59,113 bases of DNA from a virus, in IMG/VR virus record IMGVR_UViG_3300017971_000314, positions 1 to 59,113 of that record; one strand, 5' to 3'. This document shows, in pieces, positions 1 through 59,113 of the stretch (position 1 is the stretch's first letter; the number at the start of each line of letters is the position of its first letter). The notes below the pieces were generated by a model, which did no database searches, had not been told where the DNA came from, and was given only the letters and a program-made list of their open reading frames with translations. The translations under genes were made by a program, and so were the position numbers.

Positions 1-423
1 AAGAAGCAGTTCATTTGTGAAGTGGAGTACATGCTGACCGAGAAGGTGCTGTATGGAGCGATGAACGAAGTTGCGGAAGTGGTCGCCATCGCGTTCAAGA
101 AGCCGCCTTTGCGGGGGGACAAGGTGGTGGTGCTCTACACGGTCAGAGCGGAGTCCGGCGGCAGGGAGTTCGTTGTTCGAGACTGCTCTCTCAAGCCGTT
201 CCCCGACCTCTACGTCAATGACATCATCGTCTACAATGATGTGGGCAGGACGGACCTCGCGACTGTGACGCGGTTTGAGAAGGGGAAGAGCCACTTTACC
301 GCATTGGTGCTCTGGAGTACGAGTGTCGAGCCAGGAACGCTCTTTGATATGGCAGTGTCGAGCAAGTACTTCACCGTGATTCGGTCGCTGGAGTATTCAC
401 CGGAAGACCTCTACAGCGATTGA
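1..423 (+). CDS. Hypothetical protein, 5' end probably outside the window
   Basis: The reading frame is open from base 1. The first in-window starts (GTG 22, ATG 31) have no ribosome binding site, so the gene probably begins upstream. The visible part is about 140 residues, soluble, with alternating strand-like stretches and an acidic C-terminus (YSPEDLYSD). There is no membrane segment and no motif I recognise. Codon use matches the genes that follow. No function is assigned. Confidence 0.6.
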   Translation, partial: KKQFICEVEYMLTEKVLYGAMNEVAEVVAIAFKKPPLRGDKVVVLYTVRAESGGREFVVRDCSLKPFPDLYVNDIIVYNDVGRTDLATVTRFEKGKSHFTALVLWSTSVEPGTLFDMAVSSKYFTVIRSLEYSPEDLYSD

Positions 424-497
424 TAGGACAATAACTCCGGATGGCGATAGTTTACGGTGACGGACAGGAACCGGTGGTTTGCTGAAGGAAAGGGGTA

Positions 498-779
498 ATG
501 AGGAAGCATACGGTTGTGTGTGACAGGTGTGGCAAGGAGGAGGAGTTGGTTGACCACTTCCTCCCCGATGCCCAGTTCGGTCCGAAGCACGATTACTCGC
601 TGCCGAAAGACTTTGTGGAGTTGCGAACCCGTGCCGGAGCGAGCAAGGACTTGTGTGGCGTGTGTCAGGTCGTACTGTCACAAATGGAAGCGAGGTTTTG
701 GAACAGGAGTGAAGAGGATGCCTCTGTACGAAGTGGCGATTCTGGAGCAGCCGACGAAGAAGAAGAGGGAAGAGGGTGA
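498..779 (+). CDS. Small zinc-ribbon protein
   Basis: A 93-residue protein starting at ATG 498 after an AAAGGGG ribosome binding site. CDRCG near residue 9 and CGVC near residue 53 form two CxxC pairs, suggesting a zinc ribbon. It resembles the product of 2650-2967: both have CDRCG at the start, a second CxxC, and an ARFW or KHFW motif shortly after it. The last 20 residues overlap the start of the 718 gene and are low-complexity acidic, so the true domain may end near residue 73. The biochemical role is unknown. Confidence 0.65.
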   Translation: MRKHTVVCDRCGKEEELVDHFLPDAQFGPKHDYSLPKDFVELRTRAGASKDLCGVCQVVLSQMEARFWNRSEEDASVRSGDSGAADEEEEGRG

Positions 780-921
780 GACCGAGAAGTTGGTGCTCGA
801 TCCTGTTGCCGTGGTCGCAACGGATGACAAGTCCGCTGCCATCGCTGCGGTGATGGACAATCCGGACCTGAAGGTCAAGAAGGAGAGGATGGTCGTTCTC
901 GTTCGCCCTTTTGCTTCGTAG
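718..921 (+). CDS. Conserved small phage protein (MPLYEVAIL type)
   Basis: A 67-residue protein starting at ATG 718 (GAAGAGG upstream) and ending LVRPFAS. The pattern of an N-terminal YEVAIL strand, a Lys/Glu-rich turn, DPVAVVA, then DKSAAIAAV and a final LVRPFA matches, from memory, a family of tiny uncharacterised proteins seen in many tailed phages. The function is unknown. The gene overlaps the previous one by 62 nt. A slippery CCCTTTT lies at codons 64-65, just before the stop; see the next entry. Confidence 0.7.
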   Translation: MPLYEVAILEQPTKKKREEGETEKLVLDPVAVVATDDKSAAIAAVMDNPDLKVKKERMVVLVRPFAS

Positions 922-1160
922 CTTCAGACGAAGACGAGTTCCTGGACGAGGATGAGGAGGAGGAGTACGAAGAACCCTCCTACTACAGGAACAAGCCGCT
1001 GAAGCGGCGTCGTATGCTGAGTCCTCCTGACATGACGCGCCAGTTGCGAGAGGTGATGCACGGCCAGCAGGAGGCGTTGCAGGATGCGGGGTGGGTGGTG
1101 ACAAGTGCTCCATCGACCTCATCTGTCATGTTCTCGGCCAGCGACCTCGGCTATCACTAA
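718..1160 (+). CDS. Possible -1 frameshift extension of the 718 gene
   Basis: At 906-912 the heptamer C CCT TTT is in exact X XXY YYZ phase with the 718 frame, three codons before its stop. Slipping back one base gives an 82-codon extension to the stop at 1158-1160. It has a very acidic stretch (DEDEFLDEDEEEEYEEP) followed by a basic, helical tail. This extension frame has no ATG, GTG or TTG between its upstream stop and an ATG at 1014 that lacks a ribosome binding site, so the acidic part can only be made by frameshifting. A 6-bp hairpin (CTTCGT/ACGAAG, 914-933) follows, but only 1 nt from the slip site, closer than usual. A sequencing indel would look the same. Confidence 0.4.
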
Positions 1161-1198
1161 GCTGGAGAGAACGCGAGGCAGAGGCAAGGGAAGCCTTA

Positions 1199-1318
1199 CG
1201 AGACGTAGCTCAAGAGTGCAGCCGAGAATGCGCCAGGATAGAGCGTGTTTGCGAGTTGCCAGTCCTTTCCCAACTGGCCGATGCAGCAAGGTGCAGGTTC
1301 GAATCCTGCCGTCTCAGC
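1199..1318 (+). tRNA. tRNA-like remnant or unusual tRNA
   Basis: The 3' part is convincing: a T-arm GCAGG-TTCGAAT-CCTGC (about 1292-1308) followed by CGTCTC, which pairs with GAGACG at 1200-1205 and is followed there by TAGCTC as in a tRNA 5' half. The distance between the acceptor halves is about 118 nt, too long for a normal tRNA. The D-stem only closes (GCTC at 1208 with GAGC at 1240) if about 23 nt are looped out, and no clean anticodon arm follows. It may be a degraded tRNA, a tRNA with insertions, or another structured RNA. No anticodon is assigned. Confidence 0.3.
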
Positions 1319-1344
1319 CTCGCTCTTATGTGGAGGAGGAGAGT

Positions 1345-1581
1345 ATGAAAGCGACGAAGGAGGAGTTGTGGGAGGCGTTGGAGTCCGTCTTCCAGTACAT
1401 GAGGAGGTCCGCAACCGACATGCAGTTTGCCTGCGATGTTCACGACGGCCCCACCGACTATCCTCGCCTGATACGAGAACGCATCGACCGCGAATGGAAG
1501 TTCACGCCTCCGTGCTTTATCGGCAGGAGGCGAACCCCTGACAAGGAGGTAGCTGATGGCTCGGTTCACATGGACACCTGA
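1345..1581 (+). CDS. Small hypothetical protein
   Basis: A 78-residue protein starting at ATG 1345 after a strong GGAGGAGGAG site. The N-terminal half is predicted helical (KEELWEALESVFQYMRR) and the C-terminal half is mixed. It overlaps the next gene by 26 nt, typical of this operon. No family is recognised. Confidence 0.6.
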   Translation: MKATKEELWEALESVFQYMRRSATDMQFACDVHDGPTDYPRLIRERIDREWKFTPPCFIGRRRTPDKEVADGSVHMDT

Positions 1582-1948
1582 TCCTCTGTACAAAGGCCGA
1601 TGGACGGCGACACAGGAAAGCATTGACGAGGCATCCGGCGCGCACGACGACCGCAAAGACCCTGCCGCTCAAGGTTGGCTGCTGCACATCATCGACCGTG
1701 GAGAGAACCTGTTCATGTTCACAGCCACTCGGACCGAATTGGCTGTCCCGTCTGAGAAGCCTCATTGGTGGAGTCCGTCCTGTTCGCTCAAGGATGTTCG
1801 TTCGCTGCTCATCAATGGCTTTGAGCAGTGCGCGAAGGAGTGCGAGAGGTGGTTCTTTGACTCCGTCCTGGGGTACGATACCTGCATCAGCCTTGATGCT
1901 GATACGGACGACGAGCAGGGTCTGACCGAGTTGGACCTGGATGAGTAG
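1556..1948 (+). CDS. Hypothetical protein
   Basis: A 130-residue protein starting at ATG 1556 after AAGGAGG. It is tryptophan-rich at the start (FTWTPDPLYKGRW) and strongly acidic at the end (DADTDDEQGLTELDLDE). There is no membrane segment or metal-binding motif. It lies in the left operon of small genes. The function is unknown. Confidence 0.65.
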   Translation: MARFTWTPDPLYKGRWTATQESIDEASGAHDDRKDPAAQGWLLHIIDRGENLFMFTATRTELAVPSEKPHWWSPSCSLKDVRSLLINGFEQCAKECERWFFDSVLGYDTCISLDADTDDEQGLTELDLDE

Positions 1949-1962
1949 GCTGAGGTGCAGAG

Positions 1963-2319
1963 ATGGTAAGTCAGGACGACCATGGTATGAACAAGGAGAG
2001 CACTTCCAATCTGGGGACGACGGACCAAATCACGATGCAGGACTTGGTGAAGGTGCTTGAGTCGCTTCCGCCTGCTGCTCCTCGTAAAGCGTACCCCGTC
2101 GAGCTTGGTTCTGAAGAGCACAAGTTCTTGGAGCAGGAGTGCAAGCCGGATTACCGCCTCCCCAACCATTCGTGCTACGTCTTCGGAGCTATCGTCGTAC
2201 AGCTTGTGGAAATCGGTGTCCACATGGCACAACGCACATTCACAGCCCGACGACTGGAGTGGAGTTTCTGGATGATGAGGTATGAAGCATGGCAGGCAAA
2301 GCACTCGTCGCAACACTGA
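1963..2319 (+). CDS. Hypothetical protein
   Basis: A 118-residue protein, start ATG 1963 with GAGGTG upstream; ATG 1987 is an alternative. It has an acidic and polar N-terminus, then PPAAPRKAYP, then a helical C-terminal half ending in histidines. No family is recognised. It overlaps the small membrane protein gene at 2289. Confidence 0.6.
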   Translation: MVSQDDHGMNKESTSNLGTTDQITMQDLVKVLESLPPAAPRKAYPVELGSEEHKFLEQECKPDYRLPNHSCYVFGAIVVQLVEIGVHMAQRTFTARRLEWSFWMMRYEAWQAKHSSQH

Positions 2320-2426
2320 AGCTCCTCCTCTATATCCCCTACCTCCTTATCGGAGGCTGCATCTGGTTGGTAGCCGTGTTCGTTAGCCTCTTGGCCCGGC
2401 AGTGGATGGAGTTCTATGATGAATAG
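2289..2426 (+). CDS. Small single-pass membrane protein
   Basis: A 45-residue protein starting at ATG 2289. Residues about 8-34 form one hydrophobic segment (LKLLLYIPYLLIGGCIWLVA and onward) with a Lys before it and an acidic end (EFYDE), consistent with one inner-membrane helix. It is embedded between overlapping neighbours (30 nt with the preceding gene, 11 nt with the next). No function is known; a holin-like or superinfection role is possible but unsupported. Confidence 0.55.
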   Translation: MAGKALVATLKLLLYIPYLLIGGCIWLVAVFVSLLARQWMEFYDE

Positions 2427-2637
2427 GCCGGAAATCAACGTTGTGAAGCAGGAGTTGAGTTCTGCTTGTACTATGCTTCACAACTGTGCCCAGGCCGTCT
2501 ACGAGCACGCATTGATGGAGGACATGCACATTGATAACGTCAAGGTGGGGGTTATCTCCGGAAGAATCTCAGCAGCAGAGGATGCCGCTGCTGAGGCTCT
2601 TCGGTGGATGGACAACTTGAAGCCGGACGAGTTTTGA
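2416..2637 (+). CDS. Small helical hypothetical protein
   Basis: A 73-residue protein starting at ATG 2416 (or ATG 2419). The sequence looks like two amphipathic helices joined by a short strand region (VKVGVISGRI) and ends LKPDEF. It overlaps the upstream small membrane protein by 11 nt, so the two are probably translated together. No family is recognised. Confidence 0.6.
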   Translation: MMNRPEINVVKQELSSACTMLHNCAQAVYEHALMEDMHIDNVKVGVISGRISAAEDAAAEALRWMDNLKPDEF

Positions 2638-2649
2638 GGAGAGCAGGCC

Positions 2650-2967
2650 ATGTACGCTCATATCGTCATCTGTGACAGGTGCGGAGCGTGGGAGCAGATG
2701 GATTACAGAGCGCCTGTCGGTGCAGGAGGCCAAGGCCAGAGAGAGCACGTACCTCCTCTTGGGTGGGGCGTCACGACCGGAGGCCATAATGTTTGTCCTC
2801 CGTGCAGAGAGGAGTATGAGCAGATTACGAAGCACTTCTGGTCGCACGCCGTCCTTCACCCTCTCTCAGACGACGGTCCTCCGTATGGCAAGGACGTAGG
2901 TGCCGCGAAGCGCTCCAGAGATAATGCGGCCAAGGCATGCGCGAGGAGGCTGAGGGAGGAGCCATGA
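2650..2967 (+). CDS. Zinc-ribbon protein, paralogue of the 498 gene product
   Basis: A 105-residue protein. Start ATG 2650 follows GAGGAGAG. CDRCG at residues 9-13 and CPPC in the middle form a zinc ribbon, followed by a helical EEYEQITKHFW segment that matches the 498 gene product. The C-terminus is basic (KACARRLREEP). The stop overlaps the next start as ATGA. Function unknown; the two paralogues suggest a local duplication. Confidence 0.65.
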   Translation: MYAHIVICDRCGAWEQMDYRAPVGAGGQGQREHVPPLGWGVTTGGHNVCPPCREEYEQITKHFWSHAVLHPLSDDGPPYGKDVGAAKRSRDNAAKACARRLREEP

Positions 2968-3224
2968 GTCCGCAAGACGTGTTTAACCTGGCTCTGGCAG
3001 CGCTCTGCATCTGGCTCGGCTTCGTCCTGAGCGAGTACGGACATTGGAGAGAGAGCAAGCGCAAGATTCGCGGAAAGCTCAGCGTAGTGGTGGACGACCC
3101 CTACATCGGTGTCATCATTCTCGTGGATGATATGCCGGTGTGGACTTCCAGTAGCCAGTGCGAGCGGCACGAGACGAGGCTGATGGTGGAGTTCGACCTT
3201 GAGGAAGTGTTGGAGGAGCCATGA
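2964..3224 (+). CDS. Small membrane-anchored protein
   Basis: An 86-residue protein. ATG 2964 is chosen because AGGGAGGAG lies just upstream and it forms an ATGA overlap with the preceding gene. Residues about 7-25 (FNLALAALCIWLGFVLSEYG) form one transmembrane helix, followed by a basic patch (RESKRKIRGK) and a soluble, acidic C-terminal half. By the positive-inside rule the C-terminal part would be cytoplasmic. No family is recognised. Confidence 0.6.
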   Translation: MSPQDVFNLALAALCIWLGFVLSEYGHWRESKRKIRGKLSVVVDDPYIGVIILVDDMPVWTSSSQCERHETRLMVEFDLEEVLEEP

Positions 3225-4663
3225 GTACAGGCGACCTGAAGAATGCTGTGCAGTTGGAGTTTCTGCTGGAGAAAGTGTCGGGCTACTCAGCAGTAGGGGT
3301 GCTGTTTCGTCACCTCATCGCTGCCAACCTCGCGCTCGACCTCCGTCTTGGTGAGGTGGAAGGCCTGCTCCAGCGTCACATTGACCACGGTGAGGACCAG
3401 AGCTTCGATGTGAAGGAGGAAGTGGAGAAGGGGATGGAGCAGTATACCTGTGGTCGCGGTCCGGAACCTGCTCGACCGGAACACGAACCATTTGCCCCCG
3501 GCACTCTCGTCGTCTGGCATCCGGACGCAGGCGAGCACAAAGGCGTAATAGCCGTCCTGAAGGTGGAGCCGCACGTTGCCCTGTCTCCAACCTACACCCA
3601 TGCTTCAGTCCTGTGGTCGAACGTGATACTACTTGACCATGAGGGGATGAAACTGGACCGTGGTGTATGGTGGCCGCGAGGAGAGTACGACCACTGGTTC
3701 ACAGTCATCTCCACGGAGCACGCCATTCCTTCATGTCACGAATGCGGCATCCTCATGGTGGGGGGTTCGATTGGTTGGATTCACGTTGAGGATACGTGGA
3801 CTTGCCTCAAGTGTCGACACCTCTGTCCTACCTGCGCTACGACGATGGAGCGAGGACCAGAAGATACGCAGCACGTTATCTACTGGTGTCCTGAGTGCAA
3901 GAAGACGGTGTGGGAGGAGAAGAGGGGACACACCTGTCCTGACTGCGGCAGGCTCCTGGACGCTTTTGGACTGTGCGAGGACTGCATTAGAGCGAAGGAG
4001 GAGGAGAAAATGGCGCAGGAGAAAACGGCGAAGGCGGAAGCCGACCTCCACACCCCAGGCCAGGCGCGGACCTGGCGTGACCTGGGAAGAAACCGTCAAA
4101 TGCGGGGGTTGCTGAAGCGGGCGAGCGATGGCATAGCGGCACAGGGGCACGAGTCCGCAGGGAAGCCCGTGCGCGACCACGATGTAGACGACTACTACCC
4201 GCCGGGCCCCTGTGTTCCACCTGACGACACCCGCACCCTTGAGGCCGACTTCCATGCGCGCGTCTGCGAGGCGCTGGGGATTGAGGTGGAGCCGGGGACG
4301 CTGGTGGAGTGCATCAAATGCGGCGCCGTGAGGACAGCGCCCGACTGGGTGCAGGCGGACCCAGAGGACGACCTGCAATGCGACGAATGCGGGACCATTC
4401 ATCGAGCCTGCCGCTGGCGCCACCACCTGACCATCGACCGGGTGCTGGAGGCGCTGGAGAAACAAGTGCCGAGTGCCAAGGTTCTTGTTCAACGAGTGCC
4501 CACGGTTAAGGCGGAAGAACGCTCGTACATGGGCTACTACCGTGGTGCGATCGAGACAGCCGCCACCCCCCTCGAAGCCCTCTGCCGTGCGGTGCTGGCG
4601 TGGTCCTGCTCCGCCAAGGCTACGCAGGATGAAAAGGAGGCGAGCGATGAGAACGAGGAGTGA
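3221..4663 (+). CDS. Large multi-zinc-ribbon protein of unknown function
   Basis: A 480-residue protein, start ATG 3221 (GAGGAGCC upstream), ATGA overlap with the preceding gene. It has a helical N-terminal domain (1-80), a strand-rich middle (85-165), then successive CxxC pairs at about residues 169-250 (CHEC, CLKC, CPTC, CPEC, CPDC, CEDC), suggesting at least three stacked zinc ribbons. A second CxxC pair set (CIKC, CDEC) is near residues 360-395. A Lys/Glu linker separates the two parts. Such repeated ribbons usually bind nucleic acid or protein, but no catalytic motif is visible. Confidence 0.65.
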   Translation: MSTGDLKNAVQLEFLLEKVSGYSAVGVLFRHLIAANLALDLRLGEVEGLLQRHIDHGEDQSFDVKEEVEKGMEQYTCGRGPEPARPEHEPFAPGTLVVWHPDAGEHKGVIAVLKVEPHVALSPTYTHASVLWSNVILLDHEGMKLDRGVWWPRGEYDHWFTVISTEHAIPSCHECGILMVGGSIGWIHVEDTWTCLKCRHLCPTCATTMERGPEDTQHVIYWCPECKKTVWEEKRGHTCPDCGRLLDAFGLCEDCIRAKEEEKMAQEKTAKAEADLHTPGQARTWRDLGRNRQMRGLLKRASDGIAAQGHESAGKPVRDHDVDDYYPPGPCVPPDDTRTLEADFHARVCEALGIEVEPGTLVECIKCGAVRTAPDWVQADPEDDLQCDECGTIHRACRWRHHLTIDRVLEALEKQVPSAKVLVQRVPTVKAEERSYMGYYRGAIETAATPLEALCRAVLAWSCSAKATQDEKEASDENEE

Positions 4664-4844
4664 GTATGGGGTCGGAGTCCGCGTCACAGGCAAGCGGTGG
4701 TATATGCCTCGGCGGGTCTACGGTTGCATCCTTGCGCGCATGGGACGCCAGCGGTGGGCAGTACGAGGCGGTTTTGGCCTGGAGACATTCCACGAAGCCA
4801 CGTTGCATCGCGTGGCACGGGCGAAGGAGGAAGGCAAGCGATGA
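4647..4844 (+). CDS. Small basic hypothetical protein
   Basis: A 65-residue basic protein starting at ATG 4647 after AAAAGGAGG. It is rich in Arg and aromatic residues (GKRWYMPRRVYGC) and ends RAKEEGKR. It overlaps the preceding gene by 17 nt and the next as ATGA. No motif is recognised. Confidence 0.55.
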   Translation: MRTRSEYGVGVRVTGKRWYMPRRVYGCILARMGRQRWAVRGGFGLETFHEATLHRVARAKEEGKR

Positions 4845-5167
4845 GTGACATGACGCTGGATGATGCAATCCGAATCTGCCGTGAGATATCCTACGATTTG
4901 CTGGACACCGACAACCGGTCCATGCACGCTCTTGACATGGTGAAAGCCGCTGCCAGCCGCGCTCAGGAGTACGAGCGGAAGCTCGGCGTCGGGCCGGAGG
5001 AGATTGTGGCGGCGGGGCAGATGGTCATGACGGAGCATGATGTTCTGGGGGCGTACTTCATGCTGCAGGATATCGCAGGTCGTTTCGTCGTGCCTTGCCG
5101 CATCGCCGTGCTGGAGGACCCTGCTTCGCACGAGGCTACGCAGGACCGAAAGGAGGACAAGCCATGA
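4841..5167 (+). CDS. Hypothetical protein
   Basis: A 108-residue protein, start ATG 4841 with GGAGGAAGGC upstream and an ATGA overlap. It is largely helical (DDAIRICREISYDLLD), followed by a second helical block and a polar C-terminus. No signal peptide or metal motif is seen. It may be co-translated with the downstream lipoprotein phosphatase. No family is recognised. Confidence 0.6.
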   Translation: MSDMTLDDAIRICREISYDLLDTDNRSMHALDMVKAAASRAQEYERKLGVGPEEIVAAGQMVMTEHDVLGAYFMLQDIAGRFVVPCRIAVLEDPASHEATQDRKEDKP

Positions 5168-5679
5168 GGCTCCAGCGGAGATATCGTGTGGCACTGCTCG
5201 TGGCGCTGCTTGTGGTGGGGTGCACGAACCTGCATCAAGTGGACGAATGGATGTGGCGCAGTGCTCAGCCGGAATCGGACTGGCTGTACGACTTCCTCTA
5301 CGACCATGACGTGGACGTGATTCTGAACGCTCGCGGATCTCACCCCGGCCAGAAGGAGTACGACCTGGAGGTGGCGACCGCTGGTGTGTTCGGAACGGAG
5401 GTGGTGGGAGTGCCGCTGAGCGCTGGACGCAGGCCGACCGATGCCGAAGTTGAGGAAGTGTTGGAGGTGCTCAGGCTCCACGATGAGGACACGATGCTGG
5501 TGCATTGTCGCAGTGGCTCCGACCGGACTGGCATGGTCATCTTCCTGTACCTGTACGAGATAAGGGGGTGGCCGAAGGCAGCGGCTCGGAAGGAAGCTCT
5601 GTCGTGGAAGTACGGTCACATTCCGCTGCTGTCGCCATCGACCGGAGCGTTGGATGAGTGGGCTGAGGAGTACGAGTGA
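5164..5679 (+). CDS. Lipoprotein dual-specificity/tyrosine phosphatase-like protein
   Basis: A 171-residue protein, start ATG 5164 after AAAGGAGG. Residues 1-20 form a lipoprotein signal peptide: basic start, hydrophobic core, lipobox LVVGC with Cys20. The rest resembles the Siw14/DUF442 branch of protein tyrosine phosphatases: WRSAQP (31-36), a DVILNARG strand (51-58) and the P-loop HCRSGSDRTG with nucleophile Cys115 and Arg121 (CX5R). The likely reaction is hydrolysis of phosphotyrosine, phosphoserine/threonine or a small phosphoester. The lipidated Cys would place the enzyme on the periplasmic side or outer membrane of a Gram-negative cell. The target is unknown. Confidence 0.75.
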   Translation: MRLQRRYRVALLVALLVVGCTNLHQVDEWMWRSAQPESDWLYDFLYDHDVDVILNARGSHPGQKEYDLEVATAGVFGTEVVGVPLSAGRRPTDAEVEEVLEVLRLHDEDTMLVHCRSGSDRTGMVIFLYLYEIRGWPKAAARKEALSWKYGHIPLLSPSTGALDEWAEEYE

Positions 5680-5888
5680 TGAATGTCTACATGGTCGTGT
5701 CGGATTATCCGGACGAAGGTACTGTCAAAGGTATCTTCTTCAATGAGCGGGAGGCGCAGCAGATGGTCGAGTCCATCGAGCCTGTCGGAGTCGTGGTTCT
5801 GCGCTTCTCCGTGCAGATGCGCCTGGACAGTCTGGTGTACCCTGGTCCTCACCTTCAGAGGCATAGCGGTGAAACGTCGTCGGATTGA
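5676..5888 (+). CDS. Small hypothetical protein
   Basis: A 70-residue protein, start ATG 5676 (or 5679) overlapping the phosphatase stop as ATGA. YMVVSDYPDEGTVKGIFFNE looks like a two-stranded hairpin, then a helix (EREAQQMVESI). The fold may be a small alpha/beta domain. No function is recognised. Confidence 0.5.
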   Translation: MMNVYMVVSDYPDEGTVKGIFFNEREAQQMVESIEPVGVVVLRFSVQMRLDSLVYPGPHLQRHSGETSSD

Positions 5889-6072
5889 CCGGATGCGTGA
5901 CTGCTGCTGTTGCGTGTGCTTGAGGTGGGAGAAGCATGACCGGTTGGTGCCGGTCAAGGCCGTGCCGACACCAGCAGGCCTGCTCTCCTACGCTCACCCC
6001 TCCTGCGCCTCACGCGCGAAGGATTGGAGCGTGGTCAGGATTCCTGTGCACAGTAAGCCGCCATCACCATAG
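5869..6072 (+). CDS. Small Cys-cluster protein
   Basis: A 67-residue protein, start GTG 5869; ATG 5893 is an alternative. It begins basic (KRRRIDRMR), then has four consecutive cysteines plus one more (CCCCVC), then a second part with CAS and KDWSVVRIP. The spacing CVC...HPSC could hold one metal. It overlaps the preceding gene by 20 nt. The function is unknown. Confidence 0.4.
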   Translation: MKRRRIDRMRDCCCCVCLRWEKHDRLVPVKAVPTPAGLLSYAHPSCASRAKDWSVVRIPVHSKPPSP

Positions 6073-6122
6073 TACATTGGAGCATCGAGGACGCTCTGGT
6101 ATGGACGCTGGAGCGGGGTTGG

Positions 6123-6254
6123 TTGAGGCCGACCGGCAGACTCGACCGGAAGGCCGGAGACAGAGAGGCTCAAGCTGTACGAGGCAAGGAGCGGGCGAGT
6201 AAGAGCGTGGCGGTATCGGAACCGGAATGCAACTACTCATGTGGCCTGCCGTGA
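6123..6254 (+). CDS. Possible small basic protein, start uncertain
   Basis: A frame open from about 6056 to TGA 6252-6254 reads as plausible protein (basic middle, ending CNYSCGLP) but has no ATG or GTG near its start. TTG 6123 with GGAGCGGGG upstream is the best candidate. The stop overlaps the next start as TGATG. The existence of this gene rests only on codon use and that overlap. Confidence 0.25.
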   Translation: MRPTGRLDRKAGDREAQAVRGKERASKSVAVSEPECNYSCGLP

Positions 6255-6370
6255 TGCAACAGGTCACCGTCTATGGGAAGGGCCTCGATGCGGTCGTATC
6301 CGTAAGGCGAGACTCCAAGCTGAGGCGAGAGCTTCATCTGCCGCGAGAAGAGGAGCATCGACGTGATTAA
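6254..6370 (+). CDS. Possible small charged protein
   Basis: A 38-residue protein starting at ATG 6254 in a TGATG overlap with the preceding frame and overlapping the next gene by 8 nt. It begins MQQVTVYGKGLDAVVSVRRD and ends in a charged helix (HLPREEEHRRD). No ribosome binding site of its own is clear, so translational coupling would be needed. No function is recognised. Confidence 0.35.
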   Translation: MQQVTVYGKGLDAVVSVRRDSKLRRELHLPREEEHRRD

Positions 6371-6527
6371 TCACGATTCGGACAGAACGCCTGAAGAGAG
6401 GGCGGCGAATAGGCGAAGAGCTGCTGCTCGTCGTGGAGCAAGAACGCGCCGAATCAACCGCGCTCGAAGAGCAGCGTTCGGAACAACTCCGGAGGAGAGG
6501 GCCAGGAGAAGGTTCCTGGTAATCTAA
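6363..6527 (+). CDS. Arginine-rich small protein, copy 1
   Basis: A 54-residue protein, start GTG 6363 after GAAGAGGAG. The start MINHDSDRTPEERAANRRR is closely matched by the product of 6573-6761 (MINHENRAREERGAAERRRR). Nearly a third of the residues are Arg. The composition fits a nucleic-acid-binding or DNA-condensing peptide, though ribosome-associated or regulatory roles are also possible. It lies just upstream of the terminase operon. Confidence 0.5.
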   Translation: MINHDSDRTPEERAANRRRAAARRGARTRRINRARRAAFGTTPEERARRRFLVI

Positions 6528-6572
6528 GTTGACTGGCGGACCTAATCCTGGTAGCCTGGAAGGAGCTTCCGA

Positions 6573-6761
6573 ATGATCAACCATGAGAACAGGGCTCGAG
6601 AAGAGCGCGGAGCCGCAGAGCGTCGGCGTCGAGCGAGGACCGTTGGTGGTCGTCGTCGTGCTCGTGCTGTGCTGAGGCGACTCGGCGAAGGTGAGCTGGC
6701 CGGATTTCCTGAAGGCCGCATCACAGGCCGTCGTCCGCGCCGGTACGTTCGTAACGTTTAA
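6573..6761 (+). CDS. Arginine-rich small protein, copy 2
   Basis: A 62-residue protein, start ATG 6573 after GGAAGGAGC. It is a paralogue of the 6363 gene product through the shared MINH(D/E)...EER.A..RRR start, then diverges (LGEGELAGFPEGRI) and ends RRPRRYVRNV. It is the last gene before the hairpin at 6837. Function unknown; nucleic acid binding is likely from composition. Confidence 0.55.
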   Translation: MINHENRAREERGAAERRRRARTVGGRRRARAVLRRLGEGELAGFPEGRITGRRPRRYVRNV

Positions 6762-6836
6762 TTGAAGCAGGGATCCACACGGCACAACCAGTGAAAAAGA
6801 CCGGTTCCGAGTAGTCCACGCTGCCACGCGACGACA

Positions 6837-6890
6837 CGAGAAGAGAGGTGGTGGGGAGGCTGCGAGCCTTCCTTCTGGCCTCTCTTCTCG
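6837..6890 (+). terminator. Long hairpin between left and late operons
   Basis: Perfect 12-bp inverted repeat: CGAGAAGAGAGG (6837-6848) and CCTCTCTTCTCG (6879-6890). An imperfect inner stem (GGGGAGGCT-GCG-AGCCTTCC, 6853-6872) sits in the loop. There is no clear run of T after it, so it may be a Rho-type or processing structure rather than a classical terminator. It separates the left-arm genes from the promoter at 6914. Confidence 0.55.
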
Positions 6891-6913
6891 TCTCTTCCTG
6901 CCTTGACACCATC

Positions 6914-6942
6914 CTTACAGAAAAATCCGACATCCCTATACT
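6914..6942 (+). promoter_or_regulatory. Sigma70-type promoter of the packaging/head operon
   Basis: Candidate -35 CTTACA (6914-6919), 17-bp spacer, -10 TATACT (6937-6942, five of six consensus bases). It lies in an otherwise gene-free 220-bp gap, after the 6837 hairpin and about 40 bp before the small terminase gene, where a late promoter would be expected. Confidence 0.55.
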
Positions 6943-6982
6943 ACCTCTCCGCGTTATCGTTCTTCTGCGGAGAGGCAGACTG

Positions 6983-7606
6983 ATGTACCAACAAGACATG
7001 CATAAGAAGGCGTTTTTGCAATACCGCGAAACGCGTTCCCTGCAATCGGTCGCCAAGGCTCTCGGCATTCACCGCAACACGGTTGTGAAGTGGTCGGATG
7101 CCGACTTTGAGTGTCCGTATGCATGTCCGTACCACGGCTGGGACAAGCTGCTTAAGAAGGTCTCGGTCGTAACCGCCTCGATGAACATGCCTGAACGAAA
7201 ATCACTCCGCAGGAAGAAGCGACCCTCCACCAAGTCCAAGCCAAAGAAGAAACGTGTTCTCAAGAAGCTCACCGGCGTGTCTCGTAGCATCATCGAGGAG
7301 CAGAGCGGGCGTCGAGAGACGGAAGCGACCGTGGTTCGAGCGCTGGCTCAGGATGACGCTTCTCGCATGCGAGACCTCCAGTTGGTTTGGAACAAGACCA
7401 TGAGCGACTTGCTCGGCGAGGACCGAGAGGGGGTAAGCCGAACGAGCGGATTGAGGTCAAGGAGCACTTCGGAGGCCTTGGCAGTGCTGAAGGACGCTCT
7501 CAGCATGATGAGGCTGATGGAAGGCAAGGAGGGATCAATTGTAAAGTCTACCGAAGAGCTATCCATCACCGAATTGAGACAGGCTGCTGCGGAGCTTGAA
7601 GAGTGA
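6983..7606 (+). CDS. Terminase small subunit candidate
   Basis: A 207-residue protein. ATG 6983 is chosen: AGAGG lies upstream, and the longer reading from 6848 would run through the hairpin and promoter. Residues about 8-40 hold a helix-turn-helix (LQYRETRSLQSVAKALGIHR then NTVVKWSD), as in small terminases that bind the pac or cos site. A CPYACPYHGW segment may bind metal. A basic middle (RKKRPSTKSKPKKKR) and a helical C-terminus follow. It directly precedes the large subunit with a 4-nt overlap, which supports the call. Confidence 0.7.
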   Translation: MYQQDMHKKAFLQYRETRSLQSVAKALGIHRNTVVKWSDADFECPYACPYHGWDKLLKKVSVVTASMNMPERKSLRRKKRPSTKSKPKKKRVLKKLTGVSRSIIEEQSGRRETEATVVRALAQDDASRMRDLQLVWNKTMSDLLGEDREGVSRTSGLRSRSTSEALAVLKDALSMMRLMEGKEGSIVKSTEELSITELRQAAAELEE

Positions 7607-9150
7607 CCATTGCTTCTCGCAAACGAAGATGGACGAAGGCGGAGTTGAGGGACCAGCTGGCGGACAGATACGCCGAGTGGTACATCAAGCATCCGCCGAA
7701 GGACGACTTTGAGCTTGACGAGTTCATCCGGCACTGCCTGGGATTCACGGTGCCGAAGAAGGCCGTGTGCTCCGGACATGTGGCTCCGTTCCAGTTCGTG
7801 AGCGACTTGTACTTTGAGAGAGTAAGCAAGGCCATCGGATTTGCAAACCGGACGGGGGGCAAGACGCTCAATCTTGCCATCGTCAACTTCTGCGACATGC
7901 TGTTCAAGGAGGGGTGTGAGACAACGCATGCTGGAGCTACGCTGGCTCAGGCGAACAGGTGCTACCAGTACGTTCGCAGCTTCGTCTTCATGCGGCGGTT
8001 CCAGAAGTACTTTCCGAAATGCACGCTTGGAGCAACGCAGTCGTCCGGAGGGAGCAGCCTTGAGATTCTGACTGGTACGGTGAAAGGTCTGTCGTCACCG
8101 CATCCTCAGAAGTCAAGGATTGATGAGGTCGAGCTAATCGATTGGACGACGCTGCAAACCGGATTGAGCATGACCGTGAGCCGGGGAGAAGTGAAGGCTC
8201 AGGACGTGTTCACCAGCACCAGGAAGTTCGGTGTCGGTACGATGCAGCGGCTCCTGGACGAAGCGGAAGACCTTGGCATTGCCGTATATCCGTGGTGCTG
8301 GAGGGAGATGGTCAGGAAGTGCACGCGGAAGTGCAAAGGCGATCCTCGGTACGGAGACTGTCCTGCGTACGAGCGGTGCCAGGGAGACGCGCACAAGTCG
8401 GAAGGCTACTATGCCATTGACGACTTCATTAACAAGGCCGTCGTTCTCAGTGATGATGCGTGGGAGAGCGAGTGGAATTGTACGAAGCCGTCCGACGTGC
8501 TGTTGGTGTACGGTGAGGAGTTCAACGAGAACGAGAACGTATGGGACTGGGATCAGCTGTACAAGGCCTATCCGTTCGATCCGATCAAGAAGCACGTCAT
8601 TCCGAAAAACTGGCAGCGGCTTGGAGCTATCGACTTCGGTGCAAGTCCTGGCCATCCGTTTGTGTGCCTGAAGGGGGCGGTTGCTCCGGATGGCACCATT
8701 GTGTTTTACTACGAGTATTATGAGGAACAGCTCAAGCTCATCAAGGACCACGCGGAGACCATCAAGGCATCGAGCGATTACCAATCCGGCGAGTTGATGT
8801 GGGCTGATTGGGATAGACAGGACAGAGCAGAGTTGTCAGCGCAGCGGATTCCGACGTTCGCCGCTGATAAGGACGTGCTGAACGGCATTAATGATGTCAA
8901 GGAGTTCCTCAGAGTCAATCCGATGACGAAAAAGCCGGGTCTAATCGTGATGCGGCACTTGAGGAACACGATCCGTGAGTTCAAGTCGTACAGGTGGCAG
9001 GAGACGGACGAAGGGAAACCTTCCAAGGAGAAACCGCCGCTGAAGCTGAACGACCATGCTATGGATGCTGCACGGTACATGCTGAGAAGCTGGAAGAAGG
9101 GGCTGACCGGCAAGGTGCGAATGTCCAAGGCGAGCTTCGTGAATGCTTAG
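7603..9150 (+). CDS. terL: Terminase large subunit
   Basis: A 515-residue protein, start GTG 7603, overlapping the small subunit stop. It is the packaging motor ATPase and nuclease. Walker A: NRTGGKT (82-88). A Walker B-like hydrophobic strand with acidic pair is KSRIDEVELIDW. The RNase H-like nuclease begins with GAIDFGAS and ends with the LNDHAMDAARYML signature typical of phage terminases. A Cys-rich insert (CTRKCKGDPRYGDCPAYERC) lies between the two domains and may bind zinc. Length and domain order are normal for the family. Confidence 0.92.
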   Translation: MTIASRKRRWTKAELRDQLADRYAEWYIKHPPKDDFELDEFIRHCLGFTVPKKAVCSGHVAPFQFVSDLYFERVSKAIGFANRTGGKTLNLAIVNFCDMLFKEGCETTHAGATLAQANRCYQYVRSFVFMRRFQKYFPKCTLGATQSSGGSSLEILTGTVKGLSSPHPQKSRIDEVELIDWTTLQTGLSMTVSRGEVKAQDVFTSTRKFGVGTMQRLLDEAEDLGIAVYPWCWREMVRKCTRKCKGDPRYGDCPAYERCQGDAHKSEGYYAIDDFINKAVVLSDDAWESEWNCTKPSDVLLVYGEEFNENENVWDWDQLYKAYPFDPIKKHVIPKNWQRLGAIDFGASPGHPFVCLKGAVAPDGTIVFYYEYYEEQLKLIKDHAETIKASSDYQSGELMWADWDRQDRAELSAQRIPTFAADKDVLNGINDVKEFLRVNPMTKKPGLIVMRHLRNTIREFKSYRWQETDEGKPSKEKPPLKLNDHAMDAARYMLRSWKKGLTGKVRMSKASFVNA

Positions 9151-9175
9151 AGGCGACTGAAAGCGAGCATGGTAC

Positions 9176-10702
9176 ATGGTCACCGCAGCGCAGAATCTGT
9201 CTGACATCATAACAGCAGTACATCCCATCCATGCTGACTACGCGAAGACATGGTTGATGTACCTGACTTGCTATGAAGGCGGACGGTCGATCCGGGAGTT
9301 CTTGAAGAAGCATGAACGAGAGGACAACGTCAGCTATACCAGACGGAGAGACAGGTCGTACTACTACAATTACTGTGCGATGGTCATCGACATGATGTCC
9401 GCCTTTCTGTACCGGGCTGACATCAAGCGCGATCCGAAGTGGGAAGGCGGAGTTCCGCAGGATGTCATCGACGGCATTTACAACGATGCCGACCAAGACG
9501 GCAACAGCCTCAACCAGTTCATGTGGTCGGTTGACCGTTATGTGCGAGTGTTCGGCTACATGGGGATCTTGGTGGACATGCCGAGAGGCGAGGTCCGGAA
9601 TGAGTTGGAGCGTCGGCAGCAAGGCATCCGTCCGTACCTGACCGAAATTGACCCGGTCGCGATGCGAGCCTGGAGCTTCGATGAGAAAGGCTCTCTCCGA
9701 TGGATTCGGTACGTCGAAGACTTAGGCGATGAGTGGGATGCGATGCAGAAGCGCAGTCCTGACCAGACGGTGTACTACCGGACGTGGACGCGCGACATGT
9801 GGTATCTGCACAAGGTAGTATTCCGACGGGAGAGCATTAGGACTTCCGCTGGCCGAACGCCGACGAAGGACGAGTTTGCCATGAAGCCGCGCAGTGCGGA
9901 GGAGGTCGGCAGGGGGCCGAATCCACTTGGCGAAGTGCCAGTCGTCCTGGTTCGGCATGTCAAGTCGAAGAGGACGAACGCTCCGTGGGGGCTAAGCTAC
10001 ATCAGAGACATAGCGAGAATCAACCTCGGCATTATGGCATGGTCCAGCCTCATCGATGAAGAGGCGTACAACCGCTGTCTGAACATCTTGACCATGCCAA
10101 GGCAACCAGGGGGCGACTCGGACGAAATCAAGCTTTCGCATTACAACATCCTTGAGTACGATCCGCAGGCGGTGCATCCTCCTGCGTACCTCACGGCGCC
10201 GGGAGAGCCGATGGCAGCACTTGAGGAGCACATCGGTCGAGCGGTTGACCAGATTTACAGGATAGCCGGACTCGGAGGTCTGGCTGGTTACGAGCGCGTC
10301 CGTCAGGTCCAGTCGGGGATCGCATGGTCGTACGAGTTCAATGAGACGAACCAGATGCTCGCATCCGATGCGAACGACCTGGAGGACGCTGAGAAGAAGG
10401 TTCACAGGCTCATTGGCATGTGGATGTCTTCGAATGGTAGGGATAAGAAGTTCACCGGAGAGATCGACTATCCGGAGCAGTTCGGTGTGGAAAACTTGCT
10501 GGACGACCTCGCACTGTTGCAAGAGTTCAAGGAGGGTATGCGTAGCGATACTGCGAAACGAGAAATGGAGAAGAAGGTAGCGATGAAATTCCTGTCGAAG
10601 TCGCCCGACGATATCCGAGCGAAGGTCGAGCACGAAATCGACACGGAAGAAGACGTCCCGCCACAGACAGGCTTCGGCTTCGGCGGAGGCTTTGGCGGTT
10701 AG
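9176..10702 (+). CDS. Portal protein (DUF4055-like)
   Basis: A 508-residue protein, start ATG 9176. It follows the large terminase, is of portal length, and has the helical, aromatic-rich N-terminal region with YYYNYCAMVIDMMSAFLYRA typical of the DUF4055/SPP1-like portals. An extended middle (NPLGEVPVVLVRHVKSKRTN) precedes long helices, and the C-terminus is Gly/Phe-rich (GFGFGGGFGG). It would form the dodecameric ring at the packaging vertex. Confidence 0.8.
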   Translation: MVTAAQNLSDIITAVHPIHADYAKTWLMYLTCYEGGRSIREFLKKHEREDNVSYTRRRDRSYYYNYCAMVIDMMSAFLYRADIKRDPKWEGGVPQDVIDGIYNDADQDGNSLNQFMWSVDRYVRVFGYMGILVDMPRGEVRNELERRQQGIRPYLTEIDPVAMRAWSFDEKGSLRWIRYVEDLGDEWDAMQKRSPDQTVYYRTWTRDMWYLHKVVFRRESIRTSAGRTPTKDEFAMKPRSAEEVGRGPNPLGEVPVVLVRHVKSKRTNAPWGLSYIRDIARINLGIMAWSSLIDEEAYNRCLNILTMPRQPGGDSDEIKLSHYNILEYDPQAVHPPAYLTAPGEPMAALEEHIGRAVDQIYRIAGLGGLAGYERVRQVQSGIAWSYEFNETNQMLASDANDLEDAEKKVHRLIGMWMSSNGRDKKFTGEIDYPEQFGVENLLDDLALLQEFKEGMRSDTAKREMEKKVAMKFLSKSPDDIRAKVEHEIDTEEDVPPQTGFGFGGGFGG

Positions 10703-10865
10703 CGGTCTGGAGACTCAGCTTCAGGCACGACGCCGCTGCCATGAAGGATACAGGCTGAGGGAATCAAGTAGTACCTACCTCTGAATGAGGGTACGAGCCT
10801 GCAAAGGCCGGATAGGAGTGGTTGGAATGCTTTACTGGAAATTGCTGTTCTCGCCGTGGAGGTAC

Positions 10866-11783
10866 ATGAGCGGCATTGGCTTTTCAGAGGACGACGTCGG
10901 GGGCGGAGGCGATGACGACGGAGGATCGTCGGCAGGTCTGTCTCCTGACCTCCAGAAAGTCGTCAACATTCTTGACAGCCGTCAGAAGAAACTCATCCGG
11001 GCGATGGAGCAGAATCTCGGTAAGAGGTTTGGCGCCATCGAAACAGGCATGGAAGATGTCACCGGTTACGTCGACGGCATTATCGAAGGTCTGGCTCAGA
11101 GCCAGGGATTCGAGAGCGCTGAGGATTTCGTAGACGCCATCGAGCGAGGTGAAGTTGACCTTGACGAAGACGACGACGGTTTCCGAGGCGAAGATGATGT
11201 CGACTACGATGACATGGATGATGTTGATGTGGAGGGGGCATCGACGGAGGGTGAGCGTCGGATGGCGGCTTCTTTGAAGCAGACGCAGTACAGGCTGAAG
11301 AAGATGCAGCAGCAAATCGACGCGGCCAACCAGAGGGCGTCCGCTGCCGAGGAAGCTCGGCAGGAGGCTGATAGACAACGGATGTTGACGGAAGGCCGGA
11401 GGGTGCTTGCAGACGCCTTGAGCAAGCATCGCTGCATTGATGTCGAGGCGGCACTGCGTCTCGTGGAAGATGGTCTCTTCTACGACGAAGATGAGAATGT
11501 GTGGCGATACGAGAACGACGAAGGTGTTGTCTTCACTCCGGAAGAAGGCGTGGGTGAAGCACTGAGCACCAAGTATGCGTTCTTGCTGCCACCTGCCGCA
11601 GGCGGAGGTGGAGGGTCCGGTCGGAGTGTCGGAGGTGAACGTGCAGGACAGGTTGCCGACTTGCGCCAGAAGGTGGATGCGGCGAAGGCGGCAGCGGATG
11701 CATCGGGCACTGACGAGGCTGTGACTGCGTACTCAGCCGCCAAGCGAGCACTGGAAGCTGCGGAAAGCGGTGCAGCTCCGTAA
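10866..11783 (+). CDS. Scaffolding protein candidate
   Basis: A 305-residue protein. Start ATG 10866 (GGAGG upstream) is preferred over ATG 10827, which has AGGAGTG and would add a hydrophobic MLYWKLLFSPW. It is acidic with Asp/Gly-rich blocks (SEDDVGGGGDDDGG; DEDDDGFRGEDDVDYDD), a coiled coil of about 60 residues (LKKMQQQIDAANQRASAAEE) and a helical end (AAKAAADASGTDE). Acidic, coiled-coil and immediately before the capsid gene is the usual profile of a scaffold. No protease motif is seen. Confidence 0.65.
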   Translation: MSGIGFSEDDVGGGGDDDGGSSAGLSPDLQKVVNILDSRQKKLIRAMEQNLGKRFGAIETGMEDVTGYVDGIIEGLAQSQGFESAEDFVDAIERGEVDLDEDDDGFRGEDDVDYDDMDDVDVEGASTEGERRMAASLKQTQYRLKKMQQQIDAANQRASAAEEARQEADRQRMLTEGRRVLADALSKHRCIDVEAALRLVEDGLFYDEDENVWRYENDEGVVFTPEEGVGEALSTKYAFLLPPAAGGGGGSGRSVGGERAGQVADLRQKVDAAKAAADASGTDEAVTAYSAAKRALEAAESGAAP

Positions 11784-11825
11784 GCCACGGAGAGGGACAG
11801 CGAAGAGAATCAGAAGGAGTGAAGG

Positions 11826-12950
11826 ATGGCGTTTACTGGCCGAGCTATCTACGACTCGGGTGTGTTCGACGGTGTGGCGGAGGACGTGAGTGACATCATC
11901 TCGATGATTGCTCCGTACGAGACGCCACTGCTCAACGCTCTTCCGCAGGCCGTGAACGAAGCGCAGAACGTGCTTCACGAATGGCTTGAGGATGACTTGG
12001 CTCCGAACACCCTGGTCAGCTCGACTCTGAGTCATAGCACCACTGCGGCAAGCTCCATCGAAATTGCGGGTGGACTGGCGGCGTACATGCAGACCGGTGC
12101 CTACATTGAGAACAGTGACGGCTCTGAGGTGTTGCAGGTTACCGCCGTGAGCGGTAACTACATCACCGTCGCCAGAGCGCAGGGAGGCACGGCGGCAACC
12201 AGTTATGCTCCTGGATACTCGTTCTACGTGGTGTCCGATGCTGCACTGGAAGGCGCCGACGTCAACCAGGATACGTCTCGTCCCCGCGTCCGGCTGTCGA
12301 ATTACACGCAGATCATCAAGAAGGACATCATCGTGTCCGGAACGATGGAAGCGGTGCGGCAGCTTGGAGGCGTCGGCTCCGAGATGGATTATCAGCGTGC
12401 GAAGAAGACTCGCGAGTCATTGCGGGATCTTGAGCGCGCTCTGCTCCGTGGCAAGCTGAGTGGCAACACACTCGGTTCGGCGACGGCGTACCGGACCATG
12501 AAAGGACTGTGGGACTTCGTGACCACGAACAACCAGTCCATCGGTCCGACGCTGACGGAGTCCTGGCTTGCCAACGTGATCCAGGCCGCATGGGATTACG
12601 GCGGCACGGATGTCGACCTGATCATCTGCGACAAGAACTTCAAGCGGACCATCGACTCCTGGAACAGCACCAGGACGAGGGTGACGAACGCCGAAGAGCG
12701 ATTCAAGAACCGTGTGACGGAGTACGAGTCCACCTTCGGTCTTCAGACCGTCGTCTTGAACCGCTGGATGCGGGCCAACAGTCTCATCATCACCAGCTCG
12801 CAGAGGATTCGTGTCCTGCCTCTGAGGAATCGGTCTTTCCGGTACGTGCCTGTCAGCCGGACCGGTGACTCCGAGAAGGGCATGATCATCGGTGAGTACA
12901 CCGTTGAGGTTCGGAACGAGGCAGGAATGGCTAAGGCCTACAGTGGTTAA
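11826..12950 (+). CDS. Major capsid protein (SU10/DUF5309 type, HK97 fold)
   Basis: A 374-residue protein, start ATG 11826 after AGAAGGAG. Features of DUF5309 capsid proteins: EDVSDIISMIAPYETPLLNAL (residues 13-33), HEWLEDDL, a strand-rich insert about 65-140, then RLSNYTQIIKKDIIVSGT and a long helix with RALLRGK. VDLIICDKNFKRTID and a final EYTVEVRNEAGMAKAYSG follow. A strong hairpin follows the gene, as often seen after the most abundant structural gene. Confidence 0.85.
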   Translation: MAFTGRAIYDSGVFDGVAEDVSDIISMIAPYETPLLNALPQAVNEAQNVLHEWLEDDLAPNTLVSSTLSHSTTAASSIEIAGGLAAYMQTGAYIENSDGSEVLQVTAVSGNYITVARAQGGTAATSYAPGYSFYVVSDAALEGADVNQDTSRPRVRLSNYTQIIKKDIIVSGTMEAVRQLGGVGSEMDYQRAKKTRESLRDLERALLRGKLSGNTLGSATAYRTMKGLWDFVTTNNQSIGPTLTESWLANVIQAAWDYGGTDVDLIICDKNFKRTIDSWNSTRTRVTNAEERFKNRVTEYESTFGLQTVVLNRWMRANSLIITSSQRIRVLPLRNRSFRYVPVSRTGDSEKGMIIGEYTVEVRNEAGMAKAYSG

Positions 12951-12995
12951 CACGAGCCGCTGAGGTTGGAGCTACCGCCTATAAGGGGACAGCAA

Positions 12996-13041
12996 AGAGA
13001 GGAGGAGCCTGGATGTTTCGGCGTCCGGCTCCTCCTTCTCT
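12996..13041 (+). terminator. Hairpin after the capsid gene
   Basis: Nearly continuous stem: AGAGA-GGAGGAGCC (12996-13009) pairs with GGCTCCTCC-TTCTCT, and the inner GGATG pairs with CGTCC, closing a TTTCGG loop. It is followed by a short pyrimidine tract. It is probably a partial terminator or an mRNA 3'-end stabiliser that raises capsid mRNA relative to downstream genes. Confidence 0.7.
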
Positions 13042-13077
13042 TGCATAGGGGTTTGAGGCTCAGGAAGGAGATGTTCA

Positions 13078-13281
13078 GTGAGTGCTGTAGCGCGGAAGGC
13101 GGTCAAGGTTACTGATGCCGAGATTGAACGGCTTGATGCCGTTATCTACGAGATGTCCGGCGTCAATGTAAACTCTCACCCTGTTCAGGCTCACGTCCTG
13201 GAACGGTGGACTGAGGAGTTGAGGCAGGCTCGAGACAGCATCGTCAAGAGGCTGGCTCGGAGGAAGGTGAGTAGGAGTTAA
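13078..13281 (+). CDS. Small helical protein after the capsid gene
   Basis: A 67-residue protein, start GTG 13078 with AAGGAG 7 nt upstream. Mostly helical (TDAEIERLDAVIYEM; LERWTEELRQARDSIVKRLARR) with a basic end. It may be a small head-assembly or regulatory protein. No family is recognised. Confidence 0.55.
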   Translation: MSAVARKAVKVTDAEIERLDAVIYEMSGVNVNSHPVQAHVLERWTEELRQARDSIVKRLARRKVSRS

Positions 13282-13285
13282 CAGC

Positions 13286-13573
13286 ATGCCCGGAAGAAAT
13301 GTGATGAACGACGCTCAGAGGCAAACGCTCAATAGTCTTGTTCCGTCTCCGTTTGCCTTCCCTCTTGGTGACGTCGTGGCCGACATTGATGAACGGCTGG
13401 AGCGCCTGGAGGTACTGGTGGCCAATATGATGGCCAAGGCGAAGCCAAAAGCGGCGGAAGTAGCCGCCGGGAAGGCCGCAGGGGGCGACGAGGCTCCGAA
13501 AGACGAGTCCGTGGCCGATTCTGAGGCTCCGGCGGCGACCAAGGCCAAATCCGCAAAGAAGAAAAAGGAGTAA
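13286..13573 (+). CDS. Small protein with LVPSP motif and Lys/Ala-rich tail
   Basis: A 95-residue protein starting at ATG 13286. The N-terminus (QRQTLNSLVPSPFAFPLGD) closely matches that of the next gene (RQKSYLDELVPSPYAFFLGE), so the two share a short module, perhaps a capsid-binding peptide. A helix (DIDERLERLEVLVANMM) follows, then a low-complexity Ala/Lys/Glu tail ending KSAKKKKE. Location after the capsid gene suggests a minor head protein. Confidence 0.6.
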   Translation: MPGRNVMNDAQRQTLNSLVPSPFAFPLGDVVADIDERLERLEVLVANMMAKAKPKAAEVAAGKAAGGDEAPKDESVADSEAPAATKAKSAKKKKE

Positions 13574-13576
13574 CCA

Positions 13577-14239
13577 TTGGTTCTTTCTGCGCGACAGAAA
13601 TCCTACCTGGACGAGCTTGTTCCCTCTCCGTATGCGTTCTTTCTCGGAGAGTATGTTGATGACTTGCTAAGCCGTACGCTGGTCTACTCGGTGCCGAAGA
13701 TGACCGCCGATTCCACCAGCGCCATCAGCACAACGGCGGTGGATGATGGGACCACGAACGGTGTGATGGACTCGATGGCTCAGCCGGACATTCCGAGGAA
13801 GCTCCAGTTCAACTACTCGGACACGGATGCGGACGGGGATGCAGCCGGTACATGGACGTTCAACCTGACCGGTCTTGACATCAACGGCTCGGCTCTGAGT
13901 GAGACCGTCATCATGACGGTCGCATCAGGAGCAGGCACGCTGTATTCGTCGTATGCGTACTCGCGACTGACTACGGTCACCGTGGTAGGGTCAATTGCGA
14001 GCGGAACGTCGACGGCGTCTGACCAAGTCCAGATCGGCCATCTCAACGAGATAGGTCTGCCGTTCAAGATCAACTCCAGCGCCGATATTCTGAAGGGAGC
14101 CATCAACGGAGCCGACTCGGAAATCTCCAGCATTCGAGCGAGCTACGATGCGACGGCCAATACCGTGTTGATGGACGGCAACGGAAACTCGCTGATGGTC
14201 TTTGCGAATCCGACCAGATGGGAGTGGACGGCTGGTTAA
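13577..14239 (+). CDS. Putative capsid decoration or head fibre protein
   Basis: A 220-residue protein, start TTG 13577 after AAAAGGAG. It begins with the same LVPSPYAFFLG module as its upstream neighbour, then has a beta-rich body with Thr/Ser/Gly repeats (YSDTDADGDAAGTWTFNLTG; VGSIASGTSTASDQVQIG). This suggests an immunoglobulin-like or jelly-roll domain. The likely role is an outer-capsid decoration protein anchored through the N-terminal module. This is an inference from position and composition. Confidence 0.55.
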   Translation: MVLSARQKSYLDELVPSPYAFFLGEYVDDLLSRTLVYSVPKMTADSTSAISTTAVDDGTTNGVMDSMAQPDIPRKLQFNYSDTDADGDAAGTWTFNLTGLDINGSALSETVIMTVASGAGTLYSSYAYSRLTTVTVVGSIASGTSTASDQVQIGHLNEIGLPFKINSSADILKGAINGADSEISSIRASYDATANTVLMDGNGNSLMVFANPTRWEWTAG

Positions 14240-14269
14240 GACCGGCTAAACGCTCCGGAAAGGTTTGAC

Positions 14270-14518
14270 ATGAAGCGGGTGAAACTCTACCGTATCGATC
14301 CGGATCATTCGGATCCCCAGGTGCTTGCTGCCACGTTCTTCTTCCGCAATGGACGCGTTGTTGGAACAGGCGATGCCAAGTTGGTTCGGCACGTGTTGAA
14401 TGAGAAGTACGTCCTGGGAGGTAAAGCGATCTCGGCGAAGTCCGACAAGGAGGAGTTTCTTCGGCGCATGTGTCAAATCTTCGATGGCATGGTGTTGAGG
14501 GCGTCGAGGTATGAGTAG
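14270..14518 (+). CDS. Small hypothetical protein
   Basis: An 82-residue protein, start ATG 14270 after AAAGG. It is a small alpha/beta protein: strand KRVKLYRIDPD, strand LAATFFFRNGRVVG, helix KLVRHVLNEKYV, helix DKEEFLRRMCQIFDGM. It overlaps the kinase-like gene by 8 nt. No family is recognised. Confidence 0.6.
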   Translation: MKRVKLYRIDPDHSDPQVLAATFFFRNGRVVGTGDAKLVRHVLNEKYVLGGKAISAKSDKEEFLRRMCQIFDGMVLRASRYE

Positions 14519-15383
14519 GCGACCTCTTAGTAAGAAGCAGCTGGCTGCCATGTTTGCTCGCATGGCCTCCGAAAGAAGGTCGAGGAGAGGCGCGAGAGCA
14601 CGGCGAGGTTCGGCGACTCCGGATGCCGGGCCTGCTTCTAAGCTGAAGGAGGTTTCGTTCAAGAGTTACAAAGATGCCGGAGGATCAAAAGGTTACGGCT
14701 CTATGCAGAAGGTCGGCCGGGCCAAGTCTTTGAATTCTGGTGTGAGCGAAACTTACGTAACGCGGCTTTCCGACGGAGAGCGTATTCATAAGGTGCTGTT
14801 CAAGCCAAAGGATAACTCGGAGTTGGGGATAAGCCAGGATACGGACCTGGAGTTATTCGCATACGAAATCGGTACTAAGCTTGGTCTTCCGATTCCTGCC
14901 ACAGAAGAAAAAGCGCTTAGGGTGTCAGGAAAGGACAGGCCAGGAATCGCCATGCAGTGGGTAGACCTGCCTGCTGCGGAGGATTGCAGCTATGACGAGT
15001 TGGTTGGCCTGAAGAATTACGACGACATGAGGGCATTTGACTTTATCATCGGAAACACGGACCGGCATGATGGCAACTATCTGGTCGACGTGTCGCAGAA
15101 GATGGTGGTTCCGATTGACCACAACTCGTGTGGCTGGAGGACTCCCAAAAGGTACTCGGTGAACAGGTTGACTCCGGAATTCAGGAAGCGCGTGTTGGCG
15201 CTGGATGTTGATGATACAGTGAAGCGAATAGAGTACGCTGCTGAGTGGGCGGAAGGAACGAGCAGTACAATAGCCGGAGAATGGGTTGGAGAGGCTTTGC
15301 CACTCCTTCAGAAGGAGATCCGCCAGTACGAGAAGGAGCGGGGATCTCGGAGAGGCTCTCGGCGAAAAAGACAAAGGCGTTGA
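14511..15383 (+). CDS. Tagged PI3/4-kinase/HipA-like kinase, copy A
   Basis: A 290-residue protein, start ATG 14511. Residues 6-16 (LSKKQLAAMFA) are the shared N-terminal tag of this phage; 20-45 form a basic linker. The rest looks like a PI3/4-kinase, HipA or actin-fragmin-like kinase domain: FKP with Lys98 as likely ATP-binding lysine, a LELFAYEIG helix, catalytic loop DFIIGNTDRHDGNY (Asp184, His186, Asn189) and the metal-binding PIDHN (Asp203). Probable reaction: phosphorylation of a host protein or small molecule. It ends in a basic tail (RRGSRRKRQRR). It is a paralogue of the next gene. Confidence 0.7.
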   Translation: MSRRPLSKKQLAAMFARMASERRSRRGARARRGSATPDAGPASKLKEVSFKSYKDAGGSKGYGSMQKVGRAKSLNSGVSETYVTRLSDGERIHKVLFKPKDNSELGISQDTDLELFAYEIGTKLGLPIPATEEKALRVSGKDRPGIAMQWVDLPAAEDCSYDELVGLKNYDDMRAFDFIIGNTDRHDGNYLVDVSQKMVVPIDHNSCGWRTPKRYSVNRLTPEFRKRVLALDVDDTVKRIEYAAEWAEGTSSTIAGEWVGEALPLLQKEIRQYEKERGSRRGSRRKRQRR

Positions 15384-15386
15384 GGT

Positions 15387-16283
15387 GTGAGTAAGCTCAC
15401 CAGAAAGCAGCTGGCCTTTCTGTTTGCGACTGTCTACAAGGACAAGAAGCGAGCAGGAGGAGGCAAATCTGGGGGAACGAAAGCGGAAGCTCCGAAATCT
15501 GCGGAAGAGCTTCACCAGTCGCTGTTGAAGCAGGAAGGAGCGAAGGAGCTTCCGCGAGTCACGGTCAGAGGGTACAAGAAGGTAGGCGGTCCGAAAGACT
15601 ACGCTTCGATGGATGTGCTCTTGGTCGAACGACTTAACTCAGGCGTGTCTCGGACATTTACTGTGGACCTTTCGGACGGAGAAAAAATCCACAAGGTTGT
15701 CTTTAAGCCCGCAGAAGCTCGTGGTCATATACAACGCGAGGTGGTCATCGTAAGTCAGAACGTGGACATGGAGTTGTTCGCGTACGAGCTTGGGACCGAG
15801 CTTGGCCTTCCGATGCCTACGGTCGAGCCGATGAACGTCCAAGGCGACGATGGCATCGTGATGCAGTGGGTGGACGAGCCGCCAATTGCAGCCGTTCCTA
15901 ACAGAGACAAGAGGGAGTTGAAGAATTGGAATGACATCCAGGCCTTCGACTTCATCATTGGCAACTCGGACCGACACGGCTTCAACATCCTTATTGATGA
16001 GAGTAAGATGGTCGGGATTCCAATCGACCACAACGGAGCAGGCTCCGATAGCATATCCAGCTATACGAGGCCTGAGCAGATGAGTCCTGCGTTTCGACGC
16101 AAGCTTGCCGGGTTGGTTCCTTCGGAGGTTGTTGAGTCTTACGTATCCTGTGCTTTGGCCGCCGACAAGAAGATGGGAGAGGAAGAGGCTCGAGAGTTTG
16201 GATACACCATTTCGGACCGATTAGAGCTGCTCCAGCGCAGGTTGACCGAATGGAAGTCGACCAGGAGAAAGAAAGGTCGTTGA
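15387..16283 (+). CDS. Tagged PI3/4-kinase/HipA-like kinase, copy B
   Basis: A 298-residue protein, start GTG 15387, 3 nt after copy A. The tag is LTRKQLAFLFATVY (4-17). The kinase motifs repeat those of copy A: VVFKP with Lys107, MELFAYELGTELGLPMP, DFIIGNSDRHGFN (Asp195, His197, Asn200) and GIPIDHN (Asp214). All catalytic residues are kept, so both copies may be active, possibly on different substrates. It ends KSTRRKKGR. The two copies are clearly homologous but diverged, so the duplication is old. Confidence 0.7.
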   Translation: MSKLTRKQLAFLFATVYKDKKRAGGGKSGGTKAEAPKSAEELHQSLLKQEGAKELPRVTVRGYKKVGGPKDYASMDVLLVERLNSGVSRTFTVDLSDGEKIHKVVFKPAEARGHIQREVVIVSQNVDMELFAYELGTELGLPMPTVEPMNVQGDDGIVMQWVDEPPIAAVPNRDKRELKNWNDIQAFDFIIGNSDRHGFNILIDESKMVGIPIDHNGAGSDSISSYTRPEQMSPAFRRKLAGLVPSEVVESYVSCALAADKKMGEEEAREFGYTISDRLELLQRRLTEWKSTRRKKGR

Positions 16284-16299
16284 AGAGGAGGTTGATGGA

Positions 16300-16644
16300 A
16301 TGGGAGTTTCTGTCCGAGACGAAAACGGTGTAGCGCTCGCTAACGGGCTGATGGAAGATAACTGGACCGTGACCGGCTCGGCCACGTCTACCATTGCCAT
16401 CAGCCAAGCAGCGGTTGCTACGAGGGAGCACCACATCACGCAGATTTCAGGCTACACGAGCGTAGCCGGTAAGGTGGCTCTGCTGAAGGACGGAGCGACG
16501 TTGAAGTGGCAGATGATCCTGCCGGTAGGGATCTTCGACGTCGTTTTCAGTCCTCCGATGGCCATGACGCAGAACACAACGCCATCGCTGACCGTGACAA
16601 GCAGCGGAGCCGCCATCGCCAACATGAGCGGCTACGTGCTGTAA
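16300..16644 (+). CDS. Small beta-rich virion protein, decoration candidate
   Basis: A 114-residue protein, start ATG 16300 after AGAGGAGG. It is strand-rich with Ser/Thr/Gly (WTVTGSATSTIAISQAAV; ISGYTSVAGKVALLKDGATL), no helices or charged clusters. It fits a small capsid-binding or decoration protein. The call rests on composition and position only. Confidence 0.5.
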   Translation: MGVSVRDENGVALANGLMEDNWTVTGSATSTIAISQAAVATREHHITQISGYTSVAGKVALLKDGATLKWQMILPVGIFDVVFSPPMAMTQNTTPSLTVTSSGAAIANMSGYVL

Positions 16645-16660
16645 GGAGACGGGAAGCGTT

Positions 16661-17086
16661 GTGACTCCTATTCGCGTGACAGCAGAAATCAACGGCGTGA
16701 AGGCCGTGGCTGAAGTGAGGGCCATTGATAGGAGCTTGCTACCGTTGTGTTGGCAGCACGAGTGCTCCAGGAAGCACGGAGCATTCCACGTGATAGGAGG
16801 GTTGGAGAACGAAGGAGAACCAGCATTCATACTCGGTCCGAACCAGACGGTCACCAAGGAGCAGGTTGTTTCGTTGATTGTCGAGGTGGTCCGCAAGGCT
16901 CTTGAGGTGACGGAGGGGACGCCGGTAGCGTGCTGTGCGAAGCTGAGCCACGCTCTCCTGTATGAGCGATTGTTGGACGCGACCATTGTGGCTCGCGGCG
17001 TCCGGTACAGGAGAGATGATGATTGCATACTGGTGATAAGGGGAATTGGAAGTGGCGAAAAAAGGCGTTCCGAAGCGAGACGGTAG
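16661..17086 (+). CDS. Hypothetical protein with several cysteines
   Basis: A 141-residue protein, start GTG 16661 after AAGGAGACGGG. Strands at the start (RVTAEINGVKAVAEVRAID), CWQHEC, then a helical region (KEQVVSLIVEVVRKALEV) with CC, and a basic end (GSGEKRRSEARR). No metal-binding spacing is convincing. Function unknown. Confidence 0.55.
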   Translation: MTPIRVTAEINGVKAVAEVRAIDRSLLPLCWQHECSRKHGAFHVIGGLENEGEPAFILGPNQTVTKEQVVSLIVEVVRKALEVTEGTPVACCAKLSHALLYERLLDATIVARGVRYRRDDDCILVIRGIGSGEKRRSEARR

Positions 17087-17168
17087 TGGTCGAGGAGTGA
17101 GAGCCAACAGAGGACGTGGAGGCTGCTCCAAGACCAGGAAGACGGGACGAGGAAGAAGGAGGAAGTAG
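17052..17168 (+). CDS. Tiny basic MAKKGVPK protein
   Basis: A 38-residue protein, start GTG 17052, overlapping the previous gene by 35 nt. It begins MAKKGVPKRDGSGRGVRANR, continues RGRGGC and ends in Lys/Arg. From memory, this glycine-rich, basic pattern is common as a tiny conserved ORF in tailed phages. It may bind DNA or RNA; the role is unknown. Confidence 0.6.
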   Translation: MAKKGVPKRDGSGRGVRANRGRGGCSKTRKTGRGRRRK

Positions 17169-17171
17169 AGC

Positions 17172-17711
17172 ATGAGTGGCGACAAGGTGGTTCGTCCGGC
17201 TCACACGCAGCTCGGTCTGCACACTCGGTGGCATGTCGAGCACTGGTCAAGAGCGGGAGAGCTGCTGCATCAGGAAGATGTTCACAACATCTTGCATGAT
17301 GAAGGTGAGGCGTTGTTCTGCCAGATTCTCTCTGGCAATACGACCTTGCCGAGTACATTGTATCTGGGGCTGGATGACAGAGCCTCATTGACTGAGGCCG
17401 ACACTATCACCAGCGTTACGACGGAGCCGACAGGGAACAACTATCTGCGGCTCCATGTCAAGGCGGCAGATGATTGGACCGTGCAGCAGGACGGCGGCAC
17501 CTCCGATTACGAAATGGTCACCAAGGTGTGCACGTTCAATGCCTCCGGTGGTGACTGGCCTGGAGTTGACAACCTGTTCCTGACGACCGTGCAGTCGGAT
17601 GACGGGACAGGATGGTTGATTGCCTCGGCTGCTCTGAGTACGACCAGGACGGTGACGGACGGTGACTACCTGAACGTCACCATGACCATCAGGTTGAGGG
17701 AATCCGCATAA
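17172..17711 (+). CDS. Putative fibre or decoration protein
   Basis: A 179-residue protein, start ATG 17172. His/Trp-rich start (LGLHTRWHVEHWSRAGELLH), then HNILHDEGEALFCQILSG, and a beta-rich body with Asp/Thr/Gly (STLYLGLDDRASLTEADTIT). This layout recalls minor virion fibre components found with head genes in environmental phages. It lies upstream of the large repeat fibre, so it may belong to the same appendage. Confidence 0.5.
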   Translation: MSGDKVVRPAHTQLGLHTRWHVEHWSRAGELLHQEDVHNILHDEGEALFCQILSGNTTLPSTLYLGLDDRASLTEADTITSVTTEPTGNNYLRLHVKAADDWTVQQDGGTSDYEMVTKVCTFNASGGDWPGVDNLFLTTVQSDDGTGWLIASAALSTTRTVTDGDYLNVTMTIRLRESA

Positions 17712-17726
17712 TAGCGGAGGTGAGTC

Positions 17727-18029
17727 ATGGCCGTGGAAACGCATCTGTATCTTGTGCCTCTCGTTGAGATGGAGACAAGGTACTACGCGCACGTAGATGA
17801 CCCCGAACCTGAGCCTGACGAGGTGGAGCAGAGTGACCAGTACAAACATCTGCTCTACGAACCAGATGGACAGTTCGACGGCGGGCCAGAAGGTGCCTGG
17901 ACCTGGACCTCCTGGCCTGCCGACGACGACGCGAGGGTTGGAGCATCGTGGCGCTTTGTAAGGTTGACGTGCGATGGTAACGTACACACGGACATTATGT
18001 CGGACAAGGATATCATCTGCGTACTCTGA
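17727..18029 (+). CDS. Hypothetical acidic protein
   Basis: A 100-residue protein, start ATG 17727 after GGAGG. It is acidic and aromatic-rich (HVDDPEPEPDEVEQSDQYKH; GAWTWTSWPADDD). No membrane segment or motif. It lies between fibre-like genes. Function unknown. Confidence 0.55.
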   Translation: MAVETHLYLVPLVEMETRYYAHVDDPEPEPDEVEQSDQYKHLLYEPDGQFDGGPEGAWTWTSWPADDDARVGASWRFVRLTCDGNVHTDIMSDKDIICVL

Positions 18030-18279
18030 GGAGAAAGCCGCCCAGACTGCTCTTTCCATCAAGCAGTCCATCGCCAACTTTACCTTTGAGATGCAGAAGA
18101 CCAACTCGTCCTCCATCACTGCCACCCTCACCAAGGTCTCCACGCTTGGTCTGCGCTTGGACGCAGACCTGGATAAGACCGCGAGCTTGGACCAGTTTGT
18201 GCGACTCCAGGTCAAGCATGACGTTGACAGGGTGAAGGCAGAGCAGTTGGCAGCGAAGGAAGCGGAGTTAGGTCCGTAA
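17974..18279 (+). CDS. Hypothetical helical protein
   Basis: Up to 101 residues from ATG 17974, overlapping the previous gene by 56 nt; ATG 18088 is a later alternative but has no better site. The distal part is helical (SEEKAAQTALSIKQSIANF) and ends VKAEQLAAKEAELGP. It could be a coiled-coil linker of the fibre complex. The start is uncertain. Confidence 0.45.
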   Translation: MVTYTRTLCRTRISSAYSEEKAAQTALSIKQSIANFTFEMQKTNSSSITATLTKVSTLGLRLDADLDKTASLDQFVRLQVKHDVDRVKAEQLAAKEAELGP

Positions 18280-18299
18280 GAGCCGGATAGGGTTGAGCG

Positions 18300-19679
18300 A
18301 TGGCGGTTGATAGGTCCAACATCACCGTTGACACCGACGCGCTGACTGTGGCCCTCGGCCTCGGCACCAGCTATGACTCTCTCTCCGACATGGACAAGGC
18401 GCGGGCCTTAGTCGGCCTGCTGGAGAAGCTACGGCTTGAACACAACGTCCGGGGCCAGATGGTCATCGACAAGAAGCTCTTGCTGGCCGAGTTTCGCGCG
18501 GAGCAACTGACCCGCTGGAATCCGCAGCTTGAGGTTGTCGGGCAGATGCTTGCCGCCGTGCGGAGGAGACTCCCGATAATAAAGCCCGATGCCGAGATTG
18601 AAGAAACATGGTATCGGATTCACAAGCCCGAGGTCTTGGCGTCTCTGGATGCGCAGGCGCTATCAGCGCTCGACAGTAACGATGTCATCGCGGGTACTTC
18701 CGACCTGACGAGCGCTCCTGACCCCTATCAAGATTTCGAGAACGACTACACCAAGGTGGACGGGGGAGACGACCTCTCCGCCTCTACCGACACGATTACC
18801 ATCACAAGCATGGGGCAAACCGTTGATGACTACTTCCACCGAGACTTCGGCGTCGGGCACTTCACCGACTTTACGGGGGCGGCTGCACATGACCTCCGCA
18901 CCCAGATAGACAACTACGATTACCTCAGTTCTGGTTCGCTGTACGCTGTGTCCAATGTTGTCGAGGACGTTTATTATTGGGACACGAACAACAGCCAGTG
19001 TATCCATCTCAACTGGCAGTCTGCGGCAGAGAGCAATGCGTACATGCGTATCCGAGAAGAAGAGGGAGCCGACAGCGATTCGTATACTGTTGGCGCGGGT
19101 GGTTTCGGCACAACCTATGACCACAAAATCGACAAGAACGGCACGACTATTACATGGAAACTCTATAGCGAGACAGACCCGCGCTTCACGAATCTACTGA
19201 ATACTGCCAGCATTACGTTGGGCACCGACCGCAGCTATAGATACCATCTCGCCCCGATTAGCTACAACTCGGGCACATCGGGGCGCTCAATCTCTGGCGT
19301 CACCAAGTACCACGACCTGCACGACTCATTGGCAGGCTCCGTGGCTTGGGGTCACGATACGAGCGTGCTGGAGGAGAATACTGCCGACCTTTCGACTTGG
19401 AGTGGAACGGCTTCCATCGTCGGCTCTGGAGATGGAGAGTCAATCGCTCTGAGCAGCGGAGAATATGCAACGTCTCCTGTGGTGGACCTCGGGGCAGGAA
19501 CGGCGCGAGTGAGGCTCAACAAGTACGGACACGGCATTGCTCCGAGCAGTGTGCAGTACAAGACAGGAACCACGGAAGCAAACTGCGAAGCGGACACGTG
19601 GCATAACGTGACGATGTGGGATGCTTTCAGCGGCACGTTCTCATGTGACGGATACGCTCAGGTGAAGGTAGCCTTCTAA
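18300..19679 (+). CDS. Virion protein with lectin-like beta domain
   Basis: A 459-residue protein, start ATG 18300. The N-terminal 130 residues are helical (DMDKARALVGLLEKLRLEH) and may attach to the particle. The rest is beta-rich with repeated Asp/Tyr/Ser strands (DDYFHRDFGVGHFTDFTG; ITWKLYSETDPRF), resembling concanavalin-like or carbohydrate-binding modules. It ends one base into the large repeat fibre gene (TAATGG), so the two are probably made and assembled together. Host glycan binding is an inference. Confidence 0.5.
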   Translation: MAVDRSNITVDTDALTVALGLGTSYDSLSDMDKARALVGLLEKLRLEHNVRGQMVIDKKLLLAEFRAEQLTRWNPQLEVVGQMLAAVRRRLPIIKPDAEIEETWYRIHKPEVLASLDAQALSALDSNDVIAGTSDLTSAPDPYQDFENDYTKVDGGDDLSASTDTITITSMGQTVDDYFHRDFGVGHFTDFTGAAAHDLRTQIDNYDYLSSGSLYAVSNVVEDVYYWDTNNSQCIHLNWQSAAESNAYMRIREEEGADSDSYTVGAGGFGTTYDHKIDKNGTTITWKLYSETDPRFTNLLNTASITLGTDRSYRYHLAPISYNSGTSGRSISGVTKYHDLHDSLAGSVAWGHDTSVLEENTADLSTWSGTASIVGSGDGESIALSSGEYATSPVVDLGAGTARVRLNKYGHGIAPSSVQYKTGTTEANCEADTWHNVTMWDAFSGTFSCDGYAQVKVAF

Positions 19680-22600
19680 TGGCGAGCGAAGGACCACAAA
19701 GTCCGACCGCTTCAGCGGTAATCGCGGGGACGTGGACGAATCCGTCGTATGTCTACTCCTCCGGTGATAACTACGCCGAAGCGGACAACAATACGGACAT
19801 CATGGCTGCCACAGGCTATGACTTCTCCGGCATCCCGGACGGCTCCGTCATCACTGGCATCGTGGTTAGCATCGAAGGATACGGCGAAGGAAACAATGCT
19901 GCTCGCCGTGACCTTGCCGTAGGACTTACCAAGGACGGTTCCACTCAGGCGGGTGACGAGTCCGCTACAGCCGACCTTGACACTTCTGACACTCCTCTCA
20001 TTGACTTCGGCGCTGCCGACTCCCTCTGGAACACCACCTGGAACCTCAGTGACATCAAGGGCAATAGCAGCTTCGGTTGCCGTCTGCGGCCTGGAACACA
20101 GAGCGGCGCGAGCTACACGCGCTTTGTGGACCATGCGACCATCACCGTGTACTATGAGGCAGGGGCGCAGACGTATGAGGATGATGTCGTTGAGGAGGTC
20201 GGCTCGGAAGAGGTCGTCTCCGATACGCAGGCATCGTTCGAGAACAGGACCGAAGAGGTAGGGTCTTACGAGGCTACGTCCGACACGCAGTTCATGTCGA
20301 ACAGCGTCACGGAGGAGGTTGGCGCTGCTATCATCGTCTCCGATTCGCTGACTTCTGTGTGGAGTGAGGATGTCACGGAAGAGGTCGGCGTCTACATCGG
20401 AGAGACCGATGATACGGGTGCCGGTGAGACATACGAGGATGACGTTGTAGTAGAGGTCGGTGTCCAGGCTGTGGCAGCAGCGTGGAAGGCTTTCTCAGAC
20501 GATGTTGTAGTGGAAGTCGGTGTCGAGGAGCCGGGATTCGGCTGGCCGAAGCACTGGAACGAAGTCATCGACTCCTTTGACCGCGAGGACAGCAGTACTG
20601 TAGGAACGGCCAGTGATGGATTGCACACCTGGGACGAGGTGTGTGACGCCAATAGGATAAACATTTACAGCAACACTTTGGAAGCCGTGCAGACAGCAAG
20701 CTACTGGGCAACAGGTACGGTTAGGATTCACGAGCACCAGTCGGCAGGACACGGGCTTGATGTAGACTACCGGCACGGAGGCATTCTCGGCACTCCTGCC
20801 TACGACCCCTCCGATACGAGCCGCTTCGACTTCATGTCCAGGTGGGACGGAAATCGCACACAGAACAGCCTTCCTGATGTTGGCTACACTGCTCGTTTTG
20901 CGTATCAGAAGGGCGCCGGATTCGCTCTAATCAATGTGTATATTTACCGTGGCACTACGGAGTTGGATTCTGTTTCATCTCCTGGTGTCACAGTCACCAC
21001 TGGCTCCGACAAGCTGGAGTTCAGGGTAAGAGGCACAAGCCTCACCGCGCTCTACAACGGAGAGGTTCTCCTTGACACCACGGATGCTACACACACGGAA
21101 GGCCAGACAGGAGTAGCTCTCGACAAGGGTTGGAACACGCGCCGAATGACGCTTGCTTCCTACTTCTTGGATGGGGTGCTGGAGCCGCAAGTCTCGGAGG
21201 TCGGTGTCGAAGTTTCCTGCACTGACCAGATGACTCCGGAGCGTCTCTACGTAGAAGTTGGTGTCCAGGCTCTCGCTTCAGACCCTGAGCCTACAGCGCT
21301 CATCTCCGTTGGGGTTGACACTCCTGCCTACGGCTGGCCTCCGCACTGGAATCAGGCCAGTGACGACTTCAACCGTAGTGGAGAACCGGGAACGATGAGC
21401 GATGGTCTCCACTCGTGGGATGAGGTCTACCACGGGAGCTATGTGTCTGTTGACGGCTCTCGGATTATCTTTGGCTACTCTGCAAGCATTACGGTATACG
21501 GCACAGTCCGCATTCACGAACACGTAGCAAATGGACACGGACTGGACAGAAGCTACAGGCAGGGGTGTGTCTGCTACCACAGCGGAACTGCTTACAAGAC
21601 CAATCGGAACAGAATCATCGCTCGTGACCAGGGCGATGGAAATACTGACACGCCGGTAGGATACCATGTCGAGGTTCGGCAGGACCGCAGTACTGGCGAT
21701 CCATACCTCACCGACATCGCCATAAAGCGGGGTGGAACCACACTCTCCAATGACGGCTCTAATAGGGATTGCAATAAGAACTGTGAGTTCCGGGTGTGGG
21801 GCACTAAGCTCCAAGCATTCTGGGACGGTGAGTTGATGACGCAGACCACTGATGCCACCTACTCTGAGGGATGCACCGGCATTGGAGGTAAGAATGGGAC
21901 GTTCTCCGGTAGTAGCAAGGCCGACAACTACTACCTGGACGAGCTTCTCGAACCGATAGAGATGGAAGTCGGCGTCGAGGTCTCCGTCGCAGAGCATGGA
22001 CCATACTCCGAGAACGTAGCCGTAGAGGTTGGAGTCGAAGTCGCCGCGAGTGACCCCGAACCTACGCTCCTCGTAGAGGTCGGTGTCTACACGGCCTGCT
22101 CCGATAGCTTCACCGAAGCCGGTGGAGCGATGGAAGAGGACCGTGTAGAGGAGGTGGGGGTTTACGTCACGGAGAGCGAGACGATATTCGTTGATGATGT
22201 CGTCCTCGACCTCGCGCTGGAGCCGGTCGTAGAGGAGGCGGGGGTAGAGATACTTGCGGCCTCAACGCTCTACGCTTCCGATGCGGTCACGGAAGAGGTT
22301 GGTGTTGCGGAGCTTGCTGAGGCGTGGAGAGCGCTCGCTGAGGATGTCACAGAGGAAGTTGGAGTTCACACGCACGGGTTCGGCTGGCCTCCTCATGCAA
22401 ACGTCTGCACGGACGACTTCGACCGTGGAGATAGCGGTGCGGTAGGAAGCATGAGCGACGGCCTGCACACGTGGGAAGAAGACCCCGACGGAACCGGAGC
22501 CACGGACTTCGAGATTGACGACAACCGCCTGAAAATCATTGCCGGGTCTACAACCGAAAATGGTGTGATAAAGGTAAGAGAGCACGTTGTAGATGGTCAC

Positions 22601-24418
22601 GGACTGGACACGGATTACTCGCAGAGAATCTGGGCTTCGCACCAAGGCCCGACAGGCATCCGTCGCCAGTACGTCCGCATTCACAATCGTCATCAGGTGA
22701 CGGCGAGTGGGTATTACGCATACTACTACCTGTATCGGGGCACGTCCGGTTCAGCATACATGACTGAGTGTAAAATCTACAGGGGTGGCACCACGCTCGC
22801 CAGTGATGGCACCGACCGGAGTAACAGCAAGTATGCGGAGTTCAAGACGATAGGCTCCGGACTGCAACTGTACTGGGATGACGAGTTGGTGCTGGCTACG
22901 GAGGATGCGACCTACTCCGAAGGTGAGAGCCGTATTCAGGGTACCGTCAATGGGTGGGCAGGCTCGCTGCACCTGGACAACTACTCGCTGTCGTTCAAGT
23001 GGATTCACGAGGAGGTTGCCGAAGAGGTCGGCGTCCAGGCCATAGCGACCGTCTACACTCCTGCCGATGAGGTGGTGGAGGAGGTAGGGGTCTACGTAGA
23101 GTGCTCCGACCAGTTCACTGCTGGAGCCGGTGCATTTGAGGAGGATGTAGTCGAGGAAGTCGGTGTCGATATCATCGTCTCCGATTCTCTGGTGGCGACC
23201 GGCGCTGAGGATGTGGTCGAGGAGGTGGGGGTAGCGGTCATAGTCTCCGATACTGTTGTGGCGCCGGAGGCCGTGACTGAGGAAGTTGGTGTCGCGGTCC
23301 TCACGAGCGACACGGTAGCAGGGGTGGATGAGGCGACAGAGGAGGTCGGTGTCGCGGTCCTCGTGACATCGGTTCAGGCAGGAACAGCAGCAGCGACGGA
23401 AGAGGTCGGTGTCTACGTATTCACGGTGGACACGCTGGTAGGGACTAACTCGGAAGACCTCTTCGAGTACGTCGGCGTCCAGGTCATCGCAGCGAGCACG
23501 GCATGGATGACGCAGGACGTAGCGGAAGAGGTCGGTGTTGCTGTAGTAGGGGCCGCGAGCTTCGTTCTCACGGAGGACCGGACTGAAGAGGTCGGCGTTG
23601 CTGTACTGGTTGCGGACACGGCATACCGGTCCGAAGCGGTCACAGAGGAAGTCGGAGTCTACGTTGCAGCAAGCGACCAGCAGGCCGGGACAGCAGCAGG
23701 AACAGAGGAAGTTGGCGTCTACGTTGCTGCCTCCGATGCGTACACCGAAGTCGCGGTGGAGAACCGGACAGAGGAAGTTGGCGTTGCCGTCAGTACGACG
23801 GACACGCAGGCATCGACCGACAGCGCGACGGAAGAGGTGGGCGTTGAGGTAACGCTGACCAGCAGCTACGCGACGACGGATGCTGGTGTCGAGGAAGTCG
23901 GAGTATACGTAGCGGCGTGGGACTTCAGCGGTGTGCTGGAAGCTCGCGTCGAGGAAGTCGGAGTACAGGTACTCACCTCCGACACTCAGTATATGTCCTC
24001 CAGTGCGACAGAAGAGGCTGGAGCGTACGTTGCCACGTCTGACCAGCAGGCGATGGCGGGGAGCATCGTAGAGGAGGTCGGAGTCCAGGTCGTTGTCTGG
24101 TCGCTCCAGTATGGTACGGACGGAGCTGTTGAGGAAGTCGGCATTGATGTCCGTAGCTGGAGCAGGATGGGGGCAGAGTACCTGGAGAACCGTGTTGTTG
24201 CGGTTGGAGTGCTTGCAGTAGCGATTGATACCTCCTTCGTAGCTGAGAGCGGAGTGGAGGAGGTGGGGGTGTATGTGAGTGCGGCGTACACAAGTTATCG
24301 GCCACAGGTCGATATGGTCGATACGCTGATACTCACCGTGGACGAGAGAGACGGGGTCAGTGGAATGCCGCTGGCAGCGGACGTGGACCTGATTCTGCAC
24401 ATAGACGAGGTGGATTAA
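19679..24418 (+). CDS. Giant repeat fibre with three lectin-like domains
   Basis: A 1579-residue protein. The N-terminal 160 residues are a beta domain. Most of the rest is a tandem repeat of about 19-24 residues with core (T/V)EEVGVxVxxSD; by eye about 37 copies. Three related globular domains interrupt it, at about residues 283-500, 550-760 and 900-1110. Each begins FGWPxHxN...DDFxR or DSFDR, contains SDGLHTW or SDGLHSW and then RIHEH...GHGLD or its variant, and looks like a concanavalin/LamG-type fold. The likely role is a long adhesin fibre, stalk made of repeats and receptor-binding domains inserted. It lies among head genes, so it could decorate the capsid rather than the tail. Confidence 0.7.
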   Translation: MASEGPQSPTASAVIAGTWTNPSYVYSSGDNYAEADNNTDIMAATGYDFSGIPDGSVITGIVVSIEGYGEGNNAARRDLAVGLTKDGSTQAGDESATADLDTSDTPLIDFGAADSLWNTTWNLSDIKGNSSFGCRLRPGTQSGASYTRFVDHATITVYYEAGAQTYEDDVVEEVGSEEVVSDTQASFENRTEEVGSYEATSDTQFMSNSVTEEVGAAIIVSDSLTSVWSEDVTEEVGVYIGETDDTGAGETYEDDVVVEVGVQAVAAAWKAFSDDVVVEVGVEEPGFGWPKHWNEVIDSFDREDSSTVGTASDGLHTWDEVCDANRINIYSNTLEAVQTASYWATGTVRIHEHQSAGHGLDVDYRHGGILGTPAYDPSDTSRFDFMSRWDGNRTQNSLPDVGYTARFAYQKGAGFALINVYIYRGTTELDSVSSPGVTVTTGSDKLEFRVRGTSLTALYNGEVLLDTTDATHTEGQTGVALDKGWNTRRMTLASYFLDGVLEPQVSEVGVEVSCTDQMTPERLYVEVGVQALASDPEPTALISVGVDTPAYGWPPHWNQASDDFNRSGEPGTMSDGLHSWDEVYHGSYVSVDGSRIIFGYSASITVYGTVRIHEHVANGHGLDRSYRQGCVCYHSGTAYKTNRNRIIARDQGDGNTDTPVGYHVEVRQDRSTGDPYLTDIAIKRGGTTLSNDGSNRDCNKNCEFRVWGTKLQAFWDGELMTQTTDATYSEGCTGIGGKNGTFSGSSKADNYYLDELLEPIEMEVGVEVSVAEHGPYSENVAVEVGVEVAASDPEPTLLVEVGVYTACSDSFTEAGGAMEEDRVEEVGVYVTESETIFVDDVVLDLALEPVVEEAGVEILAASTLYASDAVTEEVGVAELAEAWRALAEDVTEEVGVHTHGFGWPPHANVCTDDFDRGDSGAVGSMSDGLHTWEEDPDGTGATDFEIDDNRLKIIAGSTTENGVIKVREHVVDGHGLDTDYSQRIWASHQGPTGIRRQYVRIHNRHQVTASGYYAYYYLYRGTSGSAYMTECKIYRGGTTLASDGTDRSNSKYAEFKTIGSGLQLYWDDELVLATEDATYSEGESRIQGTVNGWAGSLHLDNYSLSFKWIHEEVAEEVGVQAIATVYTPADEVVEEVGVYVECSDQFTAGAGAFEEDVVEEVGVDIIVSDSLVATGAEDVVEEVGVAVIVSDTVVAPEAVTEEVGVAVLTSDTVAGVDEATEEVGVAVLVTSVQAGTAAATEEVGVYVFTVDTLVGTNSEDLFEYVGVQVIAASTAWMTQDVAEEVGVAVVGAASFVLTEDRTEEVGVAVLVADTAYRSEAVTEEVGVYVAASDQQAGTAAGTEEVGVYVAASDAYTEVAVENRTEEVGVAVSTTDTQASTDSATEEVGVEVTLTSSYATTDAGVEEVGVYVAAWDFSGVLEARVEEVGVQVLTSDTQYMSSSATEEAGAYVATSDQQAMAGSIVEEVGVQVVVWSLQYGTDGAVEEVGIDVRSWSRMGAEYLENRVVAVGVLAVAIDTSFVAESGVEEVGVYVSAAYTSYRPQVDMVDTLILTVDERDGVSGMPLAADVDLILHIDEVD
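20170..24295 (+). repeat. Coding tandem repeat (EEVGV unit)
   Basis: DNA region encoding the EEVGV repeats of the fibre gene. Units are about 57-72 nt and diverged in sequence, with gaag/gagg-aggt-cgg(t/a)gt at the core of each. The last 21 units (about 23011-24290) run without interruption. Such arrays easily gain or lose units by recombination, so fibre length may vary among relatives. Confidence 0.75.
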
Positions 24419-24419
24419 G

Positions 24420-24785
24420 GTGACTGACGTTCTGGTTGTCAAAGGTACGGACAAGACCATCAGGGCATTGGTGACGGACACGAGCAGTGTTGCCATCAAC
24501 CTTACTGAGGCTCTGGTTAGGTTCATGGTGAAGAAGTCGGTCCACGATTCTGATGATGATGCCCTCATTACCAAAATCTCCTCCGTCGCTGTTCAGTGTG
24601 TTATCACCAGTCCTCTCGGAGGTTTGGTGGAGGCGTACCTTGTGCCGTCGGACACGGAGAGCATGGACGCAGGGATTTATTCGTTCGACTTTCGTGTCCA
24701 GCTAAGTAACACCAAGATTTACATCGTACCGACACCTGCCGGTACGATTGAGGTGAGGGACAGGATAACGAGAGCGTTCTCGTAA
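24420..24785 (+). CDS. BppU-like N-terminal domain protein
   Basis: A 121-residue protein, start GTG 24420, one base after the fibre stop. The pattern KGTDKTIRALVTDTSSVAIN, then LVRFMVKKS, GGLVEAYLVPSDTESMDAGI and FDFRVQ resembles the N-terminal domain of BppU/DUF2479 baseplate or adhesin proteins. It may be the adaptor that attaches the fibre to the particle. Moderate confidence. Confidence 0.5.
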   Translation: MTDVLVVKGTDKTIRALVTDTSSVAINLTEALVRFMVKKSVHDSDDDALITKISSVAVQCVITSPLGGLVEAYLVPSDTESMDAGIYSFDFRVQLSNTKIYIVPTPAGTIEVRDRITRAFS

Positions 24786-24794
24786 GGAGGCAGT

Positions 24795-25310
24795 ATGCCG
24801 ACAATTGATTCCAGTTTTGGCGGTCCTACGGCTAACAGCTACATCTCCCTGTCCAGCGCCAACAGCTACATGACGACCGTGCTGGATGTGGTAGCATGGT
24901 CGGAGGCGTCAGTAGACATGCAGGAGCGTGCTCTTCTTCAAGCTACTCGTGATATCGACACACTGCGCTTCAGAGGGACAAGATATTATCCTGCTCAGCG
25001 ACTCAAGCTGCCGGTCCAGCTCGAAGGTGATCAGGCAGTCGCATCGCTCGTGAGCACGCTGACGGGTTATGAATACGTGAGGATGGAGAAAGCCGTCCAG
25101 GATGCAACATGTGAGCAGGCCTTGTACCTGCTTAGGATCGGAGGACGGCAAAGGCACTGGGAACTGCGGCAGCAGGGTGTCGTCAGCAAATCGGAAGGTA
25201 TCGGACCGCTGAGCGAGTCGTATGCGTACTCTGGCGGCCGTCGTGTGTGCCACGAAGCGGTGACGCTACTCGGCGAATGGTTGGGAACTCCGAGACTGGT
25301 AAGGGGGTAA
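24795..25310 (+). CDS. Head-tail connector (DnaT-like/gp6-like adaptor)
   Basis: A 171-residue protein, start ATG 24795 after AAGGAGGC. It matches the phage adaptor family often labelled 'putative DnaT-like ssDNA binding protein': ANSYISLSSANSYMTT, then QERALLQATRDIDTLRFRGT and YYPAQRLKLP. These proteins form the ring docking below the portal. The C-terminus (GPLSESYAYSGGRRVC) fits the extended arm of such adaptors. Confidence 0.75.
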   Translation: MPTIDSSFGGPTANSYISLSSANSYMTTVLDVVAWSEASVDMQERALLQATRDIDTLRFRGTRYYPAQRLKLPVQLEGDQAVASLVSTLTGYEYVRMEKAVQDATCEQALYLLRIGGRQRHWELRQQGVVSKSEGIGPLSESYAYSGGRRVCHEAVTLLGEWLGTPRLVRG

Positions 25311-25312
25311 CT

Positions 25313-25735
25313 GTGCCGAACAACAATAACGACGCACAGTTGAATCCGACCGGTAGGCCGCCGGAAGCTCGGATTCGCCATGCAGACGGAAAGTTGGAGG
25401 AGGTATCCGTGGTCTCGTGCGAAGGTCTCGGTGTTGTGACTCGTGTGCGCACAACGCTGAGGAACATCAAGATGTACGGGGGCACACTGCTTCTCACGGC
25501 TCTCGTCTTACTTCTCACCAACCTCGGCCTGACATGGAGGTGGAAGGCTGAAGCTCAGGAGCGCACTTCTGCCGTGCTTGAGCGGCTGAGAGAGCAGGTG
25601 CAGGAGAACGCGAGAGGGGTGGAGAGGACGGAAATACAAAGCGCATTGAAGCTGGAGGCTCTGTTGGACAAGGTGACCGTCCTTCAGACTCAGGTCCAGA
25701 AGCTCGATGACAAGATAGACGACAGAGGGCCGTAA
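25313..25735 (+). CDS. Membrane protein with C-terminal coiled coil
   Basis: A 140-residue protein, start GTG 25313 after AAGGGGG. A polar N-terminus is followed by one transmembrane helix (about 56-75, LLLTALVLLLTNLGLTWRW) and a coiled coil of about 60 residues (VLERLREQVQENARGVERTE onward). This layout is that of an i-spanin or a small membrane anchor, but it sits among head genes, far from the lysis genes at 49944. The function is unresolved. Confidence 0.55.
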   Translation: MPNNNNDAQLNPTGRPPEARIRHADGKLEEVSVVSCEGLGVVTRVRTTLRNIKMYGGTLLLTALVLLLTNLGLTWRWKAEAQERTSAVLERLREQVQENARGVERTEIQSALKLEALLDKVTVLQTQVQKLDDKIDDRGP

Positions 25736-25737
25736 GC

Positions 25738-26145
25738 ATGGCTAAGAAGCGGAGACTTTCGCAAAAGCAGCTGGCTGCCATCTTCGCCAAAATCAAAGGA
25801 CAGGGATCTGCTCGCAAGAAGTATCTGTCGAAGGCGGACCGGTACTCAATCTGGTACACCTTGGCGAACAAGAAGGCCAGGAAGCAGTCGCTCGGGACTG
25901 TTAAGCAGATCGGTGGCGGATACTGGTCGGCTCGCATCGGCGGCATGAAGCGCGGCAAGACCAAGCAGTTCCTGTCTGAGGCTGCTGCCATCCGGGCGGT
26001 GAACGAGCACTATGACGTCGCTCTGAAAAAGCAGCAGGCGAACGAGAAGAGGATTCGCAAGGAACGGGAAGCCAAGGCCAAGAAGGTCCGAACGCGAGCG
26101 AAGCCTCGAAGGAAGCCGAGAGCAAGCCGGAGTAGGAGGAAGTAG
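25738..26145 (+). CDS. Tagged basic protein with AP2/arm-like DNA-binding segment
   Basis: A 135-residue protein, start ATG 25738. The tag is LSQKQLAAIFAK (7-18). Residues about 60-100 (GGGYWSARIGGMKRGKTKQF followed by SEAAAIRAVNEHYD) resemble a three-strand-plus-helix AP2 or integrase arm DNA-binding unit. The last 40 residues are Lys/Arg-rich, ending RASRSRRK. It is probably DNA-bound, possibly inside the head. Confidence 0.6.
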   Translation: MAKKRRLSQKQLAAIFAKIKGQGSARKKYLSKADRYSIWYTLANKKARKQSLGTVKQIGGGYWSARIGGMKRGKTKQFLSEAAAIRAVNEHYDVALKKQQANEKRIRKEREAKAKKVRTRAKPRRKPRASRSRRK

Positions 26146-26146
26146 C

Positions 26147-26491
26147 ATGGTGCGATTGAGGAGAGGGAGACAGATATCCGGAAGAGCCTCTGAACGGCCT
26201 GTTCCGAGGCGGCGCACGAGAGGTGGCATGACGAAAGGTCGGACCATCAGTCCGAGATACCGACGCACGTACGTGAAGGGAAAGCCGAAGCCGTTTGCAA
26301 AGGCGATGACCAGAGGCCGAAATCCGATACGAAGGCCGACCATGCGGAGAGCGCAGGCTCGGACAGGAAAGAGCCTGCTCGGACGCTACATCGGGAGGTA
26401 CCTCGGAGTCCGGAGGCAGAGGCGAAGGTCGAGCGCCTTCGTAAGAATGACGTCAGGTCCAAACGCTGGTCGGATGGCATGGAGTGGTTGA
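26147..26491 (+). CDS. Very basic protein
   Basis: A 114-residue protein starting at ATG 26147, one base after the previous stop. About 30 percent Arg or Lys (VRLRRGRQISGRASERPVPR at the start). It lacks the shared tag. Composition suggests DNA or RNA binding, perhaps condensing DNA in the head. No family is recognised. Confidence 0.55.
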   Translation: MVRLRRGRQISGRASERPVPRRRTRGGMTKGRTISPRYRRTYVKGKPKPFAKAMTRGRNPIRRPTMRRAQARTGKSLLGRYIGRYLGVRRQRRRSSAFVRMTSGPNAGRMAWSG

Positions 26492-26494
26492 ACA

Positions 26495-26851
26495 ATGGCT
26501 CTCTTGATGAACCTGAATGAACGGTTGTCGCACCGATGCTCAGTGACGGCTCCGGCAGGGAATGACCAGTACGGACAGCCGATAGACGGTACGACGACGA
26601 ACAGCGTTTCCTGTTTCGCGTACGGCAACTCGAGACGCATGATAGGACGAGACGGGAGAGAGGTGCAGATCAACTACACTGTTCTGTTCCTGCCTACGGC
26701 CAGCGTCGATGAAGGCTACGAGGTGAACAACCTGTATGACAACTCCGGGAATCAAATCATCAAGAGCGCCAGAGTTGTTGACATTGCAAAGCATGCTCAC
26801 TGGTCTGCGGGCATGCAGGTGATTCAGGCGTTCGTTACAAGGAGCTCATAG
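26495..26851 (+). CDS. Head closure (head-tail joining) protein
   Basis: A 118-residue protein, start ATG 26495. The sequence fits the small beta-barrel head-tail joining proteins: HRCSVTAPAGNDQYGQPIDG, then VSCFAYGNSRRMIGRDGREV and NYTVLFLPTASVDEGYEV. Length and place (between connector and tail completion genes) are typical. It would close the portal channel after packaging. Confidence 0.65.
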   Translation: MALLMNLNERLSHRCSVTAPAGNDQYGQPIDGTTTNSVSCFAYGNSRRMIGRDGREVQINYTVLFLPTASVDEGYEVNNLYDNSGNQIIKSARVVDIAKHAHWSAGMQVIQAFVTRSS

Positions 26852-26852
26852 T

Positions 26853-27119
26853 ATGCCAGTGCCGAAAGGAGAGAAGGCCAGAGTTGCTCGAGCCGCCAAG
26901 CGTGGATTTGGTTTGAGAGGCAAGCAGCGCAAATTGGTTGGCGTCATTCGGTGGGCAGCCGGAAGGAAATTCAGGAACGTGGAAGGTCATTTGAGAGGCA
27001 AGCCAGGAATTTACTCTCCTGGTGGGCTGACGCGTTTCCTGAAGGAGAAGTCCGGTACGTACCACGGTCCGAAGCGCCGAGCTGTCAAGAAGCGAAAGAG
27101 GCGAAGGAAGACATTGTGA
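26853..27119 (+). CDS. Small very basic protein
   Basis: An 88-residue protein starting at ATG 26853. Strongly basic (KGEKARVARAAKRGFGLRGK; end KKRKRRRKTL). It lacks the shared N-terminal tag. The stop overlaps the next start (GTGA). Probably nucleic-acid binding; no family is recognised. Confidence 0.55.
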   Translation: MPVPKGEKARVARAAKRGFGLRGKQRKLVGVIRWAAGRKFRNVEGHLRGKPGIYSPGGLTRFLKEKSGTYHGPKRRAVKKRKRRRKTL

Positions 27120-28069
27120 GAGTGCTCCTCGCAGGGTTTGATGCTTTGGATTACCGGATCGTGAAGAAAGGCTTCATCCTTCCTGGATTTCAGACGTTGC
27201 CGTTGCACTCCCCGGTGCCGATATCCGGACCGGCGTGGACGTCGCTGAACACCGGTGACACGATGGAGAAGCACGGCGTTGAGGAGAATTTCGGCAGGAA
27301 CGTGGAAGGCGAGAAGACCTACGAGACGACGGAGTCTGCGTACATGTGGGACTGGCTTGGAGATGCCGGTTACACGGTGAAGCTCGTCAACGTGCCGATT
27401 ACGTGGCCAGCACGACCGGTGAACGGCGCGCACGTATGTGGGTTTCCAATCATCGAGAAGAAGCCGTGGTTCTATCCAGAAGGCCTGATGGAGGATGGCT
27501 ACGAGTCGAGAAGGCAGTGGATGCGAGTGGCCGACATGATTTACTGGTACGGCGATGTCGATCCTTGGCCAGATCCGATGGGGTTCGAGAACGTCAAGCA
27601 TCTGCCTCCGGAAGTACGGTTCAACATGGTCCGGCGTAGCTCCAGCATGATGATTGACTTTTTCCTCGGGTTGGAGAGAGCGGACCTGGAGTACATCCAG
27701 TTTTCGTTCCTGGACCGGTTAGGGCATGCTGCTCAAAAGCAGGATACGTGGTATCACTACTATGACCTCGTCCGTGAAATCGCTCTGAAGCTCCGCGTGG
27801 AGTTGCAGCCTGATGTAATGCTGGTGTTCGGCGACCATGGAATGCCGGACGGGGTGTCGCACAACAATCTGAGTTGCCTCGGTCTGAGCGGAGCAACTGC
27901 TGAAGTGACGGAGCCGGAGGTGATGGACCTGACGCCGACCGTGCTGGACTTGTTCGGCGTGAGGGGGGAGTGCGAAGGAAGTTCGGTGTTCGACAAGACG
28001 TCGTACAGGAAGCATGAGGAACGCGTCCACCAGCAAAGAGTGCTCACGACGCTCGGTTATTTTGAGTGA
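27116..28069 (+). CDS. Alkaline phosphatase superfamily phosphodiesterase/phosphatase
   Basis: A 317-residue protein; GTG 27116 is chosen (AAGGAAG upstream, 4-nt overlap). Motifs of the type I phosphodiesterase/nucleotide pyrophosphatase branch: VLLAGFDALD (metal Asp9), PAWTSLNTG with Thr42 as likely nucleophile, then VPITWPARPVNGAHVCGFPI, SFLDRLGH (metal ligands) and VFGDHGMPDGVSHN. It would cleave a phosphodiester or phosphomonoester; the substrate is unknown. It has no signal peptide and no tag. Its place among head genes is unusual: it might be a virion or modification enzyme rather than a metabolic gene. Confidence 0.75.
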   Translation: MRVLLAGFDALDYRIVKKGFILPGFQTLPLHSPVPISGPAWTSLNTGDTMEKHGVEENFGRNVEGEKTYETTESAYMWDWLGDAGYTVKLVNVPITWPARPVNGAHVCGFPIIEKKPWFYPEGLMEDGYESRRQWMRVADMIYWYGDVDPWPDPMGFENVKHLPPEVRFNMVRRSSSMMIDFFLGLERADLEYIQFSFLDRLGHAAQKQDTWYHYYDLVREIALKLRVELQPDVMLVFGDHGMPDGVSHNNLSCLGLSGATAEVTEPEVMDLTPTVLDLFGVRGECEGSSVFDKTSYRKHEERVHQQRVLTTLGYFE

Positions 28070-28163
28070 ATTTGCCGTTGGGCGTGCCGCAGGGTGCGTT
28101 CTTAGGCGAAAAACGGCTGGTTGGCCGTGTTTGGCGGAGCAAAGGCTCCAGGAGGCCGTGGCA

Positions 28164-28325
28164 ATGGTGGTGCAAAAGCAAGGGAACAGGTGGTATGTGC
28201 GGAGCCACAAGAAGGTTGGTGGCAAAAGGAAGAACCTCGGTAAGCGTAGCGGCTACGGCAGCAAGGCTGCTGCTGAGAAGCGGCTGAAGCAGATTCGGTT
28301 CTTCAAGTACAAGGGGAGCAGATGA
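28164..28325 (+). CDS. Small basic DNA-binding-like peptide
   Basis: A 53-residue protein, start ATG 28164 (CCAGGAGG upstream). KQGNRWYVRSHKKVGGKRKN followed by GSKAAAEKRLKQIRFFK recalls the arm/AP2 type unit in the 25738 protein (strands, then SKAAAEKR helix). It probably binds nucleic acid. The gap 28070-28163 contains no convincing gene. Confidence 0.5.
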   Translation: MVVQKQGNRWYVRSHKKVGGKRKNLGKRSGYGSKAAAEKRLKQIRFFKYKGSR

Positions 28326-28612
28326 TGGCTAAGCTCAGCAGGAAACAGTTAGCTGCCATCTTTGCGAAAGCGAGAGCTACAGAGAAGCGCAGGTTTAAGG
28401 CCAACTACGACGTCCTCTCACAGGGAGGACGTGATGACAGCTCTGCCAGAGTGACGGCTCGGAAGCTGAGCAACGAAGCGGGCTTCCGTGGTGCTATTCG
28501 GTCGAAGGCTTGGCGCAACAGCAAGCAGAAGTTCTACTCATCGGAGGAGACAAAGAAGGGCAGAGCCGTGTACCTCCGGTGGTTGAGGATGCGTAAGCGC
28601 AAAAGGAAGTAG
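28325..28612 (+). CDS. Tagged small basic protein
   Basis: A 95-residue protein; ATG 28325 is chosen to match the MAKLS/MARLS starts of its paralogues (ATG 28322 is one codon earlier). Tag: LSRKQLAAIFAK. The C-terminal motif KKGRAVYLRWLRMRKRKRK is similar to segments in the 29981, 30411 and 30829 products, so this group shares two modules. No enzyme motif. Candidate internal head protein. Confidence 0.6.
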   Translation: MAKLSRKQLAAIFAKARATEKRRFKANYDVLSQGGRDDSSARVTARKLSNEAGFRGAIRSKAWRNSKQKFYSSEETKKGRAVYLRWLRMRKRKRK

Positions 28613-28614
28613 CA

Positions 28615-29055
28615 ATGGCACGCCTTAGTCGGAAGCAGCTTGCTGCCATCTTTGCGAAGATGAGTGGTCGTGAGCGAGCGAAGTGGGGCAGGTCCGACGC
28701 TGCGACATTTGTACGGTCCATTCGGAAGCAAGTGCGCGGCGCCGGATGGAACATGCGAGTCGTGGGAGGACTGAAGGAGAAAGGAGCAGGACGTCGAAAA
28801 GACCTCGACCTGCTTCTGGAACCACGGCGAGTGGATGTGACGTTGCATGGTCTGGCTGAGCAGCTTGGATGGGAAGGCGGATACGCGGAGCACGGTGACA
28901 ACTACACGGCCAAATTGCCAAATGGCCGGTACGTGGATTTGTGGCTGGACTGGGATAGTCCAGGAGGAAAGCGGATGGATAGCCACATCCGCCAACAGGA
29001 GCGCGTAAGGCTGAAACGCATCAAGGCTGAAGTCCAGAAACGTAGGAAGAAGTGA
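28615..29055 (+). CDS. Tagged nucleotidyltransferase-like protein
   Basis: A 146-residue protein, start ATG 28615. The tag is LSRKQLAAIFAKM (4-16). After a helix (FVRSIRKQVRGAGWNMR), VVGGLKEKGAGRRKDLDLLL (49-68) resembles the GG/GS...DxD core of nucleotidyltransferases, with Asp63 and Asp65 as possible metal ligands. NGRYVDLWLDWDS later supplies a third acidic strand. A minimal NTase could transfer AMP or another nucleotide to a host target. It ends VQKRRKK. Confidence 0.55.
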   Translation: MARLSRKQLAAIFAKMSGRERAKWGRSDAATFVRSIRKQVRGAGWNMRVVGGLKEKGAGRRKDLDLLLEPRRVDVTLHGLAEQLGWEGGYAEHGDNYTAKLPNGRYVDLWLDWDSPGGKRMDSHIRQQERVRLKRIKAEVQKRRKK

Positions 29056-29981
29056 TGGCCGTACGTACAGCAGACTGGGAAGCGATGCTCGCACAGTACT
29101 ATCGAGAGTCCGCGCGTGCGCTCTTGAGTCAGGCACGCCATCTGCCTGCAGTAGCACGGCGAGAGCGAGCGCGCGGACTCTTGGTGGATATCCGGAAAAT
29201 CCTTCGCAGGACTGACGGATACAGCAGGTGGTGGGCAGAGAAGGCAATTCCGGACTGGTATAGGACGCAGGACTTCGCAAGTATCCGGATGCTGAAGAAG
29301 GGCAAGCTGCTGGTCAACGCTCGTTTCGAGAAGGTCAACGAGTTGGCGGTCGAGCATCTGGTGAAGCGAGCACAGGATTACCTGACCGGAGCGACCGATG
29401 GTTTCAGGCACCACGTGTCCAGGCTCATGCTCAGGCCGAAGTTCTGGACCGAGGAGATGGGAGCAGAGATCGCCAAAGCCGAGATACAAGGCCTCAGTGC
29501 AGCGAAGCTTCAGGACCGCATCATCGACAGGCTGGTGGACAAGCTGGCGATGGGGAAGGTTATTGTCAAAGGCGATGATGGTCGGATGTACCAATTCGAC
29601 CTTGACTACTACGCTGGCATGGTCGGCCACAACATGAGGCGCGAAGCGACCACGGTAGCGACGAAGATACGAGCGGGGCAGAACAACCATGACCTCATCG
29701 TGATTTCTCCGAATCCGAGCACGGTCGGTGACTTCTGTGATGCGTATCGAGGAAAGGTGTTCAGCCTGACCGGAGCAACGCCAGGGTTTCCGCTGGTGGA
29801 GAGGTTGCCGAACGGTGGTCCTCCATTTCATCCGTGGTGCAAGCACACGGCGTCTCCGTTCATCGCTCGGTTCTACACCGACGATGAGATTGAAGCCAGG
29901 AAAGGTGTGGATGAGACGTTCCTGACGAGGGAAGGTCGAGATGTCGGAGACATTGCGAAGCTCTGGAAGGAGGCCGCATAA
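29055..29981 (+). CDS. Minor head protein (phage minor capsid/MuF-like)
   Basis: A 308-residue protein, start ATG 29055 (GTG 29052 is possible). Helical N-terminal two thirds; the C-terminal part has the signature of minor head proteins: NPSTVGDFCDAYRGKVFSLT, then GGPPFHPWCKHTASPF. Cys and His residues may bind zinc. Such proteins sit near the portal inside the head, and in many phages carry toxin or enzyme tails. Here tagged genes flank it on both sides, which supports an internal-protein cluster. Confidence 0.7.
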   Translation: MAVRTADWEAMLAQYYRESARALLSQARHLPAVARRERARGLLVDIRKILRRTDGYSRWWAEKAIPDWYRTQDFASIRMLKKGKLLVNARFEKVNELAVEHLVKRAQDYLTGATDGFRHHVSRLMLRPKFWTEEMGAEIAKAEIQGLSAAKLQDRIIDRLVDKLAMGKVIVKGDDGRMYQFDLDYYAGMVGHNMRREATTVATKIRAGQNNHDLIVISPNPSTVGDFCDAYRGKVFSLTGATPGFPLVERLPNGGPPFHPWCKHTASPFIARFYTDDEIEARKGVDETFLTREGRDVGDIAKLWKEAA

Positions 29982-30409
29982 TGGCTCGGTTGAGCAGGAG
30001 GCAACTTGCTGCTATCTTCGCAAAAGCAGCAGCGGCTCAAAAGGGTCGGTTCAAAGGTTCCATGAAAGACGCTCATTTGAGAGCTAAGGCGGGCAAGTTC
30101 ACAGGAGTATGGGACTCCAAGAAGAAGCGTGTTGTGAAAAAGAGTCCTTGGAGTAAGGACGTTCGGAAGGCGATGTTCAAGAAGGCAAGAGGGGAAGGTT
30201 GGAAAGGAGTTGCAGGAAATAGAGTCTACGGTTACAAGAACTACAAGGCTCCAACTCAGTCGGAAACTGAGAAGGGGGAGGCCGTTGCTGAGCGCTACAT
30301 GCGGATGAGGAAGGTGAGTACTACAGCGAGGAAGTACGACAGCTTGTCGGAAATAAAGAAGAGGATACGGCACAGAAGGGGTATTCGACGGCGCAGAAGG
30401 AGAAAGTGA
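29981..30409 (+). CDS. Tagged basic protein
   Basis: A 142-residue protein, start ATG 29981, one base overlap with the minor head gene. Tag: LSRRQLAAIFAK. The middle is basic and aromatic (WDSKKKRVVKKSPWSKDVRK). The segment EKGEAVAERYMRMRK matches the second module of the 28325 product. It ends in a run of arginines. No catalytic motif. Candidate internal DNA-binding protein. Confidence 0.6.
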   Translation: MARLSRRQLAAIFAKAAAAQKGRFKGSMKDAHLRAKAGKFTGVWDSKKKRVVKKSPWSKDVRKAMFKKARGEGWKGVAGNRVYGYKNYKAPTQSETEKGEAVAERYMRMRKVSTTARKYDSLSEIKKRIRHRRGIRRRRRRK

Positions 30410-30448
30410 CATGGCACGGTTGAGCAGAGCACAGCTTGCTGCTATCTT
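30398..30448 (+). repeat. 51-nt direct repeat, copy 1
   Basis: Identical over 51 nt to 30816-30866. It covers the ribosome binding site (AGGAGAAAGTGAC), start codon and the tag-coding part of the gene. The flanking coding sequence differs, so only the expression and tag cassette was copied or converted. Confidence 0.85.
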
Positions 30449-30827
30449 CGCAAAGGCGAGAGCAGGAGAGGGCAAGCCAGGAGGTCGGAAGAAGTGGAAG
30501 GAGTCGGCCTACAGCCACCTCAGCAACTGGTCGCCGATGACGCAGGCTCAGGCTCGGAAGAAAGGCATCTCGGCTGCTCAGTACAAGAAGGGAAAGGAGG
30601 TGGCATACCGCCTTCGTGACATCCGCTTCAAGAAGGCAGCGGCTGAGCAGCGCTACATTCGAGACCTGCGGAGAAAACGCCAGCGCGGTGAGTACGTGAC
30701 TCGACCGAAGGACAAGAAGAAACGGCGGATGTGGGATACGGTCTTCGTGGAAGAGACCAAACGTCTGCCTCGGCGAGTGACGAGGCATCATTGGTCGTCG
30801 GCCAGACAGCAGCAAAGGAGAAAGTGA
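30411..30827 (+). CDS. Tagged basic protein
   Basis: A 138-residue protein, start ATG 30411. Tag: LSRAQLAAIFAK. The body is Lys/Arg/Gln-rich, includes KKGKEVAYRLRDIRFKK (second module, degenerate) and ends RQQQRRK. The first 37 nt of the gene and 13 nt upstream are identical to those of the next gene. Confidence 0.6.
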   Translation: MARLSRAQLAAIFAKARAGEGKPGGRKKWKESAYSHLSNWSPMTQAQARKKGISAAQYKKGKEVAYRLRDIRFKKAAAEQRYIRDLRRKRQRGEYVTRPKDKKKRRMWDTVFVEETKRLPRRVTRHHWSSARQQQRRK

Positions 30828-30866
30828 CATGGCACGGTTGAGCAGAGCACAGCTTGCTGCTATCTT
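30816..30866 (+). repeat. 51-nt direct repeat, copy 2
   Basis: Second copy of the 51-nt repeat, at the start of the 30829 gene. The two copies are 418 nt apart and stop matching at the codons for the end of the tag. Confidence 0.85.
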
Positions 30867-31236
30867 TGCGAAGGCAGGGAAGTCGGAAAAAAGGCGAGCG
30901 AGAGGATATCGTTCCAGGTATGTCTTCGGCAAGAGGGGAGCCACTCGCTCGGCAAAGCTCGCTAAGACGATGGCTCGCGTTGCTGTTGCCGAACAGCGAC
31001 GGACGCGAAGGCCGGTTGCTGAAGGTTGGTTTGAGCGAGAAGGTAAGGCTGGCGGGTACGGCATGACCCCGAAGTCCAAGCCGAGCCGAGCCGAAGTCCA
31101 GAAGGCCGAAGCATTGTACTCGCGGTGGCGGCGCATGGCAAAGTCGAGCGGCAAGACCTACAGGTCTAAGAAGCGCCGTCGTCCTAAGTACGTGAATCCT
31201 CCGAAGAAGGGCGTCCGCCGGAAACAGTTTCCGTAG
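30829..31236 (+). CDS. Tagged basic protein
   Basis: A 135-residue protein, start ATG 30829. Tag: LSRAQLAAIFAK. Basic throughout; VQKAEALYSRWRRMAKSSG matches the second module of the 28325 and 29981 products. It ends PPKKGVRRKQFP. No catalytic motif. The start region is a recent copy of that in the previous gene. Confidence 0.6.
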   Translation: MARLSRAQLAAIFAKAGKSEKRRARGYRSRYVFGKRGATRSAKLAKTMARVAVAEQRRTRRPVAEGWFEREGKAGGYGMTPKSKPSRAEVQKAEALYSRWRRMAKSSGKTYRSKKRRRPKYVNPPKKGVRRKQFP

Positions 31237-31245
31237 GGGGTAGCC

Positions 31246-31494
31246 ATGTGGCAAATCATTGACGACAGGGGCCGAGCGGTTGCCGAGGTTTCCGACGATG
31301 GACGCCACATCACTGGAGCCAGTCCAGCCGCCGTTAGTTACATCAGTGACATCGTGACCGAGTACGGGGGCTACAGCAAGGCCAAGGTGGAGAACATCAT
31401 GCTCAACCACCTGACCAGGATAAGCAGCCTCTCTGCTCAGAAGGTTGCTGGTGGATATACAAGTGCGAAGGCTCCGAGAAGGAAGAAGACGTAA
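31246..31494 (+). CDS. Small hypothetical protein
   Basis: An 82-residue protein, start ATG 31246 after AGGGGG. A strand pair (WQIIDDRGRAVAEVSDDGRH), then helices, ending KAPRRKKT. It lacks the tag but has the basic end seen in its neighbours. No family is recognised. Confidence 0.55.
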   Translation: MWQIIDDRGRAVAEVSDDGRHITGASPAAVSYISDIVTEYGGYSKAKVENIMLNHLTRISSLSAQKVAGGYTSAKAPRRKKT

Positions 31495-31495
31495 C

Positions 31496-32347
31496 GTGGG
31501 AAAGTCGCTGACCAAGAAGCAACTGGCATACCTGTTTGCCGTTATTTACAAGCGGCAAAAAGGAGCCCCTCGATCCGGAGGTCGTCCGGATGCGTCGGCG
31601 GCAGGCATCGGAGTCGAGACCTTCGATACAGGTGACGTGACATGTGAGGCCATCGGTAAGCAGATGGAAAGGCTCGTCAAGGGGTCCAGGAAGAAATGGA
31701 CTCCTGAGTTGGTGAACGCCTCCGTCGATGTCGTCACTGTGCTCGGCACTCCGGACACACTCTACAGTGAGTTGAGGAGAAGAGAGACAGCTCTTCCTGT
31801 TATGACTCGGAACCTTGGAGGGGTATACTACGGCAGCAGCCACGAAATGGGTGGACAGAAGCGCATATACGTTAATGCTTCTGGATTTCAATTCGCACTT
31901 AGCCATCCGAAAGGGAGCGCGGACTACAAGTTCGGCATGAATCTGTCCGAGGGCACGTACAACCACGAGCTTGGACATGGCATCTGGTATACGATGGAGG
32001 AGCTTCACTGGAACGTGCCGAGGGAAGGCACCTTGGAAGCTCTCCAATGGTCGGATGCTGGCAGAAGGAAGGCCGTCGATGCTTGGAGAAATGTGGTCGA
32101 GGCTAATCACGACCATAGGCTGTTTGCGGGTAGCCGAGGGAATGACCGGTGGAGAATCTCACTGTACTCGCTGACGAATAATAGGGAGCACTTCGCCGAA
32201 GCCTTCAAGATGTACAACATGCGTAAAGGGGAGTTGAAGGAGAAAGCTCCTCCGCTTTACACAGCCATAGATAGGTTCCACAGAGCGGTGCTGGCAGCGA
32301 GTCCGTCGAGGGAGGCTGCAAGAAGTCGGCGTAGGAGGAGGAAGTGA
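31496..32347 (+). CDS. Tagged HExxH metallopeptidase, copy A
   Basis: A 283-residue protein, start GTG 31496, one base after the previous stop. The tag is LTKKQLAYLFAVIY (5-18). The zinc site is NHELGH (His157, Glu158, His161); the later ISLYSLTNNREHFAEAFKMY resembles the third-ligand helix of gluzincin-type toxin peptidases, in which the first Glu of the ExxAE motif binds zinc. It ends ARSRRRRRK. Probable function: cleavage of a host protein after injection. It is a paralogue of the 32568 product. Confidence 0.72.
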   Translation: MGKSLTKKQLAYLFAVIYKRQKGAPRSGGRPDASAAGIGVETFDTGDVTCEAIGKQMERLVKGSRKKWTPELVNASVDVVTVLGTPDTLYSELRRRETALPVMTRNLGGVYYGSSHEMGGQKRIYVNASGFQFALSHPKGSADYKFGMNLSEGTYNHELGHGIWYTMEELHWNVPREGTLEALQWSDAGRRKAVDAWRNVVEANHDHRLFAGSRGNDRWRISLYSLTNNREHFAEAFKMYNMRKGELKEKAPPLYTAIDRFHRAVLAASPSREAARSRRRRRK

Positions 32348-32568
32348 TGAGGACGAGAGTCCGCAGGTTTCTGCGCGAGTTGATGGCGCTGCCTGAAGTG
32401 CCTGTCCTGACTGGAGGTAGTAAGAAAGGCGTGCACTGGACCGAGGTCAAGCGCGTGAAGAAGGGGAGTTCCGGCTACAAGAAGGCTCTTCTCAATTCGG
32501 TGATTGAGGAGTTCTTCCTGAGCGAGCGAGAGCTTGACGAAGTCAAGGACGTGATTGCGGGACGTTGA
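32347..32568 (+). CDS. Small hypothetical protein
   Basis: A 73-residue protein, start ATG 32347 (GTG 32344 possible), overlapping both neighbours. Basic start (RTRVRRFLRELMALPEVP), helical end (NSVIEEFFLSERELDEVKDV). It sits between the two metallopeptidases. An immunity or chaperone role can be imagined but nothing shows it. Confidence 0.55.
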   Translation: MRTRVRRFLRELMALPEVPVLTGGSKKGVHWTEVKRVKKGSSGYKKALLNSVIEEFFLSERELDEVKDVIAGR

Positions 32569-33443
32569 TGGCTAAGCTCACCAAGAAGCAACTGGCATAC
32601 CTGTTCGCCGTTGTGTACAAACGGCAAAGAGGAGCAGGCCGTCGAGGAAGGGTCGATGCGAAGGTGCTCAAGGCTCGCATCGATGCTCCAGATACGATGG
32701 CCCACCTTACGAAGGGGCAGGTGGCAGAGGAGGTTAGAGGACAGCTCCGGAGAGTGGAGAAGACGTGGGGCAAGGTGCTCATCGATAGGGCCGTTCGGCA
32801 TGTAATTGTCTGTGACAACGAGATGGAGCTTAAGAGAAGGCTCAAAGAGGACGCTCCTTGGCAGACAGGCACGCAGAAGCTTCGGAACCTTATAGGGCTT
32901 TGTCGCCTTGATACCATTTATATGAATGGGGCGTCTCTCGAGGCAGAGGCAGAGTTCAAAGATAGGTTGAGCAGATGCAGTAGGTCGGACCCCGGAGGAG
33001 CTTGGCTGTATCTTGATGCAAGAGCAAAAGAGGCTCGTGCGAAGTTCTCCGGATGCTTTGACCATGAGGTTGGTCATGCCGTGGCAAACACGATGACCGA
33101 CTTGCGGCTCCCCCGCACGGTCCTGTCTGCATACAAGAAGGTGGCCGAGGAAAGTTCGAGGCATTACAATGGCATGCTTTTGGCCGAGAAGCTATCACGG
33201 GAGGGCAGGAGCGATGTCGTATGGCAGGATGGTGTAGGTTGGAACGCGTCGGACGTCCGGAAGACGATAAGTAGCTACTCTCTGAAGAGCACGAGCGAGC
33301 ATCAGGCCGAGGCTATCGAGGCTTATGTACACGAAAGAGCCACATTGAGGAAGAAGGCTCCGGCGTTGTGCGACGCGCTGGATGGCCTAACGAGGGAGAC
33401 TCGGAAGATTCGGCGTCCGTGGTGGAAGCTTCCTAATGGCTAA
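32568..33443 (+). CDS. Tagged HExxH metallopeptidase, copy B
   Basis: A 291-residue protein, start ATG 32568. The tag is LTKKQLAYLFAVVY (4-17). The zinc site is DHEVGH (His166, Glu167, His170), and ISSYSLKSTSEHQAEAIEAY is the matching third-ligand helix. The end (LRKKAPALCDALDG) parallels copy A (LKEKAPPLYTAIDR), so the two are homologous through the catalytic half but differ between tag and zinc site. Target specificity may therefore differ. Confidence 0.72.
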   Translation: MAKLTKKQLAYLFAVVYKRQRGAGRRGRVDAKVLKARIDAPDTMAHLTKGQVAEEVRGQLRRVEKTWGKVLIDRAVRHVIVCDNEMELKRRLKEDAPWQTGTQKLRNLIGLCRLDTIYMNGASLEAEAEFKDRLSRCSRSDPGGAWLYLDARAKEARAKFSGCFDHEVGHAVANTMTDLRLPRTVLSAYKKVAEESSRHYNGMLLAEKLSREGRSDVVWQDGVGWNASDVRKTISSYSLKSTSEHQAEAIEAYVHERATLRKKAPALCDALDGLTRETRKIRRPWWKLPNG

Positions 33444-34116
33444 GATCACCATGAAAGTCGAGGGCGTCAAGGAGCTAATCGTCACCTTCAAGCAGTTGAA
33501 GGAGGCGCTGGTCGAGCAGACCGTCCAAACGATGGCCGACGTCGTCGCGCACGCATCGGAGCGGGCCGTGGCCAACGCTCCGATTCTGTCCGCCATGCTA
33601 AGGAGCGAAATCTACGGTGAGGTCGAAGGTCAGCAGATCACGGAGAGGATGGGACCAACACCTTCGGCGATCACAGCGGACGTGACGAATCCGCGAGGTG
33701 TGCTTCCTCTGGCCGTAACGTTTGCGAGAGCGGAGCAGGAGTGGCTGAGGACGAGCAGGCTGATTTCGAAGAGGGTGAATACGGCTGTAGGAGGCATGCT
33801 GCGTAAGCACAGACTGAAAGGCTTCATCGCAGACAACGTGGAATATGCGCGATTCATGCATGAGGGGACATATAACCTTGGACCTATCTCCTCACAGCAG
33901 CCTCCTACTCCAGAAGGAGGAGTGGGGAATAGGTACATCTCCAGGTGCGTGATGTTCCACCTGGACAAGTACAAGAAGGCATTCTCTGAGGTGCCGACAC
34001 TGGCGGCGATGGCTGCGATGACCAGAGTGCTATCGATGTTGACGCCGAGTGTGGCGAGACGCGTGGAGAGGGAGCTTCGGAAGGAAGCTATGAGGAGATC
34101 GAGGCGTGGCAGCTAA
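33436..34116 (+). CDS. HK97 gp10-like tail completion/head closure protein
   Basis: A 226-residue protein starting at ATG 33436. KVEGVKELIVTFKQLKEALV at the start, then VVAHASERAVANAP and ILSAMLRSEIY match HK97 gp10-like proteins. VEYARFMHEGTYNLGP is the second typical block. A basic tail (RRSRRGS) follows. It would act at the head-tail interface. Normal family members are about 110-150 residues; this one is longer through an insert at about 60-120. Confidence 0.7.
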   Translation: MAKITMKVEGVKELIVTFKQLKEALVEQTVQTMADVVAHASERAVANAPILSAMLRSEIYGEVEGQQITERMGPTPSAITADVTNPRGVLPLAVTFARAEQEWLRTSRLISKRVNTAVGGMLRKHRLKGFIADNVEYARFMHEGTYNLGPISSQQPPTPEGGVGNRYISRCVMFHLDKYKKAFSEVPTLAAMAAMTRVLSMLTPSVARRVERELRKEAMRRSRRGS

Positions 34117-34294
34117 GAACGACAGAAAGGCGTTCGAGAAAGGACTCAGGCTTGGCAGGCTGCTCAGGAAGGCAGGCCTGACCAAGAAGAAACGTCGGAG
34201 AAACAAGCGCGGCAGGGGGAAGAGGAAGGATAGTTACAAGTCCGATCCGCATTCACTCAATCCGCATCCGGAGAGCGGGGATGATGGCTGGTGA
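34106..34294 (+). CDS. Small basic protein
   Basis: A 62-residue protein, start GTG 34106 after TGAGGAG. Basic N-terminal two thirds (GLTKKKRRRNKRGRGKRKD) and a polar, His/Pro/Asp end. Overlaps the previous gene by 11 nt. Nucleic-acid binding is likely from composition. Confidence 0.5.
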   Translation: MAAKNDRKAFEKGLRLGRLLRKAGLTKKKRRRNKRGRGKRKDSYKSDPHSLNPHPESGDDGW

Positions 34295-34303
34295 GGAATT
34301 GCT

Positions 34304-34483
34304 ATGGCAAAGCTCCAGCGGTACTCGAAGCGAGAACTCAAAATCCTCCGAGCGATAGGGAAGAGGCACGAGGATGCCAGGAAGAAAGCTGACGAAAAAG
34401 CAACTCGCGTTCCTGTTCGCAACCGTCTACGCGAAAAAAGGCGGAAAAGGACAGCGGCGACGAAAAGGCCTCGCCGATCCTGA
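34304..34483 (+). CDS. Possible small basic protein overlapping the next gene
   Basis: A 59-residue protein starting at ATG 34304: MAKLQRYSKRELKILRAIGK and a basic end. The start resembles a diverged form of the shared tag (YSKRELKILRA). It overlaps the 34374 gene in another frame by 110 nt, which is long for this genome. Either both are translated or this frame only reflects the codons of the tag region. Confidence 0.35.
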   Translation: MAKLQRYSKRELKILRAIGKRHEDARKKADEKATRVPVRNRLREKRRKRTAATKRPRRS

Positions 34484-35459
34484 CGCATGGAAGACCTCGT
34501 GGGAGGAATACGCTGCTCGGAAGAAGGTAGACCTCAGCGACAGGAGTGACGAAGGTCGTCGCAAAGAACGTGAAGCCAAGATCGCGTGGGAGCTTTCCGT
34601 GGCGGGGGCCATGAGCAGAGGCGAGATTCCTCTGGAGTATTCGGCTTGGAATAGCTCTTGGACATTCAAATCGTGGAGCGCCGAGTCTCACAGGTATAGA
34701 GAGTTTGGATACGAGACAAGCTCCAACGGCTTCTGGGAACCTTTGAACGAAGGTTCGACTCTGTACCATGTAACGACAGCGGCTTCTTCTGTAGAGAAGG
34801 AAGGACTGAAGTCCAGAAGAGACCGAGGAGCGGAAAAGGGCGTTGGTCTTGGAGGTGGCAGCGGTTACGGTATCAGCTTCACCGGAAGTGCGGAGTGCGC
34901 AGCCACAGCTCAGAAAGCCATCAAGGAGGCTGCATCGGTAATGCGAGGAGATGTATCCTTTGCGGAACTGAGGAAAGCGGCAGAACAAGGAAAGGGAGCG
35001 GACGAGCCGTGGGACAAACGATGGATAACCTGGATCGCCAACGAAGGCCTGACACTCGACAAGATTCAGAAGGGCATCGTCAGAGAATACGAGAGCGGAA
35101 AGGGGATTGTTGAAAGGAAAGGAACGCCGAGTGAGGTCGCGAGCTTCAAGGTTCGAGCGTTCTCTCGGTGGTTGCAGTACAGATACGAGGCAGGAGGGCC
35201 GTTCGATCCGTATATCGTCGATATAGATGGGAGGGCTTTGGCGAAGGTGCGCGATAGTGACATTGCTGTTCTCGAGTACACGCCGAAGCCGGGAACGTTT
35301 GCGAGGCATACTGCGAAAGGAGTTGGAGCGCTTGACGAGTGGGTAGTGTATGACATGAGTACATTGGAGTCGAAGGGCAGAAGCAGGACCGTCTCTGAGA
35401 GGCAGCCGAGGTTTCCTCAAATGAGGCATAAGTACTCAAACCCCTGGAAGGTTGATTGA
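34374..35459 (+). CDS. Tagged ADP-ribosyltransferase-like protein
   Basis: A 361-residue protein; ATG 34374 is supported by the tag LTKKQLAFLFATVY (6-19). Residues 128-170 look like the start of an ADP-ribosyltransferase fold: STLYHVTTA (His132), KEGLKSR, a Gly-rich GVGLGGGSGYGISFT. A later ALDEWVVYD strand could supply the catalytic Glu (H-Y/S-E type). Probable reaction: NAD-dependent modification of a host protein or nucleic acid. No basic tail is present (ends NPWKVD). Confidence 0.55.
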   Translation: MPGRKLTKKQLAFLFATVYAKKGGKGQRRRKGLADPDAWKTSWEEYAARKKVDLSDRSDEGRRKEREAKIAWELSVAGAMSRGEIPLEYSAWNSSWTFKSWSAESHRYREFGYETSSNGFWEPLNEGSTLYHVTTAASSVEKEGLKSRRDRGAEKGVGLGGGSGYGISFTGSAECAATAQKAIKEAASVMRGDVSFAELRKAAEQGKGADEPWDKRWITWIANEGLTLDKIQKGIVREYESGKGIVERKGTPSEVASFKVRAFSRWLQYRYEAGGPFDPYIVDIDGRALAKVRDSDIAVLEYTPKPGTFARHTAKGVGALDEWVVYDMSTLESKGRSRTVSERQPRFPQMRHKYSNPWKVD

Positions 35460-35478
35460 AGACGAGGAGAGCGCGGTA

Positions 35479-38400
35479 ATGGTAACGATTGAACGAGCAA
35501 TGCCGAAAAAGAAGAAAGGTCCGTTGAGCAACCTGCTCATCGCATTCTACACGGAGGGCCTTCCTTTCAACGGCGAGACCATGATGAAGGAGTCGCTCGG
35601 TGGCAGCGAAACGGCTCTAACATCCGTCGCCAAGGAGCTGGTGAAGCGCGGTCATGATGTGAAGGTGTTCTGCAAGTGTGGCAGCAAAGGCGAGGGGACA
35701 TTCGACGGTGTCGACTACGTCGACTGCTCGAAGTTCCGTCAGGTCAGTATGATGTTCGAGTGGGACGCCTTGATCGTCTCACGATTTGCTCAGGCTCTCG
35801 GCAGCAGGACGAAGGCGAAGCTCAATATCCTGTGGTGTCATGACATCCTGGTAGAGCGGTCGACGTTTGCGGGGATGCTGTGGCAGACGGAGGACGTCTG
35901 GCTTCTGAGCCAGTACCATAAGAACCAGTACCTGGAACAGTTCGATGACGGGGTGGAGAGAGAAGCATTCGACAAGCTCTCACACCTGACCACGAACGGC
36001 GTAGACCTGGAATTGGTGGACGGGGCCAGATTGTCCACAGAACCGCACAGTGACCACGGCAATGGCGTTAGTGAGGAGGAAGGAGCGTCCACCGCGCTTC
36101 GTTCCAACCGACTTATCTACACCAGCCGCCCTGAGAGGGGCCTATTGGTCTTGCTGCGAGACATCTGGCCTCGTCTGCTTCAGTTCGATCCGGACCTGGA
36201 ATTGGCGGTCTGCTGGTACGACTACCAGAACATGCCGTTGCCGGAGGACGTGAAGGGCATCCACCAGATGTGCGATGTGCTTATCCAGCAGTCGCCAAAC
36301 GTGACGAAGCTCGGCTCCTTGTCGAAGCCGGACTTGTACCGCGAAATGCAGAAGGCGGACTTGTGGTTGTATCCGACGGCATTTCCGGAAATCAGCTGCA
36401 TAGGGGCATTGGAGGCGATGGCATGCGGTCTGGTGCCGATTACCACGGCGGACTTCGCTTTGAACGAGACTGTCGGCGAAGGATGCGGCGTCCTCATCGA
36501 GGGAGACCACGAGAGCATCGAGTATCAGGACGAATTCGTGTTCCAGACCAGCAGGCTCCTCCTGGATGAGGACGAACGCGAGCGGATGGCTCGGCGAGGT
36601 CGTTTGTACGTCGAAGAGCACTACCAGTGGAGTCAGGTGGCCGAACAGTGGGAGCAACGCATCCAGCATTTGTTCACGGAGCGGATGGAGCAGAACAAGC
36701 CGCAGGTGCTGGAGAGCCTCTTCCGCTACGCCGACGTCATGGCCGCGAAGGAGTTTGCGACAAGGCACGGCTTGGAAGAAGGAGTCGAGAGGGCCAACAA
36801 GATTCTCGAGTCCGCAGAGAAGCCGGAAGAGGAGCCAGGAGACTTGGTAAACCTCGATCCGGAGAACCATACGTGGGGCCTGACCGAACGATTCCAGCGG
36901 TGCCTGAAAATCATCGTGGAGAAGGAGCCTAAGACCTTCCTGGACATCGGATGTCACTGCGGCACGATGACTGTAGCCGTAAGTAATGCGGCTCCGGAGT
37001 GCAAGGTGACAGGGATGGACTTCACACAGGCTTACATCGACTGGTGCGCTGTTCACCTGAGCAAGGTCGGTCTGTATCCGGAGAACGTGGAGTTCACGCT
37101 AAATCGGCTGGAAAATTTGGTCGAGGAGGAGGGCCAAGAGCACAAGTATGACGTCATCTTCGCCGGTGAATGGTTGGAGCATGTGGTCGATACCGCAGGA
37201 GCGCTGAGGCGAATCCAGCGGCTCTGCAAGGTCGGCGGTACGGTTGTCCTGACGCTGCCGAACGGACCGTGGGCACACTTCGATCTGAGTAAGTACGTTT
37301 ACAATAACGGAGGTCATGTCCACTACTTTGACATGCAGGACATCCAGGACTTGTTCGGGATGCAACCGGACCTGACCGTGGAGTTCCAACAGGACCATGT
37401 GACTCCGAAAGGCGACCTCGTCGGCAACTGGATTATCAGCTGGACGAACAACGGGAAGCCGTGCGGCCTTCCGGATTACGACCGGAAGTTCCTCATGCAG
37501 GTGCCGTACCAGTCGCTGAGTTGCTGCATGATTGCCAAGAACGAAGCGGAGAACATGTTGAGGTGCCTGCGGTCGGTGAGAGGGATTGCCGACGAAATCA
37601 TCGTCTGCGACACCGGCAGCTTCGATGGCACGCAGGCTATTGCGGCATCGATGGGAGCCAAGGTGTTCCAGATTCCGTGGAATGACTCGTTCGGTGATGC
37701 GAGGAACAGGAGCATCGAAGAGGCGGAGGGTGATTGGATACTGTGGATCGATGCGGACGAGGTTTTGCTTTGGCCGGACCGGTTGAAGAAATACCTGCGA
37801 AGCAAGATGTTCCACGGGTTTGTCATTCGGCAGAATCACCTGACGCTCGACATGCCAGACGTGAAGCCGGACCGTCCATGCCGTGTGTTCAGGAATCACC
37901 GAGGCTACAAGTTCACTGGCCACATCCACGAGCACATCGAGGATGTAAATAGGGGACCGTTTGACCAGCCTGTGCGTCCTGCTGTGGTGTTGCCGGATGT
38001 GGATATCGCACACTTTGGTTACATCACGGAGGACATGAGGCGAGGGAAGTGCTCGGAGCGGAACCTCCGGTTGTTGTTGAGAGACCGAGCCGAGCATCCG
38101 GAGCGGCGTCTGACGCTTGTGCTGCTCCAGCGTGACTACATCAACATCACGAACTGGGAGTTGCAGAAGAACGGATTCAAACCTACGGAGCGGATAGCTC
38201 AGTGGTTGCTCATGATTGGACGGATTCACAGGGAGAATTTCACCGACCGTCAAGATGTGTACCACGAGCTAAGCTACACGCTGTATCAGCAGTCGTTGAG
38301 CATTCTTGGAAGGTTGGGTGTGTGCCTGCCTGAAACTGGCATGCCTCCGTTCGAGGTTGCTCTTGGTCTTGGTGGTTCAGTTGCAGGATTTGAGAGCGAG

Positions 38401-38562
38401 TTGGTCAATCCGGACCGGCGCTGGTACTCGACCAGGGAGGAATTCCTGGAGTTCATGGAATACAAAGGTTTGCAACTGGTGGACGGAATGGGAGTCAAAG
38501 AGTGCCGCGAGGCCGAATCCGAGGATGCAGAGGAGCCGTTAAGTGCTCAGGCTTCTGAATGA
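35479..38562 (+). CDS. Trimodular glycosyltransferase-methyltransferase-glycosyltransferase
   Basis: A 1027-residue protein; ATG 35479 is chosen (GAGGAG upstream) over TTG 35452. Domain 1 (about 14-405): GT4-type glycosyltransferase with LGGSETALTSVAKELVKRGH and a donor-site PEISCIGALEAMACG. Domain 2 (about 450-640): Rossmann methyltransferase, FLDIGCHCGTMT and a GGTVVLTLPNG strand. Domain 3 (about 680-860): GT2-type, LSCCMIAKNEAENMLRCLRS, DTGSFDGT and DADE (metal site). A helical C-terminal region follows. All active-site motifs look intact. Position between head and tail genes suggests it modifies virion proteins or a host glycan rather than DNA; substrate unknown. Confidence 0.82.
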   Translation: MVTIERAMPKKKKGPLSNLLIAFYTEGLPFNGETMMKESLGGSETALTSVAKELVKRGHDVKVFCKCGSKGEGTFDGVDYVDCSKFRQVSMMFEWDALIVSRFAQALGSRTKAKLNILWCHDILVERSTFAGMLWQTEDVWLLSQYHKNQYLEQFDDGVEREAFDKLSHLTTNGVDLELVDGARLSTEPHSDHGNGVSEEEGASTALRSNRLIYTSRPERGLLVLLRDIWPRLLQFDPDLELAVCWYDYQNMPLPEDVKGIHQMCDVLIQQSPNVTKLGSLSKPDLYREMQKADLWLYPTAFPEISCIGALEAMACGLVPITTADFALNETVGEGCGVLIEGDHESIEYQDEFVFQTSRLLLDEDERERMARRGRLYVEEHYQWSQVAEQWEQRIQHLFTERMEQNKPQVLESLFRYADVMAAKEFATRHGLEEGVERANKILESAEKPEEEPGDLVNLDPENHTWGLTERFQRCLKIIVEKEPKTFLDIGCHCGTMTVAVSNAAPECKVTGMDFTQAYIDWCAVHLSKVGLYPENVEFTLNRLENLVEEEGQEHKYDVIFAGEWLEHVVDTAGALRRIQRLCKVGGTVVLTLPNGPWAHFDLSKYVYNNGGHVHYFDMQDIQDLFGMQPDLTVEFQQDHVTPKGDLVGNWIISWTNNGKPCGLPDYDRKFLMQVPYQSLSCCMIAKNEAENMLRCLRSVRGIADEIIVCDTGSFDGTQAIAASMGAKVFQIPWNDSFGDARNRSIEEAEGDWILWIDADEVLLWPDRLKKYLRSKMFHGFVIRQNHLTLDMPDVKPDRPCRVFRNHRGYKFTGHIHEHIEDVNRGPFDQPVRPAVVLPDVDIAHFGYITEDMRRGKCSERNLRLLLRDRAEHPERRLTLVLLQRDYINITNWELQKNGFKPTERIAQWLLMIGRIHRENFTDRQDVYHELSYTLYQQSLSILGRLGVCLPETGMPPFEVALGLGGSVAGFESELVNPDRRWYSTREEFLEFMEYKGLQLVDGMGVKECREAESEDAEEPLSAQASE

Positions 38563-38929
38563 CGTCGCGACCTATGTGAACACTCAATGCGGGGCTGGTG
38601 ATTGGACGCAGGTGTTCATCGGCAATATGCCGGATACGCCAGTCGCATGCGTTGCGGTGTATCCAGCGGAATCACCCGTTCTGAGCGGTGAGGTCGTCCA
38701 GAGAGTGGGGTTCCGCTTGGTGTTACGAGGCGCTCCGCATGCGTATCCGGCAACTCTCCGGAGGGTCGAGCTTGTATACGAAGCTCTGGAGAACAAGTGG
38801 AATCAGCTGCCGAACGTGATAGGCAGGATCGCGCCTCAGCATAGAGTAGGGGAGCCGTTCCGCGACTCGAACGGCAATCTTAACTGGTCGCTGGCGTTCA
38901 TGTGCACAACGTACGTGAGCACAATTTGA
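38543..38929 (+). CDS. Tail terminator/minor capsid-like completion protein
   Basis: A 128-residue protein, start GTG 38543 after AGAGGAG. VATYVNTQCGAGDWTQVFIG, then VYPAESPVLSGEVVQRVGFR and LVYEALENKWNQL fit the phage 'minor capsid protein' family that works as tail terminator. It directly precedes the tail tube gene, as expected. It overlaps the preceding gene by 20 nt. Confidence 0.65.
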   Translation: MLRLLNDVATYVNTQCGAGDWTQVFIGNMPDTPVACVAVYPAESPVLSGEVVQRVGFRLVLRGAPHAYPATLRRVELVYEALENKWNQLPNVIGRIAPQHRVGEPFRDSNGNLNWSLAFMCTTYVSTI

Positions 38930-39002
38930 GAGGAGGTTACTAACAGGCTCTTAGCTGACTCGGTGAAGCGCGGTGGTTCTGTAGTCTGGAGAAAAAAGAG
39001 CA

Positions 39003-39842
39003 ATGCCTGGGTACGACAATACTGTCAAAGACCAGGAGGTCTCGCTTGGCATTGAGCGGTTTTTGATCGCGCCGTACGGGACAACCTGGACCGCAACTCG
39101 CGTGAACATGGACAGTGTGCCTTCTGGTTTCACTGACCTCGGAGCCGTGGTGGAGGATTCGCCTACCATCTCGGTCACGCGAGAGAAGTTTCAGTTGAGG
39201 ACGGGGATTCCGAGCGTAATTCAGTATGAGGCCATCGTCGGTCTCGGCGCTCAGGTTGCATTCGCTTTGCATAGCATGGATGCTCGAAGAGTCAGCAAGG
39301 CTCTCGGTTCCGTTGAGGCCGTGAACGTGCTGAGGGATGCCATCGGTACTGATGCCACGACCATTGCGTCAGTAACGAATGCCAGCGTCATTACGCTGGA
39401 AGGCTCTCCTGGTACGGCTCTCAAGCTCGGCGCTCGTATTCTGACGGCAGCGAGCAGCAGCGCGGCGTTCCAGGGAACGAACGAAAGCTATGTGTCGAGC
39501 ATCAGCGGTCTGGACCTTGCCGTGACTCCGGCATTTGCGAGTACGCCGACTGCTGGCGACTACGTTGCGGAGGTCGGTGGAATCAGGATCGCCATCGGGA
39601 CGGTGAAGCGTCTGGAGTATCACGTCCTTGGAGTTGCCGACTTCATCGACGGTGTGCAGGTCGTGCACGACTTCCAGCGCGTGATGCCTGCTGGAGACTG
39701 GCAGGAGACGATCCAGCCGGGAGCGAACACGCAAACGCCTCTGGCATTCGATGCTCGTGGCTACATCTCCAGTATCTATACTGGAGACAAGCAGCTCATC
39801 GTTGCCGAGCGTTGGATGTTCCCGTCCATCGGCTCTGTGTGA
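39003..39842 (+). CDS. Major tail tube protein
   Basis: A 279-residue protein, start ATG 39003 after GGAGAAAAAAG. It lies between the tail terminator and chaperone genes, the standard place. VNMDSVPSGFTDLGAVVEDS and PTISVTREKFQLRTG match the beta-barrel start of tail tube proteins; the rest is beta-rich with SISGLDLAVTPAF-type strands. A strong hairpin follows, as after the capsid gene. It would stack as hexamers around the tape measure. Confidence 0.75.
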   Translation: MPGYDNTVKDQEVSLGIERFLIAPYGTTWTATRVNMDSVPSGFTDLGAVVEDSPTISVTREKFQLRTGIPSVIQYEAIVGLGAQVAFALHSMDARRVSKALGSVEAVNVLRDAIGTDATTIASVTNASVITLEGSPGTALKLGARILTAASSSAAFQGTNESYVSSISGLDLAVTPAFASTPTAGDYVAEVGGIRIAIGTVKRLEYHVLGVADFIDGVQVVHDFQRVMPAGDWQETIQPGANTQTPLAFDARGYISSIYTGDKQLIVAERWMFPSIGSV

Positions 39843-39860
39843 CATTGAATTAGGCTGCTT

Positions 39861-39891
39861 CTCCAGGAGGTGCAGTACCGGCCTCCTGGAG
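39861..39891 (+). terminator. Hairpin after the tail tube gene
   Basis: Perfect 10-bp inverted repeat CTCCAGGAGG (39861-39870) and CCTCCTGGAG (39882-39891) with an 11-nt loop. No T-run follows, so it may be a 3'-end stabiliser or partial terminator. It mirrors the hairpin after the capsid gene. Confidence 0.65.
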
Positions 39892-39919
39892 GAGTGCCGA
39901 AGCGCGGAGGATTACAGCC

Positions 39920-40525
39920 GTGGCTCATTGTGTTGACGTGCCTGACTTCGAAGAGGAGCGCAAACCCTTCATGACTGACCAGGAGATGGAGGACGCTTTA
40001 CTCTTTCCTGATGTGCATGCGACGACCATCGACTTCTGGGGGACGACGCTCAGCGTGCGTGCTTTGCCTATCAAGCATGCGAAAAAGCTGCGAGCCATCC
40101 TCCGGCCTATCGCGTCGAAGGTTCAGCAGAACCTAACAGCGGCGGCCCCAGGCGGCGGAGACGCCGTTGTTCAGGTCGAAGCCGAGGCTCTGACCAATCA
40201 GACGGCGGAGGCCTTGGACGAGGCTACTACCGAGGCCCTCATGAATGCTGCCGCCATGTTGTGCGCTGACTTCTACAAGCCGAAAGAAGATCTGGAGACG
40301 GCGGCTCAGTACAAGGAGCAGATGGAGAACGAGGTCGCCTTTGGGGAGGTTTACTGCCTTCTGCACACGCAACAGAAAGTGCAAGGTGAGGCGGATTTTT
40401 TCTTCAGAGAATTGCGGGCCGTTTTGAAGATGCTCGATCTCGTGAGAGCGGTAACGAAGCACTTCCAAGCTTTGCAGCCTACGGCAGTTATTGCGAGGCT
40501 TGGGGCATCGGATTTGACGAGCTAA
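39920..40525 (+). CDS. Tail assembly chaperone, short form (G-like)
   Basis: A 201-residue protein, start GTG 39920 after GCGGAGG. It lies between the tail tube and tape measure genes. Acidic N-terminus, FWGTTLSVRALPIKHAKKLR, then a helical body, as in G-like chaperones that bind the tape measure protein. Slippery T TTT TTC lies at codons 159-161. The non-shifted product ends GASDLTS. Confidence 0.8.
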   Translation: MAHCVDVPDFEEERKPFMTDQEMEDALLFPDVHATTIDFWGTTLSVRALPIKHAKKLRAILRPIASKVQQNLTAAAPGGGDAVVQVEAEALTNQTAEALDEATTEALMNAAAMLCADFYKPKEDLETAAQYKEQMENEVAFGEVYCLLHTQQKVQGEADFFFRELRAVLKMLDLVRAVTKHFQALQPTAVIARLGASDLTS

Positions 40526-40719
40526 TCAGCACGCATACTGATGGCCAGTTGGCGTTGCTGGCCATCGGTTCTCGCATCAGAACGGAGAGGATGGAGCGCG
40601 AGATACAGAGAGGCCGAGGCAGGACTCGTGCGGGCGAAGGACCGATTCGTCCGCGCAAGCCGTTTAAGCAGATGACCAGTGGCGAGTATCTCGCATATCT
40701 AAGTTCTCACGGTCTGTAA
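39920..40719 (+). CDS. Tail assembly chaperone, -1 frameshift form (GT-like)
   Basis: At 40396-40402 TTTTTTC sits in X XXY YYZ phase of the 39920 frame. A -1 slip continues without a stop from 40402 to TAA 40717-40719, adding 105 residues (266 in total). The extension includes YGSYCEAWGIGFDELISTHT and LALLAIGSRIRTERMEREIQ and ends LAYLSSHGL. It has no start codon of its own that could give the whole protein. This is the classical lambda G/GT layout. Confidence 0.85.
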
Positions 40720-40730
40720 GAGAGGGTGAG

Positions 40731-43700
40731 ATGACGGTTAATGTCGGTGGTATCCTCTTTGATATTCAGGCTGAGTTACGAGACGCTCTTCAGGGCATCG
40801 ACGTATTGGTGACCAAGCTTGGCGCCATAGAGGATGCGGCCAAAAAGACTAAGGACGAAGTCGAGAACCTTGGTAGCTCCACGACGATGTTGGAGAGGAC
40901 TGTTGGAGCGCTGGCGTTCGCTCTTGGAGGCCTCGGCCTGGGATCGCTGGCCAAATTCTCTGCTGAATACGCTGCCAGAGTGGAGACGCTTGGCATCGTT
41001 CTGGAGAATGTCGGCAAGAACGCAGGCTATTCGCAAGAGCAAATCCACTCTCTGGAAAACGGGATCAAGTCTCTCGGTATCACGACCGAGGTTGCTCGAA
41101 CGTCGATGGCTCAAATGATTCAAGCCGAGCTTGACCTCACGAAGGCCGTTGAGCTGGCGAGAGGGGCACAGGACGCTGCGGTTATTTCTGGCATGGATTC
41201 ATCGGCGACCTTCGAGCGGTTGCAGTACGCCATCTCGAATCTGGATACGATGTCGTTGCGGTACATGGGCGTTCTTGTGAGTCTGGCGCAGGCTGAGGAG
41301 AAGTACGCAGCGGCGAACAACAAGACAGTGAAGAGCCTGACTATCCGTGAGCGCCAGGAAGCATTGATGGCGGAGGTGCTCCGGAAGCTCACACTGTTGC
41401 AGGGAACGTACGAGTCCGCGATGGAGACTGCTGGTAAGCAAATGACCTCGATGGTTCGTTTGTGGAACGAAGCGTACAACGAGTTGGGCAAGCAGTTCCA
41501 GCCTATCTTGCGTGCTCACATCAAGCTCATCTCTGACTTGCTGAAGATATACGCTGAGACAACTGATACCACCAAGATTCTGACAGCCGCTACGGTGGCC
41601 TTCGGGGCGGCTCTTCTTTCGCTCATTGGCGTGGCGAAGACATTGACCGTGGTGCTCGGAGCATTAGGGGTATCGATGAAACTTCTTGGTGCTGCAACGC
41701 CTGCACTGACAGCTCTGACCTTGGTTATTGCCGGTCTTGCAGCTGCCTATGTAGCTTTGAGCGCGGCCCAGGAAAAGGCGGCTGTCCGTTACAAAGAGTT
41801 GGAGCTTGATGCTCGAACATCGGCTTATGAGGCGAAACAACTGTCGAAGTTGACGGAAGAATTCGAAGCTCTGGCCCGGAAACAGGATCGAACCTCTGAA
41901 GAGCAAGATCGGTACAACGAGCTTATCGGTAAGCTCGCGGCTCTCGAACCAAGACTGCTTAAGATTCTGAAGGATAAGAACCTGGCTCTTGAGGATCAGT
42001 TGCGGTTGCTTCAGGGCATTACTGGTGAGAAGGAGCGGCAGGCACAACTTGATGCTGAGGAGGCGGACGAGGCGAGGGTGGAAAGGCTGGTCAGTCTTCA
42101 GAACGAGAGAGAGCGGATTCGGAGTACACTCGAAGGTACAGGAACGACTGGAGTCTACAAAGGCCGTGGCGCTCTCAACTTCATGTCCTGGAGGGAGGTC
42201 ACCGGAGGAGCTGCTTTTCCGATGGAGTTGGAGGAGTTTCTCGCAAAAGCAAGAGAGCTAAACGTAGAGCCTACCCGAAGTGCGAGGACTCGGTACAATG
42301 ACTTGATAGAGAGGTGGCGGAGCGTACAGGCCGAGATCGACAGCATCATAGGAGACGTAACCTCAGAAGAGGATCGGCTCAGGCAGGTCCGCGAAACCGA
42401 GCTTCAGGATTACATCGCCAGGGTCCGCATCGAAGGCCGTGAGATTATCGAAGAGATGGCTCGCATCAAGAAGGACAAGCTCGACCTGCTTCGCCTGGAG
42501 TTGAAAGAACGCCTCGACGCGATGGACAGCGAGTTCAACGAGATGAGGCAGAAAGAGGGGTGGATGGATGCCGAGCTTGAGGAGCTAACTCGGAAGCACG
42601 AAGAGCGAAAGCAAACCATGCGGGAGCTGTACGGTAAGAGGGAAATCGAGCTTATCGATTCCATCAACCGCGAAGTCCGCGACCGTATCATGGAGGTCAC
42701 CAAGGAGAAGCTGGCTCTCTACCGCGAGGACTTAACAGCTCAAGATAACGCATTAGATGAAGCGAAGCGCATTTGGGACGAGTGGCAGCGGATGACGGAG
42801 AACATCCAGTCGTTCCTGCGGAGAGAGCAGCTTAGCCTCATAGGAGAGGACCAGCCTGGACGAGCGGGCGTGATGAGGCAGTTTGACATCTACGCCGAAG
42901 CTCTGAAGGATTACGCTCGGACCGTGGAGGACGTGAATGACGTCCTCGCCATGTTCCAGCAAACGCAGGACGCAGCCCTGAAGAGCAGCCAGCGGCGCGT
43001 TGTAGACCTCCAGCGTGACATGAAGGATTTGGAGTACGACTGGCGGCAGGTCCGGAAGAACATGCCGGAGCAGTATAACGAGCGTTGGAGGCGAATAGCC
43101 GAAGATGAGACCCTGTCGGCGAAAGAGCGGTATGAGCTTCAGCGCGATCTCGTTATAGAGTTTCGGCGTGAGCGCGACGAGCGTGTCAGGAGTTACCGAG
43201 AGACGAAACAGCATCTGGAGGACCAGATAGCCGACGAGCAGGCCGCCCAGGAGGAGATGGCTCGGACGGCTACGCAGATGTTTGAGTTGACGCAGCAGCG
43301 TGCCAGGGAGCTTGCTGAGCAACAGCTTGTAGACAATCAAGCTGTTGAGGAGAGCCTTCTCCAGCATGTCACGCTTGAGCAGGAAAAGCTTGAGATACTG
43401 AAAGCAGAGTCCGCAGAACTCGATGAGCAGGGCAGGCTGTACTCGCAACTCCTTACCATTATCCAGAGCACCGAAGTTGCTTTGGCAGCAGCGAAAGGAG
43501 CGGAGGGAGCGTTCGATGTCGGAGCTGTCGGTCCGGCAGCCGTGTTCCTCGAAGCAGCAAGTCTGGCTCAGTCTGCTTTTATCGACACGCTCCAATCTCG
43601 TTTGACGAAAGGTCAGGAGTTAATGGCCAAGCTGGTCGGGAACACGACAGACATGATGGCTATGTTCGTCGGTGACATCGACGTGAGGATCGAGATGGTG

Positions 43701-43787
43701 GAAGCAGGCCTGGCTCGGTTGGAGGCCATCGAAAGCGCACGTGCTCGCCGGACCTCTGGTAAGAAGGCGGCGCAGGGAGTATCGTAA
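40731..43787 (+). CDS. Tail tape measure protein
   Basis: A 1018-residue protein, start ATG 40731. It follows the chaperones. An N-terminal coiled coil leads into hydrophobic segments near 55-75 (ALAFALGGLGLGSLAKFSAE) and 280-350 (TLTVVLGALGVSMKLLG; ALTLVIAGLAAAYVALSAAQ), then about 550 residues of long charged helices. At about 1.5 angstroms per residue this predicts a tail near 150 nm. The hydrophobic segments probably enter the host membrane during ejection. Confidence 0.88.
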   Translation: MTVNVGGILFDIQAELRDALQGIDVLVTKLGAIEDAAKKTKDEVENLGSSTTMLERTVGALAFALGGLGLGSLAKFSAEYAARVETLGIVLENVGKNAGYSQEQIHSLENGIKSLGITTEVARTSMAQMIQAELDLTKAVELARGAQDAAVISGMDSSATFERLQYAISNLDTMSLRYMGVLVSLAQAEEKYAAANNKTVKSLTIRERQEALMAEVLRKLTLLQGTYESAMETAGKQMTSMVRLWNEAYNELGKQFQPILRAHIKLISDLLKIYAETTDTTKILTAATVAFGAALLSLIGVAKTLTVVLGALGVSMKLLGAATPALTALTLVIAGLAAAYVALSAAQEKAAVRYKELELDARTSAYEAKQLSKLTEEFEALARKQDRTSEEQDRYNELIGKLAALEPRLLKILKDKNLALEDQLRLLQGITGEKERQAQLDAEEADEARVERLVSLQNERERIRSTLEGTGTTGVYKGRGALNFMSWREVTGGAAFPMELEEFLAKARELNVEPTRSARTRYNDLIERWRSVQAEIDSIIGDVTSEEDRLRQVRETELQDYIARVRIEGREIIEEMARIKKDKLDLLRLELKERLDAMDSEFNEMRQKEGWMDAELEELTRKHEERKQTMRELYGKREIELIDSINREVRDRIMEVTKEKLALYREDLTAQDNALDEAKRIWDEWQRMTENIQSFLRREQLSLIGEDQPGRAGVMRQFDIYAEALKDYARTVEDVNDVLAMFQQTQDAALKSSQRRVVDLQRDMKDLEYDWRQVRKNMPEQYNERWRRIAEDETLSAKERYELQRDLVIEFRRERDERVRSYRETKQHLEDQIADEQAAQEEMARTATQMFELTQQRARELAEQQLVDNQAVEESLLQHVTLEQEKLEILKAESAELDEQGRLYSQLLTIIQSTEVALAAAKGAEGAFDVGAVGPAAVFLEAASLAQSAFIDTLQSRLTKGQELMAKLVGNTTDMMAMFVGDIDVRIEMVEAGLARLEAIESARARRTSGKKAAQGVS

Positions 43788-44236
43788 TGACAGAGCCTGA
43801 TTCTTATGAAGGCGATCTGTATGCGTGGTACAAGGAGCAGTGGCTCGGCGATAGAGTTCTGTCCTTGAGATCGTATCCGGAGAGCTTAACGAGCACAGAG
43901 GAGCCGTTGCTGTGGGCTCCGTTTCCTCTTGTGACGCGCAACTCTCCGAACATCGTCTGGCGGGTAACGTTGAAGGTGTGGAAGGCATCGTTGGCTCCGG
44001 TCAACCTGCTTGGAGCCATCGATAGCTACTACGGACTGTTCTTCGCGGGCAAAAGCTCTTTGATTGTTTGCTATTCGGAGGTAAGCACCAATGTAGCACG
44101 GCGGTATCCATACACGATGCTGAAGAACATCAATCCGGGAGCGTACGACGACGTAAGTAGAAACTACTTTGACGACGCTCTGACCTTCGAGTTTACATCG
44201 GTCGGCACGCCGACGACCGTGTGGGGAACGGTGTAG
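43787..44236 (+). CDS. Tail tip/distal tail protein candidate
   Basis: A 149-residue protein, start ATG 43787 overlapping the tape measure stop (TAATG). Beta-rich and aromatic (EEPLLWAPFPLVTRNSPNIV; WRVTLKVWKAS). Its place right after the tape measure suggests a distal tail or tail tip component. No specific family is recognised. Confidence 0.55.
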   Translation: MTEPDSYEGDLYAWYKEQWLGDRVLSLRSYPESLTSTEEPLLWAPFPLVTRNSPNIVWRVTLKVWKASLAPVNLLGAIDSYYGLFFAGKSSLIVCYSEVSTNVARRYPYTMLKNINPGAYDDVSRNYFDDALTFEFTSVGTPTTVWGTV

Positions 44237-44239
44237 AGC

Positions 44240-46945
44240 ATGACTGACGCGTCTACCATAATCGCTTTGTGTGTAGCCACGACTCCGGTTGATCTGAGGG
44301 CAAATCAGGTCGAGTTGGAGGAGTTGAACGTCTCGTACGACCGCTATCGGACGCTCAGCTTCCTCCAGCGGGTGACGCATACGAATCCATCGTACTACAA
44401 CCAGCAGGCTGTGCGGCTGGACATGTACGGGAAAGTTCGGTTTCGTGGCAAGATTAAGACGGTCGAACATGTTGGCTCTCCTGAGAGTGAGCTTGTCCGG
44501 TACGTGGCTTACGGGGCGAGAGAGCAGGCTGCCGAGGTCAACGTCCTGGATGATAATGGCTCGCCGCGAGTGGTGTTCAACGCGCCGTATGAGGATGAGG
44601 AATTCGCCTTCGCTCGGCAAAACTGGAGCGTAGGGCAGATGATCCAGTGGTTGTTCGAGCAGCACCGAACCGAGTTGAACAGCAAAGGCGTCATCGACAC
44701 GGCCAGCGCAACGCTGTCGAATTCATACGGGTATGCTCCGGTCGAAGTCTCTTCGATGAGTTGGAAACCGGATAAGGTCGTGCTGTCGGCCATGACGTTC
44801 GATCAAGCTCTGACTAACCTGATGAAGATATCTCCTGGCTATGCATACATCTATGACCCTCACAACCAGATCTTCCGCTTCCGCAAGGTCAACTCGCTTT
44901 CAACCACGGTCATCACGTACAACAACTCCATCGACGTGGTGAAGAACGTCTCCTTGAACCCCGACACGACCGACCGCTATACAGCTATGCGCATCGTCGG
45001 AGCAAAGCAGCCGAAGTCGCTGTCCATCTTTGAGAGCACCGGTGACCTGACACGGCTGTGGGATTCGAGCCTTGAGGCGACCTGGAGTCTTCCGAAGGCC
45101 TGGGGAGGAGCGCACACAGGCTCTGGTACGATAACCACAGGTACGGCAAGCATGGTGGTGGATTCGTCTCAGACCTGGGCGGTCAATAAGTGGAAGGATG
45201 GTCTGCTGACCATCGTGTCGACCGGCACCTTCTCGAACGTCAAGAGCTACCGCATCATCACGAGAAGCACCACGACCGGAGTGTACATCGAACCTAACTG
45301 GATGGTAGTGCCGCAGGCTGGGGCGGCGTACAAGATAAGCTCGGCGGTATCGCCATACCGGTATGTTTATAGTAGGTGGCAGGTCACATCGCCTGCGTAC
45401 AGGCACATCGCCAAGGAGATGACGTACGGAGGGAGTTGGATACTCGGTGGACTGGTGTACGAGATAGCCAGGACCAGAGGACCGCGCCTGTGGAGAAAGG
45501 TCATAGGCAGTGTGGGATCGAACACACTCAGTACATGGATGCCGGTGCCTGCGGACTTCTTCTGGCGGTCCGGCGTCATGCTGTCTCGGCTTCCAGTGTG
45601 GCAGGGAACCAAGCTGAGCACCTTCACGCCAGGAACGTCGTCTCCTGCGGTTGACGTGCGTCTCGATTATGCGTACTTGTCCGATCCGACGTCGGTGAGG
45701 TATCCGACCAGCGGCTTCACAGGGACGGCGTACGGCACCTTCGGCATCGAGCGCGAGCTGGTAATCTACGATGAGGAGTTTCAGGACGAGACGCAGGTGG
45801 ACCGGTACATGGAGATGGCTACCAACCTGCTCGATGCGTACAAGGACGTATTGTATGACGGCCACGTACAGCAGGCTCAGAAATTCAACGTGGCATTCAG
45901 CAACCTCGGTCTGCGAGTGAACATCGCGGCTCAGACGGGAGCAGGCAGTCCTATCACGACCGGCTTCGAGAACATCGGAGCTATGGTGACGGAGGCCTCA
46001 TACAACTTCCAGGGCCACTCCACCAAGCTGACGCTCACGACGGGACTCGAGTTCACGTTCGATGAGGTCAAGCGGATGTTCTCGGATGAGACGAAGGTGC
46101 AGTGGCGGCGAGGTCTGCGATTGGATGATGCGAGCGTGTTCCCTCCGGACCTGCAAGTCTGCTCCGATACGTGTGGCGAGACCAGCCCTCCATGCGAGAA
46201 TCCTCCATGCGGTGAGGACCACCTTTGCGGCTCAGGACATCCGTGCTCTTCGGAGCATGTCTGCGGCGATGAGGTGACGCCGTGCGTGGAGGGGGATAAC
46301 ATGACGCCTGATCCTCCGGACGATGGCAGCGACGAAGTCTGTGGTGACGAGCAGGTGTGTCCGATGGGTCAGGTGTGCGACGAAGACCACATTTGCGGTC
46401 CTGGCATGCTGCCGTGCGACAGTCAGGCTCCTCCTTGTGACGGCGAAACGCCGACGTGCGATGGACAAACACCGCAACCTCCGGGTCCGATTTGTCCGAC
46501 GGAAGGTGGTTGTGGAGCCGTGGAGAATGCTCCTGACTATTCATGGTTTGAGCATGAGTGCTGTAACTATGCTCCGTACTCGTTCTCCTTCACAGGGACA
46601 GGCTACACAAACGTGGTCAGCGAGGACTGCACCGACTGGAACTTCAGCGATTACCTGGAATGGGATCCGGTAGACCAGCGGTGGGAGTACAGCGACCCGG
46701 ACAGAACCATCACGCTGACCTGCGCAATCTACTCGGAAGAAAGCCAACCGTGCGACGGCAAAACGTATTGGCAGCTCCAGCTAAGCTCTGTGGCATGTAG
46801 CTGCTTGTACACGTCGTGGGAGGATGGATGCGGTGGAGCAGACAACTGCGAGAACGACTTCTGTGATGGCGGCGTGTTCGATTCGGATTGCTGTAGCAGC
46901 GGTCCGGACTGTCTGGCCGGGTCATTCACCATTACTCCGGTGTGA
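44240..46945 (+). CDS. Tail hub/tip protein with Cys-rich C-terminal domain
   Basis: A 901-residue protein starting at ATG 44240. Residues 1-600 look like a tail hub (gp27/tail-associated type): beta-rich, with WSVGQMIQWLFEQHRTELNS and FDEVKRMFSDETKVQWRR near 605-622. From residue 641 the protein changes to a Cys-rich region with about 30 Cys to residue 893, often at six-residue spacing (CGEDHLCGSGHPCSSEHVCG), rich in Pro, Asp and Gly. Such Cys density is rare in phage tails. It may be a disulfide-locked or modified receptor-binding tip. The radical SAM maturase at 48255 is a candidate modifier. Confidence 0.7.
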   Translation: MTDASTIIALCVATTPVDLRANQVELEELNVSYDRYRTLSFLQRVTHTNPSYYNQQAVRLDMYGKVRFRGKIKTVEHVGSPESELVRYVAYGAREQAAEVNVLDDNGSPRVVFNAPYEDEEFAFARQNWSVGQMIQWLFEQHRTELNSKGVIDTASATLSNSYGYAPVEVSSMSWKPDKVVLSAMTFDQALTNLMKISPGYAYIYDPHNQIFRFRKVNSLSTTVITYNNSIDVVKNVSLNPDTTDRYTAMRIVGAKQPKSLSIFESTGDLTRLWDSSLEATWSLPKAWGGAHTGSGTITTGTASMVVDSSQTWAVNKWKDGLLTIVSTGTFSNVKSYRIITRSTTTGVYIEPNWMVVPQAGAAYKISSAVSPYRYVYSRWQVTSPAYRHIAKEMTYGGSWILGGLVYEIARTRGPRLWRKVIGSVGSNTLSTWMPVPADFFWRSGVMLSRLPVWQGTKLSTFTPGTSSPAVDVRLDYAYLSDPTSVRYPTSGFTGTAYGTFGIERELVIYDEEFQDETQVDRYMEMATNLLDAYKDVLYDGHVQQAQKFNVAFSNLGLRVNIAAQTGAGSPITTGFENIGAMVTEASYNFQGHSTKLTLTTGLEFTFDEVKRMFSDETKVQWRRGLRLDDASVFPPDLQVCSDTCGETSPPCENPPCGEDHLCGSGHPCSSEHVCGDEVTPCVEGDNMTPDPPDDGSDEVCGDEQVCPMGQVCDEDHICGPGMLPCDSQAPPCDGETPTCDGQTPQPPGPICPTEGGCGAVENAPDYSWFEHECCNYAPYSFSFTGTGYTNVVSEDCTDWNFSDYLEWDPVDQRWEYSDPDRTITLTCAIYSEESQPCDGKTYWQLQLSSVACSCLYTSWEDGCGGADNCENDFCDGGVFDSDCCSSGPDCLAGSFTITPV

Positions 46946-47472
46946 GTATGATTGAATGCGAGTACCTGTACGACGGACGGTGCGAGTTGACCGGTGGCTT
47001 CATGTCAGAGGACAACTGCCGGTTCTGTACGAACGACAAGACAGGGATTTTCCGAGCGAAGCTGAAAGCTCACAAGGCCAAGATGGACCTGAAGAAGCGA
47101 AAGGAGGAAGGCACAGAGACGTACGAGTGTCCGGGGTTGGTGCTGGAGGTTGACGCTCTGTTCTGCGAGGAGTGCCTGCGGAATCCGTACCTGCGTCAAC
47201 GCATGGCTCAAAGCCGGATACGCCGAGTGCGGCTGCTTCCGTGCAAGCATAGAGGAGAGGAGGTGGGAACAAGAGAGGTTACGTGCTGCGGAGGCAAGGT
47301 GAAGGAGTTTCCTACGGTCGCGTGCGACCTACGAGATGAGCCTCCGATTGTGGTGAGGGATTGTGTGAAGTGCAATGACTTTGAGCCGGTAGAGGAGCTT
47401 GACCAGGATGAAGATTGGTGTCGTTTTCGCTCAAGCAGCAGGGAAGGTGACAACAGGTTGGTACGTCGCTGA
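46942..47472 (+). CDS. Cys-rich protein of the modification cluster
   Basis: A 176-residue protein, start GTG 46942 (4-nt overlap) or ATG 46948. About 14 Cys in several clusters: CEYLYDGRCELTGG, CRFC, CEEC, then CCGGKVKEFPTVACDLRD and CVKCNDFEP. The CCGG...C...CxxC pattern occurs, from memory, in small proteins near phage and bacterial glycosyltransferases. It may bind Fe-S or zinc, or be a substrate. It overlaps the glycosyltransferase start. Confidence 0.55.
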   Translation: MSMIECEYLYDGRCELTGGFMSEDNCRFCTNDKTGIFRAKLKAHKAKMDLKKRKEEGTETYECPGLVLEVDALFCEECLRNPYLRQRMAQSRIRRVRLLPCKHRGEEVGTREVTCCGGKVKEFPTVACDLRDEPPIVVRDCVKCNDFEPVEELDQDEDWCRFRSSSREGDNRLVRR

Positions 47473-48286
47473 GGCTCTGCAAGGACTTGGCCACAACGTC
47501 GTACCGTTGGACATTCACCAAGAGATCGAACCTCCGCTCGACCTTGTCATCAAGGTTGACGATACGTTTCCCCTCCAGGAGCAGCACGCATCACTGAAGA
47601 ACTTTCCGAACCGGGTGTTCTGGATGCTGGATAGTCACACCGGCATGCAGAGGTGTCTGGCCATAGCACGACTCTTTCCGATAGTGGTCTGTGCTCAGAA
47701 AGAGGCTTTGCCAACTGTCGCGAGGAACGTCAGGGCACGGTTGTTGTGGTTGCCTTACGCAGCATCCGAGAGTATCGGCAGAGACGATGGTGTCGAACGC
47801 GACATCGACATCGCATTCGTCGGTAGGCTCTCGCCGCCTCGAGTGGCAGCGCTGGACCTGCTTGGGAGGTACTTCCGAGTAGCCGCCGACGACTCCGGCA
47901 ATCCGTCTGTCATTCCGACGATGTACTCACGGAGCAAGATGGTTGTCAACTTCCCCCTTGCCAGCGACCTGAACATGCGTGTGTTTGAGGCGATGGCGTG
48001 CGGAGCCTTGCTCCTTCAGCACACCGACGAACGGCTGAGGATAGACAACGGCATGGATGAGTTGATGAAGCCGGGCATCCACTATGCGGAGTTCTCTTGC
48101 TTGAAGGATGCAATCCAGAAAGCTCAATACTTCGTTGGCCACAAGAGTGCGCTCAAGGAGGTTGCCGAGCGCGGGCAGCGAGTGGTCCGAGAGCACCACA
48201 TGTATGCGGATCGTATGCAGAAGCTGCTTCAGTTTGTATCGGAAGGGGACCAGGATGCAGCAGAATCGGATGCTGTCGGCAAGTGA
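47408..48286 (+). CDS. Glycosyltransferase (GT-B, CgeB-like)
   Basis: A 292-residue protein; ATG 47408 is chosen (GAGGAGC upstream). MKIGVVFAQAAGKVTTGWYV start, DIAFVGRLSPPRVAALDLLG in the middle, then MVVNFPLASDLNMRVFEAMA and CGALLLQ at the nucleotide-sugar site. This is the CgeB/GT1-like family found in phage and spore modification loci. It lies right after the Cys-rich genes and overlaps the radical SAM gene by 32 nt, so the two are likely made together. Confidence 0.75.
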   Translation: MKIGVVFAQAAGKVTTGWYVAEALQGLGHNVVPLDIHQEIEPPLDLVIKVDDTFPLQEQHASLKNFPNRVFWMLDSHTGMQRCLAIARLFPIVVCAQKEALPTVARNVRARLLWLPYAASESIGRDDGVERDIDIAFVGRLSPPRVAALDLLGRYFRVAADDSGNPSVIPTMYSRSKMVVNFPLASDLNMRVFEAMACGALLLQHTDERLRIDNGMDELMKPGIHYAEFSCLKDAIQKAQYFVGHKSALKEVAERGQRVVREHHMYADRMQKLLQFVSEGDQDAAESDAVGK

Positions 48287-49760
48287 GGCGGAGCGCGTAG
48301 ACACTAACTTCTCGTGGCTTGTGCCGTGCCGCCCGCAGGTCCACCTGTTCCGGTATCTCGGGAAGTGCTTCGCGTACGACGCTAACTCCAGAGTTAGCTT
48401 CGAAGTGACCGACGACGTCTACGACCTCATGGTCGCGGCTCAGGAAGACATCGTTGACGAGGATTCGGCCAAACGATTCATCCTCTCCCTGCCGGTCGCC
48501 GATCCTGTGAAGCAGGATATGATGCGATGGCTGTTCTCGGCCAAGGAACCTATGGTGGCCCTGTCTTCCTTCAAGACGTACCGTGGAGGACCATCGCAGT
48601 TGCTCTTGTCCGTGACGAATGCGTGTAACCTCAATTGCGCATACTGCTTCACCCAGTTTGGCTACGAGGACCGCTGCTCCTTCATGCCGCGAGACGTGAT
48701 TGAGAAAGCGGTGCGCTTCATGGATTCGAGGTCAAAGTGGCTCAGCTTGTTCTTCTTCGGCGGGGAGCCGATGCTGAATAAGGAGGCCATCATATACGCG
48801 ACGGCGGCTGCTCTTGGTAAGGCCGAAGCGCTGAGAGCGAAGCTGAAGCCGGGGATCACGACGAACCTGACCATCCTGGAAGACGACATGGTCAAGCTTA
48901 TGAAGGAGCATCGGTTCGGCGTAATGGTAAGCCTGGATGGGGATAAGGAGATCCAGGACGCTCAACGCGATTCGACTACACTTGGCTCGACGTACGACCT
49001 CACCATCGGCAACTTGGAGAAGCTGGCTCATGGCCGAAGGACATGCCATGTGACGCTAAGAGGCACGCTGCTCGGAACAGGGTTCGATCTGGTGAAGGTG
49101 CTCAACCATCATGAATCGCTGTGCGAGCGTGGATTGGCCGATGGCATTTCGTTCTATCCGGTCGAGTCGGACGTGGAGGGAAAGTACGACTTCGGTGAAG
49201 ACCTTTCCTGGATCGACACGGAAATCGAGAAGGCCGTCAAGTGGTATCTGCGAAGAGCGGTGCGAGGCAAGCATGTGTCGTGGGGGAGGTTGAAGCGTCA
49301 CATGGCCACGACGCTATACTGCACCATCAAGACGTACTTCTGCAACGCAGGATTTCGGTACTTAAGCGTAGGGCCAAGCGGAACCATCTTTGCCTGCCAC
49401 AGGCAAGGAGCCAGCGCTATTGGCCACGTCGACTACGGTGTGGATGAGCGGCGGAGAGTGCCGTGGGTGGACGACAGAGTGTATGCCATACCGGAATGCT
49501 CACAGTGCTGGATGAGGTTTGCCTGCGGAGGTATATGTAGGGCACATTCGTTGACAAAGTACGGTAATGCGGTCACGCCGGACAGAGCGCACTGTTACAT
49601 TGCGAAGAGGCTGTTTGAGGGGGCAGTTTGGATGTTGTCGGAGGTCGGCCAGGAACGAGCGCTAAGGTTTGTGCGCCGTCCATCTCTGTCGGTGGCAGAG
49701 AGCCGGAGGAGACAGAAGAGGCAGGCTCAGCGGAATCGTAAACATGAGGGCAAAGGTTGA
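48255..49760 (+). CDS. Radical SAM/SPASM peptide maturase
   Basis: A 501-residue protein; ATG 48255 is chosen (AAGGGG upstream). An N-terminal region with a RiPP-recognition-like feel (1-110) is followed by the SAM-binding CNLNCAYC (Cys124, Cys128, Cys131), FFFGGEPMLN and VSLDGDKEIQDAQR. The C-terminal SPASM region has CNAGFRYLSVGPSGTIFACH, CSQCWMRFACGGICRAHS and a final C, enough for two auxiliary Fe-S clusters. This matches ranthipeptide/QhpD-type maturases that make thioether or similar links in peptides. Host metabolism supplies SAM and Fe-S. Probable substrates are the nearby Cys-rich proteins. Confidence 0.85.
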   Translation: MQQNRMLSASEAERVDTNFSWLVPCRPQVHLFRYLGKCFAYDANSRVSFEVTDDVYDLMVAAQEDIVDEDSAKRFILSLPVADPVKQDMMRWLFSAKEPMVALSSFKTYRGGPSQLLLSVTNACNLNCAYCFTQFGYEDRCSFMPRDVIEKAVRFMDSRSKWLSLFFFGGEPMLNKEAIIYATAAALGKAEALRAKLKPGITTNLTILEDDMVKLMKEHRFGVMVSLDGDKEIQDAQRDSTTLGSTYDLTIGNLEKLAHGRRTCHVTLRGTLLGTGFDLVKVLNHHESLCERGLADGISFYPVESDVEGKYDFGEDLSWIDTEIEKAVKWYLRRAVRGKHVSWGRLKRHMATTLYCTIKTYFCNAGFRYLSVGPSGTIFACHRQGASAIGHVDYGVDERRRVPWVDDRVYAIPECSQCWMRFACGGICRAHSLTKYGNAVTPDRAHCYIAKRLFEGAVWMLSEVGQERALRFVRRPSLSVAESRRRQKRQAQRNRKHEGKG

Positions 49761-49944
49761 GGTACTGCAAATCTGGTGCTGCGGTTCGTCAGAACCGATT
49801 GAGGTAGACGTTCCTGTTGACGGACATACGGAGTTTCGGTGTCCGCACATAGAGGGGAGGTGGTGTAAGGTTGGACTGAACGGTATGGTATGGTGCGATT
49901 ACGTGCGCAAGGTAAAGAAGAAGGTTGAGACGGAGGAAGCGTGA
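49744..49944 (+). CDS. Small Cys-containing protein
   Basis: A 66-residue protein, start ATG 49744, overlapping the maturase end by 17 nt. Strand-rich with IWCCGSSEPIEVDVPVDGHT, CPH and two later Cys; CC...CPH...C could bind zinc or be modified. It ends KKVETEEA. Its tie to the maturase makes it a second candidate substrate or partner. Confidence 0.5.
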   Translation: MRAKVEVLQIWCCGSSEPIEVDVPVDGHTEFRCPHIEGRWCKVGLNGMVWCDYVRKVKKKVETEEA

Positions 49945-50333
49945 TGGGAGACGCACTGTGGAATATGCTCGGTAGCGAGCAGTTCTGGACCGTGCTCGCC
50001 ATGATTGTCGGCTTCATCTGGTCGTTGGGGAGGGTGAAGGACTTCCGCGACAAGGTGGCGGCGACGAAGTGGAGCAGGCTGTTCGACTTTGCCTGCCAAG
50101 CCGCAAATACGACCTACCTGACCTACGTGCAGGAGTTGAAACGCGCGAGAGAGGATGGGTCGCTGACGAAAGAGGAAGTGCAGGAGGCTCAGAAGCGCGC
50201 GCTACGTGAGTTGAAATCACTGCTACGCTCTGAGGCTCCGTCGATGCTCTCGAAGTACGGTGAGGAAGCGCTGAAGTACGTCATCCAGATGGCAGTGAAC
50301 AAGTTGCAGGGAGGTGGAGGAGACTCTGAATGA
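49944..50333 (+). CDS. Holin candidate (Holin_LLH-like)
   Basis: A 129-residue protein; ATG 49944 (GTG 49941 possible) after GGAGG. One transmembrane helix at about 14-30 (FWTVLAMIVGFIWSLG), then a long charged helix region (TYVQELKRAREDGSLTKEEV) and a Gly-rich end. This single-helix layout and length fit the LLH-type holins. The genes downstream look like spanins, supporting a lysis role. Confidence 0.6.
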   Translation: MGDALWNMLGSEQFWTVLAMIVGFIWSLGRVKDFRDKVAATKWSRLFDFACQAANTTYLTYVQELKRAREDGSLTKEEVQEAQKRALRELKSLLRSEAPSMLSKYGEEALKYVIQMAVNKLQGGGGDSE

Positions 50334-50551
50334 CGCTACTCCAAATCGTCGGAGTGGCTCTCCAGGTCTTGTTCCTGTTCCTCAAACACAAAACCAGCCC
50401 GGACGTGGCCTACGAAGAAGCCGTCCGGTTTCTGTCGTCTCAGTATGTGGAGAACGTCGATGAGTTCGCGGAGAAGGTTGCTGACCGCGACCTTGATGGT
50501 CTTGCTGATATGTTGCGGGACCTTAAGCGTCGTCGGATGTCGCGGACCTGA
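50330..50551 (+). CDS. Small membrane protein, i-spanin-like candidate
   Basis: A 73-residue protein starting at ATG 50330. N-terminal membrane helix (LLQIVGVALQVLFLFLK) followed by a charged helical region. It is overlapped in another frame by a lipoprotein gene (92 nt), as in Rz/Rz1 pairs. It is shorter than usual Rz proteins, so the i-spanin call is tentative. Confidence 0.5.
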   Translation: MTLLQIVGVALQVLFLFLKHKTSPDVAYEEAVRFLSSQYVENVDEFAEKVADRDLDGLADMLRDLKRRRMSRT

Positions 50552-50726
50552 GCCAATCTCAACTCGGATGGAGATTGACTACCTGGAGAAGGGGGACGCT
50601 GCTCCGTTTCCTGGCTATCTCCTGACAGACCGAGTAATGGTTCTCCTGTACCAGGACGCAGAAGAGCAACTCACTGAGGAGACGCTGAAAGAGCTACGTG
50701 AGCGGTACGAGGAGAGCCACCAGTAG
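50460..50726 (+). CDS. Outer-membrane lipoprotein, o-spanin-like
   Basis: An 88-residue protein; ATG 50460 (GTGGAG upstream) is preferred over ATG 50445. Signal peptide with RRR, hydrophobic core and lipobox SVVGC (Cys27). The mature part is short: Pro/Glu, then GDAAPFPGYLLTDR and a helix (EEQLTEETLKELRERYEESH). It starts inside the 50330 gene in the +1 frame, an Rz1-like arrangement. With an i-spanin it would fuse the membranes at lysis. Confidence 0.65.
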   Translation: MSSRRRLLTATLMVLLICCGTLSVVGCRGPEPISTRMEIDYLEKGDAAPFPGYLLTDRVMVLLYQDAEEQLTEETLKELRERYEESHQ

Positions 50727-50735
50727 TGCGGACGG

Positions 50736-50768
50736 GGAGTGCTGGCGCTCAGTATGTGCCAGCACTCC
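50736..50768 (+). terminator. Hairpin ending the late/lysis operon
   Basis: Perfect 11-bp inverted repeat GGAGTGCTGGC (50736-50746) and GCCAGCACTCC (50758-50768), 11-nt loop, in the 121-nt gap between lysis genes and queE. No T-run follows. Its position fits the end of the late operon. Confidence 0.6.
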
Positions 50769-50847
50769 TTGCTCCAGTGGAAAAGCTAACGACAGACGGC
50801 GATAGTACGGCAGGAAGGCGAATGGTCCTTTGCGGAAGGAGCCTGAC

Positions 50848-51651
50848 ATGGCCGTACTAAATGTGTTCAAGATGTATACGTCGATTAGCGGGGAAGGAAA
50901 TACGGCTGGAGAGCCGTGCATCATTTTGCGATTGGCTGGATGCGACCGCAGGTGTAGATGGTGCGATACGAAGGAAGCCCAGAACGTTGTCGCAGGCCGG
51001 ATGTTCTCCACCAAGGATGTCGCCGATGTCATCAATCGGATGCGGCAGGGGCTGTTGCTCGTTACCGGAGGAGAGCCGCTGCTGCAAGCGGAAGCTGTGG
51101 CTGATCTGATGGAGCGGATCCCGTCGAAGAGGCTTGAGGTCGAGACGAGCCAGACAACGGCCTCCCCGTATACCTCCTGCATTCCTGACTGCATCAACGA
51201 CCAGTATCCTGATATATGCATGGACGTGAAAACTCCCTCATCCGGCGAGGTGTCCGATGTCATCGATCTCGATTTCGACCGCATCGACTCTCTGAAGTTT
51301 GTCATTGCCGACGTCGATGACTGGCTCTTTGCGAAGGAGTGGATTCGCACAAGAGCGCCGGAAGAGTTCTTTGCGGGCATCTACGTTAGTCCGGAGTGGA
51401 GCGTTCGCAAGAAGGTGCTCGAGTGGCTTGTTGGAGAGGTCATCACATCCGGCCTTCCTGTAAAGCTCAGCCTGCAATTGCACAAAGTCCTTTCTCTCCC
51501 TGAGGACCAGTTTCCTGACCTTCTGAAACTGGCCGGTATCAGGCCTCTCCTGGCTGAGGAGGTAGCATCGGCCAATTCTGCTGAATTGGAGGCACCTGCG
51601 GCGAACCCGGCGGTAAATCCGGCCAACATTGAGGACGGCGAGGACCGGTAA
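50848..51651 (+). CDS. queE: 7-carboxy-7-deazaguanine synthase (QueE)
   Basis: A 267-residue protein; ATG 50848 chosen (GGAAGGAG upstream). Radical SAM cluster motif CDRRCRWCDT (Cys32, Cys36, Cys39), preceded by YTSISGEGNTAGEPC typical of QueE, and LLVTGGEPLLQ. It converts 6-carboxytetrahydropterin to 7-carboxy-7-deazaguanine, the precursor of preQ0 and of 7-deazaguanine DNA bases. No folE, queD, queC or dpdA partner is in this window. The last 40 residues are a low-complexity Ala/Asn/Pro/Glu tail. Confidence 0.85.
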   Translation: MAVLNVFKMYTSISGEGNTAGEPCIILRLAGCDRRCRWCDTKEAQNVVAGRMFSTKDVADVINRMRQGLLLVTGGEPLLQAEAVADLMERIPSKRLEVETSQTTASPYTSCIPDCINDQYPDICMDVKTPSSGEVSDVIDLDFDRIDSLKFVIADVDDWLFAKEWIRTRAPEEFFAGIYVSPEWSVRKKVLEWLVGEVITSGLPVKLSLQLHKVLSLPEDQFPDLLKLAGIRPLLAEEVASANSAELEAPAANPAVNPANIEDGEDR

Positions 51652-53036
51652 TGCTGACAATCACGATTGAAAACGTGTGGTCCTACCTGGAGGGCGACTT
51701 TCCGAGACAGGAGATCGTCCAGGCTACGAGCTTCCAGGTCGATGGAGCGTTCTTCTCCAAGATGTACAAGCGAGGCATCTGGGATGGACGGAAGCGATTG
51801 ATGCGAATGCTCCGTTCTCGGAGCAAGGTGCCGACCGGCCTGATACCAATTGTCCTGGAAGTGCTCGATGATTTGGAGTGGCCGTACGAGGTCTCCGACA
51901 TGAGAAGAATCCCTGTCGTCGGATACCGAAAGGTGACGGATGACCTTCTTTCCGGAATCACGCTCAGGCCTTACCAGATGAAGGCCATCAAGCGGGCGTT
52001 GAAGGTGAAGCGCGGCATCATCAAGGTGCCGACTGGTGGAGGCAAGACGGAGATAGCTGCTGGCATCATCCGTTGTATCGGGCTTCCGGCTCTGTTTATC
52101 GTCCACGTTAAAGACCTGATGTGGCAAACGAAGGAGCGGTTTGAGCAACGGCTGGATCAAGAGGTAGGGGTAATTGGAGATGGAAGGTGCGAGCCGAACA
52201 ACATCACGGTCGCAATGGTCCAGAGTCTATATGCAAATCGTAACGGCTCCGACGACATCTTCCGAGCCTTTCCAGTGGTCTTCGGGGACGAGCTGCACCA
52301 CCTCTCATCCTATACGTGGTATGACGTCTTCTCCAGAATCACCGCGCCGTACAGATTCGGAACATCAGGGACTCCGGAGCTAAGCGGCAAAGGTAAGATG
52401 CTCCAGGCCATGACTGGCGACATCTTCTACGAAGTGCAGTCGAAGGAGCTAATCGAGAAGGGGTATTTGGCAGCTCCAGTCGTGAAGATGGTCGACTATC
52501 CTGTCACCATGCTCCAAGGCTACTCGTGGCAGGAGGTATACGGGGAGGCCATCGTCTGGAACGACGTGCGGAACAAGGCCATCGTGGACGCGACCGTGTC
52601 CGTCGTGACAGCTCAGAACCGGACGGCCTTGGTGCTGGTAAAGGAAATCGTGCACGGCGAAACGCTGAGGTACCTGTTCGAGCAGAAAGGAATGAGGGCG
52701 AAGTTCGTCCAAGGCAGAGATAACTCGACAACCAGACGCGAGGTGACTGATGCACTGAGAGACGAGAACCTGAACGTGGTTGTCGCCACGGCGATATTCG
52801 ATGAGGGGGTGGACGTGCCATCCGTCGGTTCCATCGTGCTCGCCGCTGGAGGCAAATCGAAACGGCAGACGCTACAGCGTATCGGCAGGGGGATGAGGAA
52901 AACGCAGACCAAGGACGAGGTCATCGTCCTTGACTTCGAAGACGCCGGGCATCGCTGGATGGTCCGGCATTGTATGGCTCGAAAGGCCGTCTATGCGAAG
53001 GAAGGTTGGCGGGTTGAGAAGTTTCAGGAGGCCTGA
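51651..53036 (+). CDS. SF2 DNA helicase (UvsW-like)
   Basis: A 461-residue protein starting at ATG 51651, overlapping queE by one base. An N-terminal domain (1-95), then LRPYQMKAIKRALK (Q-like), Walker A VPTGGGKT (126-133), DELHHLSS (DExH motif II), FGTSGTPE (motif III) and a C-terminal RecA fold with FDEGVDVPSVGSIVLAAG and QRIGRGMRK (motif VI). UvsW-type helicases act in recombination and replication fork rescue. It is the first replication gene here. Confidence 0.85.
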   Translation: MLTITIENVWSYLEGDFPRQEIVQATSFQVDGAFFSKMYKRGIWDGRKRLMRMLRSRSKVPTGLIPIVLEVLDDLEWPYEVSDMRRIPVVGYRKVTDDLLSGITLRPYQMKAIKRALKVKRGIIKVPTGGGKTEIAAGIIRCIGLPALFIVHVKDLMWQTKERFEQRLDQEVGVIGDGRCEPNNITVAMVQSLYANRNGSDDIFRAFPVVFGDELHHLSSYTWYDVFSRITAPYRFGTSGTPELSGKGKMLQAMTGDIFYEVQSKELIEKGYLAAPVVKMVDYPVTMLQGYSWQEVYGEAIVWNDVRNKAIVDATVSVVTAQNRTALVLVKEIVHGETLRYLFEQKGMRAKFVQGRDNSTTRREVTDALRDENLNVVVATAIFDEGVDVPSVGSIVLAAGGKSKRQTLQRIGRGMRKTQTKDEVIVLDFEDAGHRWMVRHCMARKAVYAKEGWRVEKFQEA

Positions 53037-53037
53037 C

Positions 53038-53136
53038 ATGAACCATTCGTTCGCGGAGTACGGTCCTCTGGCTACGCGCACATGTGCGCGCTCTGGTAAC
53101 GGTAATTGTCCTACGGACAATACCGATAGGATGTAG
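53038..53136 (+). CDS. Possible 32-residue peptide
   Basis: ATG 53038 follows a strong AGGAGG and gives MNHSFAEYGPLATRTCARSG and a short Asn/Thr-rich end. The same bases hold a 16-bp palindrome and an inverted repeat, so this may be a regulatory or structured region and not a gene. No family is recognised. Confidence 0.3.
   Translation: MNHSFAEYGPLATRTCARSGNGNCPTDNTDRM
53075..53124. promoter_or_regulatory. Palindrome and inverted repeat upstream of the sigma factor operon
   Basis: CGCGCACATGTGCGCG (53075-53090) is a perfect 16-bp palindrome. GGTAATTGTCC-TAC-GGACAATACC (53101-53124) is an inverted repeat with one bulged base. They fill the space between the helicase and the 53192/53457 genes, so an operator or structured leader is likely. 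No canonical promoter is clear. Confidence 0.45.
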
Positions 53137-53191
53137 CGCCGTTATTCGCTGCTGTTAGGTTGATATTAGGATGGCGCGAGGAGAAGAAAGA

Positions 53192-53479
53192 ATGGACGGG
53201 GAAACTCAGGTTCCATTCGAGTTCGACGGCATTCCGGCAAGCATCAAGGAGGCTTTAATCAAAATCTCCGTTTGGTGCGACGATCACGGGTACGAACACT
53301 TCTTGTACATCGAAGATCCGGAAGAGGAAGAGGTTGAGGGGGAGTACGACGAGAACGGTGAATTGGTCGAGGCCAAAGACATCTTCGTTCTGTACAACAC
53401 GCCTCTGGAGGTCATTATCGAATTCGTGGAGTCCGAGCTTGAGGAGTGGGCAGAGGATGCCGACGAAGACGAGTATTGA
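53192..53479 (+). CDS. Acidic hypothetical protein
   Basis: A 95-residue protein; ATG 53192 (GAGGAG upstream) is preferred, ATG 53171 would add 7 residues. Strongly acidic (EDPEEEEVEGEYDENGELVE; end EEWAEDADEDEY). It overlaps the sigma factor gene by 23 nt and may be co-regulated, possibly as a partner or anti-sigma protein. No family is recognised. Confidence 0.6.
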   Translation: MDGETQVPFEFDGIPASIKEALIKISVWCDDHGYEHFLYIEDPEEEEVEGEYDENGELVEAKDIFVLYNTPLEVIIEFVESELEEWAEDADEDEY

Positions 53480-54032
53480 TCGGACCATTCGGCAACACTA
53501 CCATTTGGTGGAAAAGGCCAAGGCCATAGCTCGTCACCGCTACCCCGCCTCTCTGGACATCAACGAGGTCGAGAGCCGGTGTGCTGAGGCGCTCTGGCAT
53601 TGCGTTGAGCGGTATGATGAGGAGAGAGGGGTATCGTTTGAATCGTTCGCTCGAACGAGAGTCATCGGAGCGATGAGAGACGTGTTCCGTCTCAGGTTCC
53701 AGCGGAACAAGATGAGGGAGGCAGAGAGGACAGGCATACCGTTTCATACCTTCAGAGTAGACGATGCTCCGGAGGATGGTTCTCCACCAGTAAGTACACG
53801 CCTGGAGCAGAAAGAGTTCTGGGGGAAGGTAGAAAGATTGTTGGACAACAGCAGTCAGTTCTATGCTGTTCGGCGGTACTATCAAGACGGCCTGATGATG
53901 AAGGAGATTGCCGAAGAGGAGGGAGTTCAGGAGTCGGCAATTTGGCAGCGAATCAAACGCGCGGTGGACCGATTGAGAGTGTTCTGGGAAATTGGCGATG
54001 AAGAGGCACGGACTCTCCGAAGAGGACTTTGA
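53457..54032 (+). CDS. RNA polymerase sigma factor (sigma70 family)
   Basis: A 191-residue protein; ATG 53457 chosen (GAGG upstream). Residues 15-85 resemble sigma region 2: KAIARHRYPASLDINEVESR, CAEALWHCVERYDEERGVSF and ESFARTRVIGAMRDVFR. Residues about 130-180 resemble region 4: FYAVRRYYQDGLMMKEIAEE and a helix-turn-helix (QESAIWQRIKRAVDRLR). Length fits FliA/SigF-like short sigmas. It could direct host RNA polymerase to phage middle or late promoters. Confidence 0.78.
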   Translation: MPTKTSIDRTIRQHYHLVEKAKAIARHRYPASLDINEVESRCAEALWHCVERYDEERGVSFESFARTRVIGAMRDVFRLRFQRNKMREAERTGIPFHTFRVDDAPEDGSPPVSTRLEQKEFWGKVERLLDNSSQFYAVRRYYQDGLMMKEIAEEEGVQESAIWQRIKRAVDRLRVFWEIGDEEARTLRRGL

Positions 54033-54489
54033 GGACAAGCCGTCGTACTACCTGGAGGCCTTCAAGCTCGGATGCTACTATGAGATAAAGCGGAGGTCTG
54101 TCACCAGAGGATCGTACAGGGTGTTCGTCAACAGAGGCCAGCACATCTTCTCTGAGCCTAACTTCCAGATGCTCTGCTCAGCGATCATCGCCATGCACAA
54201 GCATGGGATCTCTGTGACGAAGAGCAGCCGGTTTTGGAAGCAGTTCGTCGCGTTCGCATTTCGATGGTCTCAATCCTACAACCACCGTCCTTTCCCTTTT
54301 CCTGCTCAACTCAAATCCGATATCCTTCTCGACGCGTTCGTCAAGCGGACGATGTCGGAGCCTCCGCCGGTCCAGGACGACGAGGTCGTGGTCGACATTG
54401 ACCAATCCTACAGAAAACGCATTCGGGATGTCTGGCCGAAGGAGTATGTGGATGCCATCTGCAAGATGCTGGACTTGCCAGAGGAATAG
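53998..54489 (+). CDS. Hypothetical protein
   Basis: A 163-residue protein, ATG 53998 (TTG 53992 possible), overlapping the sigma gene by 35 nt. Mixed alpha/beta with basic and aromatic stretches (CYYEIKRRSVTRGSYRVFVN; FWKQFVAFAFRWSQSY) and an acidic VVVDIDQSYRKR end. Possibly nucleic-acid binding. No family is recognised. Confidence 0.6.
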   Translation: MKRHGLSEEDFEDKPSYYLEAFKLGCYYEIKRRSVTRGSYRVFVNRGQHIFSEPNFQMLCSAIIAMHKHGISVTKSSRFWKQFVAFAFRWSQSYNHRPFPFPAQLKSDILLDAFVKRTMSEPPPVQDDEVVVDIDQSYRKRIRDVWPKEYVDAICKMLDLPEE

Positions 54490-54524
54490 GATTTTGCTTG
54501 ACGTTATTTATAGGAGGCAATAGG

Positions 54525-54716
54525 ATGGCGTTCACGGCGTGGTTGGCGACAATGGCTGTCTGTCGGGTGTGCGGATACAGGTGGGCAGCGGTGATACCAT
54601 TGGACGGAAACATCACGAACATGGAGTGTCCGGCATGTGGTTCGATGTCCGGAGAGCCGGAAGGGGAGGAGAGTGAAGAGGATTTCGATTGGTCAGGTAG
54701 TCGGCCTGTCGGCTGA
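54525..54716 (+). CDS. Zinc-ribbon protein
   Basis: A 63-residue protein, ATG 54525 after TAGGAGG. CRVC (13-16) and CPAC (35-38) form a zinc ribbon; the end is acidic (EPEGEESEEDFDWS). It could be a small transcription-linked or replication-linked protein. It overlaps the next gene by 44 nt. Confidence 0.6.
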   Translation: MAFTAWLATMAVCRVCGYRWAAVIPLDGNITNMECPACGSMSGEPEGEESEEDFDWSGSRPVG

Positions 54717-55182
54717 GCTATCGAAAATCCGCCAGGAGATACAGGTCATCCGAGAGGTGGTCCTGGATGAGGGGATGGTGGACCTGACGGCGAAGGAGCC
54801 TCCGAAGGTGTACTACGTGATGGAGCCACCGCCTCCGCCAATGTCGGACGCATCCATCGATGAGATACTCCCTGCCATTCGTCTCCTTCGTCCGGAGGAT
54901 ACTTGTGCTGCTGAAGAGGATACCGATTGCAGGATGTGCTCGGAGGATCAGCAGCGGGCCTGCTATATGACGTTTGTACCAAAGGCGAAGAGGCGAAGGC
55001 GGTTGCTGGCTGATGTGCCATACACGAAGGAGGACATCCTGAAGTTGCGGCAGGCAGACAGGTTGGCGCTGGCAGGGGCTTTTGGCATCAACGTGTTCAA
55101 GTTGCCGAAGAGAAAATCGGAGGATGTAGCGGACGAGATACTCAGGCGTCAGGCGGAGGCACTGAACAGTGGGAAGGCGTAG
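54673..55182 (+). CDS. Hypothetical protein of the replication module
   Basis: A 169-residue protein; GTG 54673 chosen (AAGGGGAGG upstream). An N-terminal helix (LSAELSKIRQEIQVIREVVL), a proline run (EPPPPPM), CAAEEDTDCRMC with three Cys, then basic and helical segments (KAKRRRRLLADVPYTKEDIL). The Cys spacing may bind a metal. No family is recognised. Confidence 0.55.
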   Translation: MKRISIGQVVGLSAELSKIRQEIQVIREVVLDEGMVDLTAKEPPKVYYVMEPPPPPMSDASIDEILPAIRLLRPEDTCAAEEDTDCRMCSEDQQRACYMTFVPKAKRRRRLLADVPYTKEDILKLRQADRLALAGAFGINVFKLPKRKSEDVADEILRRQAEALNSGKA

Positions 55183-56038
55183 GAAGCTCGGAAGCGTACT
55201 GCGATGGATAGGCGGCAAAGGCCACATCGCAGAGTGGGTGGCCAGCAAAATGCCTCCGTGCAAGGTGTACGTTGAGGTGTTCGGCGGAGGCGCGAACGTC
55301 CTGTTGGCGCGGAAGCCGGTACCTCTGGAGGTGTACAACGACGTAGACAAGGGGCTGGCCGACTTCTTCACGGTCGTTAGCAGTCCTGTTCTCTTCGAGG
55401 AGTTTCGCAGCAGGTGTGCTTCGCTCCCTATCTCACGCACCTTGTACTTCCGGTTCCTTCGTTCGTGGAGGACCGACCGCTGTTTGGTGAGGAGGGTGGC
55501 GAAGTGGTTCTACGTCGCTCGAGTGAGCTTCGGAGGCAGGTTCGGAGCATCGTTTGGCTTTGGTGTCAGGAGCACGACTACCATGCCAGCATCCTGGTTG
55601 TCGGCCATCGATATGCTCCCGGAATTCCACCAGCGTCTTCTTAGTGTGCAGATCGAGTGTCTCGACTGGAAAAAGGTGCTGGAGTACTACGACTCGGAGG
55701 AGGCTCTCTTCTATTGTGACCCTCCGTACGTCCTTGATACCAGAAGAGCAGGAGCTGTCTACGAGAACGAGATGACGGACAAGGACCACAAGGAGTTGAT
55801 TAGGCGGCTGCTGGACCTGAAGGGGTTGGCGGTCGTTAGCGGATACGACCATCCGATTTACCGGAAGCTGGACGAAGCAGGTTGGACTCGGTACGAGAAG
55901 GAGGTGGATGCGTCGTCGGCAGGGAAGACTCGAGCAACTGGACTGAAAGGCACCGGAGGTATGAAGGAGCAAAGAAGGCTGGAAGTTCTGTGGGTCAGTC
56001 CAAATAGGTTCCAGAGAGCGGCTAAGCAACTCGTCTGA
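55169..56038 (+). CDS. DNA adenine methylase, D12 class (Dam-like)
   Basis: A 289-residue protein, GTG 55169 (GGAGG upstream). Motifs of the D12 family: RWIGGKGHIAEWV (12-24), YVEVFGGGANVLL (SAM site, 34-46), a typical YFRFLRSW...SFGGRFG segment and DPPY (184-187). It would methylate adenine N6, probably in a short palindromic site. No partner endonuclease is next to it, so self-protection against host restriction is the likely role. Confidence 0.85.
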   Translation: MGRRRKLGSVLRWIGGKGHIAEWVASKMPPCKVYVEVFGGGANVLLARKPVPLEVYNDVDKGLADFFTVVSSPVLFEEFRSRCASLPISRTLYFRFLRSWRTDRCLVRRVAKWFYVARVSFGGRFGASFGFGVRSTTTMPASWLSAIDMLPEFHQRLLSVQIECLDWKKVLEYYDSEEALFYCDPPYVLDTRRAGAVYENEMTDKDHKELIRRLLDLKGLAVVSGYDHPIYRKLDEAGWTRYEKEVDASSAGKTRATGLKGTGGMKEQRRLEVLWVSPNRFQRAAKQLV

Positions 56039-56051
56039 GGGATAGCATCGA

Positions 56052-57380
56052 ATGAGGAAATTCGACTTCGGACAGCCATTCCAGGATCGCGTCCTTCAGT
56101 TGATGCTCACGAACGACGAGTTTCTGGGGCTGGTTAGCGACCGCGTTGCTCCTGGCTGCTTTGGCTCAGAATTGTGCCAGGATGTGGCAGCGGCTCTTGT
56201 AGATTACCACTTGAAGTACAGGTCGGCTCCGAGGGATTTACTGCTTCAGGAGTTGAAGAAGAAGCTCAAGGAGGACAGCGGTCCTGCCGAGCAGTATGTC
56301 GGTCGGCTTCTGAAGATGGAGCCGGTAACGAACGTCCAGTACGTGCTGGACAGGATAGGGGTGTTTGTCAAGACATCGCGAGTTGCTGACGCCATCATAG
56401 AAGCCAGAGAATTGGTGGCGGACGAGCAATTTGGCGAGGCCGAGGAGGTGGTGACTAAGGCGTTTAGAGATGGACGGTTGGAGGCCGATCTGGGGTACGA
56501 GTATGTGGAAGCTGTTGAGGATCGCGTGGCCGACCGTGAGGCGGCAGAGCCGGAGGAGAACAGGGTTCTGACGTTTATACCGAAGCTGGACAGCAGACTT
56601 GGAGGTTTGGGTCGAGGCGAGCTTGGCGTCATCTTCGGACCGACTGGACGCGGCAAGACGATGGGCATGGTTCACATGATGAAGGCAGCGTTGCTCCAGC
56701 GGTTGAAGGTGGTGTTCTACACGCTGGAGATGGCAGATTACCTGATTAGCGAGCGGCTGGACCAGTCGATAGCATGCATGACGCGAGACGAGTTGAGGGC
56801 TGCTCCGAAGCGTCTCTTGAAGATGGTGGAGATGGTGAAGAGCCTTGGCGGTCGAGCGATGATTTGTGGCTATCCGTCAGGTTCGGTCACGTTCAGGGAT
56901 CTGAATGCTCATATGCAATCGTTGGTGGCATCTGGATACATACCGGACTTCGTGGTGGTGGATTACGGAGACCTGCTGGCACCGGCCACGCAGAGGGATA
57001 TGGTGAGGCACGAGTTGGCGGATACCTTCCGAGGACTTCGGAGGATTGCCGGTGAGTACAATGTGCCGGTATGGACCGGGAGCCAGAGTAACAGGAACAG
57101 CCTCAACCGGCTGGTGGTGGATGTCGGCGACATCGCTGAGTGCTTTGAGAAGGCAGGGATAGCTGATGTGCTGGTGAGCCTGTGCCAGACGCCGGAGGAG
57201 GAGGCAGCCGGTGAGATGAGGCTATTCTGCGCCAAGAATCGGAGCTTCGGTCCGAAGGGGTGGAGCGTAAGCGTCAAGCAGGACTTCAGCAGGATGCAGT
57301 TTGCCATGCGAGAGGAAGAGGAAGAGGAGAAGCCGAAACGAAAGAAGAGGAGGGGGAGAGGTGGCAGAACGCGTCGATAA
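56052..57380 (+). CDS. Replicative DNA helicase (DnaB-like)
   Basis: A 442-residue protein starting at ATG 56052. The N-terminal 150 residues match the DnaB N domain. The RecA core has GPTGRGKT (196-203), VVFYTLEMADY (H1a-like), DFVVVDYGDLLAP (Walker B) and AGEYNVPVWTGSQSNRN (motif H3). It overlaps the primase by 20 nt, supporting a helicase-primase unit. It ends in an Arg/Lys-rich tail. Confidence 0.85.
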   Translation: MRKFDFGQPFQDRVLQLMLTNDEFLGLVSDRVAPGCFGSELCQDVAAALVDYHLKYRSAPRDLLLQELKKKLKEDSGPAEQYVGRLLKMEPVTNVQYVLDRIGVFVKTSRVADAIIEARELVADEQFGEAEEVVTKAFRDGRLEADLGYEYVEAVEDRVADREAAEPEENRVLTFIPKLDSRLGGLGRGELGVIFGPTGRGKTMGMVHMMKAALLQRLKVVFYTLEMADYLISERLDQSIACMTRDELRAAPKRLLKMVEMVKSLGGRAMICGYPSGSVTFRDLNAHMQSLVASGYIPDFVVVDYGDLLAPATQRDMVRHELADTFRGLRRIAGEYNVPVWTGSQSNRNSLNRLVVDVGDIAECFEKAGIADVLVSLCQTPEEEAAGEMRLFCAKNRSFGPKGWSVSVKQDFSRMQFAMREEEEEEKPKRKKRRGRGGRTRR

Positions 57381-58335
57381 CCTGATTCGCCGATTCGACC
57401 TGAGAGGATATCTCAGAAGGAGGAGGCCGATAGAGGCGGCGGGTGGCAAGGAGCTGAGGATCGATTGCCCCTTCTGTTCTGACAGTGGCCAGCACATGTA
57501 CGTGAATGTGGAGCGGAAGCTCTTCCACTGTTTCAGGTGTGAGACCTCCAACAATTTGGTGGGCTTCATCATGAAGGTGGAGAAGGTGGACCTTGGCGGA
57601 GCCTTCAGGCTGGTCAGGAAGTTCTCTCGAGGTGGGCCGGTTCGCAGAGAGCCGAGGAAGGTGACGGCAACCAAATTGTCCGAGTGTCCTTTGCCGAGTG
57701 GTTTGGTAAGGATATCGGCATCTCGCAGGGCTGAGTTGCCGGATAAGCTGTTGAACCTGCTGGAGGAGAAGCATGTGTCCTTGACCACAGCTCAGCAGCT
57801 GGACTGGTGCTGGTGCTCGATAGGCAGGATGCGGAACAGGCTCATCATACCGGTCATGTCAGGTGGTCTCATGGTAGGATGGTTGGCCAGGGATTGCTCC
57901 GGCATGAGTAAGCAGAAGTACATGTTTCCGGAAGGTTTCAGAGCTACGGACTATTTGTGGGGTATGAACGAGTGTCTGGATCGGCAGTCCAGGCATGTAG
58001 TGCTGGTGGAAGGCGTGTTTGATGCCTTGACGGTAGGCTTGGGGGAGGCTGTGGCTCTATGCGGTAAGCACCTATCTATAGGCCAGATGTCGCTCCTCAG
58101 CGTACTGGGGCCGGAGAAAGTGACAGTGTGTCTGGACGGTGATGCTGTTCCTGCTGGTGAGGCGATGGCCATGAATCTGGCTCCGATGTTTGGCAGGGTG
58201 GCTGTGGCGTACCTTCCGGTGTTGGACGATCCGTGCAGCCTTGGACCTGCCGTGTGGGAGTACATAGAAGAGGCCAGGGAGTTTAGTTCGAGTCCGTTGG
58301 AGCGGTTGTTCCACGTGGAGGTGTCCGATGAGTAG
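57361..58335 (+). CDS. DNA primase (CHC2 zinc finger plus TOPRIM)
   Basis: A 324-residue protein; GTG 57361 chosen (GGAGGGGGAGAG upstream). The zinc finger is CPFC...HCFRC near residues 37-61. The TOPRIM core: RHVVLVEGVFDALTVG (Glu for catalysis), then VTVCLDGDAVPAG (DxD). Together this is a small phage primase, of the type made next to a DnaB-like helicase. It lacks the helicase-binding domain of bacterial DnaG. Confidence 0.85.
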   Translation: MAERVDNLIRRFDLRGYLRRRRPIEAAGGKELRIDCPFCSDSGQHMYVNVERKLFHCFRCETSNNLVGFIMKVEKVDLGGAFRLVRKFSRGGPVRREPRKVTATKLSECPLPSGLVRISASRRAELPDKLLNLLEEKHVSLTTAQQLDWCWCSIGRMRNRLIIPVMSGGLMVGWLARDCSGMSKQKYMFPEGFRATDYLWGMNECLDRQSRHVVLVEGVFDALTVGLGEAVALCGKHLSIGQMSLLSVLGPEKVTVCLDGDAVPAGEAMAMNLAPMFGRVAVAYLPVLDDPCSLGPAVWEYIEEAREFSSSPLERLFHVEVSDE

Positions 58336-58567
58336 CAGGGGAGCAGCGACTACGCAGCAGGCGGCAAACACAGGAGGGAGGCCTACGTACTACGGAGAAC
58401 CCATGAAGCGGCGAACGTACTACGTGCCAGAGTTCTTGTGTGATGAGGTGGCGCAGGTGGCGGAGGAGCGTGGTGAGCCTGTTGCCGTCGTTATAAGAGC
58501 AGCGCTCCGGCGAGAAGTAAGTCGCCATCGCAGACTTAAGAAGAGGAGGAGCAAGCGTCGATCTTAA
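58328..58567 (+). CDS. Ribbon-helix-helix-like small protein
   Basis: A 79-residue protein, ATG 58328, overlapping the primase by 8 nt. MKRRTYYVPEFLCDEVAQVA then EERGEPVAVVIRAALRREVS has the ribbon (RRTYYV) and two helices of the MetJ/Arc fold, followed by an Arg/Lys-rich end. Probably a DNA-binding regulator or plasmid-type antitoxin. No toxin partner is next to it. It is the last gene of the window. Confidence 0.6.
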   Translation: MSSRGAATTQQAANTGGRPTYYGEPMKRRTYYVPEFLCDEVAQVAEERGEPVAVVIRAALRREVSRHRRLKKRRSKRRS

Positions 58568-58571
58568 GTCT
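58532..58571 (+). repeat. Inverted repeat at the end of the last gene
   Basis: AGACTTAAG (58532-58540) and CTTAAGTCT (58563-58571) form a 9-bp stem with a 22-nt loop across the stop codon of the 58328 gene. It may be a terminator or an early element of the repeat region that follows. No T-run. Confidence 0.4.
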
Positions 58572-58990
58572 CAACCTTCGCTGAAGTGAGAAATAAGAAG
58601 CGAAGCCGGTTTCCAACATTCAACTTCCAAGGTTCAACTTTGGAATAGCGAGAAACAATAGAGCGAGTTGGACTTGCAAGAGAGCCAATCTAAGTTTTCA
58701 ACTTCAATTCAACTTGAATCAATACTTCGACGACTTGAATCAAGAGAAGTGCGGAGTTGAATCAATGTTGGAAGTTGGAGGTGATTCTAAGAAGCCAAGG
58801 TCGAACCTAAGAAGGTTGGCTTTTGGCCTTCGGCGGTTTCAACTTAGGAGGTGGAGCGAACCAACATAAGGCAGGCTCACCAAACCAAGCCTCCGGCCTT
58901 CCAACCTAAGTCTTGGCTGACCGACGTCCGGCCTACCGGAGTTAGGTTGGAAGGCCGACGTAAGGCTTAGGAAGGCCTTCTTAAGGACGT
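58568..58990 (+). repeat. Non-coding repeat-rich segment
   Basis: No gene. It is built from short recurring words: five copies of TTCAACTT, three of TTGAATCAA, several of CCAACCTAAG/CTTAGG-like and GGCCTTCC, and the block GACGTCCGGCCTACCGG at 58923 and again at 58986, where it leads into the terminal array. It could be an origin, a terminal or packaging region, or a product of assembly at a repetitive end. Confidence 0.6.
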
Positions 58991-58992
58991 CC

Positions 58993-59113
58993 GGCCTACC
59001 GGCCTACCGGCCTACCGGCCTACCGGCCTACCGGCCTACCGGCCTACCGGCCTACCGGCCTACCGGCCTACCGGCCTACCGGCCTACCGGCCTACCGGCC
59101 TACCGGCCTACCG
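58993..59113 (+). repeat. 8-bp tandem array GGCCTACC at the contig end
   Basis: GGCCTACC is repeated about 15 times without variation from 58993 to the last base, so the array runs off the window. A single diverged unit occurs at 58930-58937. Perfect identity at the very end suggests either a true terminal or replication-linked repeat or an assembly collapse/extension artefact. Confidence 0.9.

Follow-up and report, generated by a model that had tools for sequence, protein, structure and literature searches.

A putative radical SAM/SPASM maturation cassette beside a cysteine-rich phage tail protein, and the recurrence of such gene pairs among phages

The described systems closest to the locus reported here include the SCIFF maturase CteB/ScfB of the ranthipeptide class, the freyrasin ranthipeptide maturase PapB and the quinohemoprotein amine dehydrogenase maturase QhpD/PeaB. 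The last of these forms thioethers in an actual protein subunit, where it joins Cys to Asp or Glu. PapB also joins Cys to Asp or Glu; it allows Cys-Xn-Asp arrangements with n from 0 to 6 and requires a conserved Arg (PMC9413430). Radical SAM genes are, in addition, numerous in Campylobacter phages, a T4-like marine genome and pelagimyophages, where they have been read as metabolic, Fe–S-related or DNA-protecting (PMC2853527, PMC3322345, PMC5332604, PMC7029224) – those of the Campylobacter phages themselves as metabolic or DNA-protecting (PMC2853527, PMC3322345). A preliminary description of the DNA discussed below regarded RiPP-type chemistry on a phage tail as novel, and in the open-licence literature searched we found neither a report of it nor any link between phage radical SAM enzymes and Cys-rich tail proteins, an earlier description elsewhere being possible.

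The whole stretch of DNA analysed here (the window) is an IMG/VR virus record of 59,113 bp that carries head genes (terminase, portal and major head protein) as well as a run of tail genes (Table 1). We read part of this run as a phage tail-maturation cassette, in which a radical SAM/SPASM enzyme would install thioether links in a Cys-rich tail protein, and assign this reading as a whole a probability of about 0.62. From position 40731 on the plus strand, the genes encode the tape measure, a 149-aa protein, the 901-aa tail protein, a 174-aa Cys-containing protein, a glycosyltransferase, the radical SAM/SPASM enzyme, a 66-aa Cys-containing protein and a 130-aa protein. Successive genes overlap from the 901-aa gene onward (GTGTGAGTATGA at 46942, and 32 nt shared by the glycosyltransferase and enzyme genes), and because of these end-to-end overlaps the genes from the 901-aa protein to the enzyme probably form one transcription unit. 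The 149-aa protein has no match in Pfam, NCBIfam or PHROG, nor does the 174-aa protein have a family match.

Table 1. Positions of the tail-region features in the window.
Feature	Position	Strand	Basis
Tape-measure protein, 1018 aa, 0 Cys	40731..43787	+	PHROG_28 tail length tape measure 1.6e-4; NF047706 phage tail 4.4e-8
149-aa protein at distal-tail position, after the tape measure and before the hub	43787..44236	+	Position only
Putative substrate, a 901-aa tail protein at hub/tip position	44240..46945	+	ORF; after tape measure
Acidic Cys array, residues 641-765, putative modified segment	46160..46534	+	Composition
Second C-terminal module with 13 Cys (residues 774-901)	46559..46942	+	
174-aa protein, 14 Cys in CxxC-type clusters	46948..47472	+	ORF
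Glycosyltransferase, PF13524 Glyco_trans_1_2	47408..48286 (about)	+	E 3.7e-19, 69.5 bits vs cut-off 25
Radical SAM/SPASM enzyme, 501 aa	48255..49760	+	PF04055 9.7e-14; CteB 5WGG 5.7e-40
RRE-like N-terminal domain, residues 21-92	48315..48530	+	Predicted structure; aligns with CteB N-terminus
CxxxCxxC radical SAM cluster motif (C124, C128, C131)	48624..48647	+	Conserved in two alignments
SPASM domain cysteines C363-C447, CHR at 381-383	49341..49595	+	
66-aa protein, 5 Cys, overlaps enzyme 3' end	49744..49944	+	ORF

The two Cys-rich genes said to flank the enzyme are indeed there, but their products lack repeats and, as judged from their sequences, look like ordinary CxxC-type small proteins rather than repeat substrates. 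No short precursor peptide gene lies beside the enzyme, whose neighbours are the 901-aa tail protein and these two repeat-less proteins, and no amine dehydrogenase gene is found among the annotated window proteins. A 1036-aa GT1–methyltransferase–GT2 protein is encoded upstream of the tail genes.

From its position after the tape measure, the 901-aa protein would be a tail protein at the hub position. It contains 31 Cys, one in the first 640 residues and 30 in the last 261 (residues 641-901) – matching the roughly 30 first counted – which, against the window background of 1.5% Cys, corresponds to a binomial P of about 1e-17. In the acidic array, 17 Cys stand mostly 6-7 residues apart in a segment with 21% Asp/Glu and with no Lys, Arg or aromatic residue; acidic residues lie at +1 to +3 from Cys, with Asp/Glu at +2 for 41% of Cys and at +3 for 41%, and there is no regular CX3D. 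The second module looks like a folded domain, and neither a leader nor an RRE-binding motif was identified for this putative substrate. The 901-aa protein has no homologue in phages, the PDB, the fetched loci or the A3 hub family, and no match in Pfam, PHROG or NCBIfam; its single-sequence structure model reached a pLDDT of 33. The C-terminal module was also considered as a relative of a protein at locus L048, which was rejected when comparison gave no match.

The CxxxCxxC motif and full SPASM region of the enzyme, both part of the preliminary description, are present exactly, as C124-x3-C128-x2-C131 and as a seven-Cys SPASM signature, C363-x12-G376-x4-C381 / C415-x2-C418-x5-C424-x3-C428 / C447. 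CteB, the SCIFF thioether maturase of solved structure (PDB 5WGG), is matched by phmmer over enzyme residues 29-462, and is found at 2e-85 by a profile of the phage relatives; it is also the top Foldseek match (E 4.6e-27, TM 0.83) of an AlphaFold model of the enzyme computed with 28 relatives (pLDDT 89), in which residues 21-92 form three strands followed by three helices in an RRE-like arrangement. Both sequence and predicted fold mark the enzyme as a maturase of the thioether/ranthipeptide type. To that extent the proposed likeness to ranthipeptide maturases holds, whereas assignment to a named family does not: the enzyme falls below the cut-off of every known maturase family in NCBIfam, the best models being PapB (NF047865, 169.1 bits vs cut-off 340) and QhpD/PeaB (TIGR03906, 167.6 vs 453), with the SCIFF model TIGR03974 at 148.6 bits (cut-off 425) and cyclophane and sactipeptide maturases also among the matches.

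A leave-one-out HMM built from phage relatives, with the window excluded, gives the window enzyme 316 bits, compared with 169 for PapB. In the tree the enzyme splits off first within the phage clade; its branch is long, its support is 82 and not starred, and QhpD-like sequences branch beside this clade. The window enzyme has CHR at its second SPASM Cys, and so do most of the phage clade, enzymes of QhpD type and L370, the strongest PapB-like hit, but SCIFF maturases have CHQ at this position; the CHR arginine may correspond to PapB Arg372. Three bacterial enzymes (L239, L240 and L250) that score 309-320 bits, like the window enzyme, were rejected as close kin, as they carry FE, not HR, and group with SCIFF maturases. 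Matches to the window enzyme in INPHARED – mostly human-gut fragments with SCIFF genes – were judged bacterial, not phage.

The association of such an enzyme with a Cys-rich tail gene and, often, a glycosyltransferase recurs across unrelated phages and tail types. Scanning viral contigs with a single protein, be it the enzyme or the tail protein, gave no match, and alignments were needed; an alignment-based IMG/VR scan for the enzyme yielded 79 loci. Beside the nearest relatives of the enzyme lie Cys-array tail proteins of 615 aa with 131 Cys (L016) and 954 aa with 133 Cys (L027), and further such neighbours have 1304 aa with 28 Cys (L026), 2600 aa with 104 Cys (L024) and 1001 aa with 69 Cys (L028, after a Cys-free 775-aa tape-measure-like protein), while a partial reading frame at L160 holds up to 189 Cys. 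These neighbours are P2 gpI-like or hub-like (post-tape-measure) tail proteins with long CExxCExxC arrays and, since the partner is P2 gpI-like at L017 (PF09684, 4e-11) and, more weakly, at L048 (0.0044), and hub-like elsewhere, the array must have been attached to tail proteins of different kinds.

When the scan of the clade was widened, flanking DNA was available for approximately 17 members. In 14 of these a gene no more than 8.5 kb from the enzyme has 10 or more Cys in a 60-aa stretch, so that the gene pair seen in the window does exist in other phages, as had been anticipated. Two of the remaining three (L021 and L329) have Tail_P2_I-like proteins, assigned by resemblance, with short CE-type Cys stretches, and L332 has no Cys-rich gene in its flanking DNA. 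The enzyme gene directly adjoins the array gene in most fetched array loci; across distinct phage loci of all radical SAM lineages, the Cys-rich share of genes falls from 11.6% at less than 1.5 kb from the radical SAM gene to 8.8% between 1.5 and 3 kb, then to 2.4% (3-5 kb) and 2.3% (5-7.5 kb), and is 0 of 250 genes at 7.5-10 kb. Approached from the tail side, A3-type (L028-type) hub loci have a Cys-rich extension in eight cases out of eight and a radical SAM gene within the fetched flank or contig in six, the other two ending inside the hub gene; all those with enough flank have the enzyme, and homologous tail proteins do not regularly lack the maturase, as predicted at the outset. (For hub locus L237, the radical SAM gene was found in L020.) These counts rely on a simple gene caller, some of them drop exact-duplicate enzymes only, and most records are fragments. 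Among bacterial genomes, giant arrays occur only at the prophage-like loci L238 (planctomycete) and L241 (SZUA-421) and at the Kiritimatiellota locus L243; nearly all other bacterial enzyme relatives have none.

The association also holds in the reverse direction. IMG/VR was scanned, blind to radical SAM genes, with a DNA pattern for CExxC[EQ]xxCExxCE, and the reading frame was used, ahead of any search for the enzyme, to tell long open frames apart from short non-coding repeats; 50 records with non-coding 12-bp CE-pattern repeats served as controls. A match to the enzyme model was found in 22 of 27 records with real arrays and, weakly, in 1 of the 50 controls, whose phage types may differ from those of the array records (Fisher P 1.7e-13 on raw counts). 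With near-duplicates dropped by eye, the enzyme is present in about 18 of 22 array records, and with records from the enzyme-first scan left out, in 13 of 18 (P 3.5e-9). Among the misses, one record is cut off within the array gene, and in a second the enzyme stands at the very end.

Glycosyltransferases form the third element of the association. The one noted between the tail and enzyme genes of the window is confirmed by its Pfam match (Table 1), and at 11 of 22 clade loci the enzyme has a GT9 gene no more than 4 kb away, compared with 1 of 131 other radical SAM loci; at least two clade members, L021 and L329, have radical SAM–GT9 fusions. The window differs from the clade in that the glycosyltransferase between its tail and enzyme genes belongs to PF13524. 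It also lacks the period-4 CExxC pattern, its Cys being 6-7 residues apart instead of 4 and reaching 9 per 60 aa as opposed to 12-18 in the clade arrays. Because of this spacing, the non-GT9 glycosyltransferase, the absence of a tail homologue and the long branch at support 82, the claim for the clade is stronger than that for the window.

In the mechanism that we propose, the newly made tail protein would be bound by the RRE-bearing enzyme, which would abstract hydrogen from side chains of the Cys-rich C-terminal segment and couple Cys sulfur to carbon in residues close by. The β or γ carbon of Asp or Glu, as in PapB and QhpD, would be the most likely partner, and a series of thioether rings would result. 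With sugar added to the same tail protein by the glycosyltransferase, the tail tip would become rigid or chemically unusual without depending on disulfides. Our confidence differs from step to step. The window tail protein is quite probably the substrate of the enzyme, and for the product we lean slightly towards a thioether. Cys–Asp/Glu thioethers are our best guess, drawn from sequence and from PapB, because of the shared CHR motif, the acidic residues near Cys and the chemistry of PapB; in the clade, Glu or Gln directly follows Cys in 98% of cases at L016 and 76% at L028, and less regularly in other arrays. Asp/Glu as the link partner in the window is proposed only tentatively, as is a role of the modification in stabilising or diversifying the tip.

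Several other explanations deserve weighing. The enzyme might modify the Cys-rich tail by a different radical chemistry – sactionine-type attachment to the α-carbon, epimerisation, C–C cyclophanes or non-acidic links – possibly with glycosylation of Cys or Ser/Thr, all of these radical reactions being known within the SPASM superfamily and glycosyltransferase genes being adjacent or fused to the enzyme; yet the best full-length matches are the Cys thioether formers CteB, PapB and QhpD, the putative substrates are extremely Cys-rich, and we consider this alternative unlikely. Less likely still is that the adjacency of the tail gene in the window is incidental and that the enzyme serves metabolism or has a host protein or small Cys peptide as its target. 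Phage radical SAM genes have been treated as metabolic or Fe–S-related before (PMC2853527, PMC5332604), two small Cys proteins are encoded nearby and the window tail protein has no CE repeat, but those small proteins have no repeats either, and the two-way association over unrelated phages and tail types is strong. We have also down-weighted a metabolic (AMG) reading of the enzyme.

The C-terminus might, finally, be an ordinary tail domain stabilised by disulfides or metal, for which no enzyme is needed. Many extracellular Cys-rich modules fold via disulfides, and residues 774-901 have the folded appearance described above; such a domain, however, would leave unexplained both the linked SPASM and glycosyltransferase genes and an acidic array that is low in complexity and has no aromatic or basic residue, which makes it very improbable as an account of the locus.

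If the tail-maturation reading is correct, phages cross-link their own tail proteins by radical chemistry, many phage radical SAM genes so far read as metabolic would be explained, the range of RiPP maturases would widen from peptides to giant structural proteins and many new cross-linking enzymes would be found working on long repeats. A non-reducible and possibly glycosylated tail surface would be predicted, with a bearing on adsorption and stability; as cultured phages with an analogous gene pair exist, direct testing is possible. We consider the odds about even that RiPP-type radical SAM/SPASM maturases, frequently accompanied by glycosyltransferases, were taken up independently by several phage lineages, which use them to build thioether-stapled, glycosylated Cys arrays on tail hubs, baseplate proteins and fibres – a general and undescribed class of post-translational virion modification in which a structural protein would take the place of the 'precursor peptide'.

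Set against the known systems, the window enzyme aligns with CteB/ScfB end to end, from the RRE-like domain through the radical SAM barrel to the SPASM domain, but it has CHR in place of CHQ, and its neighbour is a 901-aa tail protein instead of a short adjacent peptide gene (about 46-48 aa at L003-L005). With PapB, its top NCBIfam match, it shares CHR – by way of the PapB-like L370 – and, in its candidate substrate, acidic residues near Cys, which PapB needs (PMC9413430), whereas the short precursor and strict CX3D spacing of PapB are both missing. QhpD/PeaB likewise has CHR, and its substrate is non-phage and unrelated to the window tail protein. Among phages, a close parallel comes from the PHROG_1802 radical SAM proteins and Campylobacter phage CP220, which has a SPASM-type enzyme near a Cys-repeat protein: its gp140, with 35 Cys and CDCNYCTC repeats, is encoded a few genes from the radical SAM protein gp136 and beside a tail-fibre attachment catalyst. 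Phage IBB_35 has, alongside a radical SAM gene and a tail-fibre attachment catalyst, a hypothetical gene (8498-10102) likened to gp140 by its equal length and its place in the arrangement. CP220 differs from the clade of the window in both its radical SAM lineage and its type of Cys repeat; other radical SAM lineages, that of the cultured CP220 included, are paired with other Cys repeats.

At the compared loci L214, L220 and L225, the gene for a single Cys-array protein is followed by two or three radical SAM (rSAM) genes in succession, which suggests that maturation proceeds stepwise or through multiple enzymes. Further repeat types occur near rSAM genes. At L042, L047, L056 and L073, genes of about 190 aa for small proteins ending C-terminally in CTCTCTCTC runs adjoin or overlap the rSAM gene, and both the repeat type and the rSAM lineage are distinct from the others. 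CNCNYCTC arrays lie near rSAM genes at L079, L080, L083, L084, L086 and L089-L091, followed in several cases by SDERLK or SDEQLK – presumably reminiscent of the start of an S74-type chaperone in tail fibres.

In the Clostridiales/Bacillota loci L299 and L311, small genes with 17-39 Cys immediately adjoin the rSAM gene. Precursor and maturase genes of the ranthipeptide-class SCIFF system are also found in unverified 'Bacteriophage sp.' fragments in INPHARED (MT835xxx-MT839xxx; L002-L010); these fragments appear to be bacterial contaminants within that set of phage records.

Elsewhere in the window, glycosyltransferase (GT1, GT2) and methyltransferase domains are joined in one protein encoded shortly upstream of the tail genes, with a relative at L121. 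A second, shorter rSAM protein is QueE-like in length and in its position next to a helicase.

Coordinates of Cys-repeat, rSAM and glycosyltransferase genes
Feature	Locus	Positions
GT1-methyltransferase-GT2 protein, 1036 aa	window	35452-38562
Second rSAM protein, Fer4_12/Radical_SAM match	window	50848-51648
CNCNYCTC array	L079	5265-6305
CP220 gp140, CDCNYCTC repeats	L321	30133-31737
CP220 gp136, rSAM	L321	33943-35112
Small CP220 protein, CxxC repeats, 27 Cys	L318	24206-24577 of CP220
Small CP220 protein, CxxC repeats, 27 Cys	L321	138106-138531

A pairing of Cys-repeat protein and rSAM gene is present in a cultured phage, Campylobacter phage CP220, where gp140, whose own family is PHROG_26958, is encoded close to an rSAM gene and a tail-fibre attachment catalyst.
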